Assembly: GCA_903813345.2 (NCBI GenBank)
Contig: CAIIXF020000005.1
Span: 31,127,375-31,191,374, forward strand
DNA: 64,000 nucleotides
From: Owenia fusiformis
Lineage: Eukaryota; Annelida; Polychaeta; Sabellida; Oweniidae
Direction of reading: 5' to 3'
Under the pieces are notes generated by a model. The model saw nothing but the letters and a program-made list of their open reading frames with translations. It made no database searches and was not told the DNA's origin. Made by a program: the position numbers and the translations under genes. This document shows positions 1 through 64,000 of the stretch, piece after piece (within the stretch, counting starts at the first letter, position 1; every line of letters starts with the position of its first letter).

Positions 1-479
1 TCTTTCTCTGCAAACTCCAACCATACAATTAGGAGAACAGGATATCAGAAAACTGTAAAACGCATACTTGCATACTGCTATGGGGTCAAACCCAGTATTC
101 ATTAAACTATATCGGATCCTAATATGAGTTAAGAGAAAGAGATCTTGATGAGTTGGCATATGATTATGAAAGAGATGATATTGTCCAAATTTTACTATAA
201 ACCGAGTCAACAATTCAGCAAACCTTTCTTTGAAAGATTGCCCCTTTTGAATCTTGTAATGTTATTGTTAAAACTCATTTCTTGGACATTAGGTAGATTA
301 TATATTTGGAGGCACAGTAAATTTAAAAACATCAGATTTGTATCATATCTCGAAATATCAAGCAACGCATTATGCAATATATAATCTAAATATTGAGTCT
401 ACTAGTGTATTTCATAATTTGCCATGTCTATTTGAATCGTAATTTATCTAGAATATGATACAGTAACCATTTACAAAGA

Positions 480-1290
480 AAAAACTTCCATTTCAAGTGC
501 GAACCAACCCATACCTGCTGGTATATTAACAACAATACAATGCCCATTTTTGAGTGATTACATACTTCCAATGCTCTTTATGAAATATACTCACATAATA
601 ATTATGATAGTAGAATTACACATCAAATATCATATCATAGTTACATAACTACACGGTACAAATTTTAGGAAGCTCTGCTGAAAAAGTGAAGATGAGGAAA
701 CAGAAATTGTCACACCCACCTGTAATTGTTACATAATTTATTATGCAATTAATTAACTTTCCACATATTTCATTTTAGGTATCTATAGTTACAACAAGCA
801 GGCATTACCTTTGAAAAACGGTTATTTCATGTACAGGAACAACCTTCATATGATAGTGTTAGGTAAATAGTGCCACACTCCCTTCTCAAATAATTACGTA
901 ATTTCAATGCCTACTTAAAAAGATATTCAAATTGCAGGAATGTGCATTAAGCTAATATTTGTGCATAAACATGCACACTTGGATATTCTATTCTTAATAG
1001 GAATAGATACAAAGATATTAAGCTCGGCTGAAAAAGTGAAAATGAGTAAAGAGAAGCAAAATTGCCATATCCACCTGAAATTGTTACGTAATATATCATT
1101 TAATTGTTTTACATTGTGCTCATAAATCTCATAAATAGCTATCTGTAGTTATTACTAGCATGCTTACACTTTAAGATATCAGTCTATTGAGGTGAAAATA
1201 CAACTTTTATATTACAATATGTTAAGTAAAATGCCACGCCCACCTCTGAAATGATTACATAATTTAATGTCATTTTATAAAAAATGCTCA
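480..1290. repeat. Degenerate tandem repeat, about 170-bp unit
   Basis: A motif of the form 'CCACCTGAAATTGTTACGTAA' recurs at about 716, 870, 1072 and 1240. It is linked to copies of 'GCTGAAAAAGTGAAAATGAG' (about 675 and 1027) and of a 'TATCTRTAGTTA' block (about 780 and 1140). This indicates roughly four diverged units, organised as two larger duplications of about 360 bp. No coding exon was recognised in 1-1580, which would lie inside or beyond a PDCD4 intron. Confidence 0.5.
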
Positions 1291-1581
1291 ACCTGCACAA
1301 TTTTGCATCTTCCTAATATTTTATGTAGACACAATAAGGTATCCAAAAATGCAAAGAAAAAAACTTTCTACTACAAAACGACCCCTACTGTGTCTACCGC
1401 TAGACTAATAATTGTTATTTGCATTATCTGGAAAAAATCATATTTTTCCTAAGAAATGGCGGCAATAAATTCCGAATTCCTTCTCAAGCAGTCCTACGCC
1501 AATAAGGCCTAGGCACATAAAATCTGAACTTATCCGACAACCTGTATTTGGAACTATGTTTGTTAGGAAAACTGAAACTCT

Positions 1582-2122
1582 TAGGTAGCGATCTGAGGCA
1601 CTTCGATCAGGGTGTTGTCGGGACAATTTCTCTTGTGACTTAGGTTACGTAATTAGGTCTATCTCAACAGATTTTACTGGTCTTATGCGCCGCAAATGGT
1701 GCGAAAGATGTTAAAATTGCATTTTCGACCCTAAAATTCAGATTTCTTGGGGGTACATTATTATCTAGCTATAAAACAAAAACTAAACAACCAATGCTTC
1801 TTTCTTTTGGTGTTTCTGTTAAGAGTAATCATACTTACAATGCATATGTAAAAAAATTGAAGAATTTTAACTTTATTTAAAAACTGCAACATTTTTTCAC
1901 CCTAAAATCATAGAATTTAGGGGGGTTGAGAGTCACTGATTGGTATTGATTTTTTAATTTCTCAATCAATCTTAGTTTAATATTAATGGAACTTTCCTAA
2001 AAGTAGCACCAACATGTCCCCAACACATTACTATAAAAAAAACTCAAACTCTAACATGTTTTTTGCATATAGGGGTCAATTTACCTCTTCCCTCTTTCCC
2101 TTTTTAGAAGGGCGTGGCCATA
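1582..2122 (+). repeat. Left terminal inverted repeat of the 4.3-kb element
   Basis: This arm pairs with 5363-5906. The arms have diverged, with small indels, so the insertion is not recent. Confidence 0.75.
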
Positions 2123-2160
2123 TTGGCATGTTCATCTAAAAATAAAAACTTCATGTTCAT

Positions 2161-2407
2161 ATCCATTCTCTGATCACAGGGCTTCAAAATCCAGAACATA
2201 TTCTTTCTTTTTACCCCCAGCGATAAGCAGTTACCATTGCCCCGATTAAGAACTCGTAATCTGATTGGCTGTCGCAACACTGCGACAGAAATCATGTATA
2301 AGTCATTGTGCATAATTAGATCACCTGATTCAGTTAAATCAGGCGCGTCCAAATTGGTTATCGCAGGGGGAAGAAGGAGGTAAGGATTCTGGACACCTGA
2401 GGATGGT
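2161..2407. mobile_element. Nested palindromic MITE ('AAAATCCAGAA' family)
   Basis: The left end (CTCTGATCACAGGGCTTCAAAATCCAG region) pairs with the right end (GGATTCTGGACACCTGAGGATGG region) as an imperfect inverted repeat of about 25 bp. Related sequence appears at 7955-8040 (one arm plus the same 'TTCTTTCTTTTTACCCCC' interior) and at 57690-57780 (a short palindromic copy). This is therefore a dispersed family. The ends are approximate. Confidence 0.5.
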
Positions 2408-2429
2408 TCATATCAGGTTATCATTTTTA

Positions 2430-2925
2430 TGTCACCAACAAAAAGTGGTGACATATTGTTATGGTCTCTGTTCTTTTTTGACGGTGGTCAGTGGTCGGCG
2501 GTTTGTGGTTGGTTGTTGGCAATTGGGGTCTGTAACAAATTCTTACAATTTCCAATAATTAACAAATACTGTATAGACTGACTTCAATTGTTTTCAAAAT
2601 CATCTACATGTTTTCAGATGTTCAAATCTGACTTTATATTTAAGATTTGACCTTCAATGACCTTTTCAAGGTCAGAAAGGGTCTTTTTTCAACTTGCTTC
2701 AAATTAACCATTTTTTTCAAAATCATCTATAAGTTATCGGAAGTTCAATTTTGACTTAAGGTTTGAGATTTGACCTTCAATGACCTTCTTAAGATTTAAG
2801 AATACAGATTTGATCATTAAATGTCATTCTAACGGTCAAAATAGATTTGACCTCCTCAAGGTCAAAAAGGTATTTTTATCTTGTTTCAACTAGGTGGTGA
2901 CATTTTGTCATGTTAATGCCTTGTT
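2430..2925. repeat. Dispersed repeat with TGACCT-rich tandem segment and 'GTGACATTTTGTCATGTTAATGCC' end
   Basis: The block opens with a GTCACC...GGTGACA palindrome. It then has about three degenerate units of roughly 110 bp containing 'TTTGACCTTCAATGACCTT' and 'AAGGTCA', and closes with a GGTGGTGACATTTTGTCATG motif at 2893. The closing motif recurs at several other places in the window (see findings), so it marks a dispersed repeat family. Tandem TGACCT/AGGTCA words look like nuclear-receptor half-sites, but here they are part of the repeat. Confidence 0.5.
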
Positions 2926-3309
2926 TTACTTGTAGCTAGTGAATGTCTTTGAAATGACATAAGCCTAATACAATGGGACCTGTGTTAGTGAACACCTTTC
3001 TCTAGTGAACACCTGTGTAAGATGAACACCCTATTTTCAGCACATACCTTGATTCCAATACAAATTGTCTTTCTGTATTGAAATCTACCAATAGTGAACA
3101 CATTTTTTGTGGCTCTATAGATGTCCACTGTACACAGGTTTTACTTTATACAAAATACCTTTAGATTTAACTTTAATTAATAAACTGATTATCTAATTGC
3201 AATTATAAATTGCTATCCATTATTTGCAGGGAACAGGAACATGTAGCAAAACAATAAGGGAGAATAGTAAGCTATTCAAGGCTTATTACTGTCTGATGTT
3301 CTATTATTA

Positions 3310-5080
3310 ATTAATTTGATTGATTCAATTGATGGCTTTCTCAATCCATTCCAAATAGAGGACAATGATCATTTATACTGCATATCATCTGGAATGCCAA
3401 CACCCTCTAATTTAGCAGATGCTCTCTTAAATGCAGCATCCAAGGGCACACAAGCCTTTAAGCAATTTATTCAAGACCAATTTGTGCAGAAGGGAAAAAG
3501 TTTTCATGAAACTGAAAACATCTGAATTCAATGCTGGAGTCAAAAAGGTGAAAAGCTCTGGAAACAAACTGATTGAGATTAGAGCTGAGTGCAATATATG
3601 TATTATATATGATATCAGAGCAGCATAGTATCAGTCTAAAGCGAATATTGGAATATCCCCGGAGTCCAATACCCTGGGCTCTTGGAACACCTGATAGGCA
3701 CTTGGTTAAAACAGAAAAGTCAAAATTATTACATGAGCTGGAAACATATAATATTACATGGACCCAAACCAGAAAAAACCATTATAGTCTATGATGGAAA
3801 TGCATTGTTCCATATACTTCCTGAGCGACCCAAAACATTTGGATTATTGGCAGAGAGGATCCTTCAGATGCTTCCTATAAGAAAGATTCAATTAAAGAAC
3901 CAGAAAGAATAAGCAGGCGTGTCTCCAAAAAGCTAATAATAATAAAAGGACCTAATACCAGGATTCCTAACAATTGGAAGGAATTCCTTTTAAATGGTGA
4001 GAATGAAATGCAGCTGAGTCAGTTGATCCTTGAAGAATGAAAAAAGATAAAAATGCTCCTTAACTCAAAGAAAGACAGATTCATGTAGTGAGATCTGTAC
4101 AGTGCACCAGTGATAGAACTTCTGTTACACATAGAGTTGAACCTAGTCTGAAATATTCCCACAAAGAGGCAGATACAAAAATTATACTCCATGCAATTAA
4201 CATGAAATGAACCTGAAAATACAGAAAAAACTATAGTTGTGAGATCCCCAGATAGCGATGTTTTTTTGTACTTCTTGTGCACTTTCCAATCTCATTCAAC
4301 TCCATTAATTTTTGACACTTAAAGGTGCAACAATTAGTGCAGGGGGGTAATTCAACGATCATCGACCAGTGTCAAAATATATTTAAGTTTGGATATGTCA
4401 TCAAGACTAACATATATTTTTATTATCTACAAAGAAACCCCCTGGATGAACATAATTTCAGCTGATATTCCTCTTGAAACGTGGTGAATCTTAAAAATCA
4501 AATATAGAAGCCTTGAACTGAATTAACACTTCTAAATTGAGAGTTTATCCATACATTTTCAGAAAATAGGTATGTCAAAGAAGATGTAAAGCCAAATATT
4601 GACCTGATAGCTCAGAAAAAATAAAAAATTCGAATTTTCTCTCTAGTAGTAGGAAATGCGCTCAGTTCAGACATTTGTAAATTTGTAATGCTTTACCAGC
4701 CTTCCATTCATTCACTGGATGTGATTCCTTCAGTGCCTTTGTGAGAAGGGGGACAGTGTCCCCCCCCCTAAAATTACTTATGAGATCTGTAGAATTTCAA
4801 AAAGATTTCGGCGCCATTGGAGGCCGGTCATTAGTGATCAAACTGCTAAATGTGCTCAGAAGTTTACTTGCCAGATGTATGGAAACAAAAAGTGTTCAAA
4901 TATAAATGAGCTGAGATACACCTTATTCGAGAACAAATTCCAACCAAAATCTGCTCCAAGTGTGATAACAAGCTATGAAGGCACTGAGATGTTATCGTAT
5001 TAGATGATACTTTAGAAGATCAAAATGAAGAGGAAGTTTATGAAATACAAAGTTTTGTGGATGAAATATATTCTGGTGAA
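3310..5080 (+). pseudogene. Decayed gene of the transposon-associated 'DGN / DSDVF / FTGCD' family (PIN-like)
   Basis: Frame-shifted plus-strand fragments follow one another in order. They are: a DSIDGFLNPF segment with SGMPTPSNLADALLNA (3316-3525); an SPIPWALGTPD segment (about 3655-3700); IVYDGNALFH followed by LAERILQMLP (3783-3880); NNWKEFLL (about 3970); VVRSPDSDVFLYFL (4233-4275); AFHSFTGCDSFSAFV (4699-4743); and NELRYTLFENKFQPKSAP (about 4900-4955). From memory, this order matches a large uncharacterised family multiplied in genomes of fish and marine invertebrates. Its spaced acidic residues resemble a PIN/FEN-type nuclease core; that is inference. Many stops and frameshifts make it inactive. 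It lies inside the long-TIR element, so it may be the element's own cargo or gene. Confidence 0.6.
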
Positions 5081-5362
5081 TAAAAACTACATTTGTGATG
5101 ACAGAAATTCATACAATGAGTAAAATTAATATTATGACTGAGTCGAGAACTGTGTATTAGATAATGTTCAACTTCAGATTTTTAATATTCTTATATCTTG
5201 AGCCTACATAGAATAAATATTGTATTATAAATAATTCACAGGTATGTACTATATGTATACACCTAAGTGAAAATATTTTATGGTAATATATTTGATAAAA
5301 TACATGATATGTACTTGTATTCATTTAATGTGACATTATGCTACTGTTTAAATCCACATGAA

Positions 5363-5906
5363 TTAATGGCCACACCCCTTTAATAAGGGAAAGAGGGGAG
5401 AGGTAAATTGACTCTAATAGATAAAAAAACATCAGAGTTTGAGTTTTTTGTTCATGGTAATATGCTGGGGACATGTTGGTGCTATTTTTAGGAAAGTTTC
5501 ATTAATATTAAACAAAGATTGATTGAGAAATTTAAATATCAATTCCGATCAGTGTCTCTCGACCCCCCTAAATTCGATGATTTTAGGGTGAAAAAATGTT
5601 GTTTTTTTTAAATTAAGTTAAAATTCTTCAATTTTTTTACATATGCATTTTAAATATAATTACTCTTAACAGAAACACTAAGAGAAAGAAGCATTGATTG
5701 TTTAGTTTTTGTTTTATAGCTAAATAATAATGTAATCCCAAGAAATCTGAATTTTAGGGTCGAAAATGCAATTTTAACAACTTTCGCACCATTTGCGGCG
5801 CATAAGACCAGTAAAATCTGTTGAGATAGACCTAAATACATAACCTAAGTCACAAGAGAAATTGTCCCGACAACACCCTGATCGAAGTGCCTCAGATCGC
5901 TACCTA
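5363..5906 (-). repeat. Right terminal inverted repeat of the 4.3-kb element
   Basis: Reverse-complement partner of 1582-2122. It ends in GTGCCTCAGATCGCTACCTA and is followed by TCT. Confidence 0.75.
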
Positions 5907-6138
5907 TCTGTATAATGTGTATTAGAATTCTGATCTATTTGATAGATATTGGGATACAGGTACATTATTTTATATTTCTAATTTGGAGCCTTATAGATGT
6001 ATTTTCTGATTTATTTCAAAATATAATTCCCATGATTTTTTCACTGCAAGAAAGGCAGTGCCAGTTTTAAAGTACTTAAGAGTATAAGAAGTACTCAATG
6101 AGTATCTAGTGAACTCAATGCTTATTACATGTACTCAC

Positions 6139-9100
6139 AGCAACTTCATCAGTATCTCCATGTTCCAGGTACTCCTGTAGAATTGGTTCTACGGATTTGG
6201 TTAATTCATCCTCTGTCACCTCAGGCACTACCTTCTTTACAACATAGTCTCCATTCTAGAACATACACCACATGCATGGTCAGGTCATTCTACTTTACAT
6301 CTTAATAGTTATTTGTACTTTTTACAGTGTTTATTTCTCTGTGCTTCAGACCCGAAGATCTGGAATGTTTCAAATTTAAAATAGTCTTCAAAATGTCTGG
6401 TCCAATGGAAAAAGTCATATACCATAAAAGATTATTCAAACATTTTGAAAATATCAAATACTTACACTGTCAGAGTCATAGTTGGGGTCTCCCTCATCAT
6501 AGACATTCACTTCCTCCATCTCTGAACCAGGAGTTCCCCATGTTCCTTTGCCACCTGCACCACCTACAGAGATATAGAATAAAAAGTTATTGATTACCCC
6601 TCGTATAATAAGAGTTCCCCATGTTCCTTTGCCACCTGCACCACCTACAGATATGTATGATAAAAAGATATTGATTACCCCTCGTATAATAAGAGTTCCC
6701 CATGTTCCTTTGCAGCCTGCACCACCTACAGATATGTATGATAAAAAGATATTGGTCCCTCCTCATATATAGGAGTTCCCCTGTTCATTTGCAGCCTGCA
6801 CCACCTACAGATATGTATGATAAAAAGTTATTGGTCCCTCCTCATATATAGGAGTTCCCCTGTTCCTTTGCAGCCTGCACCACCTACAGATATACATCAT
6901 AAAAAGTTATTGACCACCCCTCGTATAATAAGAGTTCCCAATGTTCCTTTGACACCTTCAGATATATATAATAATAATAAAAAAAAGTTATTGATCACCC
7001 CTTGTAGACAGGAATTCCCTATGTTCTTTAGCTGCCTGTACCATCTCCAGATATACATTATAAAACTAATTGATCACCCCTCCTATATAGGAGTTCCATA
7101 TGTTCATTTGGAGCCTGTACCACCTCCCAATATATACCAAGGTTATTGATCATCTCTTGTCTTCTAGTAAAATGACAAATTCCCCATTGAATCGCCTGAT
7201 AGTTTTGAAATATGAGGAAACAGGCATGGTTTGATTGTTGATTTGTAACTTTTCAACATAAGCAGAGAATACAACTGTATGTATGATCATTTCATGGCAA
7301 GTATGACTGGTTCAAATCTACTTCTTCTTGACATGTGGGTAGGATGGTAGAGATATTTGTTTTGTCTTACGACAAACAAATATACTGAGGCCCAATGTAA
7401 TGTTGATATTGTGCCAACTCTTTCTAATTGATACTGAAAATTACCGCTGGGGTAATTTTTATTTAATTGGAAAATACTTTTGACACAGGAGTAACAAAAA
7501 TTTATTTACCCTGAGACCTACAGGACAGAAGTTACATATATAGCAAAATGATTAAGTTTATAGTTTGAATAATGATAGGATTTTAATGACTCTAAATGAA
7601 GCTTTAATGGCCTTTCAGGTTGATGAATTTCATCAACATAAATTGAATAAGGCAATATCAGAATATTATCTCTTATTCAAATGTTTAGATAAAGCTCAAG
7701 CTTTTTAAGAATCAAACTTACTGAAAAGGGTAACACTTATACTACCATGTGCAGAGAGACTTAAAGTTGACATATACAACAACTGGATGAAGATAAAAAC
7801 AATACTAATAGCCTGAGGCCTATCATATAACAAGTTCAAATTGAAGTGATGTTTTACATCATAAAGAGACAGTTCATTGTTGTTTACCACAGTCAAATCA
7901 TATAAGAGCCCTATATGTAGAATTAGGTGATCACAAAAGTTTCAAATATCACATAATCATCCTCCAATCACAGGGCTTCAAAATCCAGAATACTTCTTTC
8001 TTTTTACCCCCTGCAATAAGCAGTTAGCATTTTCCTGATTAAAATGAAAAAATTCTTTATTTATTAATACAGAGCTATATGTATGCTGATTTAGAATTTT
8101 TATTTGTCAATGAAGTAATTTTGTTGATTGTTATTTAGAAAATTTGCATTGGTAATTAACAGTCATAAACACTGAATGTGTTTCAAAATATGTTGATGAC
8201 TCCTCTTGTAAATATCTGATTTGATAATTATATGTAGTAAACTACATTATTAACTCAAAAGTTAAAACCAAATTGATAAGGTCAGATAAAAAGTTTTACT
8301 GCACTGTTCACCAAACTATGAGCAGTTTACTGTGTAACTTGCAATAATATTACACAGGCCCGTAAGACACTTTTCTCCAAGGGGGGTGCGGTTTTTAGCT
8401 TACTAAAGAGAATATAAAATTGTCAATTTTTTTGCCGCGTAAATCAAATCGCGTAAGACAGAGGGGGGGGGGGGGGGTCAGTTACTCCCTATATTGGTTT
8501 GGAATTAACAAATGCAACTTCCAAACGTTCCATTTGTTTTGTGGGGGGTGTGAGGAGTGGTCCACTCCCCCTAGAAAATTTTACAGTTTTGAGATGCTAT
8601 TTGGTTCTTTCTGGGCACTTTCAAAGTGTAAGTTTCCAAGTAGTACGCCACCACCACGGGAATAAGAGTTGAGTGAAAAAACGAGCATTCAGGGGGGTCT
8701 GGGGTTCTCCCCCAGAAAATTTTTGAAATTTGGTTGTATTTGGAGCGAATTTGCAATCATCTGGTACACCTGTGCGTTATGAGTCAATAAGAAAAATGTG
8801 ATTTTTTTTCAAATTATTTTGGGGGTGTCAAAGAGGATGAGAGGGTGAAGTGGGGTGGGGTTCCAGTAGGGGAGCAAGGGGTTGTCCCCCAGGGGGAGCA
8901 AGTATCAAAATTTACAATATCAAGGTGCTATTCGATGAAGTTTGGGCACTTTAAAAGTGTCTGTGCCTAAAAGTGCCTATTTCCCAAGAAAATTTTACAA
9001 TTTTAAGATGCTATATGGTACTTTCTGGGCACTTTCAAAGGGGGGGGGGTGTTAAGGGGGGGGGGGGGGCTGCCAGAGGGGGAGTGGGGATGCCAGAGGG

Positions 9101-11622
9101 CGAGTAAGTGTTAGTCTTCCAGAATCGTTAACTTTATCAAGGAGCTATTTGATGATGTCTGGGCAATTTAAAAGTCTCTGAGACAATACATAAAACAAAT
9201 TCAGAACTTTTCCATTGTTAAATGTTTGGGGTTAAGGGGTGGCCCACTCCCCCTAAAAAATTGTACAATTTTACGTCGCTGTTTGGTGCTTACTGGGCAC
9301 TTTCAAAGTGTATGAGTCAATTAAAGAATTTGAGAAAATGACAATTTTTTTTTGGGGGGGGGGGGGTCAAGGGGGGCGCCAGAGGGGGGGGGGGTTATGC
9401 AAGTGCAAGATGCAAGAGGGGGAGCAAGTGCCCCAGAAACACTAACTATATCAATGAGGTATTTGATGATGTCTGGGCACTTTAAAACACTAAAATAAAT
9501 TTAGAACTTTTCCATTGTTTTCTGGGGGGTGTGAGGGGTGGCCAATACCCCTAGAAAATTTTACAATTTTAAGATGCTATTTGGTGCTTTCTGGGTACTT
9601 TCAAAGTGTATGAGTCAATGAAAAAAAAATTTCAAAAAAAAAATTTTTCAAAAAAAAAATTTTTTCAATTTTTTTTGGGGGGGTAACAAAGGGGGGGTGC
9701 GGTCGCACCCATCGCACCCCCCCATCTGACGGCCCTGTTACAGTATATCAAAAATGAAACATCTGTTAAATCATGCCTGTATAAGGTATTGTTTACCAGT
9801 TAAATTGTTTATACCTGGGCCGGGAGGCAAACAGATGTCTATACAGTATAAAGTACTGAAATTATCTGAATGTACACTTGACCTTCTCATAATAGTCGAT
9901 AAATTACTAGTTTTCTGAGTGTGAATAGTAGCATAGCAAAACAAGGTAATAACTTAGAGTAGTTCTTTTAGAAAGACTGTGTTGTGACCTAATGCCCCAG
10001 GATGGACATCCCGGGCTGATATATTTAAAAGAAGATTCATTCACAACTGTTCTACATGGCTGAATATAGAGATATTATAGTTGCTTGTTGCTCTTTACCA
10101 TATAACATAATGAAGAACACATTTAATTCTTTAAGACCAATCTATGTTTCTTTATTTGCCAATTTTGCTCTTGCATGAATCTATAAACGGATGAGCATAA
10201 TGTACATCCCTTACTCGAGTCTCTAGCCAAATTACTTGACTAGAAGACCCAGCCTAGCATGTGGACCACCGTGCACTAGTGAAAAGGATCATTCGGAGTA
10301 AACATAAATTCATGTGTTATTTTAAAAATCGTAATGAGAATATTTCATCAAATAGGATGTAAACAAATACTATCCTTTGTGAGATATTGCAAGCTTTCGT
10401 CTAAAATTAAATCAACGGCTCCAAGAAAAATGGTGGATGTTCAACGACAACGACAAAAACTGGACGAATATGTCGTTAATGTCTGACATTATAGCTGGCT
10501 GTAAATTCAAGCAATCTAAAAGACTTGAACTAATACACTGATCACTTCCTGTGTGTTTTGAAAGCTTTTGTGAGGTAATAAGACCAAAACTTGCAATTCA
10601 AATTGTGAAGTGAAAAAATGGCGGCTGGTTGATTTCAAATTTTATGACCACGACGAGGCAGAACAAAACACACAGGGATTTATGCATGGCATAAGGCTGC
10701 AATATAATGGAAGCATTAGAATAAGGTAATACATGCCACACCTCCCATATCAGAAATCTGATTGGTCAAATTGATTTTTAAAGCAATTAATTGTATATAA
10801 TGCTACTGCCTTCTTCAAAAGTATCTCTATTCTAGTTTCACTATACAGTACAGTATACATGTAAACATGTAGTTCAGGTAAGTGTTGACACCACCTTTTC
10901 AAGAGGTCATTGGCCTATATCCGTTATCCATAACAAACCCTTGCAAAGAATTTAGCATCACCTTTTTTCATACAAACCAAACATTCACCAACCAAAAAGG
11001 TGTCAGGCAATAATGAAACCTTATTTATGCATATAATAATGAAGCTTATGTGAATTCACATATCAAAAACATATAAAAAATACAACAAAAAACTATCTCT
11101 ATTCATTTTACAACTTATGAAAAGTAGGTCAAATCCAGGGGCCTCTAAAGAAAATCACATGGTAATTTCAGAATTCTGCTCAGGCTTGAAGTGTTCTCCT
11201 AAACTATGAACTTTATCACTATTTATCTAAGTTATACATCAAAATTATATTTCATAAATTACATTATATAATAATCAAGGTTTCTACGATAAATAAGATC
11301 ACATAACTGTTTTGTCAGGAGGTGAAATTAAAATTTAAAATTTGTAAACAAGGTTACCTTTCTTTGGCAAGCCCCTTCCAAAACCAGTGCGAGATTTACG
11401 ACTATTTTTCTGCAACTGTTTTGGCACCAAACTTGATATGTCACCATTAACAGCCCCTTCAACAACATTGGGACTCTGTCTTAGTGTTCTCTTAGCTTTA
11501 TGGATAACTCTTCCTTCCTTAGTTGGGGTGATATTTGGAGATTCTGAAGGCACGTTGTTGTTTCCGTTCTTCAAGTCAACCTCGCCATTTTCAACAACTG
11601 GAGTGCTCTCCATATCCGACAT
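6139..11622 (-). CDS. PDCD4: PDCD4 (programmed cell death 4), 5' part, three coding exons; continues beyond the left edge
   Basis: PDCD4 is a translation repressor that binds eIF4A through two MA3 domains. Coding exons on the minus strand are 11622-11358 (ATG to a GTAACC donor), 6563-6466 and 6255-6139. They join in phase, giving 160 codons. Exon 1 encodes an acidic N-terminus, an AKRTLRQSPN basic stretch and GRGLPKKG. Exon 2 begins GAGGKGTWGTPG and carries EEVNVYDEGDPNYDSD. Exon 3 begins the first MA3 domain (VEPILQEYLEHGDTDEVA). All of these align in order with the vertebrate protein as I remember it (GRGLPKKGGAGGKGVWGTPG; IIQEYFEHGDTNEVA). The rest of MA3-1 and all of MA3-2 must lie left of position 1. 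The intron after exon 3 holds the long-TIR element and intron 1 holds the array and the hAT-like element. The gene is divergent from the HMG20-like gene 0.4 kb away. Confidence 0.9.
6525..7145. repeat. Tandem array of about 80-bp units copying the PDCD4 exon-2 splice acceptor
   Basis: About eight units start with a 'GAGTTCCCC...GTTCCTTTG' core near 6531, 6610, 6690, 6771, 6851, 6929, 7012 and 7089. The first unit overlaps the real 5' end of PDCD4 exon 2. Most of the others repeat the acceptor (minus-strand CTGTAG/GTGG) plus about 35 nt of exon sequence, followed by intron sequence (TTTTTATCATACATAT). The units diverge with distance from the exon. Confidence 0.85.
7150..8340. other. PDCD4 intron 1, no gene seen
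   Basis: AT-rich intronic DNA. The only recognisable item is a single-arm copy of the 'AAAATCCAGAA' MITE family at about 7955-8040. Confidence 0.6.
8355..9737. mobile_element. 1.38-kb hAT-like non-autonomous element, poly-G rich, TSD TTACA
   Basis: The ends are short inverted repeats (CAGGCCCGT... and ...ACGGCCCTG), flanked exactly by TTACA at 8350-8354 and 9738-9742. The interior is about five degenerate copies of a roughly 200-bp unit: a G-rich run, 'GTGGCCACTCCCCCTAGAAA', 'TTTTACAATTTTAAGATGCT' and 'TTTCTGGGCACTTTCAAAGTGT'. G tracts of 9-16 bases recur (about 8462, 9041, 9055, 9355 and 9384). There is no transposase ORF. The terminal CAGGSCCGT suggests hAT, although a 5-bp duplication is shorter than the usual 8. 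Confidence 0.65.
9743..11357. other. PDCD4 intron 1, no gene seen
   Basis: AT-rich intronic DNA without a convincing exon or element boundary. Confidence 0.5.
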
Positions 11623-12028
11623 TTTTCTGGCCTTTTCTGTATGTGTTTCGACTCAGAATTACTAGCTTCACAGACTAAGGCCTGGAGTCTTAGTGCAAAC
11701 AATGTTACTTTTAGCAATTCCACGTGGGAAAGTAGTTTAAAGTTGTATTCAATATGCTTCAGTTTTTCAAAACAAATATGGACGTCTTCTTGGTTGTTTT
11801 GGTCAGGTCACGTGACAGGATAAAAGTCAAACTCTGACAGCTCAATGACTAACGAAATCATTCAATTTTCTATTCATAATTCACTAAAACTCTCCAAAGA
11901 TTATTAAACTGATGCAATAATATTTATGAAAATTATATCAAATTACACATATGGACACTTAAGTCGTTTATTGGTAAACTTGATCAGACAGGGTCAACAG
12001 GTGCTTGTCTGTTCGTCCACGGAAGAAG
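11623..12028. promoter_or_regulatory. Shared divergent promoter region of PDCD4 and the HMG20-like gene
   Basis: The two start codons are 406 bp apart and point away from each other, so both core promoters and 5' UTRs must lie here unless there are further upstream exons. The region contains a CACGTG-type word (GGTCACGTGACAGG, about 11806-11819). No TATA box is evident for either side. A shared promoter is an inference from spacing. Confidence 0.5.
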
Positions 12029-15000
12029 ATGGAACAAGAATCAGATTTGATTCAAACTGTTCAAATAAGTTCTGCTGATGCTGCAGTTGTACTGAACGGT
12101 AGTATATTTCCACTGAATTCCTTAACCCTAGACACAGATAAACCTGAAGATCTGGCAGTAGATAAGTTTGACGTCCACAACCCAGAAAATTTGACCCAAG
12201 GTGGAGGAGTGATTTTGGACACAAGAAATGGGTAAAAAATCCTTCACATTTCTTATTCTAACAGCTACATATGCACTGTAAGCTTAAGTACAGTACACTT
12301 GTAACATGATGATGTTAAGAAGCCTGTTGTGAAAAAAAGCACAATCAAGACCCCCCTTTTGCATGTTGAATCCGCTTTCGGGTCTGCTGATGCTCGTGCG
12401 CTTGTGTGTTAGACTAGATCTAGAGTCCATTTCACTGCTTCATTCCGTCAGTAGAACGGCAAAAATAAGAAATTGGGAGACCATTGTGCAATAATATATG
12501 GAAAAATATATTCGTAATATACATGAATGACATTTGTATATCTTGGATTGCTTCTAGATTGACTTATAAAGTGTGTGGCCTCTTAAATTTGGATGTTTCT
12601 CTGCCATGTTATTTTCAATAAGATTAACATGGCTGAAATTCTTCAAATTACAAGACGGCACAGGCTTATTGCACAAAAAACTAAAAAATCTGAAATATAC
12701 AAATGTCATTCATGCACATTATGAATATACTTTTCCATATATTATTGCACAATGGTCTCCCAATTTCTTATTTTTGCCTTTCTACTGATGAAATGAAGCA
12801 GTGAAATGGACTCTAGACTGTGTTTTAAATACTATAGTCAAAACATAGACTATATCGTTATTGTTAGATATCGGATATAAAATGCATATAAAATTGAAAC
12901 GGAAACCTATAAATCGCTTTATACAAATGCATGTAGTTTTTTCACATAAAACAATCGATCGGTTACAGTGATTACTTAGTCCGTTACTTAGACTACATAC
13001 ATGTACAATGTATCGTTGTGTACTATGCCATTGATAGTTATATAGCTGGTTTTCTATGATTCATATTTTAAACAAGCTCGTTTCCTAATATAGTTGGAGC
13101 TAAAACTTATATGACATACATTATTTTCTTCAGAAAGCATCATACTATGCATTGAAATCAAAATGAAATGTTTTTTCCAGTTTGGTCCATCTAACAGTCA
13201 ATGAAGCAGCAGGTACATCCCTAGATCAACTCAACACAACCAGCAAGGATCTACAACAAACAGGTATTAAGTGAGGAATGTGAGGGCACTGGACACTCAG
13301 AGTAATTTATTGGTTCCTTGTTCTTAGATGAAATATCCAAAGCCATTGAGTCAGTTTAATGACATCAATTCACATGTGGTAATAAATGAAAATCTGCATT
13401 GTTTATGCCATCAAACATTTTTTCCTCTTAAAATTAATAGTGAACTTAACAGAAAGTGATCAGATTTTCAGATATTCACATATGTTCACAAACACAGGTC
13501 TATCTGTATTGTTGAATTTTATAGTATCCCTGTACACCCAGGAACAGCTGGCGGCAGCTCTGAGCAATGCACAACTACTTGAGATAGCAAATGAATCAAA
13601 TCAGGAACTCGGAGATATAGGTGTCAGCACAGTTTCTTCACAAAATGTTCTGACCTTGACCTCATCACAGGGCATTTTCACAACAGCGCGAACCAATTTA
13701 AGTTCATCTGAACATGGCTACCAGATTGTTACAGAAAAGGTACAGTTACACCAAAATAATATTTTCAAAACATTGAACTTTGTAATCCATTCCTTGAAGC
13801 TGTGTACTGGTGTATTACTTCAGATAGACACAATGCAATAGACCCACTGACCAGTAGTTTTGGACTCAATTTGATTATCATATTCAACCATAGAAAGACT
13901 TTCAATCCCCAAATCTGTGATGATCTTGATTTTGGTTACAATTGACAGTGATTTCAAACCAATTTATTGTTTCAGCAAAAGAAGAAGGGAGGATGGCCAA
14001 AAGGCAAGAAGAGAAAGCCAGGCTTGAGAGAGAATAATGGTCCAAAGGCACCAATGACTGGGTAAGTTACATATTATTTTGTGTTTATTTATATGAAATC
14101 AGTTACAATACACCAAGGTTTCAACAGCAACAGGCAATGCTTTCCAGTAATCCAGTTGTTTCGTCTTTGTCTGTAGTTTTGTGGGATTTTGCAACTGTTT
14201 CTAGTAATTTTGCCTGACTTTTTCATTCATTCCCCTGTTGTAAAAAACTCTAAGCTGGTGTCCAGGTAACACAAATGACAATATTGAAATAACATTACAT
14301 TTCAAAAGCATTACACTTCTGACTAATATTTTCATGCTTTTCAAATAGGATTGTGTATATCATTTTATGATAAAATCACTTGAGGGTGAGCATGGCTCGT
14401 TCAAAATGTTCAAAAATCTGCATGATGTCAGTATTGTTTGAAATTTTATTTTTTCACAAGGTATACATTGTATGCAGTAAATCGACGCAAAGTCATAAAA
14501 ACGCTCAATCCAGAGATGAAGTTCACGGAACTGACAAAGATCATTGGTCAAGAGTGGACGGCAATGGCTGCTGATGACAAACAAGTAACTCCATCTTTAA
14601 ATTGATAATTCAATGATTATTATTTTCTCAACACATAATGCTAATCTCAGACAGAAGAGTAGTGCCTCAGTCACACTTAATCTATGGTGGGCATACAGTA
14701 GCCCTAGCTTCCCAAAATCGAAAGAAATGTGAAGCATTAAATAAAGAGATTATGAAGTCGATTTTTTATATCAATTTTGTGAAGCTACAGCCCCCATACA
14801 CCTGCTGTAGAGCAAATGTCACTGAGGCTTAACAGCGATAAATGAATTCCTTAGTTTCCACTGTATTTCAGAATTTCATTTCATGTGATTTTTTCAGAAA
14901 TACCTTGATGAGGCAGAAAAAGATAAAAAACGTTACATAGAAGAATTAGAAGTTTACAAACATTCAGACTCCTACCAAACTTATTTAAAGAGGAAAAAGC

Positions 15001-18000
15001 TGAAAGAACTTTGTCAAGGTAGCCATTTTTTCTTGTTATAAGCAACATGAAATGCATAATGTATTATGTCAATGAAATAAATGAGCCAAAAGAAACCCAA
15101 AAACAAAAAAACATGAAATACATATAGCATATTTTGTTTTGTAAATTGAGTTTGGAACCACATTCAGTTGCTAAGATTTTTGTTTTGTTCTGATATTATA
15201 TGATTGAGAAAATTGTAGTTATAGATTAATTGATTATCATTGTATGTTGTAAATAATCGAACTAAAGTGTTGTAGATGCAAAAAACTATATGTTGGATGT
15301 ATTGTCTGTGTTGTAGATGCCAAAAAACTATATGTTTGATGTATTGTTTGTGTTGTAAATGCCAAAAAACTATATGTTGGATGTATTGTTTGTGTTGTAG
15401 ATGCCAAAAACTCTAAATGTTGGATGTATTGTTTGTGATGTAGATGCCAAAAAACTCTATATGTTGGATGTATTGTTTGTGTTGTAGATGCCAAAAAACT
15501 CTATATGTTGGATGTATTGTTTGTGTTGTAGATATGGACACAAGTGCAATACAAGATGCTGACCTAGATCCCCTGTCAGACTCGGATAATGATGAACTTT
15601 ATTGTAAAATTTGCAATCAATACTTTGTATCGAACCACAACAAAAGGGAACATTGTCTAGGAAAGGTGCATCTACAAAACCTGACAGGTCAGTGAGATAT
15701 TAATGGAAATGTGAACAAATTAATTTTATTCTCATTGAGAAGTACATGTTCATCATACATGTTAGATAGATATACACAGATGGATTTAGATGATATCTTA
15801 GGAGTGGGCAGGAAATCTATTCTTTATGTTTTGGAAGATATCTCCTGGGAATTTCAGTTTCAGTTTGCATTGCATTCATTATTTGTGTTCTCATCAATAA
15901 AGTCTCTGTAATTCAAAAGTATGAAATACAATAACATTCATGGCCTGTTGTGCCAATAAAGTATGTTTTTTTCTTGACAAAACAACAATTTGCTATCATA
16001 TTGTTACAGGGGAGTATGAGAGAGAAATGCGTGAGAAGAAAAATGCTGGGTTGATTAATGGCAATGGGCTCACAGATGAGGCCTCCAACACAGCTGATAA
16101 TGTACATCTCATGGGCCCTCTGAATTGCTCCCCATCATCTAATGAGATAGATGTAAATGGATTTATGATGGGATTTATGCAGAAAAATATAGGTGAGATT
16201 CAGCTACTACAGGTCACAAGTCAAAATATCAATGTTTTGCAAAAGTACAGATAAGCAAGGATGAGGCCCCTCTGCGCTAAAGCAAATAGACATTGAAAAC
16301 ATTTATTTCATAATTTGACCCAGCTTAATTGTACACGAGAAGTATGACATAGTGATCTTGTTTCATCTGAACAAATGCTCATACCCACTCATACTTCATT
16401 CAAGTATGGAAAATGAAGGTCGAGTTTAAAATGATCATGTGGATATTCTACTATTAGTGCTGTCCCTAGGTCTGATTTCGTTACTCGGCTCGGAAAAAAG
16501 GTTTGTGGATATCATTTTGTTCCAGACACTCTCTAGAATAAATTCATCTTGGGTGGAGTAAAAATGTGTGGTAAACGAATTTGCTATGGGCAGTTAAAGA
16601 GGCGCCATCTATTCATTTTCAAACAGGGGGTAGGGGTATAAAATAATTTTTTAACACATTTTAATAGTAAAATGACATTGAAATACTAATAAAATCTTAT
16701 CAAAAACATTATTTACAATCAGTATGAATTTTCTTGTGTGGATTAGGGTGAAAATAAGGGCATATCTTGAAATTCACTACAGGGGCGCCACCTATTTTGG
16801 TACTTCTACCACGTGTAATAACTTATTTTAGATTCGTTAAGGTACGAAATGTACTGAAAAAATTCATTCTGAAGGACCTATATATGTTCATACCACATAC
16901 TTAAAATTAGATCAATAGCTTATGTACCGGCTGAGAAAAAAATTATTGAAATTTAAAATTGTGGTATCATGCAGGATAGGGGTGACCATATCTCACATTA
17001 TTAACTTCCAAAATATGGAGCATATGTATCTCAAATGTGCTCAAAATGTTGTATGTACTCTTGCTTTGTCATAATATTATTAATAAGAAGTAGAAAAATG
17101 ATTGTACATTTTAGAAATTATTAATTCTCATTTTGGCTTCTGACGTCCCAGGGGTGACCATATCTCACCTTTATAACTTCCAAAATATGGAGCATACATG
17201 TATGTATCTCAAATGTGGTCAAAATGGTGTATGTACTCTTGCTTTGTCATAATATTAGTAATAAGAAGTAAGAAAATGATTGAACATTTAAAAAAATATT
17301 AATTCTCATTTTGGCTTCTGACGTCCCATGGGTGACCATATGTCACCTTAATAACTTCCAAAATATTGAGCATATGTATCTCAAATGTGCTCAAAATGGT
17401 GTATGTACTCTTGCTTTGTCATAATATTAGTAATAAGAAGTAAGAAAATGATTGAACATTTAAAAAAATATTAATTCTCATTTTGGCTTCTGACGTCCCA
17501 GGGGTGACCATGTCACCTTAATAAGTTCCAACATATTGAGCATATGTATCTCAAATGTGGTCAAAATGGTGTATGTACTCTTTGTTTGTCATAATATTAG
17601 TAATAAGAAGTAGAAAAATGATTGTACATTTTAGAAATTCTTAATTCTCATTTTGGCTTCTGACGTCCCATGGGTGACCATATGTCACCTTAATAACTTC
17701 CAAAATATGGAGCATATGTATCTCAAATGTGCTCAAAATGGTGTATGTACTCTTTGTTTGTCATAATATTAGTAATAAGAAGTAGAAAAATGATTGTACA
17801 TTTTAGAAATTATTAATTCTCATTTTGGCTTCTGACGTCCCAGGGGTGACCATATCTCACCTTAATAACTTCCAAAATATGGAGCATATGTATCTCAAAT
17901 GTACTCAAAATGGTGTATGTACTCTTGCTTTGTCATAATATTATACTAATAAGATGTAGGAACATGTTTATACATTTAAAAAATTTTAATTTTAGCTTCT

Positions 18001-21000
18001 TACGTTCCTGGGTAATCATATCGCAACATATAATAATAATAATAACTTCTAAGATATGTAACATATACGCCTCAAATATTCTCAGAAAAGTCTTGTCTTT
18101 CATATTACTAATGAAATGTAGAAAAATGATTGCATTTTTTTAAAAATTTTAATTTTAGCCTCTGGTGTCCCACCTTGATAACTCTCACAATATGCAACTT
18201 ATGCATCTCAAATGTGTGCTCAAAATGGTATAAATATAGTCTTGTTTTGTCATATTTATTTAGAATCATAAAATCAACAGTTCAGAATCAATGGATGTTG
18301 ACTGTCTCCTCTACAGCTACATATAATTCAGGGCAAATAATATCTGCTTTCAAATATTTGCATCTGCTCCCCAAACACCCCCTACAGGTACAATGGATGA
18401 GATTATTCCCTTGCATAACTTGGACCAAACATCTTTTGTAATCCATACAGGAATCCTTTTAGCCTATCAATAGTGGGAGTACTTTACTCCATTTATGAAG
18501 TAATGGCAAATGTTGATAAGATGTTAATATGTTATCCTGTGGCCTGCAATATATGCACCTTGGATCATACACTGAATTAAGGGATTTTGAGTACGTAAAA
18601 TACGGGAAAAGGAGCTCTTTGTAATGATAAATCTTTCTAGCCATATTCTCTAGTTTTCATGTTTGTCATACAACATACATTGATTGTATTGAAATATTAA
18701 TTTATGATTGTGACGTCCCGCACTTCTAGGGTCCCAGAGAAGAGCTTAGCTTTTGGAACACTTGCATTACTCTTGGCATGATAGGCCATACAGTGAATAC
18801 AATTGTTGAGATGGGGCAAGAACAATATAGCACATTCGACAAAAGGCAACTTGAAAACCTTACAGTACCATTTGATAGAACCATATCCAGGAACAAAGTT
18901 CTTCAGTTTATTAGGCCTCCAAAACCTCCATTCATAACAGATTATGGAAAACTATAGTTCCTCCATTAAATTAAATTTAGAATGACCATGCCAAAAATTA
19001 GATCATTAACATGCTAAAACCCAACAGTGAAAATATGCAGAACATGAACATAAATGATTGTGCAAATTAAGTAATATTTCTTCCCCACATATAAAACATA
19101 GAAATGGAACAAGGGAGAAGGTATATCATACTAATTCTCTTGTAAATTTCCTAAGATGTGCCAAGAACAAGAGTGATCTGTTTTCCTTCCAGACATCAAA
19201 ACTTTATGCTAAAAAAACTGAAAGTGTCAATTTGGATTGCATACTGAAAGAGGAAATCTTATCAGTATCTACCTTCCCATGTTATTATTGCAGAATATGG
19301 CCATGGCAAAACTTTAGCCCTTTCCTAATGCAATCATTGCATGTGATGCCATATCTGCATTCTAATACTGTTCTAAATCATCCGATTTCCGATCTGGATT
19401 TCTTCTGATACATGTAGCATAGAATGAGACATTGCAGTTATAAAGTCATTTGTAATTCTGATAGACAAAACATGCAAACGAGAGAATGTCAATCGGGATT
19501 AGAAGTGACTTATCGCCCTTGTAATTTAGCAGTGGGACAGTTTGGTGTATGTTTGGGCATAAATGCGCCTTTAAGGCCTAATTTTTCAGGATATTTTCAA
19601 AATTTCGGGTCAGATTTGGGGTTAAGGGGCCAATTTTGGTAAAAGAGGCTAGGCTACTCATACTACTGATAGGCTACCAGTATACAAAAGATGTTGCATC
19701 CAAGGCATGCAAAAGACTTATCGTCCATTGTTCCTGTAATATAAGGAGTGTTTGGGGAGAAGATGCAAATATTTGAAAGTAGATATTATTGTCTCTGGGC
19801 TATATGTAGCTGCATCTTTCAGGGGAGACAGTCAAATCCATAAATTCTGAACTTCTGATTTTATGAATCTCAATAAATATGACAAAACAAGACTATATTT
19901 ATACCATTTTGGGCACACATTTGAGATGCATATGTTGCATACTGTGAGAGTTATATCAAGGTGAGATATAGTTGCCCCTGGGATGTCAGATTCGGAAGCT
20001 AAAATGAAAATTTCAATTCAAAAAAGGTGTAATAATTTTTTCTACATCTCATGAATAATATTATGACAAAGCAAGACCATATGCCCCATTTTTGGTATAT
20101 TTGAGTTGTATATGTTACATAATTTTAGAAGTTATTGAGGGACCTCAGAAGCTAAAATTAAAATTAAAATTTTTTAAATGTATAATCATATTCCTACATC
20201 TTATTAGAATAATATTATGACAAAGCAAGAGTACATACACCATTTTGAGTACATTTGAGATACATATGCTCCATATTTTGGAAGTTATTAAGGTGAGATA
20301 TGGTCACCCCTGGGACGTCAGAAGCCAAAATGAGAATTAATATTTTTTTAAATGTACAATCATTTTCTTACTTCTTATTACTAATATTATGACAAAGCAA
20401 GAGTACATACACCATTTTGACCATATTTGAGATACATATGCTCCATATTTTGGAAGTTATAAAGGTGAGATATGGTCACCCCTGGGACGTCAGAAGCCAA
20501 AATGAGAATTAATAATTTCTAAAATGTGCAATCATTTTTTTTTCTACTTCTTATTAGTAATATTATGACAAAGCAAGAGTACATACAACATTTTGAGCAC
20601 ATTTCAGATACATATGCTCCATATTTTGGAAGTTAATAATGTGAGATATGGTCACCCCTATCCTGCATGATACCACAATTTTAAATTTCAATCATTTTTT
20701 TCTCCGCCGGTACATAAGCTATTGATCTAATTTTAAGTATGTAGTATGAACATATATAGGTCCTTCAAAATGAATTTTTTCAGTACATTTCGTACCTTAA
20801 CGAATCTAAAATAAGTTATTACACGTGGTAGAAGTACCAAAATAGGTGGCGCCCCTGTAGTGAATTTCAAGATATGCCCTTATTTTCACCCTAATCCACA
20901 CAAGAAAATTCATACTGATTGTAAATAATGTTTTTGATAAGATTTTATTAGTATTTCAATGTCATTTTACTATTAAAATGTGTTAAAAAATTATTTTATA

Positions 21001-21812
21001 CCCCTACCCCCTGTTTGAAAATGAATAGATGGCGCCTCTTTAACTGCCCATAGCAAATTCGTTTACCACACATTTTTACTCCACCCAAGATGAATTTATT
21101 CTAGAGAGTGTCTGGAACAAAATGATACCCACAAACCTTTTTTCCGAGCCGAGTAACGAAATCAGACCTAGGGACAGCACTATATGAACATACATGTGGA
21201 TTACCTTTTTTCAGAAAGAGAAAAAGAAATCAAACAGCTGAAAGAGACACTTGAGGAATCTAAGGCAAAGTTTACAGGGTACACTGAAACATCCAAAGAC
21301 CTCAAGGTATTCATTAAGATCACCTGATTATGTAAAGATGTCACTCTTTTGTCACTAATGATATTTTTTGGTCAAAAACGGGAATTTTTATGTCACAAAG
21401 GTTATTTTTTGTCTCTAATGATATTTTTTGTCACAAAGAGAATCTTTATGTCACTAAGGTTATTTTTATGTCACTAAGGCTATTTGATGTTAATGCCTTG
21501 ACATTTACATGGTACTTTTGTGTTATACTTATAAAGTAAATGAATAGCTTTCTTACTGAAGGGGAATCTGTCCATTACATTTATAAAGGCTTAGCCTACA
21601 TGTTTGTATAAAATCTTATTGATCAACTTCAGGAGCTGGAATCGAGACTTGAATCTGATTTAGAGAACTTCCAAGCATACGGAGCCGCTCTTCAAGCTCA
21701 GATTGACTCTTTAAAAATGGTGCCGACTTTATTTGGAGTCATAAACTTTGCTCATACAAATGAGAAACCTGGTCCTGGACATACAGATAGTGATCATAAT
21801 GTACTGTGGTAG
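12029..21812 (+). CDS. HMG20A/B-like HMG-box protein with an extra U1-type zinc finger; ten coding exons, 480 aa
   Basis: Exons are 12029-12231, 13181-13263, 13525-13739, 13976-14061, 14461-14584, 14898-15018, 15532-15687, 16010-16192, 21215-21306 and 21633-21812. Every junction has GT/AG and the phases close to 1443 nt. A GWPKGKKRK basic motif (about 173-181) runs into an HMG box (about 190-260; ...TELTKIIGQEWTAMAADDKQKYLDEAEKDK...), the order found in vertebrate HMG20A/HMG20B. Those proteins work with the LSD1-CoREST complex at neuronal genes. Exon 7 encodes C302-X2-C305-X12-H318-X5-H324, a U1/matrin-type C2H2 finger that I do not recall in vertebrate HMG20. Exons 8-10 encode a charged, coiled-coil-like segment (about 390-450). 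The start is the first ATG of exon 1; an upstream in-frame TTG at 12005 is not needed. The name beyond 'HMG20-like' is inference. Confidence 0.82.
12420..12816. mobile_element. 0.4-kb MITE with about 125-bp inverted repeats in HMG20-like intron 1
   Basis: The left end (CTAGAGTCCATTTCACTGCT...) and right end (...AGCAGTGAAATGGACTCTAG) are reverse complements. Pairing continues through the 'AAATTGGGAGACCATTGTGC' segment to about 12545/12690. The target duplication is not clear. Confidence 0.75.
15270..15531. repeat. Tandem array of 41-45-bp units copying the exon-7 splice acceptor
   Basis: Six units of the form 'TGTTGGATGTATTGTTTGTG' + 'TTGTAGATGCCAAAAAACT' lie immediately before exon 7. The last unit supplies the acceptor used in the model (TTTGTGTTGTAG|ATATGG at 15532). 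Most units keep a complete TTGTAG acceptor. Using an upstream acceptor would read through one unit and meet an in-frame TAG at the next acceptor. Confidence 0.85.
16975..18270 (+). repeat. 173-bp tandem repeats in the left arm (about 7 copies)
   Basis: Units begin near 16981, 17154, 17331, 17503, 17676, 17847 and (degenerate) 18010. Each contains 'GGTGACCATATCTCACCTTA', 'GGAGCATATGTATCTCAAAT', 'GTACTCTTGCTTTGTCATAA' and 'CTTCTGACGTCCCAGGGG'. The innermost copies are the most diverged. Confidence 0.9.
19900..20670 (-). repeat. Reverse-oriented 173-bp tandem repeats in the right arm (4-5 copies)
   Basis: The same unit as in the left arm, inverted ('CCCCTGGGACGTCAGAAGCC' near 20308 and 20480). 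The lower copy number than on the left shows that the arms have changed independently since they arose. Confidence 0.88.
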
Positions 21813-24418
21813 CACATGTAAACATGTGGAGTTCCTAGTTGTGTTATGGTTGGCTAAGTCTCCATGCTGTACAGGGAACAAACAAATCAACCAGGTTCCA
21901 ATTCAGTTCTGAAATGTTCCTAGGAACATAATAAAGTGCCGACTTTCCTTTGATACCTGCTATAGGGAATGGTTTGCAAGTACGCAATTTTGGTAGATAT
22001 TGGACTGCAGGATTAAGCCCTGCATATGTTGAAGTTCCCAAAATATTTAAAGTGTTCCTGATAAACTGATGCATGTATTACACTGTAAGTGATACCTTGG
22101 TCTATTGGTCTCTATTGAATATGCTTTTTTCTTTTTTTACCTTCAGCTGATCCAAGACTGAAAAATATGTATTCAAAAATGAATTTCTGACTTACTATGA
22201 AATTATTTAAAAGTCATTACCCTAAGTCTGGAGTGGGCTAAAGGCTAATTTTTTCAAAATTTTACATTCACCATGTTAATGATATACAATGAATGAAATG
22301 CAATAATTGGTTTATTTTTGCCAAAAGTGTATCGAATCAGTATTGATTAAATAACATGAATTAAGGTCACCAGATAGCTACTGTTGGAATAAAGGTTTTT
22401 TCTCCTCTGGACATTGCTCCTTTTTAAGCCTTTCCTGTGTTGATCAGGAATGCTGTGAAGTGACTGACGGTGTCAAAATTACCATTTCTATTATACAAAA
22501 CATTCTAGTGATAGAAAACCAGTAAAACTCTTGATGTTCTCCACCCTAAAAAACTGTTATGTCTTTGAGACGTCATGTGCCATGTTCCAAAATGAGCATT
22601 TCGATAGTTTGTTATAAAATCAGATTATCGTGATTAAGTATTATACATTAGTGGCAATGATGTAAACATGTTGTTAATTATGATTGAGAAATATTTATTT
22701 GTTTTATTTTTATAATAATAATATTAATAAATAAAATCAGAAATAAAACTTGAAAGTAAAATATTTTGTTACCACTTACAGTATCACAGGTATTACAGAC
22801 TAGTGCACTTTTTATGTTGTCATGACAAGTTATGCCATATTGCTATGGTCTCCATTCCAACTTTTTGTGGACTTTGTTTGCCATTTGGTGGTGGTTGGGT
22901 TGATGTCTGGCATTTGGTGACATTTTGCATGTTAATACCTTGTCTATATATTTTCTGTTTAGCCAAAGCAACTTTTTAATAACAAATCGGGACAAGGACA
23001 AAACAAGATAAATGTAGAGTTCTGTACCTGTAGGCGAAAATCTTCAACATGGGTTAACATGCAAAGTATAACCACCTGCCATTTGTAACAGACACTGTAA
23101 AAATATGTCGCCCCTTGTATTGTAAAAGTCATGCATGTTTACTTAACATGGTAGATATCTCCATACTACAAGTCTGTGATCTCGTAGTTAAATCCATGAC
23201 AAACAGTGTTGATTATGCTATAGATATATAATTTATTTCAATATAATTAACTTTTATAATATGAAATTTTCTAAATGAAACTCTGATTAAATAGGTCTGT
23301 TCATAAATTACAATGACTATTTACACATTCATATAATGAATACTAAATTGTACTTCATTATTTGAAAAAAATATAGAAGCACTAACCAATGATAACTAAA
23401 TGTGAGTCATCATAACCATGGTAACAGTAATAACTTAAGAATCACTCCTAGCTTTTTGGCATTTCATAGTCATCATTTCTAAGAACCATAACATACATAA
23501 TTGAAAAACAACTTGTACATTTCTTGAAAAGGAAAACATTTGAGAAAGTTCTCGAGCCATGATAGTTCAGGTGCATATCTGAGAAATAAAACATGTTCAC
23601 GTATGATGATGTCATGGCAACATATCCAGTCAACATATCTACTGGATATCCACAGTAAAGTACTTGTAAAATAACAAAGTTTTCTGAAATCCTAGAGGTA
23701 CATGCTGAATGCTGATATTCAAAATACACATGAATACTAACGAATATTAATCTTTCTACTTTGCCTACCTTAAAGGCCTTAAAAAAATATTGAAAATAAT
23801 CTGTTACATAATCATTACATGAAATCCACCCTGGTTTTATATTGGGCAAAAAATAGTGTTGCTTAATTATCATAAAGCAATTTTACATTTACATAATTTA
23901 ACATAATTTTACATTGACATAATTTAACATAATCTTACACTTACCCACATGTGATAAGAATTTAAATAGGATATAATTATAACTGCTTTCAGTTCATTAC
24001 ATTACTTATTTTTCCATGTTTTTGAGAAATCAATGCATTTCTAGGATCAACCATAGACCTCTTTTTTACAAACTTCACAATTAATGTGTCAACTAAATTG
24101 TTATCTTCTGTATCTACATACTATCCACTTGTTATTTCATGAAAACCCTTGGTTTAACATAATATGAGACGAGCAGTCATCTCATCTTTGTAAATAACAA
24201 TTCAAACTAAGTAACAGAACATGACTGGTTTGGCATTGTATGAGATTCACAATGATTCAATGTCAATAGAATAATCTGTCCCATTTTTGGGAGCAATCAT
24301 CAGGACTCAAAAACAATGTTACATCTGTGTACATCAGTCTGTTAATTCAAGTTAAAACTTACCTTCTCTAGAGATCATAATTGGAAATTGAAAAAAAAAT
24401 TGCTTTTCAAAATTGACA
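21813..24418. other. 3' flank and intergenic DNA, no gene seen
   Basis: A possible polyadenylation signal for the HMG20-like gene is AATAAA at 22388. Dispersed-repeat motifs (GTGACATTTTGCATGTTAAT type) lie at about 22914-22944 and, inverted, about 23051-23080. The open frame at 23448-23873 (minus) has no recognisable composition or splice context. Confidence 0.5.
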
Positions 24419-24421
24419 GTA

Positions 24422-24712
24422 TCAGGCCTCCTAGACTATCATCAACGTGACATCAGTTCTGACCTCGCGAACCACAATTCTCACATCGCAAACATTAAAT
24501 CTTTAGTCGCGCACCAACATTTCCTCGCTCCTGAACGTATTTCTCCAAAGATCTCTGTTCGCGAGTGGAGAAATATGCTCAATAGGGAGAAAATGGAGGT
24601 GCGTGACTAAAGATTTCACGTTTGTGATGTGAGAATCGTGTTTCGAGTGCAAGGAACATACTTTGTGAGGTCAGAACTGATGTTTGCATTGATGGAAGTC
24701 TAGGAGGCCTGA
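24422..24712. mobile_element. 291-bp foldback MITE, TSD GTA
   Basis: The ends TCAGGCCTCCTAGAC... and ...GTCTAGGAGGCCTGA are inverted, and complementarity extends nearly to the centre ('AGTTCTGACCTC', 'TTCTCACATC' and 'AAATCTTTAGTC' on both arms). GTA flanks both ends (24419-24421 and 24713-24715). Confidence 0.8.
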
Positions 24713-25109
24713 GTACGTGCATGTATTTTGACAAATAAAATACATTGCCCCTATTCCAGTATTGCTTTGAGGGCTTGTGCTGAGGGCTGGTCCATTGGTC
24801 ATTAGCCAGTTCACTTTTGATGCGGACCAGTTGATTTTTCCAGTAGGTATAGGAAAATAACATAGCAACTGGTCCGTGTTGCCATTTTGACTGAGGGCTC
24901 TCAGAATCTTAGCTCAACCCCTGATTGCTTAAATATGATACTGTTACAAGGTATGTTAAACAGAAAACATGATTGTCAATCTTGTGATTGTGTTGAGTTA
25001 GACTAGCATTAATCTCAGATGATTTGTCATTTCATCATTCATGTAAAATTGGGAAGGGAGATCTAAACTAATATGCCAATGTGTCAATTTAGTTTTAAAC
25101 TAATTCATA

Positions 25110-25340
25110 TAGCAATCCATATGGCAAAGTGACATTTAATGTCTAAAATAGTGACATTTAATGTCTAAAATAATCCATATGGCAGAGTGTCATCTGAGGT
25201 CTAAAATAATCCATATGGCAGATTGTCATCTAAGGTCTAAAATAATCAATATGGCAGAGTGTCATCTAAGGTCTAAAATAATCCATATGGCAGAGTGTCA
25301 TCTGAGGTCTAAAATAATCCATATGGCAGAGTGTCATCTC
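25110..25340. repeat. 36-bp tandem array overlapping the end of a putative coding exon
   Basis: Five to six units of 'AATCCATATGGCAGAGTGTC' + 'ATCTGAGGTCTAAAAT' end inside the putative minus-strand exon at 25309-25419. On the minus strand each unit reads GATGACACTCTGCCATATGG then ATTATTTTAG, repeating the proposed C-terminal codons and stop. Confidence 0.85.
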
Positions 25341-27040
25341 CATCAAGTACACCAAAGAATGCATCATTCCCGACCACAATACCCTTATCAGGAGTACCTT
25401 GATCAGTTACTATCGCCTCCTGTAAGTAGAGTAATAAAAGACCCTATGTAATGATTAATGCAAAGGCCCCATATAATGCTTAATGCAAAGAGCAATTAAA
25501 GGCGTCATGTAATGATTAATGCCAATAGAAATCAAAGGCCCTGTGTAATTCTTAATGCAAAGATCAATTAAAGGCCTCATGTAATGATTAATGACTATAA
25601 ATTAAAGACCCCATGTAATGTTTAATACAAAGAGCAATTAAAGGCCCCATGTAATGATTAATACCAAGATCAAATATTATAAGGATCTTATATGGCTATA
25701 ATCAAGAATAATATTTGGTAGGGTCACTAATTAGTAATTACACTAATAATCATCATCTTTTTTATGAAATTTATTTGAAGATCTGTTGATCGATGTTGAA
25801 ATGGAGGCAGCGTAATAACTTTATGAATATTGTGTCATTTCAGATCTAAACTAATTCATATGACAATGCGTCATTTCAGACCTAATTCCTATGGAAATGT
25901 GCCATTTCAGACCTAACTCATTTGAAAATGTGTCATTTCGGACCTTATTCAGATGGAAAGTGCCATTTCAGACCTAATTCATATGGAAAGTGCCATTTCA
26001 GACCTAATTCATATGGAAATGTGCCATTTCAGACCTAATTCATTTGAAAATGTGTCATTTCAGACCAAATTCATTTGAAAATGTGTCATTTCAGACCTAA
26101 TTCCTATGGAAATGTGCCATTTCAGACCTAACTCATTTGAAAATGTGTCATTTCGGACCTTATTCAGATGGAAAGTGCCATTTCAGACCTAATTCATATG
26201 GAAAGTGCCATTTCAGACCTAATTCATATGGAAATGTGCCATTTCAGACCTAATTCATTTGAAAAGATGTCATTTCAGACCTTAATCAGATGGAAAGTGG
26301 CATTTCAGACCTAATTCCTATGGAAATGTGTCATTTCAGACCTAATTCAGATGGAAAGTGCCATTTCAGACCTTATTCAGATGGAAAGTGTCATTTCAGA
26401 CCTAACTCACATGGAATGTATTACTCTTCCAATATGATAATACCACAGTATGCATGTAAGTACGAAATACATACCAGAGTTGGAACCTCCTGGACTTCCC
26501 CTAAATGTATATCTTCTGTTGGCTCACAATTGGGCACCTCTGAAGAAAGATCATCCTTGAAAACAAATTATTTAACATCATATAATTAATCATGAACATG
26601 TTTATTTAGCGGGTTTTTAAGTCTCAAATATTCGGCCCATTTTTCAAAAATCTGACTGGGTTTTGGGGGGCATGCAGGATAAATTACATAGCAGCCACTT
26701 TGCTCTTTAAAGTGCGTGTCTTGTTCTAAACAAGGCTCAAAATAAGGAAAATAAGGAAATCCATAAATTGAATCTATATGGAATGGATCAGTGATGTCAT
26801 TTCTATACAAAGAATAATGAGAGTTCTATCACCAAACAAGCAATAAGCTATATTAAACTTTCACTTGACCCACCAGGGCATATCGTCCGGTGTGCTCACT
26901 CAGAATCGCCATCTCATCAGTCGCGTTGAGGTCTGTAAGTTGCCATAGCTGAGGGTCATCAGGCAGAGTAAGGTCAAATGATGGGGATGCAAAACATGAT
27001 GCCTCATTCAATAAGAAAGATGAGCAATCTTCTAAGAGAC
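25309..27040 (-). CDS. Unrecognised gene, three candidate 3'-terminal exons (partial)
   Basis: Three minus-strand exons fit together in phase. They are 27040-26865 (acceptor ATTATTTGCAG, donor CAA|GTGAAA), 26555-26475 (acceptor TTTTCAAG, donor CTG|GTATGT, 27 codons) and 25419-25309 (acceptor CTCTACTTACAG, 36 codons then TAG). The translated pieces are acidic and include a DDPQLWQLTDLNATDEMAIL segment and an EHTGRYALVGQ segment. The latter faintly resembles the end of a ZU5 domain, but I do not assign it. Upstream exons should lie at higher coordinates, beyond the LINE that starts about 90 bp away, and none was found. Alternatively the frame opens at an ATG at 27113. Expression is unproven. 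Confidence 0.4.
25437..25690. repeat. About 58-bp tandem array
   Basis: About four to five units containing 'AAAGGCCCCATGTAATGATT' and 'AATGCAAAGAGCAATTA'. Confidence 0.8.
25840..26415. repeat. 25-30-bp tandem array, about 20 units, with higher-order order
   Basis: Units of 'GTGCCATTTCAGACCTAATT' + 'CATATGGAAA' recur about 20 times. Variant units (CATTTGAAAATGTGTC, CAGATGGAAAGTGCC) recur in the same order about 178 bp apart (about 25885-26060 versus 26100-26240), so a multi-unit block was duplicated. The 99-codon open frame over it is a by-product of the repeat. Confidence 0.85.
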
Positions 27041-27259
27041 CTGCAAATAATGAAATATTGTGAACAGTTTTACTGTGTTCTAAGGAAACATGGCTATTTG
27101 GTATTTGGCCCATTGTAATTTTAGGTTATTTTATAATAGGACACAGGGTGAACAATATCGCATTCATGAAAAGGAATTACCCAGTATGCAGATGCCACCA
27201 AACGAAATGAAGTCTTCACCCTGCATGCAGATGCCACCCAAACAAATAAAGCTACACCT

Positions 27260-27826
27260 ATGAACAGGCCTACTAGCACACCCTCCAGATCACCAAACTC
27301 TAGACAAAATTGCGTTATTATTGGTTCGTCGATCACAAAACACCTGGATCCAAATCGCTTCTCCTCCAAAATTAATACAGAGAATATAACGGCCTATACA
27401 GTGGAAGAGGCATGGGAGCAAGTGAATAAAATGGCCGACAAGAAAATGCAACCAGATTGCATCGCTTTCCAGCTGCTAACAAACGACGTTAAAAAATATG
27501 AGCCTGAAGTCTGTGTTGAAATGTTCGACGACTTAGTGAGACATACCCTTCAGCTTTTCTGTAGAACCAAAATTATTGTATCGCTTCCCATAAATAGGGG
27601 GGACTACAGGGATCTGAATGATGACATTAACATTATACGCCGTAAACTGGCTCAGTTATATAGTGGTTATAACAACATTATAACAATTAAAAACAACAGC
27701 CTTGCATCAAGAGGCACAATCATACCAAGGTTGTACTCCAGGGACAAGTGCCACCTTTCAGAAGAAGGCGAGCGCTTACTCTTTTCCAACATCAAACGAG
27801 GAATTTTCGACATACTAGAAATATGA
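27260..27826 (+). CDS. LINE ORF1 protein, SGNH/GDSL-like fold, 188 aa
   Basis: The protein shows the two ends of an SGNH-hydrolase fold: a block-I-like CVIIGSSITKHL (about 18-29) and a block-V-like RDKCHLSEEGERLL near the C-terminus. SGNH-type ORF1 proteins occur in several CR1/L2-clade LINEs, where they act as RNA-binding or esterase-like partners of the ORF2 product. The first ATG in frame is at 27260. The open frame extends upstream without another ATG, and a 'GCAGATGCCACC' word is repeated twice in that stretch, so the true start is uncertain. ORF2 follows after 154 bp. Confidence 0.8.
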   Translation: MNRPTSTPSRSPNSRQNCVIIGSSITKHLDPNRFSSKINTENITAYTVEEAWEQVNKMADKKMQPDCIAFQLLTNDVKKYEPEVCVEMFDDLVRHTLQLFCRTKIIVSLPINRGDYRDLNDDINIIRRKLAQLYSGYNNIITIKNNSLASRGTIIPRLYSRDKCHLSEEGERLLFSNIKRGIFDILEI

Positions 27827-27980
27827 TTTTATTCAAATCAAAATCAATATGACTGCCAATGTGTGCAGTGTTTTATATGATAGTGTATGTGAACATTAAC
27901 AGTACTACAGTCCTTTCTCGATTTACTTCAGTGATCATTTATTATATTTGATTCATTTCTTATTGCTTAACAACTTAGAA

Positions 27981-30900
27981 ATGAAGCATGACATTAAAAT
28001 TGGTCATCTGAATATTGAAGGTATTATTAGCAAAAATATTGGTAACAAGCTAAATGATCCATCTTTTTTAAATTATATTAACAACTTAGACATTATTGGG
28101 TTGTCTGAAACCCACACCGATAAAAATAGCAATTTCGAAATAGATGGATTTATTTCTTACCCAGTTCATAGACCAAAAACTAAAAAGGCAAAAAGAAATT
28201 CAGGAGGTGTTATTATATATGTGAAGAATGGCATATGCAAAGGAGTAATACCTCACTATTCAGAGACCAGGGACACGCTTTGGTTACAACTAAAAAGAGA
28301 CTTTTTTGGTTTTGAAAATGATTTGTATTTATGTGTTACCTATATAACACCAATCGATTCATCAGTAACACAAAGATCAGATATTATCAGGTTTGCTGAA
28401 CTAGAAAAGAACATTATCAAATATTCTGAGTTGGGAAATGTCATCATTTTGGGAGATCTAAATTCACGAACAGGGGAGGAACTAGATTTTATTTTGGATG
28501 AAGATGATAACTATGTACCATGTCATTACAACTATTTTCTCGACAATGATAATATTATCAGACGTTTGAGTCAAGATAAGCATGTAAACACTTTTGGGAA
28601 AGAATTATTAAACTTATGCAAAAGCACCCAACTCAGGATACTTAATGGCAGAATTTTTGGCGACCTTACTGGGGCATTAACTTGCCATCAGTGGAATGGT
28701 AGTAGCTTAGTTGACTATGCTTTAGTGCAGCAGGATTTAGTGAACAAAATTAGATATTTCAGAGTTCATGATTTCATGGGGACTATATCAAACCACTGTC
28801 TAATATCCCTAAGTATCAAAGTATCGCTTAATACTCTGTGCACTACTCATTGCAATTATGACACAGAGGTCATACATAAAGAATTACCTTGCACATATAA
28901 GTGGTATAAACAGAATACAGAGAGCTTTAAAAATTCATTACTGAATAATCTGAACCAGGCATTCAACTCAAAAAGTATCAATGAATTAGAAACCGATGAA
29001 GCAACAGAACTATTGACTAACGCTTATAGATTATCGGCAAATGAATGTCTCATTAAACGGAAAATCATGTCAAAAAAACGATTGATTAGAAGAACCACTC
29101 CATGGTTCGATAAGTCATGTAGTCAAATGAAGAAAGAGGTGAATAAACTAGGAAATTTGTTAGCCCGCGATCATAACAATAATGAAAAGAGGCTGAATTA
29201 TTTCAAGCTTAAAAAAATATTTAAAAAGAAGTGTAAGCAGTCAAAGAAAAAAGTTAAAAATAACATTATTAATCAGTTACATATTATGAGTGAAAATGAC
29301 CCTTCAGAATATTGGAAATTAGTTGAGCAACTAAAATCAGTGTCAACAAATACAAGTCAGGCACCAAATACAAATCATATCTCCTCATCCGAGCAATTAC
29401 TTTATTACGAATCACTGCTCAACACAGCAACTACAATAGATAATGACATTGAACAGAAAATCTCTAATCTAAAAAATGAACCTTTTTTTAATGATCTTGA
29501 TTACACCATAAATGATGATGAAATTCTAGGTGCTGTCAAACATTTAAAAAATAAAAAAGCCTGTGGATTAGATGGAATATCAAATGAAATGGTGAAACAC
29601 AGTATTAATCAATCCTTGAAATTCTTAAATAGCATTTTTAACAAGATTCTTAATTGCGGAAAATATCCAAAATCATGGAATGAAGGTTACATATCGTCCA
29701 TTCTAAAATCTGGTAAACCTTCAGATATGAGTAACTATAGAGGAATAACCATCAATAATTGCTTAGGTAAAGTGTTTAACACTATCCTTAATAATAGAAT
29801 TAAATCATTTCTACTCAAAAATAATATATCTAGTAAGTATCAAATTGGCTTCAAGGAAAAAGCGCGTACATCTGATCACATGTTTGTGTTTCGAACATTA
29901 ATCGATAAACACTTATCAAACAACTCTAAAGAGCATCTCTATGCTTGTTTCATTGATTTTCAAAAAGCGTTTGACTCGATTTGGCACAGGGGACTAATAT
30001 TCAAGCTTTTAAACTCAGGAATTCGTGGTAAAACATTAAAAATCATTGAAAACATGTATGATAATAATAAATTTTGCATCAAAAACAATGACCTCGGGAA
30101 GAGAACTGTATTCAAAGTAGCAAATATTGGTGTAAAACAAGGTGATCCATTGTCCCCCTGTCTTTTCAATTTATTCCTAAATGACTTACCCGATACTATT
30201 GGCTATAAAAATGACTGTCCATCTATTGGAAAAGAAATTATTAACATGCTTATGTACGCTGATGATATTGTTTTATTCTCGACTTCTAAACATGGATTAC
30301 AAAGATCTTTAGATTCCTTAAAAGAATATTGTGACAGGTGGAAACTTAATATCAACATAAATAAGACCAAGATAATTAAATTCCAAAAAAACGGGCATCT
30401 CTGCACTGACTATTTCTCATACGGTAGACTCCAAGTTCAATGTGTACAAGAATACAAGTACCTTGGTGTGATATTTCGAGCATCAGGCAGCTTTATATCA
30501 GCTCAAACACACCTACATGAAAAAGCTAGCAAGGCAATTTTTAAACTTAAAAGATGCCTTCAACAGAGTGATATAAAACCACAGCTTGGGCTTAAACTGT
30601 TTGATCAAATGATAAAACCAATTTGTCTATATGGGGCTGAAATATGGGCCCCTTTCAGTCTTTACAAAGTATCCAGTTCAAACCTAGAAGAAGCATACTT
30701 AAACCAAAACAAATTCCCCTCAGAAAAATTAAACATATCCTTTTCCAAATTCCTACTTGGAGTTGGTAGAAAGGCCACTAATATGGCTGTTTATGGGGAA
30801 CTTGGAAGATATCCACTATTTATAGGTATATTTGGCCAAATTCTCAACTTTTTACATCACATTAAAGATACAAAAAATGTTCTAATCAAGGCAGCTTTTG

Positions 30901-31490
30901 ACTGCTCCAAAGAACTACAAGAAAACTCATGGGTTTCAAACGTAAACAAAATAATTTGCTCTATTAATGAAAATTGCTCTGAATCTGTGGATTCTACAAT
31001 TGATACCTTAAGATGTACATCATTACTTAAACTAAAATTTGACAGGTACTGGAAGAATAAATTAAACACTGACACTAGGAAAAATGATAACGGCAATAAA
31101 CTACGAACCTACAGAACCCTCAAGAAAGATTTTAAATATGAACATTATTTAAATATAATCGACAGACTTGATATGCGAAGAAACTTTACACGTTTGAGAA
31201 TAAGTGCTCACAACCTCCAAATTGAGCAAGGGAGATATACAAAACCAAAGAAAACCCCAATTGAAGAAAGACTGTGTGTCCATTGCAATATTATTGATGA
31301 TGAAGAACATTTTATGATGAAGTGTAAAAAATATCAAAATGAAAGATTATTACTTCAAACTGAATTATCTGATACGGCAAAAGCACAAACAAATCAATTT
31401 ATATACCTCTTAACTTGTATAAATCAAGATTGCATCAAGGTTGCAAAATATATTAGTGATGCCTTCCGAATTTTAGAAAGCAATACTTAA
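27981..31490 (+). CDS. LINE ORF2: APE-type endonuclease and reverse transcriptase, 1169 aa
   Basis: The N-terminal apurinic-type endonuclease has GHLNIEG, GLSETHT, ILGDLNSR (Asp about 159), SLVDYAL and a closing SNHCLISL, the expected metal and catalytic blocks in order. The reverse transcriptase has KKACGLDGISNEMVK, SNYRGITI, FIDFQKAFDSIWH, GVKQGDPLSPCLFNLF, the catalytic YADD (about 759-762) and YKYLGVIF. A C-terminal C-X2-C-X8-H-X4-C motif (CVHCNIIDDEEHFMMKC) is typical of LINE ORF2. The start is the ATG at 27981; the open frame begins 33 nt upstream at a TTG. There are no stops or frameshifts across 3.5 kb, suggesting recent activity or strong youth. Confidence 0.92.
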   Translation: MKHDIKIGHLNIEGIISKNIGNKLNDPSFLNYINNLDIIGLSETHTDKNSNFEIDGFISYPVHRPKTKKAKRNSGGVIIYVKNGICKGVIPHYSETRDTLWLQLKRDFFGFENDLYLCVTYITPIDSSVTQRSDIIRFAELEKNIIKYSELGNVIILGDLNSRTGEELDFILDEDDNYVPCHYNYFLDNDNIIRRLSQDKHVNTFGKELLNLCKSTQLRILNGRIFGDLTGALTCHQWNGSSLVDYALVQQDLVNKIRYFRVHDFMGTISNHCLISLSIKVSLNTLCTTHCNYDTEVIHKELPCTYKWYKQNTESFKNSLLNNLNQAFNSKSINELETDEATELLTNAYRLSANECLIKRKIMSKKRLIRRTTPWFDKSCSQMKKEVNKLGNLLARDHNNNEKRLNYFKLKKIFKKKCKQSKKKVKNNIINQLHIMSENDPSEYWKLVEQLKSVSTNTSQAPNTNHISSSEQLLYYESLLNTATTIDNDIEQKISNLKNEPFFNDLDYTINDDEILGAVKHLKNKKACGLDGISNEMVKHSINQSLKFLNSIFNKILNCGKYPKSWNEGYISSILKSGKPSDMSNYRGITINNCLGKVFNTILNNRIKSFLLKNNISSKYQIGFKEKARTSDHMFVFRTLIDKHLSNNSKEHLYACFIDFQKAFDSIWHRGLIFKLLNSGIRGKTLKIIENMYDNNKFCIKNNDLGKRTVFKVANIGVKQGDPLSPCLFNLFLNDLPDTIGYKNDCPSIGKEIINMLMYADDIVLFSTSKHGLQRSLDSLKEYCDRWKLNININKTKIIKFQKNGHLCTDYFSYGRLQVQCVQEYKYLGVIFRASGSFISAQTHLHEKASKAIFKLKRCLQQSDIKPQLGLKLFDQMIKPICLYGAEIWAPFSLYKVSSSNLEEAYLNQNKFPSEKLNISFSKFLLGVGRKATNMAVYGELGRYPLFIGIFGQILNFLHHIKDTKNVLIKAAFDCSKELQENSWVSNVNKIICSINENCSESVDSTIDTLRCTSLLKLKFDRYWKNKLNTDTRKNDNGNKLRTYRTLKKDFKYEHYLNIIDRLDMRRNFTRLRISAHNLQIEQGRYTKPKKTPIEERLCVHCNIIDDEEHFMMKCKKYQNERLLLQTELSDTAKAQTNQFIYLLTCINQDCIKVAKYISDAFRILESNT

Positions 31491-31694
31491 TTTAGAAAGG
31501 CTAATTCCTGCTGCGCAAAAAAAGCATTTTGTAGTAATACATATTTTACATTTTACAGTATTAAGCATATATTATATGTAGTATATAGTAGTCTAGTGTT
31601 AAATCATATATATTCTTTTTGTGTACTGCACTTTCTTGTACCTGACCCTCAGGGGTGTGAATGTACTCAATAAATATTCTATTCTATATGACGA

Positions 31695-31717
31695 CCCCCC
31701 CCCCCCCCCCCCCCCCC
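31695..31717. repeat. Homopolymer of about 23 C just 3' of the LINE
   Basis: A run of cytosines (G-quadruplex-capable on the minus strand) follows the LINE tail. It may have been the landing site or an assembly-sensitive stretch. From here to about 32500 I see no gene. Confidence 0.8.
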
Positions 31718-32531
31718 GGCAAACCAACACATTCTACCACCCAAGAGTGTGTTAAAATATATTAAGGAATAATAACATTTATGGAGCATTTCAGAAACCC
31801 CAAAAAATGACATTCATGCCGAGGAACCAAAGAATTTAAGTACATTGGCCTTATTTTATTATTGTATTCCTGAAATACATATGTAAATTGTATTTTATTT
31901 ACATTTGATTCCCTAATGTCTTATGACCACTACTTTTCACAATGAGATCCCTACACAAATTGCAATATTTTTAATAAGTTACAATTTTACAATAAAATTG
32001 AATGTAAACAGTATAATATTAAAAATTACTGTAAATTGAAAAATATCAAAATGTGACATTAGAAGTAATACTGATTCGTGATTTTACAGAAATTTCCACT
32101 TCCTTTTGTGTTAGTTCAATATTTTTTGTCAAAACAAACATTAATTTATCATCCAGGTATTGTAATTAAAACTGTCAGTACACTTCAAACACTTTGAATC
32201 CATTTTCATTTCGATCAAGAAATACTAAATACAATAAGAATAAATAAAATGTGACACTTTGATATTTAAATCAAACTTGGCAGTCGGAATCTGTAAACAA
32301 ATGCAATAAAGATATGGTAAATAATATGTGACACATTTTAAATTAAATTTTCTTCGACACCCACATCACGGTAATGGTTGGTAATATTGGAATTTCAATT
32401 ATGAAAATGAACTTTCTTTGACACCCACTGCAGTGTAATTAGTATATAATTGATGCATCTAATAAGACTTCTTCACACATCCTTACAAGATCAAGACAGC
32501 AATTTGCAGAAAAGCAGAACCAGAGGACAAT

Positions 32532-34906
32532 ATGCTGAGATACGCAATTCTCATTGCTTTAGTAGTTGTGGCCTTTGGGGAAGGTAAGTCGATTGAAAAA
32601 CTACTCATGAAAACATGGTTATGCATGTACATACTTGTATAGGAATAGGCATTTAGCCCCTTGATTACCATTCAATTCAGTGTTTGGACCCATTGTGGGA
32701 TCCACAGCCTTTACTATCCTTTTGGAATAGTTCAGACTGTGGGATACTGACTGTAATAAATGTTTCTCTCAAAAGCGTTAGGTAAAGAGGGACTCTGATA
32801 AATCAGAATGGTTTGGACCCCTTTTGGCGCTTTATATTGTTGGGTTAATGTATAATTGGCACGTGAGAGGCGCAAATAATATAACTATCTATGTAATGTA
32901 AAGGTCCATGTGCAGTATGGCAATAGATTTTAGAAAGTCATATCTTTCACCATGAGTACTTTCTGGGCATAAGTACAGTGGTTTTTATTAAAATAATATG
33001 TTTTCTCATATGACTAACAAAGATACAGCCATCTTTACCCCATGCAAGATATTGCCATCTTTCATCCTAAAAAGTCACACGTGCAAGATGAGATTTACTT
33101 GTGACATCACTGGTTTATAAACATGCAACAACATGGCAACAGGTACACCGTTGCTATGCATATTCATGCTCATTCTACAAAACTAAGCTGTGACGTCATA
33201 ACAATGTAGCTTTGTTACCACCCGTATCCATGTATTTTCTACAATATTGGTATGACGCCATAACAATTGAAAAAATTTTTCAGCTATTTCAAGCTATTTT
33301 TCACTTAGTTTTATCATAAAAAGGTGAAATTATGGCATAATGCAGAGTCATATGAGAAAAACTTTCTTATACTCGTACCTGTGCAACATCGTTCATTCTT
33401 GACTTGCTTTGATAATGTTTGTTTATCTCGTCTGTGACTCGATAAAGAAAAATTATTGAAGCTCATCAAGAATGGACGATCTTGCACAGGTACTCATATA
33501 AGAACCTCTATTTCTTTCATGCATAATGCCATAGTTCTCTTAGAGATCGTCAAAAATAGCTCTCATTACCTGTTATTTTTGGACACCCAATAGGCGGAAG
33601 GTTGAAGGTCGAAGGTGCAGGTCGAAGGGTTTTTAGAGCATTCCATTCTTATGATAAAACAATAACATATAATTCGAGGTTTATTCAATCAAATTTTCAG
33701 ATGAACTAGGCATATACGAGAGATGGAGTAAAGGCTACAAAGGAAAAGTATCTGGGGCAGAGACTGATTGTAATGGAAACGTTATTGATGCTGGTTGCAC
33801 CATTGACCTCAAATTCCCAAAGAAGCTTGAAATGCTCAATGTAAGTTATATTGAAAATATTACATGTGTTACAATATCAGGAAATGTTGAAGTATTGTTT
33901 AAAAACCTTGTGACCCCCACCTTCAAGAGTAAAATAGGGGTCCACTGACACATTACACTTCATGCAAGACCAAAGATATTGTACAAATATGTACCACCAA
34001 CAAACCATATATTTTGATACAGTTCAAGCTTAACAGCCCATGGTTCAGAACTAAACACTGTAACACCAATGTAGTCCTTCAGATTTGGTTGTAAGCAGCA
34101 TTTGGTTCGCTGCAGAACAAAGGTTATACAACAATAGCCTGAATTATAAGAAGGATTTCGCGACTCAACTATAGCATGTTTATTATTCCCGTTAAATGCA
34201 ATGTGCATTGTGAAATCTCTCTTATTACAAACAAATTTTCTATTTTAAAAGTACACATGAATTTAATTGAACTTTGTTTGAGCAAATCTAACTTTACATA
34301 TAAAGTCAAAATTTCTCAATATTTCAAAGGTTTGACAGGGTGGCAAGTTTAAAATTTTAGTTCAGCACCAGTACCCATTTGCTACGACGCTTGGCTGAAT
34401 AGTCAGTGTATGTGTGGTAAAACAGGGGTTAAATATTAGTACAATAACGTCATTTCGAAGGGCAATATAGAGAAATATTGAACTGAGGGCCGAAGGCAAG
34501 AAAATCTTACGCACTGAACGATATCTAATTTCCCGGGGAAAATTGCATTCTTGACCGGGCAATATGGACCACCACTATGACGTCACATATTGTTCAGGTC
34601 GATATGGTAAAATAAAATGAATGCCTTCTAAACTAGCACTAAAACTCCTAGAACTGGCCCGGCAAGGTGGTAATAATAGGGATTCAAGGTAACATTTATC
34701 ATCATATTCTTTTCATGCAGAGTGGTATGGCCTTCCCCACAGAGATACTCAACAATGACCGAACAACATGGAGGATGAAGGCCAGGAATTGTGACCCTAA
34801 TGTACCAACAATCTTTGATTTCACAGCTGATTTCAAAGTTGATTTCAGAAAGGAGAATTTCGGTGAAGGATACTTTGAGAGCATTCCGGGACCAACTGTC
34901 ATATAA
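32532..34906 (+). CDS. Small secreted protein, 125 aa, CBM2-like fold suspected; three exons
   Basis: Exons are 32532-32583, 33701-33840 and 34721-34906, with clean GT/AG junctions and matching phases. An AATAAA at about 34934 follows the stop by about 30 bp. Exon 1 encodes a signal peptide (MLRYAILIALVVVAFGEG). The mature part, about 107 aa, has three cysteines, an RWSKGYKGKV start and a GCTIDLKFPKKLEMLNSG segment. The spacing of the first tryptophan, the 'T-hydrophobic-F-P' strand and the later TTWRMKA strand resembles family-2 carbohydrate-binding modules, which exist as free-standing secreted proteins or on cellulases of marine invertebrates. The CBM2 link is a tentative pattern match; secretion and the gene structure are well supported. 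Confidence 0.7.
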
Positions 34907-34933
34907 AATGTAACAAAGTGTGATTTTATTAAA

Positions 34934-34939
34934 AATAAA
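34934..34939 (+). terminator. Polyadenylation signal AATAAA of the small secreted protein gene
   Basis: AATAAA lies 28 nt after the TAA stop at 34904-34906. There is no other candidate nearby. Confidence 0.6.
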
Positions 34940-35544
34940 TATTAGCTGAGCACAGTTCATTATTGTTGGATGTGACATACTGGTTTTCATTTCATTAATG
35001 CTGTGGATCAGGATGGAAGTAGTGTAATTAATATACATATTACATGTACAAGTATTTTTTTCAAATATGGTACTTTGTCAATTGTTTCAGAAACAAAATA
35101 ATTCTGACAATTAAAAAAAAATCAAACATTTTTTCTTTTTGAAGACAGACCTACTGTAAATTGGTTTTATTTTGCAGTACTGCAAAATGAACAGTAAATG
35201 AAGAAATATATTTTCCAAAATAATCTTGTGACTTTTTTAATTGCATACTTGTGAAAAAAATATCAATAATAATTTAATAGGGTAATTCCCAAATTTTGTA
35301 CAAGTTAATGATTTGCCAAATCATCATACCAGTACATGGACTCTGATACTCATTGTATCGTTCTGTTTCAGACACATGGCTAGGAAAAAATGACATGTCA
35401 TGATTTTTCATGATGCCATACATGAGCTGAACACATTGTGAAAAACAAATTCAATTAAAGATAAATAATTTACAAAGAGAAAATAAAACAAAAAATCATT
35501 TTCAATAGTAAACAATATTTGTAAAAAGATATCAGACTACACAT

Positions 35545-35550
35545 TTTATT
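35545..35550 (-). terminator. Polyadenylation signal AATAAA of the STRA8/MEIOSIN-like gene
   Basis: On the minus strand AATAAA lies 24 nt beyond the TAA stop (35577-35575). This supports 35575-35794 being the last exon. Confidence 0.6.
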
Positions 35551-35574
35551 ATACATTTTAGATAAAAGGTTCAG

Positions 35575-38500
35575 TTATAATTTACCTTCTTCCTTCTCTA
35601 GTAGTGGTAGATAGGGATCTTTGAGGTTATTAGAAACATGTTGGTCTCCTAGGGACTGGTGAGCCCTCTCTCTGTACATGTCTCGTTCATTCTCAGACAT
35701 GGAGCCCCAGATTTCAGATAACGTGACAGTGACGTTTGTCAGCCCTGTGGCGCCATCTATGTCTGCCACCATGTCTTTGTAAAATTGCAGATATCTGGAA
35801 TGAGGAATCACAGCAAATGACTTCGCCAAGATTTTACCTATGAGACATACATAACTAACAAACATATGGAATTATATATAGGGAATCATAAATATTTTAC
35901 AATGGGAACAGAATTCAAATTTAGCTTTAACAGGTCCATATTTGAAATAGAGACACATTATCCTTGTCATACAAAATATGGCAAAAGCCATTGTTACTGT
36001 AGAAATCATGACAGAAATTATGATCAGAGAACTGTAGGACTGCAGTATTACTACTATAGTAATTTATTTTAGTAATTTTGAGAAATACAACAGGCTTGTA
36101 TATACCCATCAAAATCTTGGCAACTTTGATCAGAGGAAGGAGACACTCTATCAGGTTCTATTTCTCCATCTTGCGTTATTTGGTCATACAGCCTACAAAA
36201 TAATCAATCCCCATTGTGAACTTGAATTTCAAATTATTTTCTAATCACTAGTTGGATTTGAAATTGCTTCTTGTTTTATATGAATTATTGCATTTTATAT
36301 TTTCTTTGCAAGTCAATGCCAATCCTAAACACGCATTCTCAAAGCAAATAAAAATAGTCAATAGAGATATTTCGCAACTCACTTATAGCATGTTTATTGT
36401 AAGTGAGTTGCAAAATATAATATATCACCATAAGATGACTTATTCTGGTAAGAGATCATATATTGCTGATGTGCCAAGAGTTCCTCTATGACTGAGTTTT
36501 AAATATCTAACTAATATAGAATCAAGCTTATTTTTACCAGCATCTATTCTATAAATGAGTGTATGCATTCTGAAATTACTTACTGGTCCAGCCTCCTACG
36601 ACATCTAGGTGAGGGGGAGAGGGAGATCGGTGCCACATTGTCATATACATTGAACTGCCTGGAACAATAAACATATAATTGTAATGCTATGTCATTCATA
36701 ATATTATGATGTCTCACTTACACTACCAAAATAGGGAGGGAAGGTGCAAACTTATGGGTTTGCATCACTGCTAGAGAAGCGAGCCCCTAAAGAGGGGTAG
36801 GGTTCATCCCTCAAAATTTTTCAAAATTTACATTGTATATGGTGCATTCTAACCATTTCTAACTATAATTTGTTAATGTTTTTTCACCCTCCTGGCTAAG
36901 CCAACGACATTATCCATTTTCGTTCCAATGAATCTCTGTTAGTGAAGTATGATATATATATCTTAACTTGTTATATGCCATAGGTAGGTTTAAAGGGAAG
37001 CAATCAGTTAGATTTAATATGATTCATGGCATTAATTTCTGAAATTTTCTGAATGGACACAAAAATACATGTCTACAACATACCTATAAATACCCTTTTT
37101 TTAACTAATTGGCAACTTTTAAGAACTTGCAAGTTCAAAAGTACTTCAAAAGTGAACATATCAAGGGGTTTCAGAATTGTCTCCGCTGTATGAATTCAAT
37201 CTGATTCTAATAGACAAGAACCATACCTCTCTGGGTTGCAGTTCTCCTTCTTGCTCATGGCATCATTGCTAAACTCTGAGCTGTATAGATGGCGCCTGAC
37301 ACGTTTCCTCCCACTGGGTCTTGCTGTGCTAGTTCGTGGGGTCTGCTCTAGGCTCCTGGCAGTGAAATACATGGATAAGGTTTTATTTCATTTCTTTATA
37401 TAATAATTCACATTCTTAACAATTTTTATTAAAACTTCGTCTTCAATTGTTTTTTTTCTTCAAGCATCTCAAATAAAACTGAATTTGCAAAAGTAAGCAT
37501 GCATGCTTAGTAAAACAGCCATAAATATCAACACATATCTGTAATACAACCTGACGTAAAAAAGCTATCACAAATATGAGACCAGGCATTAACATGCAAA
37601 ATGTCACCACCTACCATTTGTTACATATACTGATCACCAACTACAGAACATCTTAGACAAAAAGTTGGATGCTATAACAATGTCACCACTGATGGTGACA
37701 ATAAAGTGAATTGCCGCATTAGCATTAGTCTACATGTTTAAGTTCAAGAAAAGGAGAAGGGAAATAAACATGAAAACTTGGTGCAAAGAAATGACTTCAG
37801 GGCTCTCGGTAGGCGTTTAGACTGTGGCGCAGCACCACACTCTATTTAGCCGCCACCACAACCTATAGGCAAATCATGATTGTTCCCACACTTTAAACTC
37901 GACTAAATTCACAATAATAGCATGTAAAAAGGATAAAATATGACATAGCGATGATTTATAAAGATTGAACGGTTATGCTGAATATATTTGCACCACACCC
38001 TAAATATATCCTGGTGAGAGCTCGGACTTTCTTCCTGACTTACTTGTCCCAGTCTTCCAAATCATCAAGAGATTCTGTACACAACAAGAGATCTTCAACC
38101 TGGAAAGGATTTACACATATCTTCGATATAATTCATTTTTTGCACTGGACACATTAGACATTGACCTTAATATGTTTTCCATTAATGTGGGACAATTGAA
38201 GTTAGATTGACCAGTCAGTGGTGCTCCATTGAATAGAAACTCAATTCTACATCTTGTGTTTTTCAAAGAAACTCTTTTGAACTATTGCCCCGAACTGAAG
38301 AAATCATACATGTATATCATTTCATTTACTATGTATTTATGTGTTTTTTAAACTGAAAAACTTAAGTGATATTCAATGGAAATAGTTTGCACAGAAATTC
38401 TAAGTATGGTAGAACTGTCTGTAAATGCAATATTTCCAGAAGCCTACAGGCTACAAGTGGAATACCTATAAAATGGAACACTGTTTTAGGGTACCCGAGA

Positions 38501-41500
38501 CATTCAAATTTCACAAGCTTTACTGTATACATGTATTAACTAATTTCCATCAGTTCAAAAATTGATTTTGTTCTTACTTGGTTTGATGCTGCTTGGGATG
38601 GTGTGGAATGGTTTAGTTGTACATCATTAACTGCTTTCGTTGGTGTTAACACATGAGACAGTTTTACAGGCGAGGGCCCCGAGACAGGTTGACTAGACAC
38701 CTACAATATTGAATAGGTAGTACTTAAAGGGGATCAACCTCTAACAAATTTCCCTAAATAAACAAGTCACAGACGTGAACAATATCGTACCTAAAACACA
38801 GCATTGTGGTCTTGTTGACCAAGAAAGCAAGATGGCCGCAGAAAAGTTAATCAGCACTAGAACTTATCACTGTGTAACATATGTAAAAATTTGAACGGTT
38901 TGGCTGGAAACCTGTAGACAAGCCTCGATAGACAAGATTTTAGGATGGAAAATCTAAAATGGCAGCCTTAACATTTACCCAGAATGCCCAAAAACTAATC
39001 AGTTCTTGATGTTGATATGTAGAAACATCCCTGAAAATATCAGATGAATCCCTCAAATGGTTTGGCTGAAAATCTGTAGACAAGTCTTGAAAGTGAAGAT
39101 TTTAGGACAGAAAATCCAAAATGGCCACCTTAAAATTTAACCAGAATGCCCAAAAACTAATCAGTTCTTGAAGTTGATATGTAGAAACATCCCTGAAAAT
39201 TTCAGATGAATCCCTCAAAAGGTTTGGCTGGAAACCTGTAGACAAGTCTTGAAAATAACGATTTTAGGACGGAAAATCCAAAATGGCAGCCTTAACATTT
39301 ACCCAGAATGCCCAAAAACTAATCAGTTCTTGACGTTGATATGTAGAAACATCCCTGAAAATTTCACATGAATCCCTAAAATGGTTTGACTGGAAACCTG
39401 TAGACAAGCTGAAAAGTGAGACGCTGCCCGCCCGCCTGCCCGCCCGTCACCCGTCAAGCTGACTACAATATCGTACCTCTTGTTAGGTACGATAAAAAGT
39501 GTACATGTACTATATGATACAAATCTTCTTTTCTAGAAGTACCAATTGCTTGCAAAATTATGTGACCAACCTACCATTCTAGAAATGGTACCCTATATCG
39601 TGACATATATCTCTGGATTGGTTCTATTAATTTCTAGGTTTCATATTTGCAGTTGCAAGTTAAGACTTATATCAAATTGATTTAAGTTCCCTTGTGCCTT
39701 TTGTATATAGTTTTCATGTTTAGCAAATCAAAATTTTGGGTGTTTTTATTCATTTAGGTTTTCTCTAAAAGCAAAACACTTGTATATTCATTTAGAAATT
39801 ACTCCCGTATTGAATACATGCACATTTTGAAGTATGCCATCTTCAGGTTTAACTTCTCCTATTCTGAACTAGATTTGAACTGTTGATATCACATACCCTG
39901 AAATGTAACCCTGGTTTATCATTGCCTGTTAGTACACACGTCACAATTGGGGACTTGCTTGCGCTTGCTTCTTTCAGTCGGGTGTTGAATAAACTGGTTG
40001 GCTTAGGTGGTCTGCCCTTTACAGCTGGCCTCACATTGTAGGTTATTGTCTGAGTGGGTTGTGGAAGTGGAGGACAGGGGGGCCTGCTACGTTTCTCTTG
40101 GACCACCTTAAAACATTGACAACTTTGAAATAATCAAATTAGACAACAGCAACGCCAAAGCATAGCAAATCCCATCGAACAGCCATGGCTGACATTTTTA
40201 CAAAGTATATAGCAAAAATGGCAGCCATTTTACAAAATGACAGTGTGCCATGCTTACAGTATTCACATACAAAATATGAACAAAACTGCTCCACTACTTT
40301 TCAAGTTATAGTAAAATATGTTACAATGGTGGCCATTTTGAAAAATGGCCACCTTCTACCAAAAGTGTCATTAGACAGTGTGCCATGTTTATAGCATTCA
40401 CATACCAAATATGAACAAAATCACTCCACTACTTTTTGAGTTACAGCAAAAATCGTAAAGTAGTAAAGGCCGCCATTTTTCAAGATGGCTACCATGTGTT
40501 TCTTTTCTACATTTCTAGCTTTATTAATGTCCTATATAATTTTTTTACATTTAAAACATATTGCTATTACAGTTTTACATATTGTATCTAAATTACTGTA
40601 AAATCAGCACTAAAATGGCCGCCATTTTTAAATGAGCGGCCATTTTGAAAATTGGCTTTAGAGCAGAACTTCTAGTCCCATAGGGTATTGTACAAAATAT
40701 GAACAAAATTGGGCCAACGGTATTTGAGTAAATGCCCGGATGGACGGACGGTACAGAGGGATGGACGGACAGACAAAGGCGTTCCCTATATCTGAACTTT
40801 GTTTGATGGGATAATAAAGCATGAGACTGTATGGAAGTGCACTGAACTTACTAGAATTACTCTTAGATATAGTGTAGTCCTGAGATTATTTTTAGCTGAG
40901 TGAAGCATTTGTTTATTCCAAGCAAGTATTTGTTTTTGTCCTCTCAGATTTCTTTACTTATCAATGCACTTTCACTAGGAGATGATTTTAAGGTATAACA
41001 AAAAGGATTCTGAATTTACCTTTGTTTTAAAAGAATAACCACTTGATTTGTTGACATTTTTAGCAAGTTGAGATTTCCTCCTAGTGGCAACCTTGTTTAG
41101 TCTCTCATTGATCCCCTGTCTGTGTTTGGCTGTTAATTGTTTCTTCCCTGCAGAAAGTGGGGAATCCAGAGTTATATCTGGCTTCAAGATTCTTCTGGTG
41201 TATGGCCTCCTACAAAAGTAACCTAAATTGCAGAATGCGTGCATACAATTCAGGCCCTTACCCAGCTTTTGCCAAGGGGGTTCACTTTTCAAAAAATCTG
41301 AGGAGGGGGGGTTCACATTTGACAACTTAGGCCCAAAATCACTTGAAAAGTGCTCAGGATGGTGAACAATTGCTTGATCTTGAAAGAATTATGACTCAAA
41401 CCCCCTCTCTTCTGGCTACAGGCCTGCAATAGACTAGGTGTGAGTAGAAATAATCTTGATTTACATCATTAAATATTCAAAATTCAGTCATACTGATGTC

Positions 41501-43789
41501 ATATTTGAAATCTACGTGTAAAAGTACTTCTAGAAATATGGTTGTTTATCAACTTTGAAAATTAAATTTGTTTTGAAAATGTGACTTCTAGTTCGGGTTG
41601 ATTCCCCATAGACCCCATGTTACAAAATCACAAAAAGTGAAATAGCTTTTCTTGTATTGGACAGATAACATTTTCCTTTACTGGACATATATTAATTTTC
41701 ATAACTTTTAGATAAATAAGGGTTATATGAAAATTGAACCACTAAAACAGATCTAATTTATGTTAAAGGGAACTTTCTACTATACCCGCCATGTTATCTG
41801 ACCCGAACAAGTCACCTGGTGGTGAAATTGGTAACTTCCTACTCGCATCTATGTTATTATTCAGCAATTTATCAAAACCATAAATGATAAATTTCAGTTT
41901 ATTCAATTCATGTACGTAATTTCTGAATTCTAATTCTGAAAGGTTTGAGACTTGGTCAAAATGTCCCTTTTATTATCTAGACTTACTTTGGGATGTATTT
42001 GGAGTTTTCTTCTATGAATCTGGCTTTAACAGCAGTCAAGGAATCTTCAGGTGGAATCTTTTTCAATCCCAAAACTTTCGCTGAAAGGGATTCAAAACAT
42101 TCTGATATTAATCACATCTTTCTGTTTCACTTAAAACATACCTCAAATCTGGGCTCTCTTGGATCACCAAATCTAACACCCAAGTCACATTTGTCGTACA
42201 GAGGCCGTGCGTCGACCGCAGATCAATTAAATCAGTGAATTTCTTCGGCGAGCGTAGAAAAACTACATACGGCGTATCCAAATTTTTACAGGCCGCAGGG
42301 TAGCCGTAGAAATTATAATTCAGAGTTATAATATTTGTTCAGTTCTGCGGCCCTCGTAGAAATCAAAAGGCCATTGCTAGACTGCAAAAAGGTCCAACTG
42401 TGGCCACACGTCGGGTTTGCCCTTGACTTGCACTTGCTGTAGGGTTTGATGGGTGATGTACCTTTGGAAACAGTTTTTATGTCAGTTTTCTTTCATTTAC
42501 AATATAATACAATACGTGTACTGTTTGATGTAAAGTAACTGATTCCACAGCAACTTATATTTCACTTGCACTTTTTATTTGATACTAAATTATATCCTAA
42601 CACTACAAACGACGTTTATAAATTGCACTGAGGTAGATAAAATAAAAGGAAGAATTAATGTTTAATCAACAGCAAATCAAAAACTCTCTGTGCGGCTGCC
42701 ATAGGAAATGACTGCAAAAGTATCCGACCACAGAAATTCCACAGCGAGCGTAGAAATGTTACTGACCGCAGAAATGATAGACCGCACAGTCGACGTAGGA
42801 AATGTGAGTGGAGTGTAAAGCACAATATGATGTAATCTCATGGCTGAGGAAAAAAGAAATTATATGGATTATCATGATGGATCATTCAAAAGATTTATTT
42901 ATGTACTGTATATGCAATTCGAAAAGGAGTGATGTGGGACACAAAATGATGGACATATAATCTAGTCATTATTGCCACTTTGACTAACATTTTGAGAGAA
43001 GAACAGAATAATTTTATTTATGGATGTATTTTATTTGAAAAGCTTACAAACCTTTTTCACAGAGTAGACTCTCCAGCAGATCTTCTAAGAAATTTCTATG
43101 GTTTTCAGTTTCTTGAAGAATCAGTGCCTGAAAAATTCATATGTAAATTTAAATTAATATTTGAAGGATATCATTTTGAATAAAGATTTATCAGGTAATC
43201 CAATTTTCAAAATGTCTGCATTGCATTGTAATGACATAATATAAATGCAAAAATAAGATGTTAGACAGTTAAACCATTCATTGTTAAAGCAAGTCAAAAT
43301 AATCAGATACTAGAATTCCGTAATTCTGCGTCGTTGCAGAAAAACCACAGAATTTTGGCTTTCAAAATTTTTGCAGAATTTGATTGAATTCCCTGCAATT
43401 TTGTGAAAGTTCAGATGAAGCCGCTGCTTGCAGAATTTATCGCAAAATTCGGGATTTCATGCAGAATTTGCATTTTTCTCATGCAGAAAACTAGGATGTG
43501 TGAATAATCTCTGAAATAATCCCATCCTCTTATCGCATCCTACGACCCCTTTAGATTGTGCAATCTAAAGTGGTCGGTAGGATACGATAACCATCCTCCA
43601 TGTTACTTGTGACAATGAAATTCTCATCTTTAAAATATCAGAAAAACTCACTTTTGACACCTTCTTCCTCACAGGTGTCTTATTCATCAGTACAATATTC
43701 TTCAGGCTATTGTAGCAGTTTGCTATATTTGCGCGCCATTTCGCATCTGACTCACGTCGTCTCTGTTTCACTGCTGCAGAACTCGACAT
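35575..43789 (-). CDS. STRA8/MEIOSIN-like meiotic-entry factor (bHLH-like + HMG-like), 11 coding exons, 465 aa
   Basis: Exons (minus) are 43789-43652, 43127-43052, 42080-41987, 41209-41020, 40106-39897, 38700-38578, 38099-38044, 37355-37227, 36658-36584, 36192-36106 and 35794-35575. All have GT/AG borders and phases closing to 1398 nt. Residues about 8-66 form a bHLH-like unit: basic KQRRRESDAKWR, helix 1 NIANCYNSLKNIVL, helix 2 SKALILQETENHRNFLEDLL. The next segment (PPEDSLTAVKARFIEENS) parallels vertebrate STRA8 after its helix 2. The middle is Pro/Ser/Lys-rich. Residues about 394-445 form an HMG-like unit (YLQFYKDMVADI...VTLSEIWGSMSENERDMY), close to STRA8's 'RYLNFYK...ISHLWQTLSEEKK' as remembered. 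STRA8 and MEIOSIN (BHMG1) act as a dimer that switches on meiotic genes. The last-exon acceptor was placed at 35795 because the one at 35839 breaks frame. Orthology to one or the other is undecided. Confidence 0.82.
38785..39495. repeat. About 161-bp minisatellite-like repeats in intron 5 of the STRA8-like gene
   Basis: Three and a half units contain 'TTTACCCAGAATGCCCAAAA', 'ATGTAGAAACATCCCTGAAA' and 'GGTTTGGCTGGAAACCTGTA' (near 38955, 39117 and 39279). The block is bounded by 'AATATCGTACCT' words at 38789 and 39467. Confidence 0.8.
40185..40800. repeat. Dispersed 'AAAATGGCCGCCATTTTG' repeat in intron 4
   Basis: Several self-complementary 'GCCATTTTGAAAATGGC' type words and about 2-3 degenerate units ('CAGTGTGCCATG...TTCACATACAAAATATGAAC') end in a GGACGGACGG purine-rich tail (about 40739-40775). 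The frame at 40185-40394 is part of this repeat. Confidence 0.6.
41251..41428. mobile_element. About 178-bp MITE, 'CAGGCCYGTAGCCAG' family
   Basis: The left end CAGGCCCTTACCCAGCTTTT and right end CTTCTGGCTACAGGCCTG are inverted. A related copy lies at about 57288-57453. It sits in intron 3 of the STRA8-like gene, just upstream of exon 4. Confidence 0.65.
42190..42830. repeat. 'CCGTAGAAAT / CCGCAGAAAT' rich segment in intron 2
   Basis: Short words such as GCGTAGAAA, CCGTAGAAATT, CTCGTAGAAATC, CCGCAGAAATG and CGTAGGAAATG recur at both ends (about 42195-42380 and 42700-42805), partly inverted. This suggests the termini of a diverged transposon of about 0.6 kb. The boundaries are not resolved. 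Confidence 0.4.
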
Positions 43790-45479
43790 GATAGACAAGA
43801 TGTAATAACTGAACTTCTGAAATATAAATTCACATACCTGGGTTTCAAAAATACACGATTTTTAGAGATCTATATGTGTATATTGAACATTATTTTGCCT
43901 ATTTCATTTCAATTTAATCATGAATAAAAAATCAAATCAAAATTTCAAAAAATTAAAAATACCAAAATGTGTCTTGCTTTTTTGCTTACTGTTTATTCCC
44001 GATCTTTCCAAGGTGACATCCAATACTTCTACCTTTAAGAAAATAGCAGGTAACTTCTAAATTGAATAAATATTGTATTCCATTTCATGTATTAAAAATA
44101 CAAGATGACAAAAATGATAAGGTTAAATTTAAATGCAAAAAATGGCGCCACACGAACTTATCCAAATGTCAAACTTGAAATACAAACGAAACAATTTTAT
44201 TTTAAATTAAAAAGTAACTTTTTAGTCAAGAAAAAACAGTGGAAAAACAACTAATATTTATCATATCCAGGCTGTAGGAATCAATAATTTTCTTCATTGG
44301 CTCTCAATAAATAGGGCATTATTTTCTGATTCCGGTGTTATTGCTGCACTTTTTTTCAGTGGGGGGGGGGGGAGAAGTGAGAATACAACCAATTTTTGAA
44401 CTGATGAGGAACAATAGAAAAATAATTTATGAACCTTATCAAATCATGAGAAGTATGATTAAAAAAAAACTGTCACTTTGAATTTACGTTTCCAAGGTTA
44501 ACATTGCCGGTATAGAAGAAATGATGATATGGGTATTATTTACTTGTAAGGATATGGTATTTACTGATGAAGATAAACATGTACACTGGTTTGTACAGTG
44601 ATGGTGGTGGGGATACTGTATATGCGCTGATTATGATACACACTGGTACATACTGATAAAGATACACACTGGTCACTGGTGAGAATGACACTACAATCTG
44701 ACAACTGACTAAAACATTTTATATAGCATTGTATTAAATAACAATCTTGTGGTACATAATTTTAAATGCAGCATAAAATTCAAACATTTTGCTGAAAGGC
44801 TAAAAATGAACATCCTGAGTTATTCATATTATCAATATTCATACCAATGGATCAGACCATTGTATTGTAACGAATTTTTCATTTTTCAAAATTTTATTTT
44901 TGGAGTCCAGTGCCGTTTTTTAGCACTTTAGACAGTTTTGACAGTAGGAAAGTGTTTCCCAGTCACAGTTGACAGCTTATATAGTTATATTTATGAATAG
45001 AACACTTTAGGTGTACTGGGAATAGTGTAAACTACTCTTTTCTGGGAGATTTATTTTGCTTGCGTTCTTGTGCATTTTCTCACCTCCTATTAGAGAGCTC
45101 TGTTGACCTACATTCAATAACTCGTTTTTCCTTGCAATTTCGCCATAATTGGAGCCAATGATGATTGGTTTTTGTTATATTTATCTAGTTTATATCTTAA
45201 TCTAGCTAGTTAATTAGAAGATATATGTTTGTTCTGTGTTAAAAAACGGAGATCGTGATTGTTAGGTGAAGCTAATTTTCTGCAAAAGTTATGTCATCAT
45301 TGCATCATATTAATTAATTATGCACTAGTGATATCCTGCCTGGGATTCCAGTGACTGGCCAGGTATTGCATCAGCCGCTCGTGAGCTATGATTGGTTAGG
45401 CAGATAGTTTCGTGTGCAAAACACATGTTACATACATGTTGGGGTATAAATACAGTGGCGGACGTGACTCGGGGGCTTT

Positions 45480-47600
45480 CGGCGCATTGACTTTTGACGA
45501 ACGGGACTATGTGGCTCGGGTTTATGGAATCTTTGGAACTATGAAACTTTTTCGTTTTTGCTAACTGCAAAACTTAGATGATTCTTGGAACTACAAAACT
45601 TAGGAAGTTTTCTGCTAACTGAAGGATGGCATGGGATGATTGACTTGCCTAATTGAACTTCATTAGCCTGAGGTAGTAACCATAGATGATTATAAGCCAC
45701 TGGTGTTGGATTCTAGGTGAATTAACTGGCTTATTGAGGGAAGTTATTGAACTACAAAACTTAGGAAGTTTTCTGCTGACTATTAGCCCGAGTGAACAGT
45801 CATATATGATTATAAGCCACTGATGTTGGAATCTAGATGGGGGCTTCTGACACTCTGACTTTTGACGAACGGGACTATGTGGCTCTGATATACGGGAGTT
45901 TTGGAACTACAAAACTTTGTCGTTTTTGCTAACTGCAAAACTTAGATGATTCTTGGAACTACAAAACTTAGGAAGTTTTCTGCTAACTGAAGGATGGCAT
46001 GGGATGATTGACTTGCCTAATTGAACTTCATTAGCCTGAGGTAGTAACCATAGATGATTATAAGCCACTGGTGTTGGATTCTAGGTGAATTAACTGGCTT
46101 ATTGAGGGAAGTTATTGAACTACAAAACTTAGGAAGTTTTCTGCTGACTATTAGCCCGAGTGAACAGTCATATATGATTATAAGCCACTGATGTTGGAAT
46201 CTAGATGGGGGCTTCTGACACTCTGACTTTTGACGAACGGGACTATGTGGCTCTGATATACGGGAGTTTTGGAACTACAAAACTTTGTCGTTTTTGCTAA
46301 CTGCAAAACTTAGATGATTCTTGGAACTACAAAACTTAGGAAGTTTTTCTGCTAACTGAAGGATGGCATGGGATGATTGACTTGCCTAATTGAACTTCAT
46401 TAGCCTGAGGTAGTAGCCATTGATGATTATAAGCCACTGGTGTTTGATTCTAGGCGAATTAACTGGCTTATTGAGGGAAGCAATTGGAACTACAAAACTT
46501 AGGAAGTTTTCTGGAACTACAAAACTTAGGAAGTTTTTCGCTGACTATTAGCCCGATAGTCCTAGATGATTATAAGCCACTGGTGTTTGATTCTAGGCGA
46601 ATTAACTGGCTTATTGAGGGAAGCAATTGGAACTACAAAACTTAGGAAGTTTTCTGGAACTACAAAACTTAGGAAGTTTTTCGCTGACTATTAGCCCGAT
46701 AGTCCTAGATGATTATAAGCCACTGATGTTGGAGCAGATAACACATTGACTTTTGACGAACGGGACTATGTGGCTCTGATTTACGGGATTTTTGGAACTA
46801 CAAAACTTAGGCAGTTTTCTGGAACTATAAAACTTTGTCATTTTTGCTATCTGCAAAACTTAGTCGTTTTCTGCTATCTGAAGAACATAGTCGATCTGCT
46901 ACATGGGATGACTGACCATTGACTATTGACTTCACTTAGCCTGATGAAGTAGCCATTGATGATTATAAGCCATTGATGTGACAACCTGGATGAATTTATT
47001 GGCTTATTAGAGGAATTTTTGGAACTACAAAACTTTGTCATTTTTGCTAACTGCAAAACTTAGCTGATATTTTGGATCTACAAAACTTAGAAGTTTTCTG
47101 CTATCTGAAGAACTTAGTCGATCTGCTACATGGGATGACTGACCATTGACTATTGACTCTTGACTTCTCTTAGCCTGATGAAGTAGCCATTGATGATTAT
47201 AAGCCATTGATGTGACAACCTGGATGAATTTATTGGCTTATTAGAGGAATTTTTGGAACTACAAAACTTAGTCGTTTTTGCTAACTGCAAAACTTAGCTG
47301 ATATTTTGGATCTACAAAACTTAGAAGTTTTCTGCTATCTGAAGAACATAGTCGATCTGCTACATGGGATGACTGACCATTGACTATTGACTATTGACTT
47401 CTCTTAGCCTGATGAAGTAGCCATTGATGATTATAAGCCATTGATGTGACAACCTGGATGAATATATTGGCTTATTAGAGGCATTTTTGGAACTACAAAA
47501 CTTAGTCGTTTTTGCTAACTGCAAGACTTAGCTGATATTTTGGATCTACAAAACTTAGAAGTTTTCTGCTATCTGAAGAACTTAGTCGATTTGCTGCGTG
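45480..47600 (+). repeat. Complex tandem repeats inside the LTR built on 'GGAACTACAAAACTTAG'
   Basis: Block A has about 367-bp units (for example GGAACTACAAAACTTTGTCG at about 45904 and 46271). Block B has about 130-bp units near 46440-46740. Block C has about 230-bp units (TGGGATGACTGACCATTGAC near 46902, 47131 and 47366). All share the short core GGAACTACAAAACTTAGGAA/GTTTTCTGCTA and the tag GATGATTATAAGCCA. The identical blocks occur in the 3' LTR at +6176. Confidence 0.88.
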
Positions 47601-47694
47601 GGAATCTACAGGACTGGACAGCACTTCAAGAGGGTGAAGCTATCCCCAGCATAGAGCTTAAAGAAGTGGTGTCCAGCCTTCATAGATCTAATTC

Positions 47695-47898
47695 ATGGAA
47701 TTGGATGTTCCTTTCTTCGCCTTGGTCTTAGTCAGTGTTGTATTCATAGTTACCTGTTTGATTGCGGTTATATGCATCCGTGTGTGTATGAGGACTGAAA
47801 GGGACTCTACTAACCAGGAACCTCAAGTAACCCTTGCACCTAGGCCAGCGTTACAGTCATCATTGGGATTCAGTTTGGCCACTGTGAACTTTGAATAG
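47695..47898 (+). CDS. 67-aa single-pass membrane micro-ORF in the LTR leader (hypothetical)
   Basis: ATG-initiated. Residues about 7-30 are strongly hydrophobic (FALVLVSVVFIVTCLIAVIC), followed by RVCMRTERD and a Pro/Gln-rich tail. By charge, the N-terminus would face out and the basic side in. It lies about 0.3 kb before the end of the LTR, upstream of gag, so it would be in the leader of the genomic RNA. A perfect copy is at 53871-54074 simply because the LTRs match. Expression is unknown, and the hydrophobic run could be chance. Confidence 0.3.
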   Translation: MELDVPFFALVLVSVVFIVTCLIAVICIRVCMRTERDSTNQEPQVTLAPRPALQSSLGFSLATVNFE

Positions 47899-48134
47899 AA
47901 TTCTACTTTGAACTATTATTGTACCAGAGAGTGATCGTATATAATTAACAACAACAAGTTTATTTGGACATTTCAAATTTGTTTGTAATAATTAAGGTTA
48001 TAATATATGTGAAATAAATCTATATTGTTTGTCGTGTTGTAATTGCTGTATAACACAAGTACATTTAACGTGTACCAGGAAATCCCAAAGTAACCTAGCC
48101 CTCACACTACCATAAATCGGCTAGTTTGTTACAC

Positions 48135-48151
48135 TGGTGGCAGTGGTGGGA
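48135..48151 (+). other. Probable primer-binding site
   Basis: The sequence immediately after the LTR, TGGTGGCAGTGGTGGGA, begins with the TGG expected to pair with a tRNA CCA end. I do not assign the tRNA. Confidence 0.5.
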
Positions 48152-48188
48152 TATTGTGATTGCAGACTTCGTGATACAACATAACAAT

Positions 48189-50738
48189 ATGGAACAAATG
48201 CAGGATCTTCCACCTCGAGTGTCAATGAAACGTAGGGAAGATAGTGAGCTAGAGAAAACAGTTTTTCTGAAGACTGATAAAATGGAGATAAACAACCCAA
48301 GAGGGGGTGATGATACTTTGCCGGTACCGAGAAAGAATATTGCACGCACAGAGTCTCCTGGATCCCAATTTAAGACTAGAAAATCGGGCACAAGAGAAAT
48401 GGATTTGCCAAGCCTTTGGAGTACAGGATATTGGAGTGGAAAAGTGTTGGATAACACTTTCATCAGTAGTGATGAAGGAGACCCTCCAAAAAGGCAGAGA
48501 TTTCCCCTTACCTCGACTACTGACAGACCCTTAGTACGTTTAAAGAACGTAGAGGATACCCTGAGACGAGATTTGAGTATGGTAGAGGAGAACGTTGAGG
48601 AAAAGATGTCCATTTTGAATGAGACTATTGTGGGCCAACAGAGACAAATACAGAAGTTGGCTGAAGCTCAGCAGAGAAGTATGGCCCAAGTGGTGGAGAC
48701 TCAACAGAGTATGATACTGGGACAAAGGGAGTTACAACAGATGATGATGGGGACCATAAATAAAGTTGCAGAGCAGTTTAGGGAAAACTTGAATCATCAG
48801 GAGATGAAGACACGAGAAATAAGGAACCAAATGGAGGGTTTACAGAAGACCATTGTTGATTCAATTATAGAGGAATTGCATGACAGTTTAATGGTCAACA
48901 CCTCTGAAGTAAATGTTAAACCCCAAACAAATCAATCGAGAAAAGTTTCAAGGCAGCCAGGAGACCAAACAGTAGATCCTGTCAAAGATTGCTCAGATAC
49001 GACATCACCTAGTGGCCGGATCACCAGAGACCAGAGTGTTATCAATTTACAGGAGCACCAGGATAGTGAACAGAAGTTGAGTCCTCCTGAAGATGATTAT
49101 TTGCCAGAGGAACAAAGACACTCCAGATTACAAGAAAGTGAAAGCCACCCGGAAACTAAGTTATCTCTTGAGTTGGTTAAAATGTGCAACAGTCTCTGTG
49201 AAAGACTGTCCTCGGATAACAGGGAGAAGTCGAAAATTCGGATTAAGCCTGATACTTATGATGGCACCACCCCTTGGCAGGATTATAGGGCTTATTTTGA
49301 TATCTGTGGAGATTTAAACCATTGGTCAGAAGCAGACAAAGGGAATTTTTTAGCCACGAGCCTGAGAGGCCAAGCACAAGAAATGGTTCTAGAAATGGGA
49401 CAGAACTATACTTATGACCAACTCCTCTTGGCACTTGAAAAGAGATTTGGTCCAGGTGGCAAGGCCGAAGTTTATGAGGCAGAGTTAGTCAGCAGGATTC
49501 GTAAGCCTAAGGAAAATCTGCAGACCCTGGGCCAGGATATAAGAAGGCTCACTGCACTGGCTTATCCAGAGATGAGTCGTACTGCTCAGGATCGACTTGC
49601 CCGACGAAGTTTTGAACAGTCCATATTAGAGGAGGATATACGAAGGGCAATACATTCAAAGGAATGTAATACCTTGGACCAAGCCATTGAAGTAGCCCTT
49701 AAGGAAGAATCCTATCTGGAATCTGAAAAGATAAGGAAGGGACAAAAACCAAAATGTAGTCGGGTGATGGCTATTGAGGAAAGGGACGAGGATGAAAATA
49801 AATTAATAGCCCTGGAGAATAAGATCGAAACTCTGATGGAGAAAATGACGGAATTAGTGTCCAAACAGAACAAGCCTGAGCCTGAGATGTCAAGGCCAGC
49901 TTTCAAAAGAATAGAATGTTTTTACTGCCACAAGCCTGGACATAAAATAGCCGAGTGCTTCTCTAGAAAACATGCTGAAGAGCGGGCTAAGGAAGCCCAA
50001 GACAGCTCCAGCCAGGTAGCCACAGTTGAGTTTCTATCCCATCAGGGTAAAGATGTCAAGGCTTCCAAACACACCAATAAGATAGTGGCTCATGGAACAG
50101 TCTGCAACACAGATGTTGCGTTTCTAGTTGATTCAGGAGCAGCTAGTACCATAATAAACTCGGAGGTCTACCGAAAGATGCATGAACTTATAAGGCCAAA
50201 ACTTGAGCCATCGAATAGAGTTATTATACAAGCTGGTGGAGAACCATTGAGTCAAAAAGGTGTTACCTGTGTTGGAATAAACATTGGTGGCCATGTCGAG
50301 AACTTAAAAGTAGTAGTGGCAGATATTGAATTCGATGGCATCTTAGGTACTGATTACCTTGCTGCTTCAAGAGCCATATTAGACTATGGTCAGTGTAAGA
50401 TGACCATGAGATCAGGAAGTTCTAGTGATGCTGAGGTACGTGTTGGAGACACATACAAAAGAACATCTCGGAGAGTGACTATGGATGTAGTAAGTAGTCA
50501 TCCAGTCCGAGATAAGAGATATAGCCAGAGAGTTAGACTGAGTGAATCTTCTGGAAACATGAGAGGTGTGGGACAGGATAGTCCAGGCCTGTCCAGTACT
50601 CGTCCCAGTAAGGTCCCACTAGCAAAAGTCTATAGATCAAGGTACTCAGGACCCCGACAGAGATGTGACACAGATTATGATTGGAGGAACCATCGTTGTT
50701 TGCCTCCCATAAACACTAATTCGAGAGCACAGCCTTGA
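48189..50738 (+). CDS. Gag-protease polyprotein of the LTR element, 849 aa
   Basis: The start is the first ATG (48189); the open frame reaches back into the LTR end without one. Residues about 115-235 are Gln/Glu-rich and probably coiled-coil. Residues about 360-490 are a retrotransposon Gag capsid-like domain (PWQDYRAYFDICGDLNHW...ALEKRFGP). There is a CCHC zinc knuckle C577-X2-C580-X4-H585-X4-C590, and an aspartic protease with D648-S-G-A and a downstream ILGTDYL (about 718-724). After the protease the frame continues about 115 aa as a basic, low-complexity tail and stops. In autonomous relatives reverse transcriptase would follow here, so an in-frame internal deletion is likely. Confidence 0.92.
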   Translation: MEQMQDLPPRVSMKRREDSELEKTVFLKTDKMEINNPRGGDDTLPVPRKNIARTESPGSQFKTRKSGTREMDLPSLWSTGYWSGKVLDNTFISSDEGDPPKRQRFPLTSTTDRPLVRLKNVEDTLRRDLSMVEENVEEKMSILNETIVGQQRQIQKLAEAQQRSMAQVVETQQSMILGQRELQQMMMGTINKVAEQFRENLNHQEMKTREIRNQMEGLQKTIVDSIIEELHDSLMVNTSEVNVKPQTNQSRKVSRQPGDQTVDPVKDCSDTTSPSGRITRDQSVINLQEHQDSEQKLSPPEDDYLPEEQRHSRLQESESHPETKLSLELVKMCNSLCERLSSDNREKSKIRIKPDTYDGTTPWQDYRAYFDICGDLNHWSEADKGNFLATSLRGQAQEMVLEMGQNYTYDQLLLALEKRFGPGGKAEVYEAELVSRIRKPKENLQTLGQDIRRLTALAYPEMSRTAQDRLARRSFEQSILEEDIRRAIHSKECNTLDQAIEVALKEESYLESEKIRKGQKPKCSRVMAIEERDEDENKLIALENKIETLMEKMTELVSKQNKPEPEMSRPAFKRIECFYCHKPGHKIAECFSRKHAEERAKEAQDSSSQVATVEFLSHQGKDVKASKHTNKIVAHGTVCNTDVAFLVDSGAASTIINSEVYRKMHELIRPKLEPSNRVIIQAGGEPLSQKGVTCVGINIGGHVENLKVVVADIEFDGILGTDYLAASRAILDYGQCKMTMRSGSSSDAEVRVGDTYKRTSRRVTMDVVSSHPVRDKRYSQRVRLSESSGNMRGVGQDSPGLSSTRPSKVPLAKVYRSRYSGPRQRCDTDYDWRNHRCLPPINTNSRAQP

Positions 50739-51029
50739 GAATTATGAAGGTTGTCAAGGACATTTAGTGATACGAATGAGTAGCACTTAGCTGCGAGTTA
50801 AACTTGTGAAGATAACTGTACATAGTAGTTAGACGTTCAGTAGTTAGATTTTTAAACCAGAGTTTAATGAGTTTATGATAAATGATTCTCATTGCACCTC
50901 GTAAAGACTGATAGATAACCCCGGGGTTAAACAAACCAGATAGATTATAAGTGTAGGAAATAGCTAGTTAGGAAAAATTCGTTATTTTTTTTATAACTTA
51001 GGCTTGGTGTTGTTAACACCAAAATCATT

Positions 51030-51041
51030 GGTTGGGAGGAG
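51030..51041 (+). other. Polypurine tract
   Basis: The purine-rich GGTTGGGAGGAG directly precedes the 3' LTR, where plus-strand priming would occur. Confidence 0.6.
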
Positions 51042-54000
51042 TGTAACGAATTTTTCATTTTTCAAAATTTTATTTTTGGAGTCCAGTGCCGTTTTTTAGC
51101 ACTTTAGACAGTTTTGACAGTAGGAAAGTGTTTCCCAGTCACAGTTGACAGCTTATATAGTTATATTTATGAATAGAACACTTTAGGTGTACTGGGAATA
51201 GTGTAAACTACTCTTTTCTGGGAGATTTATTTTGCTTGCGTTCTTGTGCATTTTCTCACCTCCTATTAGAGAGCTCTGTTGACCTACATTCAATAACTCG
51301 TTTTTCCTTGCAATTTCGCCATAATTGGAGCCAATGATGATTGGTTTTTGTTATATTTATCTAGTTTATATCTTAATCTAGCTAGTTAATTAGAAGATAT
51401 ATGTTTGTTCTGTGTTAAAAAACGGAGATCGTGATTGTTAGGTGAAGCTAATTTTCTGCAAAAGTTATGTCATCATTGCATCATATTAATTAATTATGCA
51501 CTAGTGATATCCTGCCTGGGATTCCAGTGACTGGCCAGGTATTGCATCAGCCGCTCGTGAGCTATGATTGGTTAGGCAGATAGTTTCGTGTGCAAAACAC
51601 ATGTTACATACATGTTGGGGTATAAATACAGTGGCGGACGTGACTCGGGGGCTTTCGGCGCATTGACTTTTGACGAACGGGACTATGTGGCTCGGGTTTA
51701 TGGAATCTTTGGAACTATGAAACTTTTTCGTTTTTGCTAACTGCAAAACTTAGATGATTCTTGGAACTACAAAACTTAGGAAGTTTTCTGCTAACTGAAG
51801 GATGGCATGGGATGATTGACTTGCCTAATTGAACTTCATTAGCCTGAGGTAGTAACCATAGATGATTATAAGCCACTGGTGTTGGATTCTAGGTGAATTA
51901 ACTGGCTTATTGAGGGAAGTTATTGAACTACAAAACTTAGGAAGTTTTCTGCTGACTATTAGCCCGAGTGAACAGTCATATATGATTATAAGCCACTGAT
52001 GTTGGAATCTAGATGGGGGCTTCTGACACTCTGACTTTTGACGAACGGGACTATGTGGCTCTGATATACGGGAGTTTTGGAACTACAAAACTTTGTCGTT
52101 TTTGCTAACTGCAAAACTTAGATGATTCTTGGAACTACAAAACTTAGGAAGTTTTCTGCTAACTGAAGGATGGCATGGGATGATTGACTTGCCTAATTGA
52201 ACTTCATTAGCCTGAGGTAGTAACCATAGATGATTATAAGCCACTGGTGTTGGATTCTAGGTGAATTAACTGGCTTATTGAGGGAAGTTATTGAACTACA
52301 AAACTTAGGAAGTTTTCTGCTGACTATTAGCCCGAGTGAACAGTCATATATGATTATAAGCCACTGATGTTGGAATCTAGATGGGGGCTTCTGACACTCT
52401 GACTTTTGACGAACGGGACTATGTGGCTCTGATATACGGGAGTTTTGGAACTACAAAACTTTGTCGTTTTTGCTAACTGCAAAACTTAGATGATTCTTGG
52501 AACTACAAAACTTAGGAAGTTTTTCTGCTAACTGAAGGATGGCATGGGATGATTGACTTGCCTAATTGAACTTCATTAGCCTGAGGTAGTAGCCATTGAT
52601 GATTATAAGCCACTGGTGTTTGATTCTAGGCGAATTAACTGGCTTATTGAGGGAAGCAATTGGAACTACAAAACTTAGGAAGTTTTCTGGAACTACAAAA
52701 CTTAGGAAGTTTTTCGCTGACTATTAGCCCGATAGTCCTAGATGATTATAAGCCACTGGTGTTTGATTCTAGGCGAATTAACTGGCTTATTGAGGGAAGC
52801 AATTGGAACTACAAAACTTAGGAAGTTTTCTGGAACTACAAAACTTAGGAAGTTTTTCGCTGACTATTAGCCCGATAGTCCTAGATGATTATAAGCCACT
52901 GATGTTGGAGCAGATAACACATTGACTTTTGACGAACGGGACTATGTGGCTCTGATTTACGGGATTTTTGGAACTACAAAACTTAGGCAGTTTTCTGGAA
53001 CTATAAAACTTTGTCATTTTTGCTATCTGCAAAACTTAGTCGTTTTCTGCTATCTGAAGAACATAGTCGATCTGCTACATGGGATGACTGACCATTGACT
53101 ATTGACTTCACTTAGCCTGATGAAGTAGCCATTGATGATTATAAGCCATTGATGTGACAACCTGGATGAATTTATTGGCTTATTAGAGGAATTTTTGGAA
53201 CTACAAAACTTTGTCATTTTTGCTAACTGCAAAACTTAGCTGATATTTTGGATCTACAAAACTTAGAAGTTTTCTGCTATCTGAAGAACTTAGTCGATCT
53301 GCTACATGGGATGACTGACCATTGACTATTGACTCTTGACTTCTCTTAGCCTGATGAAGTAGCCATTGATGATTATAAGCCATTGATGTGACAACCTGGA
53401 TGAATTTATTGGCTTATTAGAGGAATTTTTGGAACTACAAAACTTAGTCGTTTTTGCTAACTGCAAAACTTAGCTGATATTTTGGATCTACAAAACTTAG
53501 AAGTTTTCTGCTATCTGAAGAACATAGTCGATCTGCTACATGGGATGACTGACCATTGACTATTGACTATTGACTTCTCTTAGCCTGATGAAGTAGCCAT
53601 TGATGATTATAAGCCATTGATGTGACAACCTGGATGAATATATTGGCTTATTAGAGGCATTTTTGGAACTACAAAACTTAGTCGTTTTTGCTAACTGCAA
53701 GACTTAGCTGATATTTTGGATCTACAAAACTTAGAAGTTTTCTGCTATCTGAAGAACTTAGTCGATTTGCTGCGTGGGAATCTACAGGACTGGACAGCAC
53801 TTCAAGAGGGTGAAGCTATCCCCAGCATAGAGCTTAAAGAAGTGGTGTCCAGCCTTCATAGATCTAATTCATGGAATTGGATGTTCCTTTCTTCGCCTTG
53901 GTCTTAGTCAGTGTTGTATTCATAGTTACCTGTTTGATTGCGGTTATATGCATCCGTGTGTGTATGAGGACTGAAAGGGACTCTACTAACCAGGAACCTC

Positions 54001-54309
54001 AAGTAACCCTTGCACCTAGGCCAGCGTTACAGTCATCATTGGGATTCAGTTTGGCCACTGTGAACTTTGAATAGAATTCTACTTTGAACTATTATTGTAC
54101 CAGAGAGTGATCGTATATAATTAACAACAACAAGTTTATTTGGACATTTCAAATTTGTTTGTAATAATTAAGGTTATAATATATGTGAAATAAATCTATA
54201 TTGTTTGTCGTGTTGTAATTGCTGTATAACACAAGTACATTTAACGTGTACCAGGAAATCCCAAAGTAACCTAGCCCTCACACTACCATAAATCGGCTAG
54301 TTTGTTACA
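51042..54309 (+). repeat. 3' LTR (3268 bp)
   Basis: Copy of the 5' LTR at a constant offset of 6176 bp. TATAAA is at 51621-51626 and AATAAA at 54189-54194. It is followed by GTAT. Confidence 0.92.
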
Positions 54310-54483
54310 GTATCTTGATAAGCTTAGAGCTAATAAAACCAAAATTAAATATACTACCAATATCATCCTCAGGGTTTATAATCACTAAAATGCCTAAATA
54401 ATAAAACATTTGAACAGTGAGGTAAATGTCATTCCACATGTTTCTTTCATGGCTTTAAATACTGTAATTGCACTAAAAGTTTT

Positions 54484-55077
54484 TTATTGTTCATATAAAA
54501 TTGTATCAATTGGCACATCAGATTCCGTCACAGGAATATCATCAATAATCTGTTCCTTAAAAGCCAGAGCAACAGTAATTGGCTTCTTCTTTGTGATGTT
54601 GACACATTTCCTTAAATAGTTGTCATAGTAGCCCTTTCCGCGACCCAATCGAGCCCCTTCTTTCGAAAATCCCAGTCCTGGCATAAGAATCAAATCTAGA
54701 CCTCCAGTTGTCAATGCGTTTTCTCTATCATCATCAAAGTTTGGTTGCTTGATGTTCCATTTTGTCACAGGTAGACTATCATAATCAGCCATGGAGTTCA
54801 GTTTTAACATATCCATATTATCACCATGGTAACATGGAATAAAACAGATTTTTCCACTTCTGAAAATGTCTGATAATATGTGCATTGTGTTGATCTCATC
54901 TTGCATGCTTAGGAATACAGAAATACGTGTACTTTGTTGATATACTGGCAAAGCTATTAACTTCTGAGTTATTACGGATGATTGTCTCTCTTTTTCTTCC
55001 CTTGACAGAGCATTGATTGTATCCTTGATTTTCTTTCTTAGTATTTTCTTAGCTGCATGGATTGATGCCAGTGCCAT
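54484..55077 (-). CDS. MTHFS: 5-formyltetrahydrofolate cyclo-ligase (MTHFS), 197 aa, single coding exon
   Basis: The enzyme converts 5-formyl-THF to 5,10-methenyl-THF using ATP in cytosolic one-carbon metabolism. The whole protein is in one open frame: SVFLSMQDEINT (about 52-63), GKICFIPCY, GGLDLILMPGLGF, and the signature GARLGRGKGYYDNYL near 142-156, then LAFKEQI. Length and order match the family (human 203 aa). The ATG at 55077 aligns with the usual N-terminus. A GATTGCAG acceptor-like site lies just before it (minus strand, about 55083), suggesting a 5'-UTR intron. The mammalian gene has coding introns, so this copy has lost them or is a retrocopy; the reading frame is intact. It is divergent from the PTP gene 1.2 kb away. 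Confidence 0.95.
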   Translation of the reverse strand: MALASIHAAKKILRKKIKDTINALSREEKERQSSVITQKLIALPVYQQSTRISVFLSMQDEINTMHILSDIFRSGKICFIPCYHGDNMDMLKLNSMADYDSLPVTKWNIKQPNFDDDRENALTTGGLDLILMPGLGFSKEGARLGRGKGYYDNYLRKCVNITKKKPITVALAFKEQIIDDIPVTESDVPIDTILYEQ

Positions 55078-55529
55078 TGTAATCTGCAATCACACAAGAA
55101 ACTTTTGTACATTGAGTTATATAGAGCATCGTACAAATAAGTAGGATCATATATATTTACAATACCTTATCTCAAATATAAAGAACCTTAGTTAAGTCGG
55201 CATCCACCAAATTTGGAATCTAACATTTCAATCAGTACTATACAAAACATTTTCTCCATCTCTGTCCATCTAAACATCTATGATTCAACAGAAAGAGATG
55301 CCCGGAGAGATGCTATGACTATGAGTATCAAAATAGAAGAATACATGTCAAGAGTATAGAACCACACACTGTCATTCAATACCAACATAACCTAAATCTA
55401 AGCAATACCATGGAGAACTATTTACATACAAGTATGATTTGTATCGTTTTTACTGTTTTTACTCTTATGGGATTAAGTACTACCCTAAAATACTGTACTC
55501 TGAGATACTGTACTCAGAGTATTTTTCAT

Positions 55530-55775
55530 GTGTGATTTAGTTTCGCGTTTCCCGATTGAGGTTAAATTGCAAAAATTAGTCTTCGCGAAGTTGTCAATTA
55601 AATCCAAAGGATTTTGCAGAAGCACTCGATGCTGGGTCCTGTCAATGTTTGCCATCGACCCTTTCTCGGGATTTGTGAAATTTTTTATTACCTGGGACTG
55701 TACTTATAATAAAATTTGCGAAACCGTGTTTTCTCAAAATTTGTGAAATAAAAACTCGCGAAACGCCGGGAGTGG
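55530..55775. repeat. Probable MITE with 'TTTCGCG...CGCGAAA' ends
   Basis: A left GTTTCGCGTTTCCCG and right CTCGCGAAACGCCGGG form an imperfect inverted pair about 220 bp apart, with TTCGCGAAG and TTTGCGAAA inside. It lies between the divergent MTHFS and PTP genes. Confidence 0.4.
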
Positions 55776-56247
55776 ATGTAAATAGTTTTCTCTGAGCAAT
55801 ACTGTATCACATACACATACACATGCAGCAGCATGAATATTACTTAAAATGCAATATGCACTTGTATATGTTGAAAATTTACAATAAAGCCATGCAATAA
55901 GCTGAAATACAAACCCGGAAGTCCAAATAACTGAAATATTCTCTGACGATGCAGAACTGTTTGATATGACACGGTGAGATCAATAATTAGTTTGCCATTC
56001 TGGTTAATTTATTATTTGGTCTAAATGATTGTCTCATTTAAAATTGAATTTGTCTCACAATATGGATGTAATTACATTTAATGTTTTACTCTTCCTTAGA
56101 TTCATAACTCTACCATTTTGAACAGTCACATGATTTGATCTCGTTTGAAACGAGATTTCAGGACGAGAAGTAAAACCACTTCCTGATAAAGTTTTTAACT
56201 TTTTCTAACTTTCGTTTTTGTAATATGTAGAGTACTCGGATGTTAAA

Positions 56248-59200
56248 ATGGCTTTACAAGCCAGTCTTCAGAAATTCCTAGCTAAAGTTGAGCGGTTGTC
56301 CATACTAGATAAAAACGGGATTGATGGGTTTCAGAGAGAATTTACGGTAAGAACCAAGATTTTTTTGGCCTCTTTTGAGCTTCATCAAATTCATGTACTA
56401 TTTTTTTCATGGCCTGAGTTCGTCGCTAACATGCTAAATATAAGAGTTAGCTGACGTTTGGGAGTCTGACTTACCTTCTAAAGGTTAGAACCCGAATCTT
56501 AATGAAACCATATCACCTTTGTTCTGTCAACCATGGAGCATTTGCCACAACATCCAAGAGGTAAATCATTGACTGTAAATACTGTAAATTGCACAGCTGT
56601 ATTCAATGGAGTCTTGTCATATTCAATCAGCCTCAATTTTAAAGTGTATATTTTATTTTTAACATGATTTCATCGTTTTTTGTCGACTGGTAAGAATCCG
56701 CTGGGCAAATGGCAAGATGGATGACTTTTGACCTGACCTTGACCGATGGCGGTGACGTCATCAATTTTATCTTGACGTTGATTGGTTAAATGATGATTGT
56801 TTGGGAAATTTGAATTTAGTTCTCGTAACCTCCCGTGACCTCCCGAATAGGTCTCGTGACCTTGTGCCAGAAGTCCGACTTTTTTGTCAGTCTACCTGTT
56901 CAAAGTACATTTAGTAATAATTATCGCTTTTCAGAACAATTTAGGAAACAATATTTTCTATCTATGTCGATTACAAAGCATCTAAGGTACGTAAATTTAT
57001 ATGAACAACTGAGTCAATAGGGATAAATAGCCCAACTAGAGTCGGCGGTCTTGAAAAATACTTGGATCTGGATGCCAGTCCTGTTATTGATATAATTCCA
57101 GTTCGAAGAACGTATTAGATGTCCGTGGTTTTCTTATTTGTTATTATTTGAGGCCAGCCTTATCAAATGTCAAAAGATTAAAAAATGCAAACCGAGCACA
57201 CATTTGTGGGGATAGAGTCGCCCATCACCATTGTTTTTATTTTCTTTACCATGACTCTATTGCTAGTAAAATAGGTGTAAGCTCTTGCCCGTAGCCAGCT
57301 TTTACCAGGAGAGGGAGCTTTTTTCCAGGGTGGGGAGCTTTTTCACAATTTTGGCTGAAAATCATGCGAAAAATTCTCAAAATGGTGAAAAACTGCATGA
57401 TTTTGAAAGAATTTCTGGTTAGCGAAAGCTCCCCCTCTGGCTACGGGCCTGAAGCTATTGCGTCAAACCCAAACACCTGACCTAAATAATAGTTTATCTG
57501 CCTATTTGGCATCTAGTAACACTGACTTACTATCTGCTTGCTAATTTAACTGATTGGCTTTATTATAATCGATCCTTACAGTGGCTTAAAAAGTCATGTG
57601 ATCACTGTTGACTAACAGGTTGTATATTATTTCAACTTCAAAATGATGACTTTAATTTGATATGCAAATTACCTATGAGTTGAAGGTCACACCAGCAGCC
57701 ATCCTCCGTATGCATGCCTCCAAAATCCAGAATACCTTCTTTAATGAGTTAGGATTCTGGGCACCTGCGGAGGACAATCTGCAGCCGGTTGCTGATAGTT
57801 GTGTTAGCATATGCAAGATTTTTTAAAGTCACCAAAAAGTATTCCATCTTCATGACTTTTGTACAGTTTGTCCCCCAAACACGAGTGGTCAAAATGAAGC
57901 AAAAATAATCAATATCTTATAAGATTTGGTTGATTTACTATGAGGGAAATACTAGTAAGCTGAAAAAACAAAAATTAAGTTTAAACAAAAATTGAAAGAT
58001 GAGAATATTATATTAAAAATTTTAATTTTATAATTGCTTGGCCATTTCTTCTTAATTGAACCACTCAAGGTGGAAAACCCCCAATAAGTGAAATACTTTA
58101 CAGGAATTTATCTTGCTGATTTTGCAGGTTTTTATCTCAAGATGGTAGCCTTAATCCCAAATACATCCAACACAGTGAAACTGAATGTTGCTGTTGTTAT
58201 TTGTTATGGTCATCTTTAGCTTAAAACATTTCTCTTGCAAGGATATTGATGCATTTTGACATACATTCCAGGCCCTTAAAGACAAAAGCAACCAGTACAA
58301 GGTTGAAAAGACATATCCCACTACAGAGGGAGAAAAGCAAAGCAATAGGAAGAAGAATCGTTACAAAGACATACTACCCTGTGAGTACACATTCCTTTAA
58401 TATGTTTCAAGTGTCCATCTTCTGGGACTTATTTTTGACTAGCCTATCACCAAATCCAGGGTTGCCAACCACCAAAATCACTTGTTTTTAAAGTAAGGAA
58501 ATAAAAACATGAATGTTTACTTTCATTTTAAAACTTACTGATTACTCATACTTGGAACAGTTAATGAAATGTTTTTTTTCTGTTTCAGTTGATTATACCA
58601 GAGTCCCATTAGAAAATATAACTGGACATCCCGGGTCTGATTACATTAATGCAAGCTTCATTAAGGTAACAGTTAAAAGTTAATTTAGAGGTTGATTCAT
58701 AAGTAAAATCAAAGATGTTGCCATTTCAATACTGCTGGACCACGAAATCTACAGGATGATCGAGAAGATGATATTGCCATTTTAATACAGAGAGAAAAAT
58801 GGTTTTTCATAACACCTTAGAAAATGTAATAGTAAAATTATTGAAAATTATGCACACTCTAAACTCGAAATTTGCCTCAAAATTTGTTATTTTGTTAATG
58901 AAAATAGTTTGAAACATGGGTTATATGGGTTATATCACCCATACACCAAACGAAACTATATATTTGAGTAGTCTGAGGTTGCAGAAATCAAGGTTTGTGC
59001 AAAATCTCATTTTGAGTGCTATATAATATGTATGTACAATTGGCAGAAACATGTTTAGAAGTTGATTATAGGCTGAATTGACTCATCAAGGGTTTTGAAA
59101 TTTTTCAAAAAACAGTTTTTATTTAATTGACTAGTAGTAGTAGTCCAACAAGGTCTTTCCTAGGACGCTTAATCTGAGCGTCTGTCATTCAAAAAGTTTG

Positions 59201-62200
59201 AAGAAAGTGAAAATATTGATCCTTGACAGCCCACCATTGAGATTTCATCTAAGATAAGTGACATATCTTACCAGGATTACATTATTGTGGATGTAACTAT
59301 GGAAACAGTATACCAGATGTACATCATTGTGGATGTAATTGAAGAAACAAAACAGAAGTACAGTGTTGTTGATTAAAAAAACATTTATACCAGATCCTTG
59401 ATATTTTTACGAGATGCTTTTTAAAGATATAAGTTGTTTCTAGGTCAGTTTCATTCATTTGCAAAAAATGAGGAATATGCCATTAAATACACAGTCTGTA
59501 CTTTAAATATACATGTGAATAGCTTTCTAAAATGTAAGCTGCTTTTACAAACATGTATGAAAGAGATTATTGTCAAATAAATAAAAGGTAAAGAAAGAAA
59601 ATGTGGCAATTCATGAAGAAATTTATTTGGCGAACTTGACTTAAACTCATTATTGATTTTAAAGTGCAAATCTACATGCGTGTAATTGTAAACTTTTGAT
59701 GTGATACTCATACGTATAATCAATGGCCTTAACGTTCTTAGAACTATATTTTACAATAGACAAATTCTAGTTATCATATTAAATGCTTGTGACAAATTGC
59801 CATTGCATTTTAACTTCCTTGTTGCACATAGTGTTAACATGAAGGAAAACAATCATAACTCTGATTAATTCAAAGATAATGATACAAGTTTCATGATGGT
59901 GAAGCTTATATTGACAGATCCTGTTTGTATTAAAGCACAACTGAAATAGGTTTTCTCAACTTGCAGCTACAAAAATGCGATTTTTTGCATTGTAAGCCCA
60001 ACAAATGATAAATAACTATTGTAGTCTAATAACAACGAAATAAAATTAATGGATCAGTTAGATTGGCCCCATGCCGAAAAACACCACAAAGCATAAAAAT
60101 ATTGCTTATTAAACAGCTACCATGCTCAGTAGAAGGAAACAGTTGCCACATTACTGATTAGATGACATGTCCAAATACATCTATTATTGATTCCTTTAAC
60201 AGCTATTTTAGTTGTAATGTACTATAAATACACAAGGCAGTATACTAGTATTGTAACGAAAACAAAAGAAAATGTTTCCAAAAGAAGTTTTGAGAGACCA
60301 TGCCTCTTATCTTTTGATAACCGGATGTTTACATTTGATTAATACATGTATATATTATGCTTCATGGGTGTAGTACCTCTGATCGAGTAGGAATTTTTAA
60401 TATGGCCACTCAATTCATAATAACAAAAAATGTAATCTTTGATAACTCAAGTACTAGGCTAGTGGATGGATTTCGTTCAAATTTTATATGCTGATGCCTA
60501 GAGATAAAGGAGCTTTATCCAAGAAAAGATTTTCAAGATGGCCCCTGATTTCCAAAATGGACACCATTATTCGTAAAAATAAATCTTTGATAACTCAGGT
60601 ACCAGTGAACGGGTTTGGTTCAAATTTTACATGCTGATGCCTAGGGACACAGATAGTTTATTGGAAAAAGTAAGATAACGGCTGAATTTTAAAATGGCCA
60701 CCATTTTTCGTAAAAAACGTTATATTTGATAACTTAAATACCAGTGAACGAAATTTGGTTCAAATTTAATATGCTGATGCCTAGGGACACAGTAACTCTG
60801 TTTTCGAGAAAGAATTTTCAAGATGGTGGCTGAATTTCAAAATGTTTACCATTTTTAAAAAAACATAATCTTTGATATCTCAAGTTCCAGTTGATTTGAG
60901 TTATATGCTAATAAAGTGATATATGCTCTGTTCAATATTACATTTTTAAGATGGCCTCTAATTATCAAAATGTGTTTCATTCCGCTGGGATTTGCTACTC
61001 CTTGGAGTAGTATATTTTATATATAGGATAGATGGTGCTGATTGTGGTTTCAACTTAAAAGAAGTAAAATTCTTGCTTAAAATATATTTTAGAGTGCAAC
61101 TGGGAAGAAATCATACATTGCATCCCAAGGACCCCTTCCACACACTGTAAATGATTTCTGGAGACTTATTTGGGAATATGATGCCTCCATTGTTATTATG
61201 TCCTGTCGAGAGGTGGAGCTAGGAAAGGTACATTTATACTTTGTTTCCATTTCTTTCATTATGTAACTTTATTGTTTGTAAAACAAAAGTACCCTCACTC
61301 ATGTTAATGTAATACTTAGAATTCAACTTCCATGCTTTAATGTATAAATATTTAAAATTTGACAAGAGAGCACACAGGTCAGAACAATAAGATTAACAAC
61401 TATGTCCTAGTCAGTTGTCTCTCTCTCTCTCTGTGTCTCTCTCTCTCTCTCTGTTGTACTAAATTATAATTTTTAGTTTTCCTCTGTTTTAGCCAAAATG
61501 TGAGAGATATTGGGCTGAGAAGGGAGAGCCAAAATTGTATGGAACAATCGAAGTAACAATGGTAAGGACTGTGGAAGGTGTTTTGGGGTCGGCATTCAGA
61601 GTTTGGTGTCTGTAGCAATGCATTTGAAATAACTTACAAAGTGGTGACATTTTGTCATGTTAATGCCTGGTTTGAATATTATATTTTATCATGTATTCAT
61701 AGAATAATTTGTTTTAATTTAGATTTTTGAAAACCCATTACCAATTTTGTTTTTACAGTAAACGCATAGCTTTTGCCAAAAGGTGCAGCAAGGATATTAA
61801 CCATTTTTTCAAAAGTGACATTTTTACAACATCATGCTGTAATATTATACATTATGCATGACATGTTGGCATTTCAGGTTAAAGAACAGGACCACTATAA
61901 AGAGTTTACCATTCGAACTTTACGGGCTACAAAGAAGGGAGAAACACGAGTCATAAAGCAGTATCATTACATAAAATGGCCTGATCATGGTGTTCCAGAC
62001 TCTGCGCTTCCAATATTGGACATGATTGCAATGGTGCGAGAAGATCAAAGCCAGGAGGAACCACCACTTGTAGTTCATTGCAGGTACATCAGTTAGCTAG
62101 ATTCTATAAACCGATTTGTTGTGGGGCCAGAAAACATTTACCAATTTTGTAAGAAATCAAAGCATTGGTCATTTTGTAAATCAGACTCGTAGGCCAAAAA

Positions 62201-63890
62201 GTGTATTCAGTTTCGTAAAAAATGGAATATTGATCATTTTTTGATTCTCTGCATTGGACTGTACAGTGCAACACTATGTTACTTCTATATGAATTGTATA
62301 ATATTGAATGAAGCCATTTTGTGGAAAAGCACAGGCTACAGTGGTATTTGGGTGTGCTTAGACAGTGTAACACCAATAATATCCTTTGTATCATTTTATT
62401 TCAGTGCAGGTTGTGGGAGAACTGGGGCAATTATTGCAATAGATTATGCATGGACACTGCTCAAAACAGGGGTAAGTGACTGGTTTGTTGTCATGGGGTC
62501 AAGTATACATATTGGGTCAAGTGTACAGGTGTGGGTCGAGTGTACAGGTCTGGGTCAGGTGTACATGTATTGATAATTAAATGATCTGATGAAAAATGCC
62601 ATTCCTCACAAAAACAAGGAAAAGATTTATTTGTTATTCAACATGTTTTTTGAACTGAACTGAACATATATCATGGGGAACCTCAACATATTGTATGCGT
62701 CCAGAAAACGAAAAAAATTAAGGTCCAGGTTATAGACATTATGTATACCTTATTGACATTTCATTGTAATTTTAGAAACTTACTGCTGACTTTGATATAT
62801 TTGATATCCTGTCCGAGATGAGGAAACAGAGGCTTGCTTTTGTTCAAGCAAAGGTTAGTTTCACGCTGTATTTAATGATAAGGAAGATAATTAAGGATAG
62901 GGTTAATAATTGAGCTACTTAGATCAATCATAATCAGTTATGTGCGATTAAATGTTGTTTCAAACACACACCTGACCATCTATTTTCAATTGGTCACGAT
63001 TTATAGTAAACTCTATATATTGGAACGCCTGGGTAATCTGAACACCTACTAATCTGAACACTTTTTTGGTCCTGTATTTTCCTCCCATTGACATCCATGT
63101 TATAAATTAATATGTGAACACCCCCCAATTTGAACAGAGTCATATTTGACTAAAAGTAAAATTAACCTGTCTAATTTGAACACTTTTCATAAAATATCAC
63201 ATGTTTCAAAATTAATAACAATAAAATGAAAAACTCTCCCCCCTCTTTGTTCAAACACTCCCCCTTCAATGTTTGAAACACACATCGCCTATGTTTAGCA
63301 GCAATTATTAACACTCGTTAACTCCTGCAGGACCAATATGAACTTGTGAATCGGGCAGTAGCTGAACTGTTTGAGCGCCACCTATTGCTGATGGATAAAC
63401 ATCTCTACGAGAATATGAATGTAGAAAAGGTATGAGAATTTGTCCTTATAGGTTTCATGTATTTATCATTTGAAAGTGTTAGTTTCTACTTTTATTATGA
63501 AGTGTTTATTGTTGTTTATTTGATTTACAAGCTATATACATATACGTATATGCCTTATCTTAATATAATCACCATGCTAGTACAATTTTAATTTTGAATC
63601 AAACGTCATCCTAGGTAGTACATACAGATTTGCAATGTTTAATGAAGGACCATTTACATGAAGACTTAAACTAGTTAGTAGTTATTGACAAACAATTATT
63701 TCATCATGACAGTGGGCTTGTCTATCAATCACAGTCCGTCCATCGCCATATTAGGACATGTACCCACCCACTTTGTATTTAACAATGCTTGTTAAAATGA
63801 CAGTGTTTTCTTGAATATCAAACTCTGTGATACATGAAAAGAGTTCATATTTTATGTTATTTGATTTCTAGGAGAAAGATCCTGCATATG
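56248..63890 (+). CDS. PTP-PEST-type tyrosine phosphatase (PTPN12/18/22 group), catalytic domain; continues past the right edge
   Basis: Ten coding exons: 56248-56346, 58272-58380, 58589-58665, 61093-61227, 61493-61561, 61878-62083, 62405-62471, 62776-62853, 63331-63429 and 63872-63890. All are in phase. The cytosolic enzyme removes phosphate from tyrosine on adhesion and immune-signalling proteins. Visible blocks are [19 protein letters not shown] (pTyr loop region), [20 protein letters not shown], the WPD loop with D199, the P-loop H-C231-SAGCG-R237-TGA split across exons 6 and 7, and the Q-loop region [16 protein letters not shown]231, D199 and R237 have the numbers I recall for human PTPN12. 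The non-catalytic tail, with any PEST or CTH motif, lies beyond 64000, so which of the three paralogues it resembles cannot be settled. Confidence 0.93.
57288..57453. mobile_element. About 165-bp MITE, 'CAGGCCYGTAGCCAG' family, in PTP intron 1
   Basis: Left GCCCGTAGCCAGCTTTTACC and right CCTCTGGCTACGGGCCTG are inverted. The flanks AAGCTCTT and AAGCTATT look like an 8-bp duplication with one mismatch, which suggests hAT. It is related to the copy at 41251-41428. Confidence 0.7.
57690..57785. mobile_element. Short palindromic copy of the 'AAAATCCAGAA' MITE family in PTP intron 1
   Basis: CCATCCTCCG...CTCCAAAATCCAGAATACCT is mirrored by AGGATTCTGGGCACCTGCGGAGG. Related to 2161-2407. Confidence 0.6.
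58666..60400. other. PTP intron 3, no gene seen
   Basis: AT-rich intron. The frame at 59451-59723 (minus) has no supporting features. Confidence 0.5.
60400..60975. repeat. About 120-bp tandem repeats in PTP intron 3
   Basis: Four to five degenerate units contain 'ATCTTTGATAACTCAAGTAC', 'GGTTCAAATTTTATATGCTG', 'ATGCCTAGGGACACAG' and 'AAGATGGC' (near 60435, 60583, 60722 and 60868). Confidence 0.8.
61418..61452. repeat. (CT)n microsatellite in PTP intron 4
   Basis: An interrupted CT run (TCTCTCTCTGTGTCTCTCTC), about 40 bp upstream of exon 5. It may contribute to the pyrimidine tract. Confidence 0.85.
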
Positions 63891-64000
63891 GTAAGTACAG
63901 TAAAATGTCAAGAAAGTTTGTGTTTGAAAATACAACATATGTTGAATGAAGAGAGTGAAATAAGCACAAAGTGAACAAGTTACCGAGTACACATTTTGAA

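What the first reader, a model, noticed from the sequence alone, without database searches (positions are those of the whole stretch)
35575..43789. Invertebrate STRA8/MEIOSIN-like gene with both bHLH-like and HMG-like ends
An 11-exon hand-spliced gene closes in phase and joins an N-terminal basic helix-loop-helix-like unit to a C-terminal HMG-like unit whose YLQFYK...SEIWGSMSENE pattern parallels vertebrate STRA8. STRA8 and MEIOSIN are the retinoic-acid-linked switch for meiotic entry and are usually discussed as vertebrate factors. One invertebrate protein carrying both domains could represent the ancestor of the pair, or one half of it.
Basis: partly seen in the sequence, partly recalled or inferred. 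Interest (0 to 1): 0.85.

Follow-up and report, generated by a model that had tools for sequence, protein, structure and literature searches.

The report
STRA8-like meiosis-entry gene in an invertebrate
An apparently invertebrate genome carries what looks like a relative of STRA8, the protein that switches mammalian germ cells into meiosis, including a motif like the one STRA8 uses to grip the cell-cycle brake RB, which hints that this switch may be older than vertebrates.

Summary
An 11-exon minus-strand gene (43789-35575) closes in phase through ten GT-AG introns and encodes 465 aa. Pfam finds a helix-loop-helix at the N-end above cut-off, and an HMG box in the last exon (above cut-off only when that exon is scanned alone). 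The bHLH_STRA8 profile matches below cut-off, and one of 20 other bHLHs of the genome scores about as high, so that hit proves nothing.

Three finer features point to STRA8: a non-canonical basic region plus helix 1 closer to STRA8 than in any of 70 bHLH exons tested; HMG helix 1 YLQFYK, as STRA8 YLNFYK; and, in exon 7, LLLCTESLDDL, resembling the RB-binding LxCxE end of STRA8. Here LxCxE precedes the HMG box; in STRA8 it is C-terminal. The STRA8 letters were recalled from memory and only partly validated.

No second bHLH+HMG gene was seen, with a weak search. Retinoic-acid and synteny links were not supported. STRA8 and MEIOSIN each already have both domains, and an amphioxus STRA8 is published, so "ancestor of the pair" is possible but untested. 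Best verdict: a STRA8-family transcription factor outside vertebrates.

The parts
43652..43789 (-). exon 1: start codon, basic region, helix 1
43052..43127 (-). exon 2: helix 2 of the bHLH
41987..42080 (-). exon 3
41020..41209 (-). exon 4
39897..40106 (-). exon 5
38578..38700 (-). exon 6
38044..38099 (-). exon 7, with the LxCxE motif
38073..38087 (-). LLCTE (aa 282-286), LxCxE motif with acidic flank
   Evidence: STRA8 LxCxE from PMC10600341
37227..37355 (-). exon 8
36584..36658 (-). exon 9
36106..36192 (-). exon 10
35575..35794 (-). exon 11: HMG-like unit and stop codon
43688..43765 (-). basic region and helix 1 (aa 9-34) with the STRA8-like signature R..S.A..RA
35656..35793 (-). HMG unit (aa 394-439), helix 1 YLQFYK
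35545..35550 (-). AATAAA after the stop, possible poly(A) signal

Best explanation
This is a STRA8-family gene of an apparently invertebrate animal, seen in one copy. The protein is most likely a germline transcription factor: the non-canonical basic region and the C-terminal HMG unit contact promoters of meiotic and S-phase genes, and the HLH dimerises with itself or with a partner not found here. The LxCxE motif docks on an RB-family protein, so that relief of RB repression and activation of meiotic genes coincide at the pre-meiotic S phase. Shown here: the gene structure, the two Pfam domains, the STRA8-like basic region and HMG helix 1, the LxCxE motif, and an RB-family domain in the genome. 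Inferred: germline expression, DNA binding, dimerisation, RB binding and a role in meiotic entry.
For: HLH and HMG_box_2 over cut-off (HMG for exon 11 alone). Basic region plus helix 1 against recalled mouse STRA8: ungapped score 46, 10 of 26 identical; 0 of 70 bHLH exons reach it (best 26) and 0 of 200,000 shuffles. HMG helix 1: 31, reached by 0 of 30 HMG exons and 8 of 200,000 shuffles. LLLCTESLDDL against recalled LLKCLETFDDL: 36, 0 of 20,000 shuffles of the protein; STRA8 binds RB through its C-terminal LKCLE (PMC10600341, passages). One RB_B place in the genome. The typed STRA8 scores 173.7 bits on bHLH_STRA8 over all 80 profile positions.
Against: bHLH_STRA8 stays under its cut-off (20.6 against 25), and 2 of 20 other bHLHs hit it at 17.6 and 20.1 bits. 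The genome search with bHLH_STRA8 did not list this gene. In gapped alignment one of 20 control bHLHs beats it (84 against 66), and one of 20 HMG controls (56 against 51). HMG helices 2-3 are not specific (11 of 30 controls do as well). The recalled STRA8 C-terminal half finds nothing in the genome, and the recalled bHLH finds only the C11 bHLH. LxCxE lies before the HMG box, not after it. No RNA, no tree with database sequences; the HMG part of the recalled STRA8 is not validated.
Confidence: 0.65

Rival explanations
1. It is an orthologue of MEIOSIN (BHMG1), or a gene from before the split of STRA8 and MEIOSIN, rather than STRA8 proper.
For: The HMG unit is at the C-terminus and aligns about as well with a recalled MEIOSIN HMG fragment (48) as with STRA8 (51), while STRA8 and that MEIOSIN fragment score only 29 with each other (89 of 1,000 shuffles reach it).
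Against: HMG helix 1 and the LxCxE motif look like STRA8. The MEIOSIN similarity is not specific: 11 of 30 HMG exons do as well in helices 2-3. The MEIOSIN fragment is recalled, and no MEIOSIN bHLH was on hand.
Confidence: 0.2
2. It is an unrelated lineage-specific bHLH protein with an HMG-like end, and the resemblance to STRA8 is convergence or chance.
For: Generic HLH scores above bHLH_STRA8; an ordinary bHLH reaches 20.1 bits on that profile; gapped scores are not specific.
Against: Three separate local resemblances, none reached by the controls used. I recall no other animal family with bHLH plus HMG.
Confidence: 0.13
3. The model joins two neighbouring genes, a bHLH gene and an HMG gene.
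For: No transcript evidence; only the two end domains matched Pfam; the codon test did not support the frame.
Against: Ten consecutive GT-AG introns of 311-1,196 bases (from the coordinates) with matching phases and no wide gap; a STRA8-like motif lies in a middle exon in frame.
Confidence: 0.07

Closest known systems
[quoted passage not shown]
   Same: Putative bHLH and HMG domains (PMC9604137, passage), similar basic region and helix 1, YLxFYK in HMG helix 1, an LxCxE motif with acidic flank.
   Different: LxCxE before the HMG unit instead of at the C-terminus; below the cut-off of the family profile; no DR5-like site within 4 kb upstream. The recalled STRA8 HMG unit hits no HMG model, whereas exon 11 does.
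MEIOSIN (BHMG1)
   Same: bHLH and HMG domains (PMC9604137, passage); some similarity in HMG helices 2-3 to a recalled fragment.
   Different: HMG helix 1 and LxCxE are like STRA8; MEIOSIN bHLH not compared.
Amphioxus Stra8 (Branchiostoma floridae gene model)
   Same: A STRA8 orthologue outside vertebrates already in print, by reciprocal best hit (PMC3769385, passage).

Membership tests
STRA8 | bHLH_STRA8 profile (PF23175) over its cut-off | tested here: not met
   20.6 bits for aa 1-105 and 15.7 for the whole protein, cut-off 25; 2 of 20 control bHLHs hit it at 17.6 and 20.1 bits. The profile comes from known STRA8 and may not reach distant members (inference).
STRA8 | STRA8-type non-canonical basic region and helix 1 | tested here: met
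   Ungapped score 46 against recalled mouse STRA8; 0 of 70 bHLH exons reach it, best 26; 0 of 200,000 shuffles.
STRA8 | HMG-like unit with YLxFYK helix 1 | tested here: met
   Helix 1 score 31, 0 of 30 HMG controls; HMG_box_2 over cut-off for exon 11 alone. The STRA8 letters for this unit are recalled and unvalidated; helices 2-3 are not specific.
STRA8 | LxCxE motif at the C-terminus that binds RB | tested here: inconclusive
   Motif present with a matching flank but before the HMG unit, not at the C-terminus; binding not testable.
STRA8 | Reciprocal best match with vertebrate STRA8 | tested here: inconclusive
   Recalled bHLH finds only a C11 bHLH (E 0.175) and the C-terminal half finds nothing; the search is exon by exon and this bHLH is split. 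No vertebrate protein set on hand.
STRA8 | Retinoic-acid control and expression at meiotic entry | not testable with these tools
   No expression data. No DR5-like site within 4 kb upstream of the ATG; one exact DR5 match in intron 5.
MEIOSIN | Specific similarity to MEIOSIN bHLH and HMG | tested here: inconclusive
   HMG fragment score 48, but 11 of 30 ordinary HMG exons do as well in helices 2-3; no MEIOSIN bHLH to compare.

The most novel reading that the evidence does not exclude
The gene is of the undivided STRA8/MEIOSIN ancestor type: one protein that homodimerises, recognises meiotic promoters and lifts RB repression by itself, with the RB coupling older than the split of protostomes and deuterostomes and independent of retinoic acid.
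Probability: 0.22. Interest if true: 0.85.

Novelty: new member of a known kind. Interest (0 to 1): 0.57.

Why it matters
STRA8 and MEIOSIN start meiosis in mammals, yet stra8 has been lost in several fish groups (PMC4870732, passages), so the age and first task of the module are open. A STRA8-type gene with an RB-type motif outside chordates (if the animal is, as I suspect, an annelid) would date the module and its link to the cell cycle to early bilaterians, and make it testable in an animal where retinoic acid may not control meiosis.

Tried and rejected
Profile evidence alone: the bHLH_STRA8 hit was rejected as proof after the control, since 2 of 20 other bHLHs hit it. The genome search with that profile listed two places, both below cut-off, with stops inside, and not this gene. 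Gapped Smith-Waterman scores are not specific either.

Second bHLH+HMG gene: among 82 HLH, 57 HMG_box and 32 HMG_box_2 places listed the nearest HLH-HMG pair on one contig is 153 kb apart, and on one strand 190 kb. This is weak: this gene's own bHLH, split by an intron, is not in the HLH list, and the tool's counts are lower bounds. The full model found no paralogue at E<=10. A recalled MEIOSIN HMG fragment found six HMG places, all of which are also in the HMG_box list.

Promoter motifs: DR5-like sites with up to one mismatch, 8 in the window (expected 4.3; 8 of 100 shuffles reach 8), none within 4 kb upstream of the ATG (nearest 4.1 kb), one exact match in intron 5 and one inexact in intron 8. 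CNCCTCAG 3 (expected 2.9), none upstream of the ATG, one in intron 3. E2F-like TTTSSCGC 2 (expected 1.8), neither near the gene.

Synteny: Nup192/205 matches lie on C11 and symplekin matches on C8, not C5; that these are vertebrate neighbours of STRA8 and MEIOSIN is recalled.

Structure: exon 11 folded without an alignment gave mean pLDDT 59; its first three helices are in HMG order. Foldseek gave two matches at E<=10, neither an HMG protein, none at E<=0.001. Inconclusive.

Codon usage did not support the frame. PDB sequence search of the whole model: none at E<=10. Inverted repeats in 42080-43130: none.

Literature: nine of ten searches of the open-licence library concerned STRA8, MEIOSIN or BHMG1. 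In their listings, and in the passages that I opened, I saw no STRA8 or MEIOSIN gene described outside chordates; most listed papers were not opened. Subscription journals, preprints and gene databases were not searched, so automatic annotations may exist.
Full report
What is there. The window lies on contig C5 of a 498-Mb genome of 525 contigs. C1-C12 measure 31.9-62.2 Mb and together hold 95.8% of the bases; C13 is 0.66 Mb. This fits the annelid Owenia fusiformis as I recall it (about 500 Mb, 12 chromosomes), but the species is not confirmed: a paper search for it returned nothing, and the passages seen in two annelid papers gave no chromosome number.

Gene model. On the minus strand, 11 exons from 43789 to 35575 join in phase through ten GT-AG introns to 465 codons; by their coordinates the introns are 311-1,196 bases long. 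A search of the genome with the model protein at E<=10 returns 11 places, its own exons. Splicing exon 1 to exon 2 raises the HLH score from 15.3 to 24.9 bits; reading on into the intron gives 17.6. A possible donor sits three codons before the stop, and an AATAAA starts 25 bases after it, so the last residues are uncertain.

Domains. Pfam reports HLH at 21.8 bits (cut-off 20.7) for aa 18-54, and HMG_box_2 at 19.7 bits in the whole protein or 23.4 bits for exon 11 alone (cut-off 22.4). bHLH_STRA8 appears at 15.7 bits in the whole protein and 20.6 for aa 1-105, under its cut-off of 25. As a control I scanned 20 of the 82 bHLH places listed: two also hit bHLH_STRA8, at 17.6 and 20.1 bits, though with HLH scores of 72.5 and 71.8. 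By itself the profile hit therefore does not make this a STRA8.

STRA8-specific tests. The HMG part of my recollection is not validated and hits no HMG model. (a) Basic region plus helix 1, 26 residues without gaps: score 46, 10 identical. Of 70 bHLH exons fetched (12 of the 82, which match only the second half of the profile, were left out), none reaches this in any frame or at any offset; the best is 26. None of 200,000 shuffles does. The pattern R..S.A..RA, chosen after seeing the alignment, occurs in 0 of the 70. (b) HMG helix 1, FDGYLQFYKDMVADI against FERYLNFYKQTMDLL: 31, reached by 0 of 30 HMG exons fetched (of 57 places) and by 8 of 200,000 shuffles. Helices 2-3 are not specific: the model scores 13 and 11 of 30 controls do as well or better. 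(c) Exon 7, LLLCTESLDDL against LLKCLETFDDL: 36, reached by 0 of 20,000 shuffles of the protein, and the best among 3,196 open stretches of the window; against the recalled human C-end the score is 31, reached by 8 of 20,000. The bare pattern L.C.E arises in 929 of 20,000 shuffles, so the flank carries the weight. Most of that flank is recalled; the paper passage gives only LKCLE.

Results against. Gapped alignment of the whole bHLH with STRA8 gives 66, while one of 20 controls (the C11 exon, L016) gives 84; for the HMG unit the model has 51 and one of 20 controls (L045) has 56. A genome search with the recalled STRA8 C-terminal half returned nothing; the recalled bHLH returned only the C11 exon, at E 0.175; the bHLH_STRA8 family search did not list this gene. 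These genome searches work exon by exon and the bHLH here is split. In mouse STRA8 the LxCxE is at the C-terminus; here it precedes the HMG unit.

What it probably does. STRA8 binds promoters at a CNCCTCAG motif that differs from the usual bHLH site (PMC6392498, passages), acts with MEIOSIN (PMC10909893, passage), and binds RB through LxCxE, which is needed for timely meiotic entry in females (PMC10600341, abstract start and passages). The present protein has parts for the same work: a departing basic region, an HLH, an HMG unit and an LxCxE motif; the genome has an RB_B place. Expression in germ cells, dimerisation, DNA binding and RB binding are inferred. No DR5-like site or CNCCTCAG lies in the 4 kb upstream of the ATG, so retinoic-acid control and self-binding are unsupported; one exact DR5 match in intron 5 and one CNCCTCAG in intron 3 are at the chance level for the window.

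Relation to what is known. STRA8 and MEIOSIN are both described as having bHLH and HMG domains (PMC9604137, passages), so their joint presence does not mark an ancestor of the pair. A Stra8 orthologue was reported in amphioxus and in elephant shark (PMC3769385, passage); stra8 was lost in Acanthomorpha and in Cypriniformes (PMC4870732, passages). In the listings, and in the passages of the papers opened, I saw no such gene described outside chordates; most listed papers were not opened, and gene databases were not available.

Second member. No paralogue at E<=10. Among the listed HLH and HMG places the nearest pair on one contig is 153 kb apart, and on one strand 190 kb. The check is blind to bHLH domains split by introns, as this one is. 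Recalled vertebrate neighbours lie on other chromosomes.

Verdict. Membership rests on three local features and is not certified by the family profile. Whether it is STRA8 proper, MEIOSIN or the undivided ancestor needs a tree with real sequences.

Noticed in passing
window 14462-14584 (+) and 15534-15692 (+): A second HMG-box exon in the window (HMG_box 35.8 bits), with a weak zinc-finger-like piece (21.1 bits, below cut-off) about 1 kb further on the same strand. No HLH place was listed near it.
   Followed up: partly
window 54487-55089 (-): Open frame of 201 codons matching 5-formyltetrahydrofolate cyclo-ligase over the whole profile (186 bits).
   Followed up: partly
window 27900-31487 (+): Open frame of 1,196 codons with endonuclease and reverse transcriptase matches, a LINE-like element; another open frame (27170-27823) precedes it and was not scanned.
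   Followed up: partly
window 45328-46274, 48099-50735 and 51504-52450: An open frame with aspartyl-protease matches lies between two stretches whose open frames are identical, as in an LTR element.
   Followed up: no
window about 43304-43385 (intron 1): A repeat of about 80 bases with at least 39 other places in the genome at 78-90% identity.
   Followed up: no
window 38940-39446 (intron 5): Three successive units of about 162 bases with similar open frames on the minus strand.
   Followed up: no
window 61833-62081 (+): Exon-like stretch matching a protein-tyrosine phosphatase (61.2 bits).
   Followed up: no
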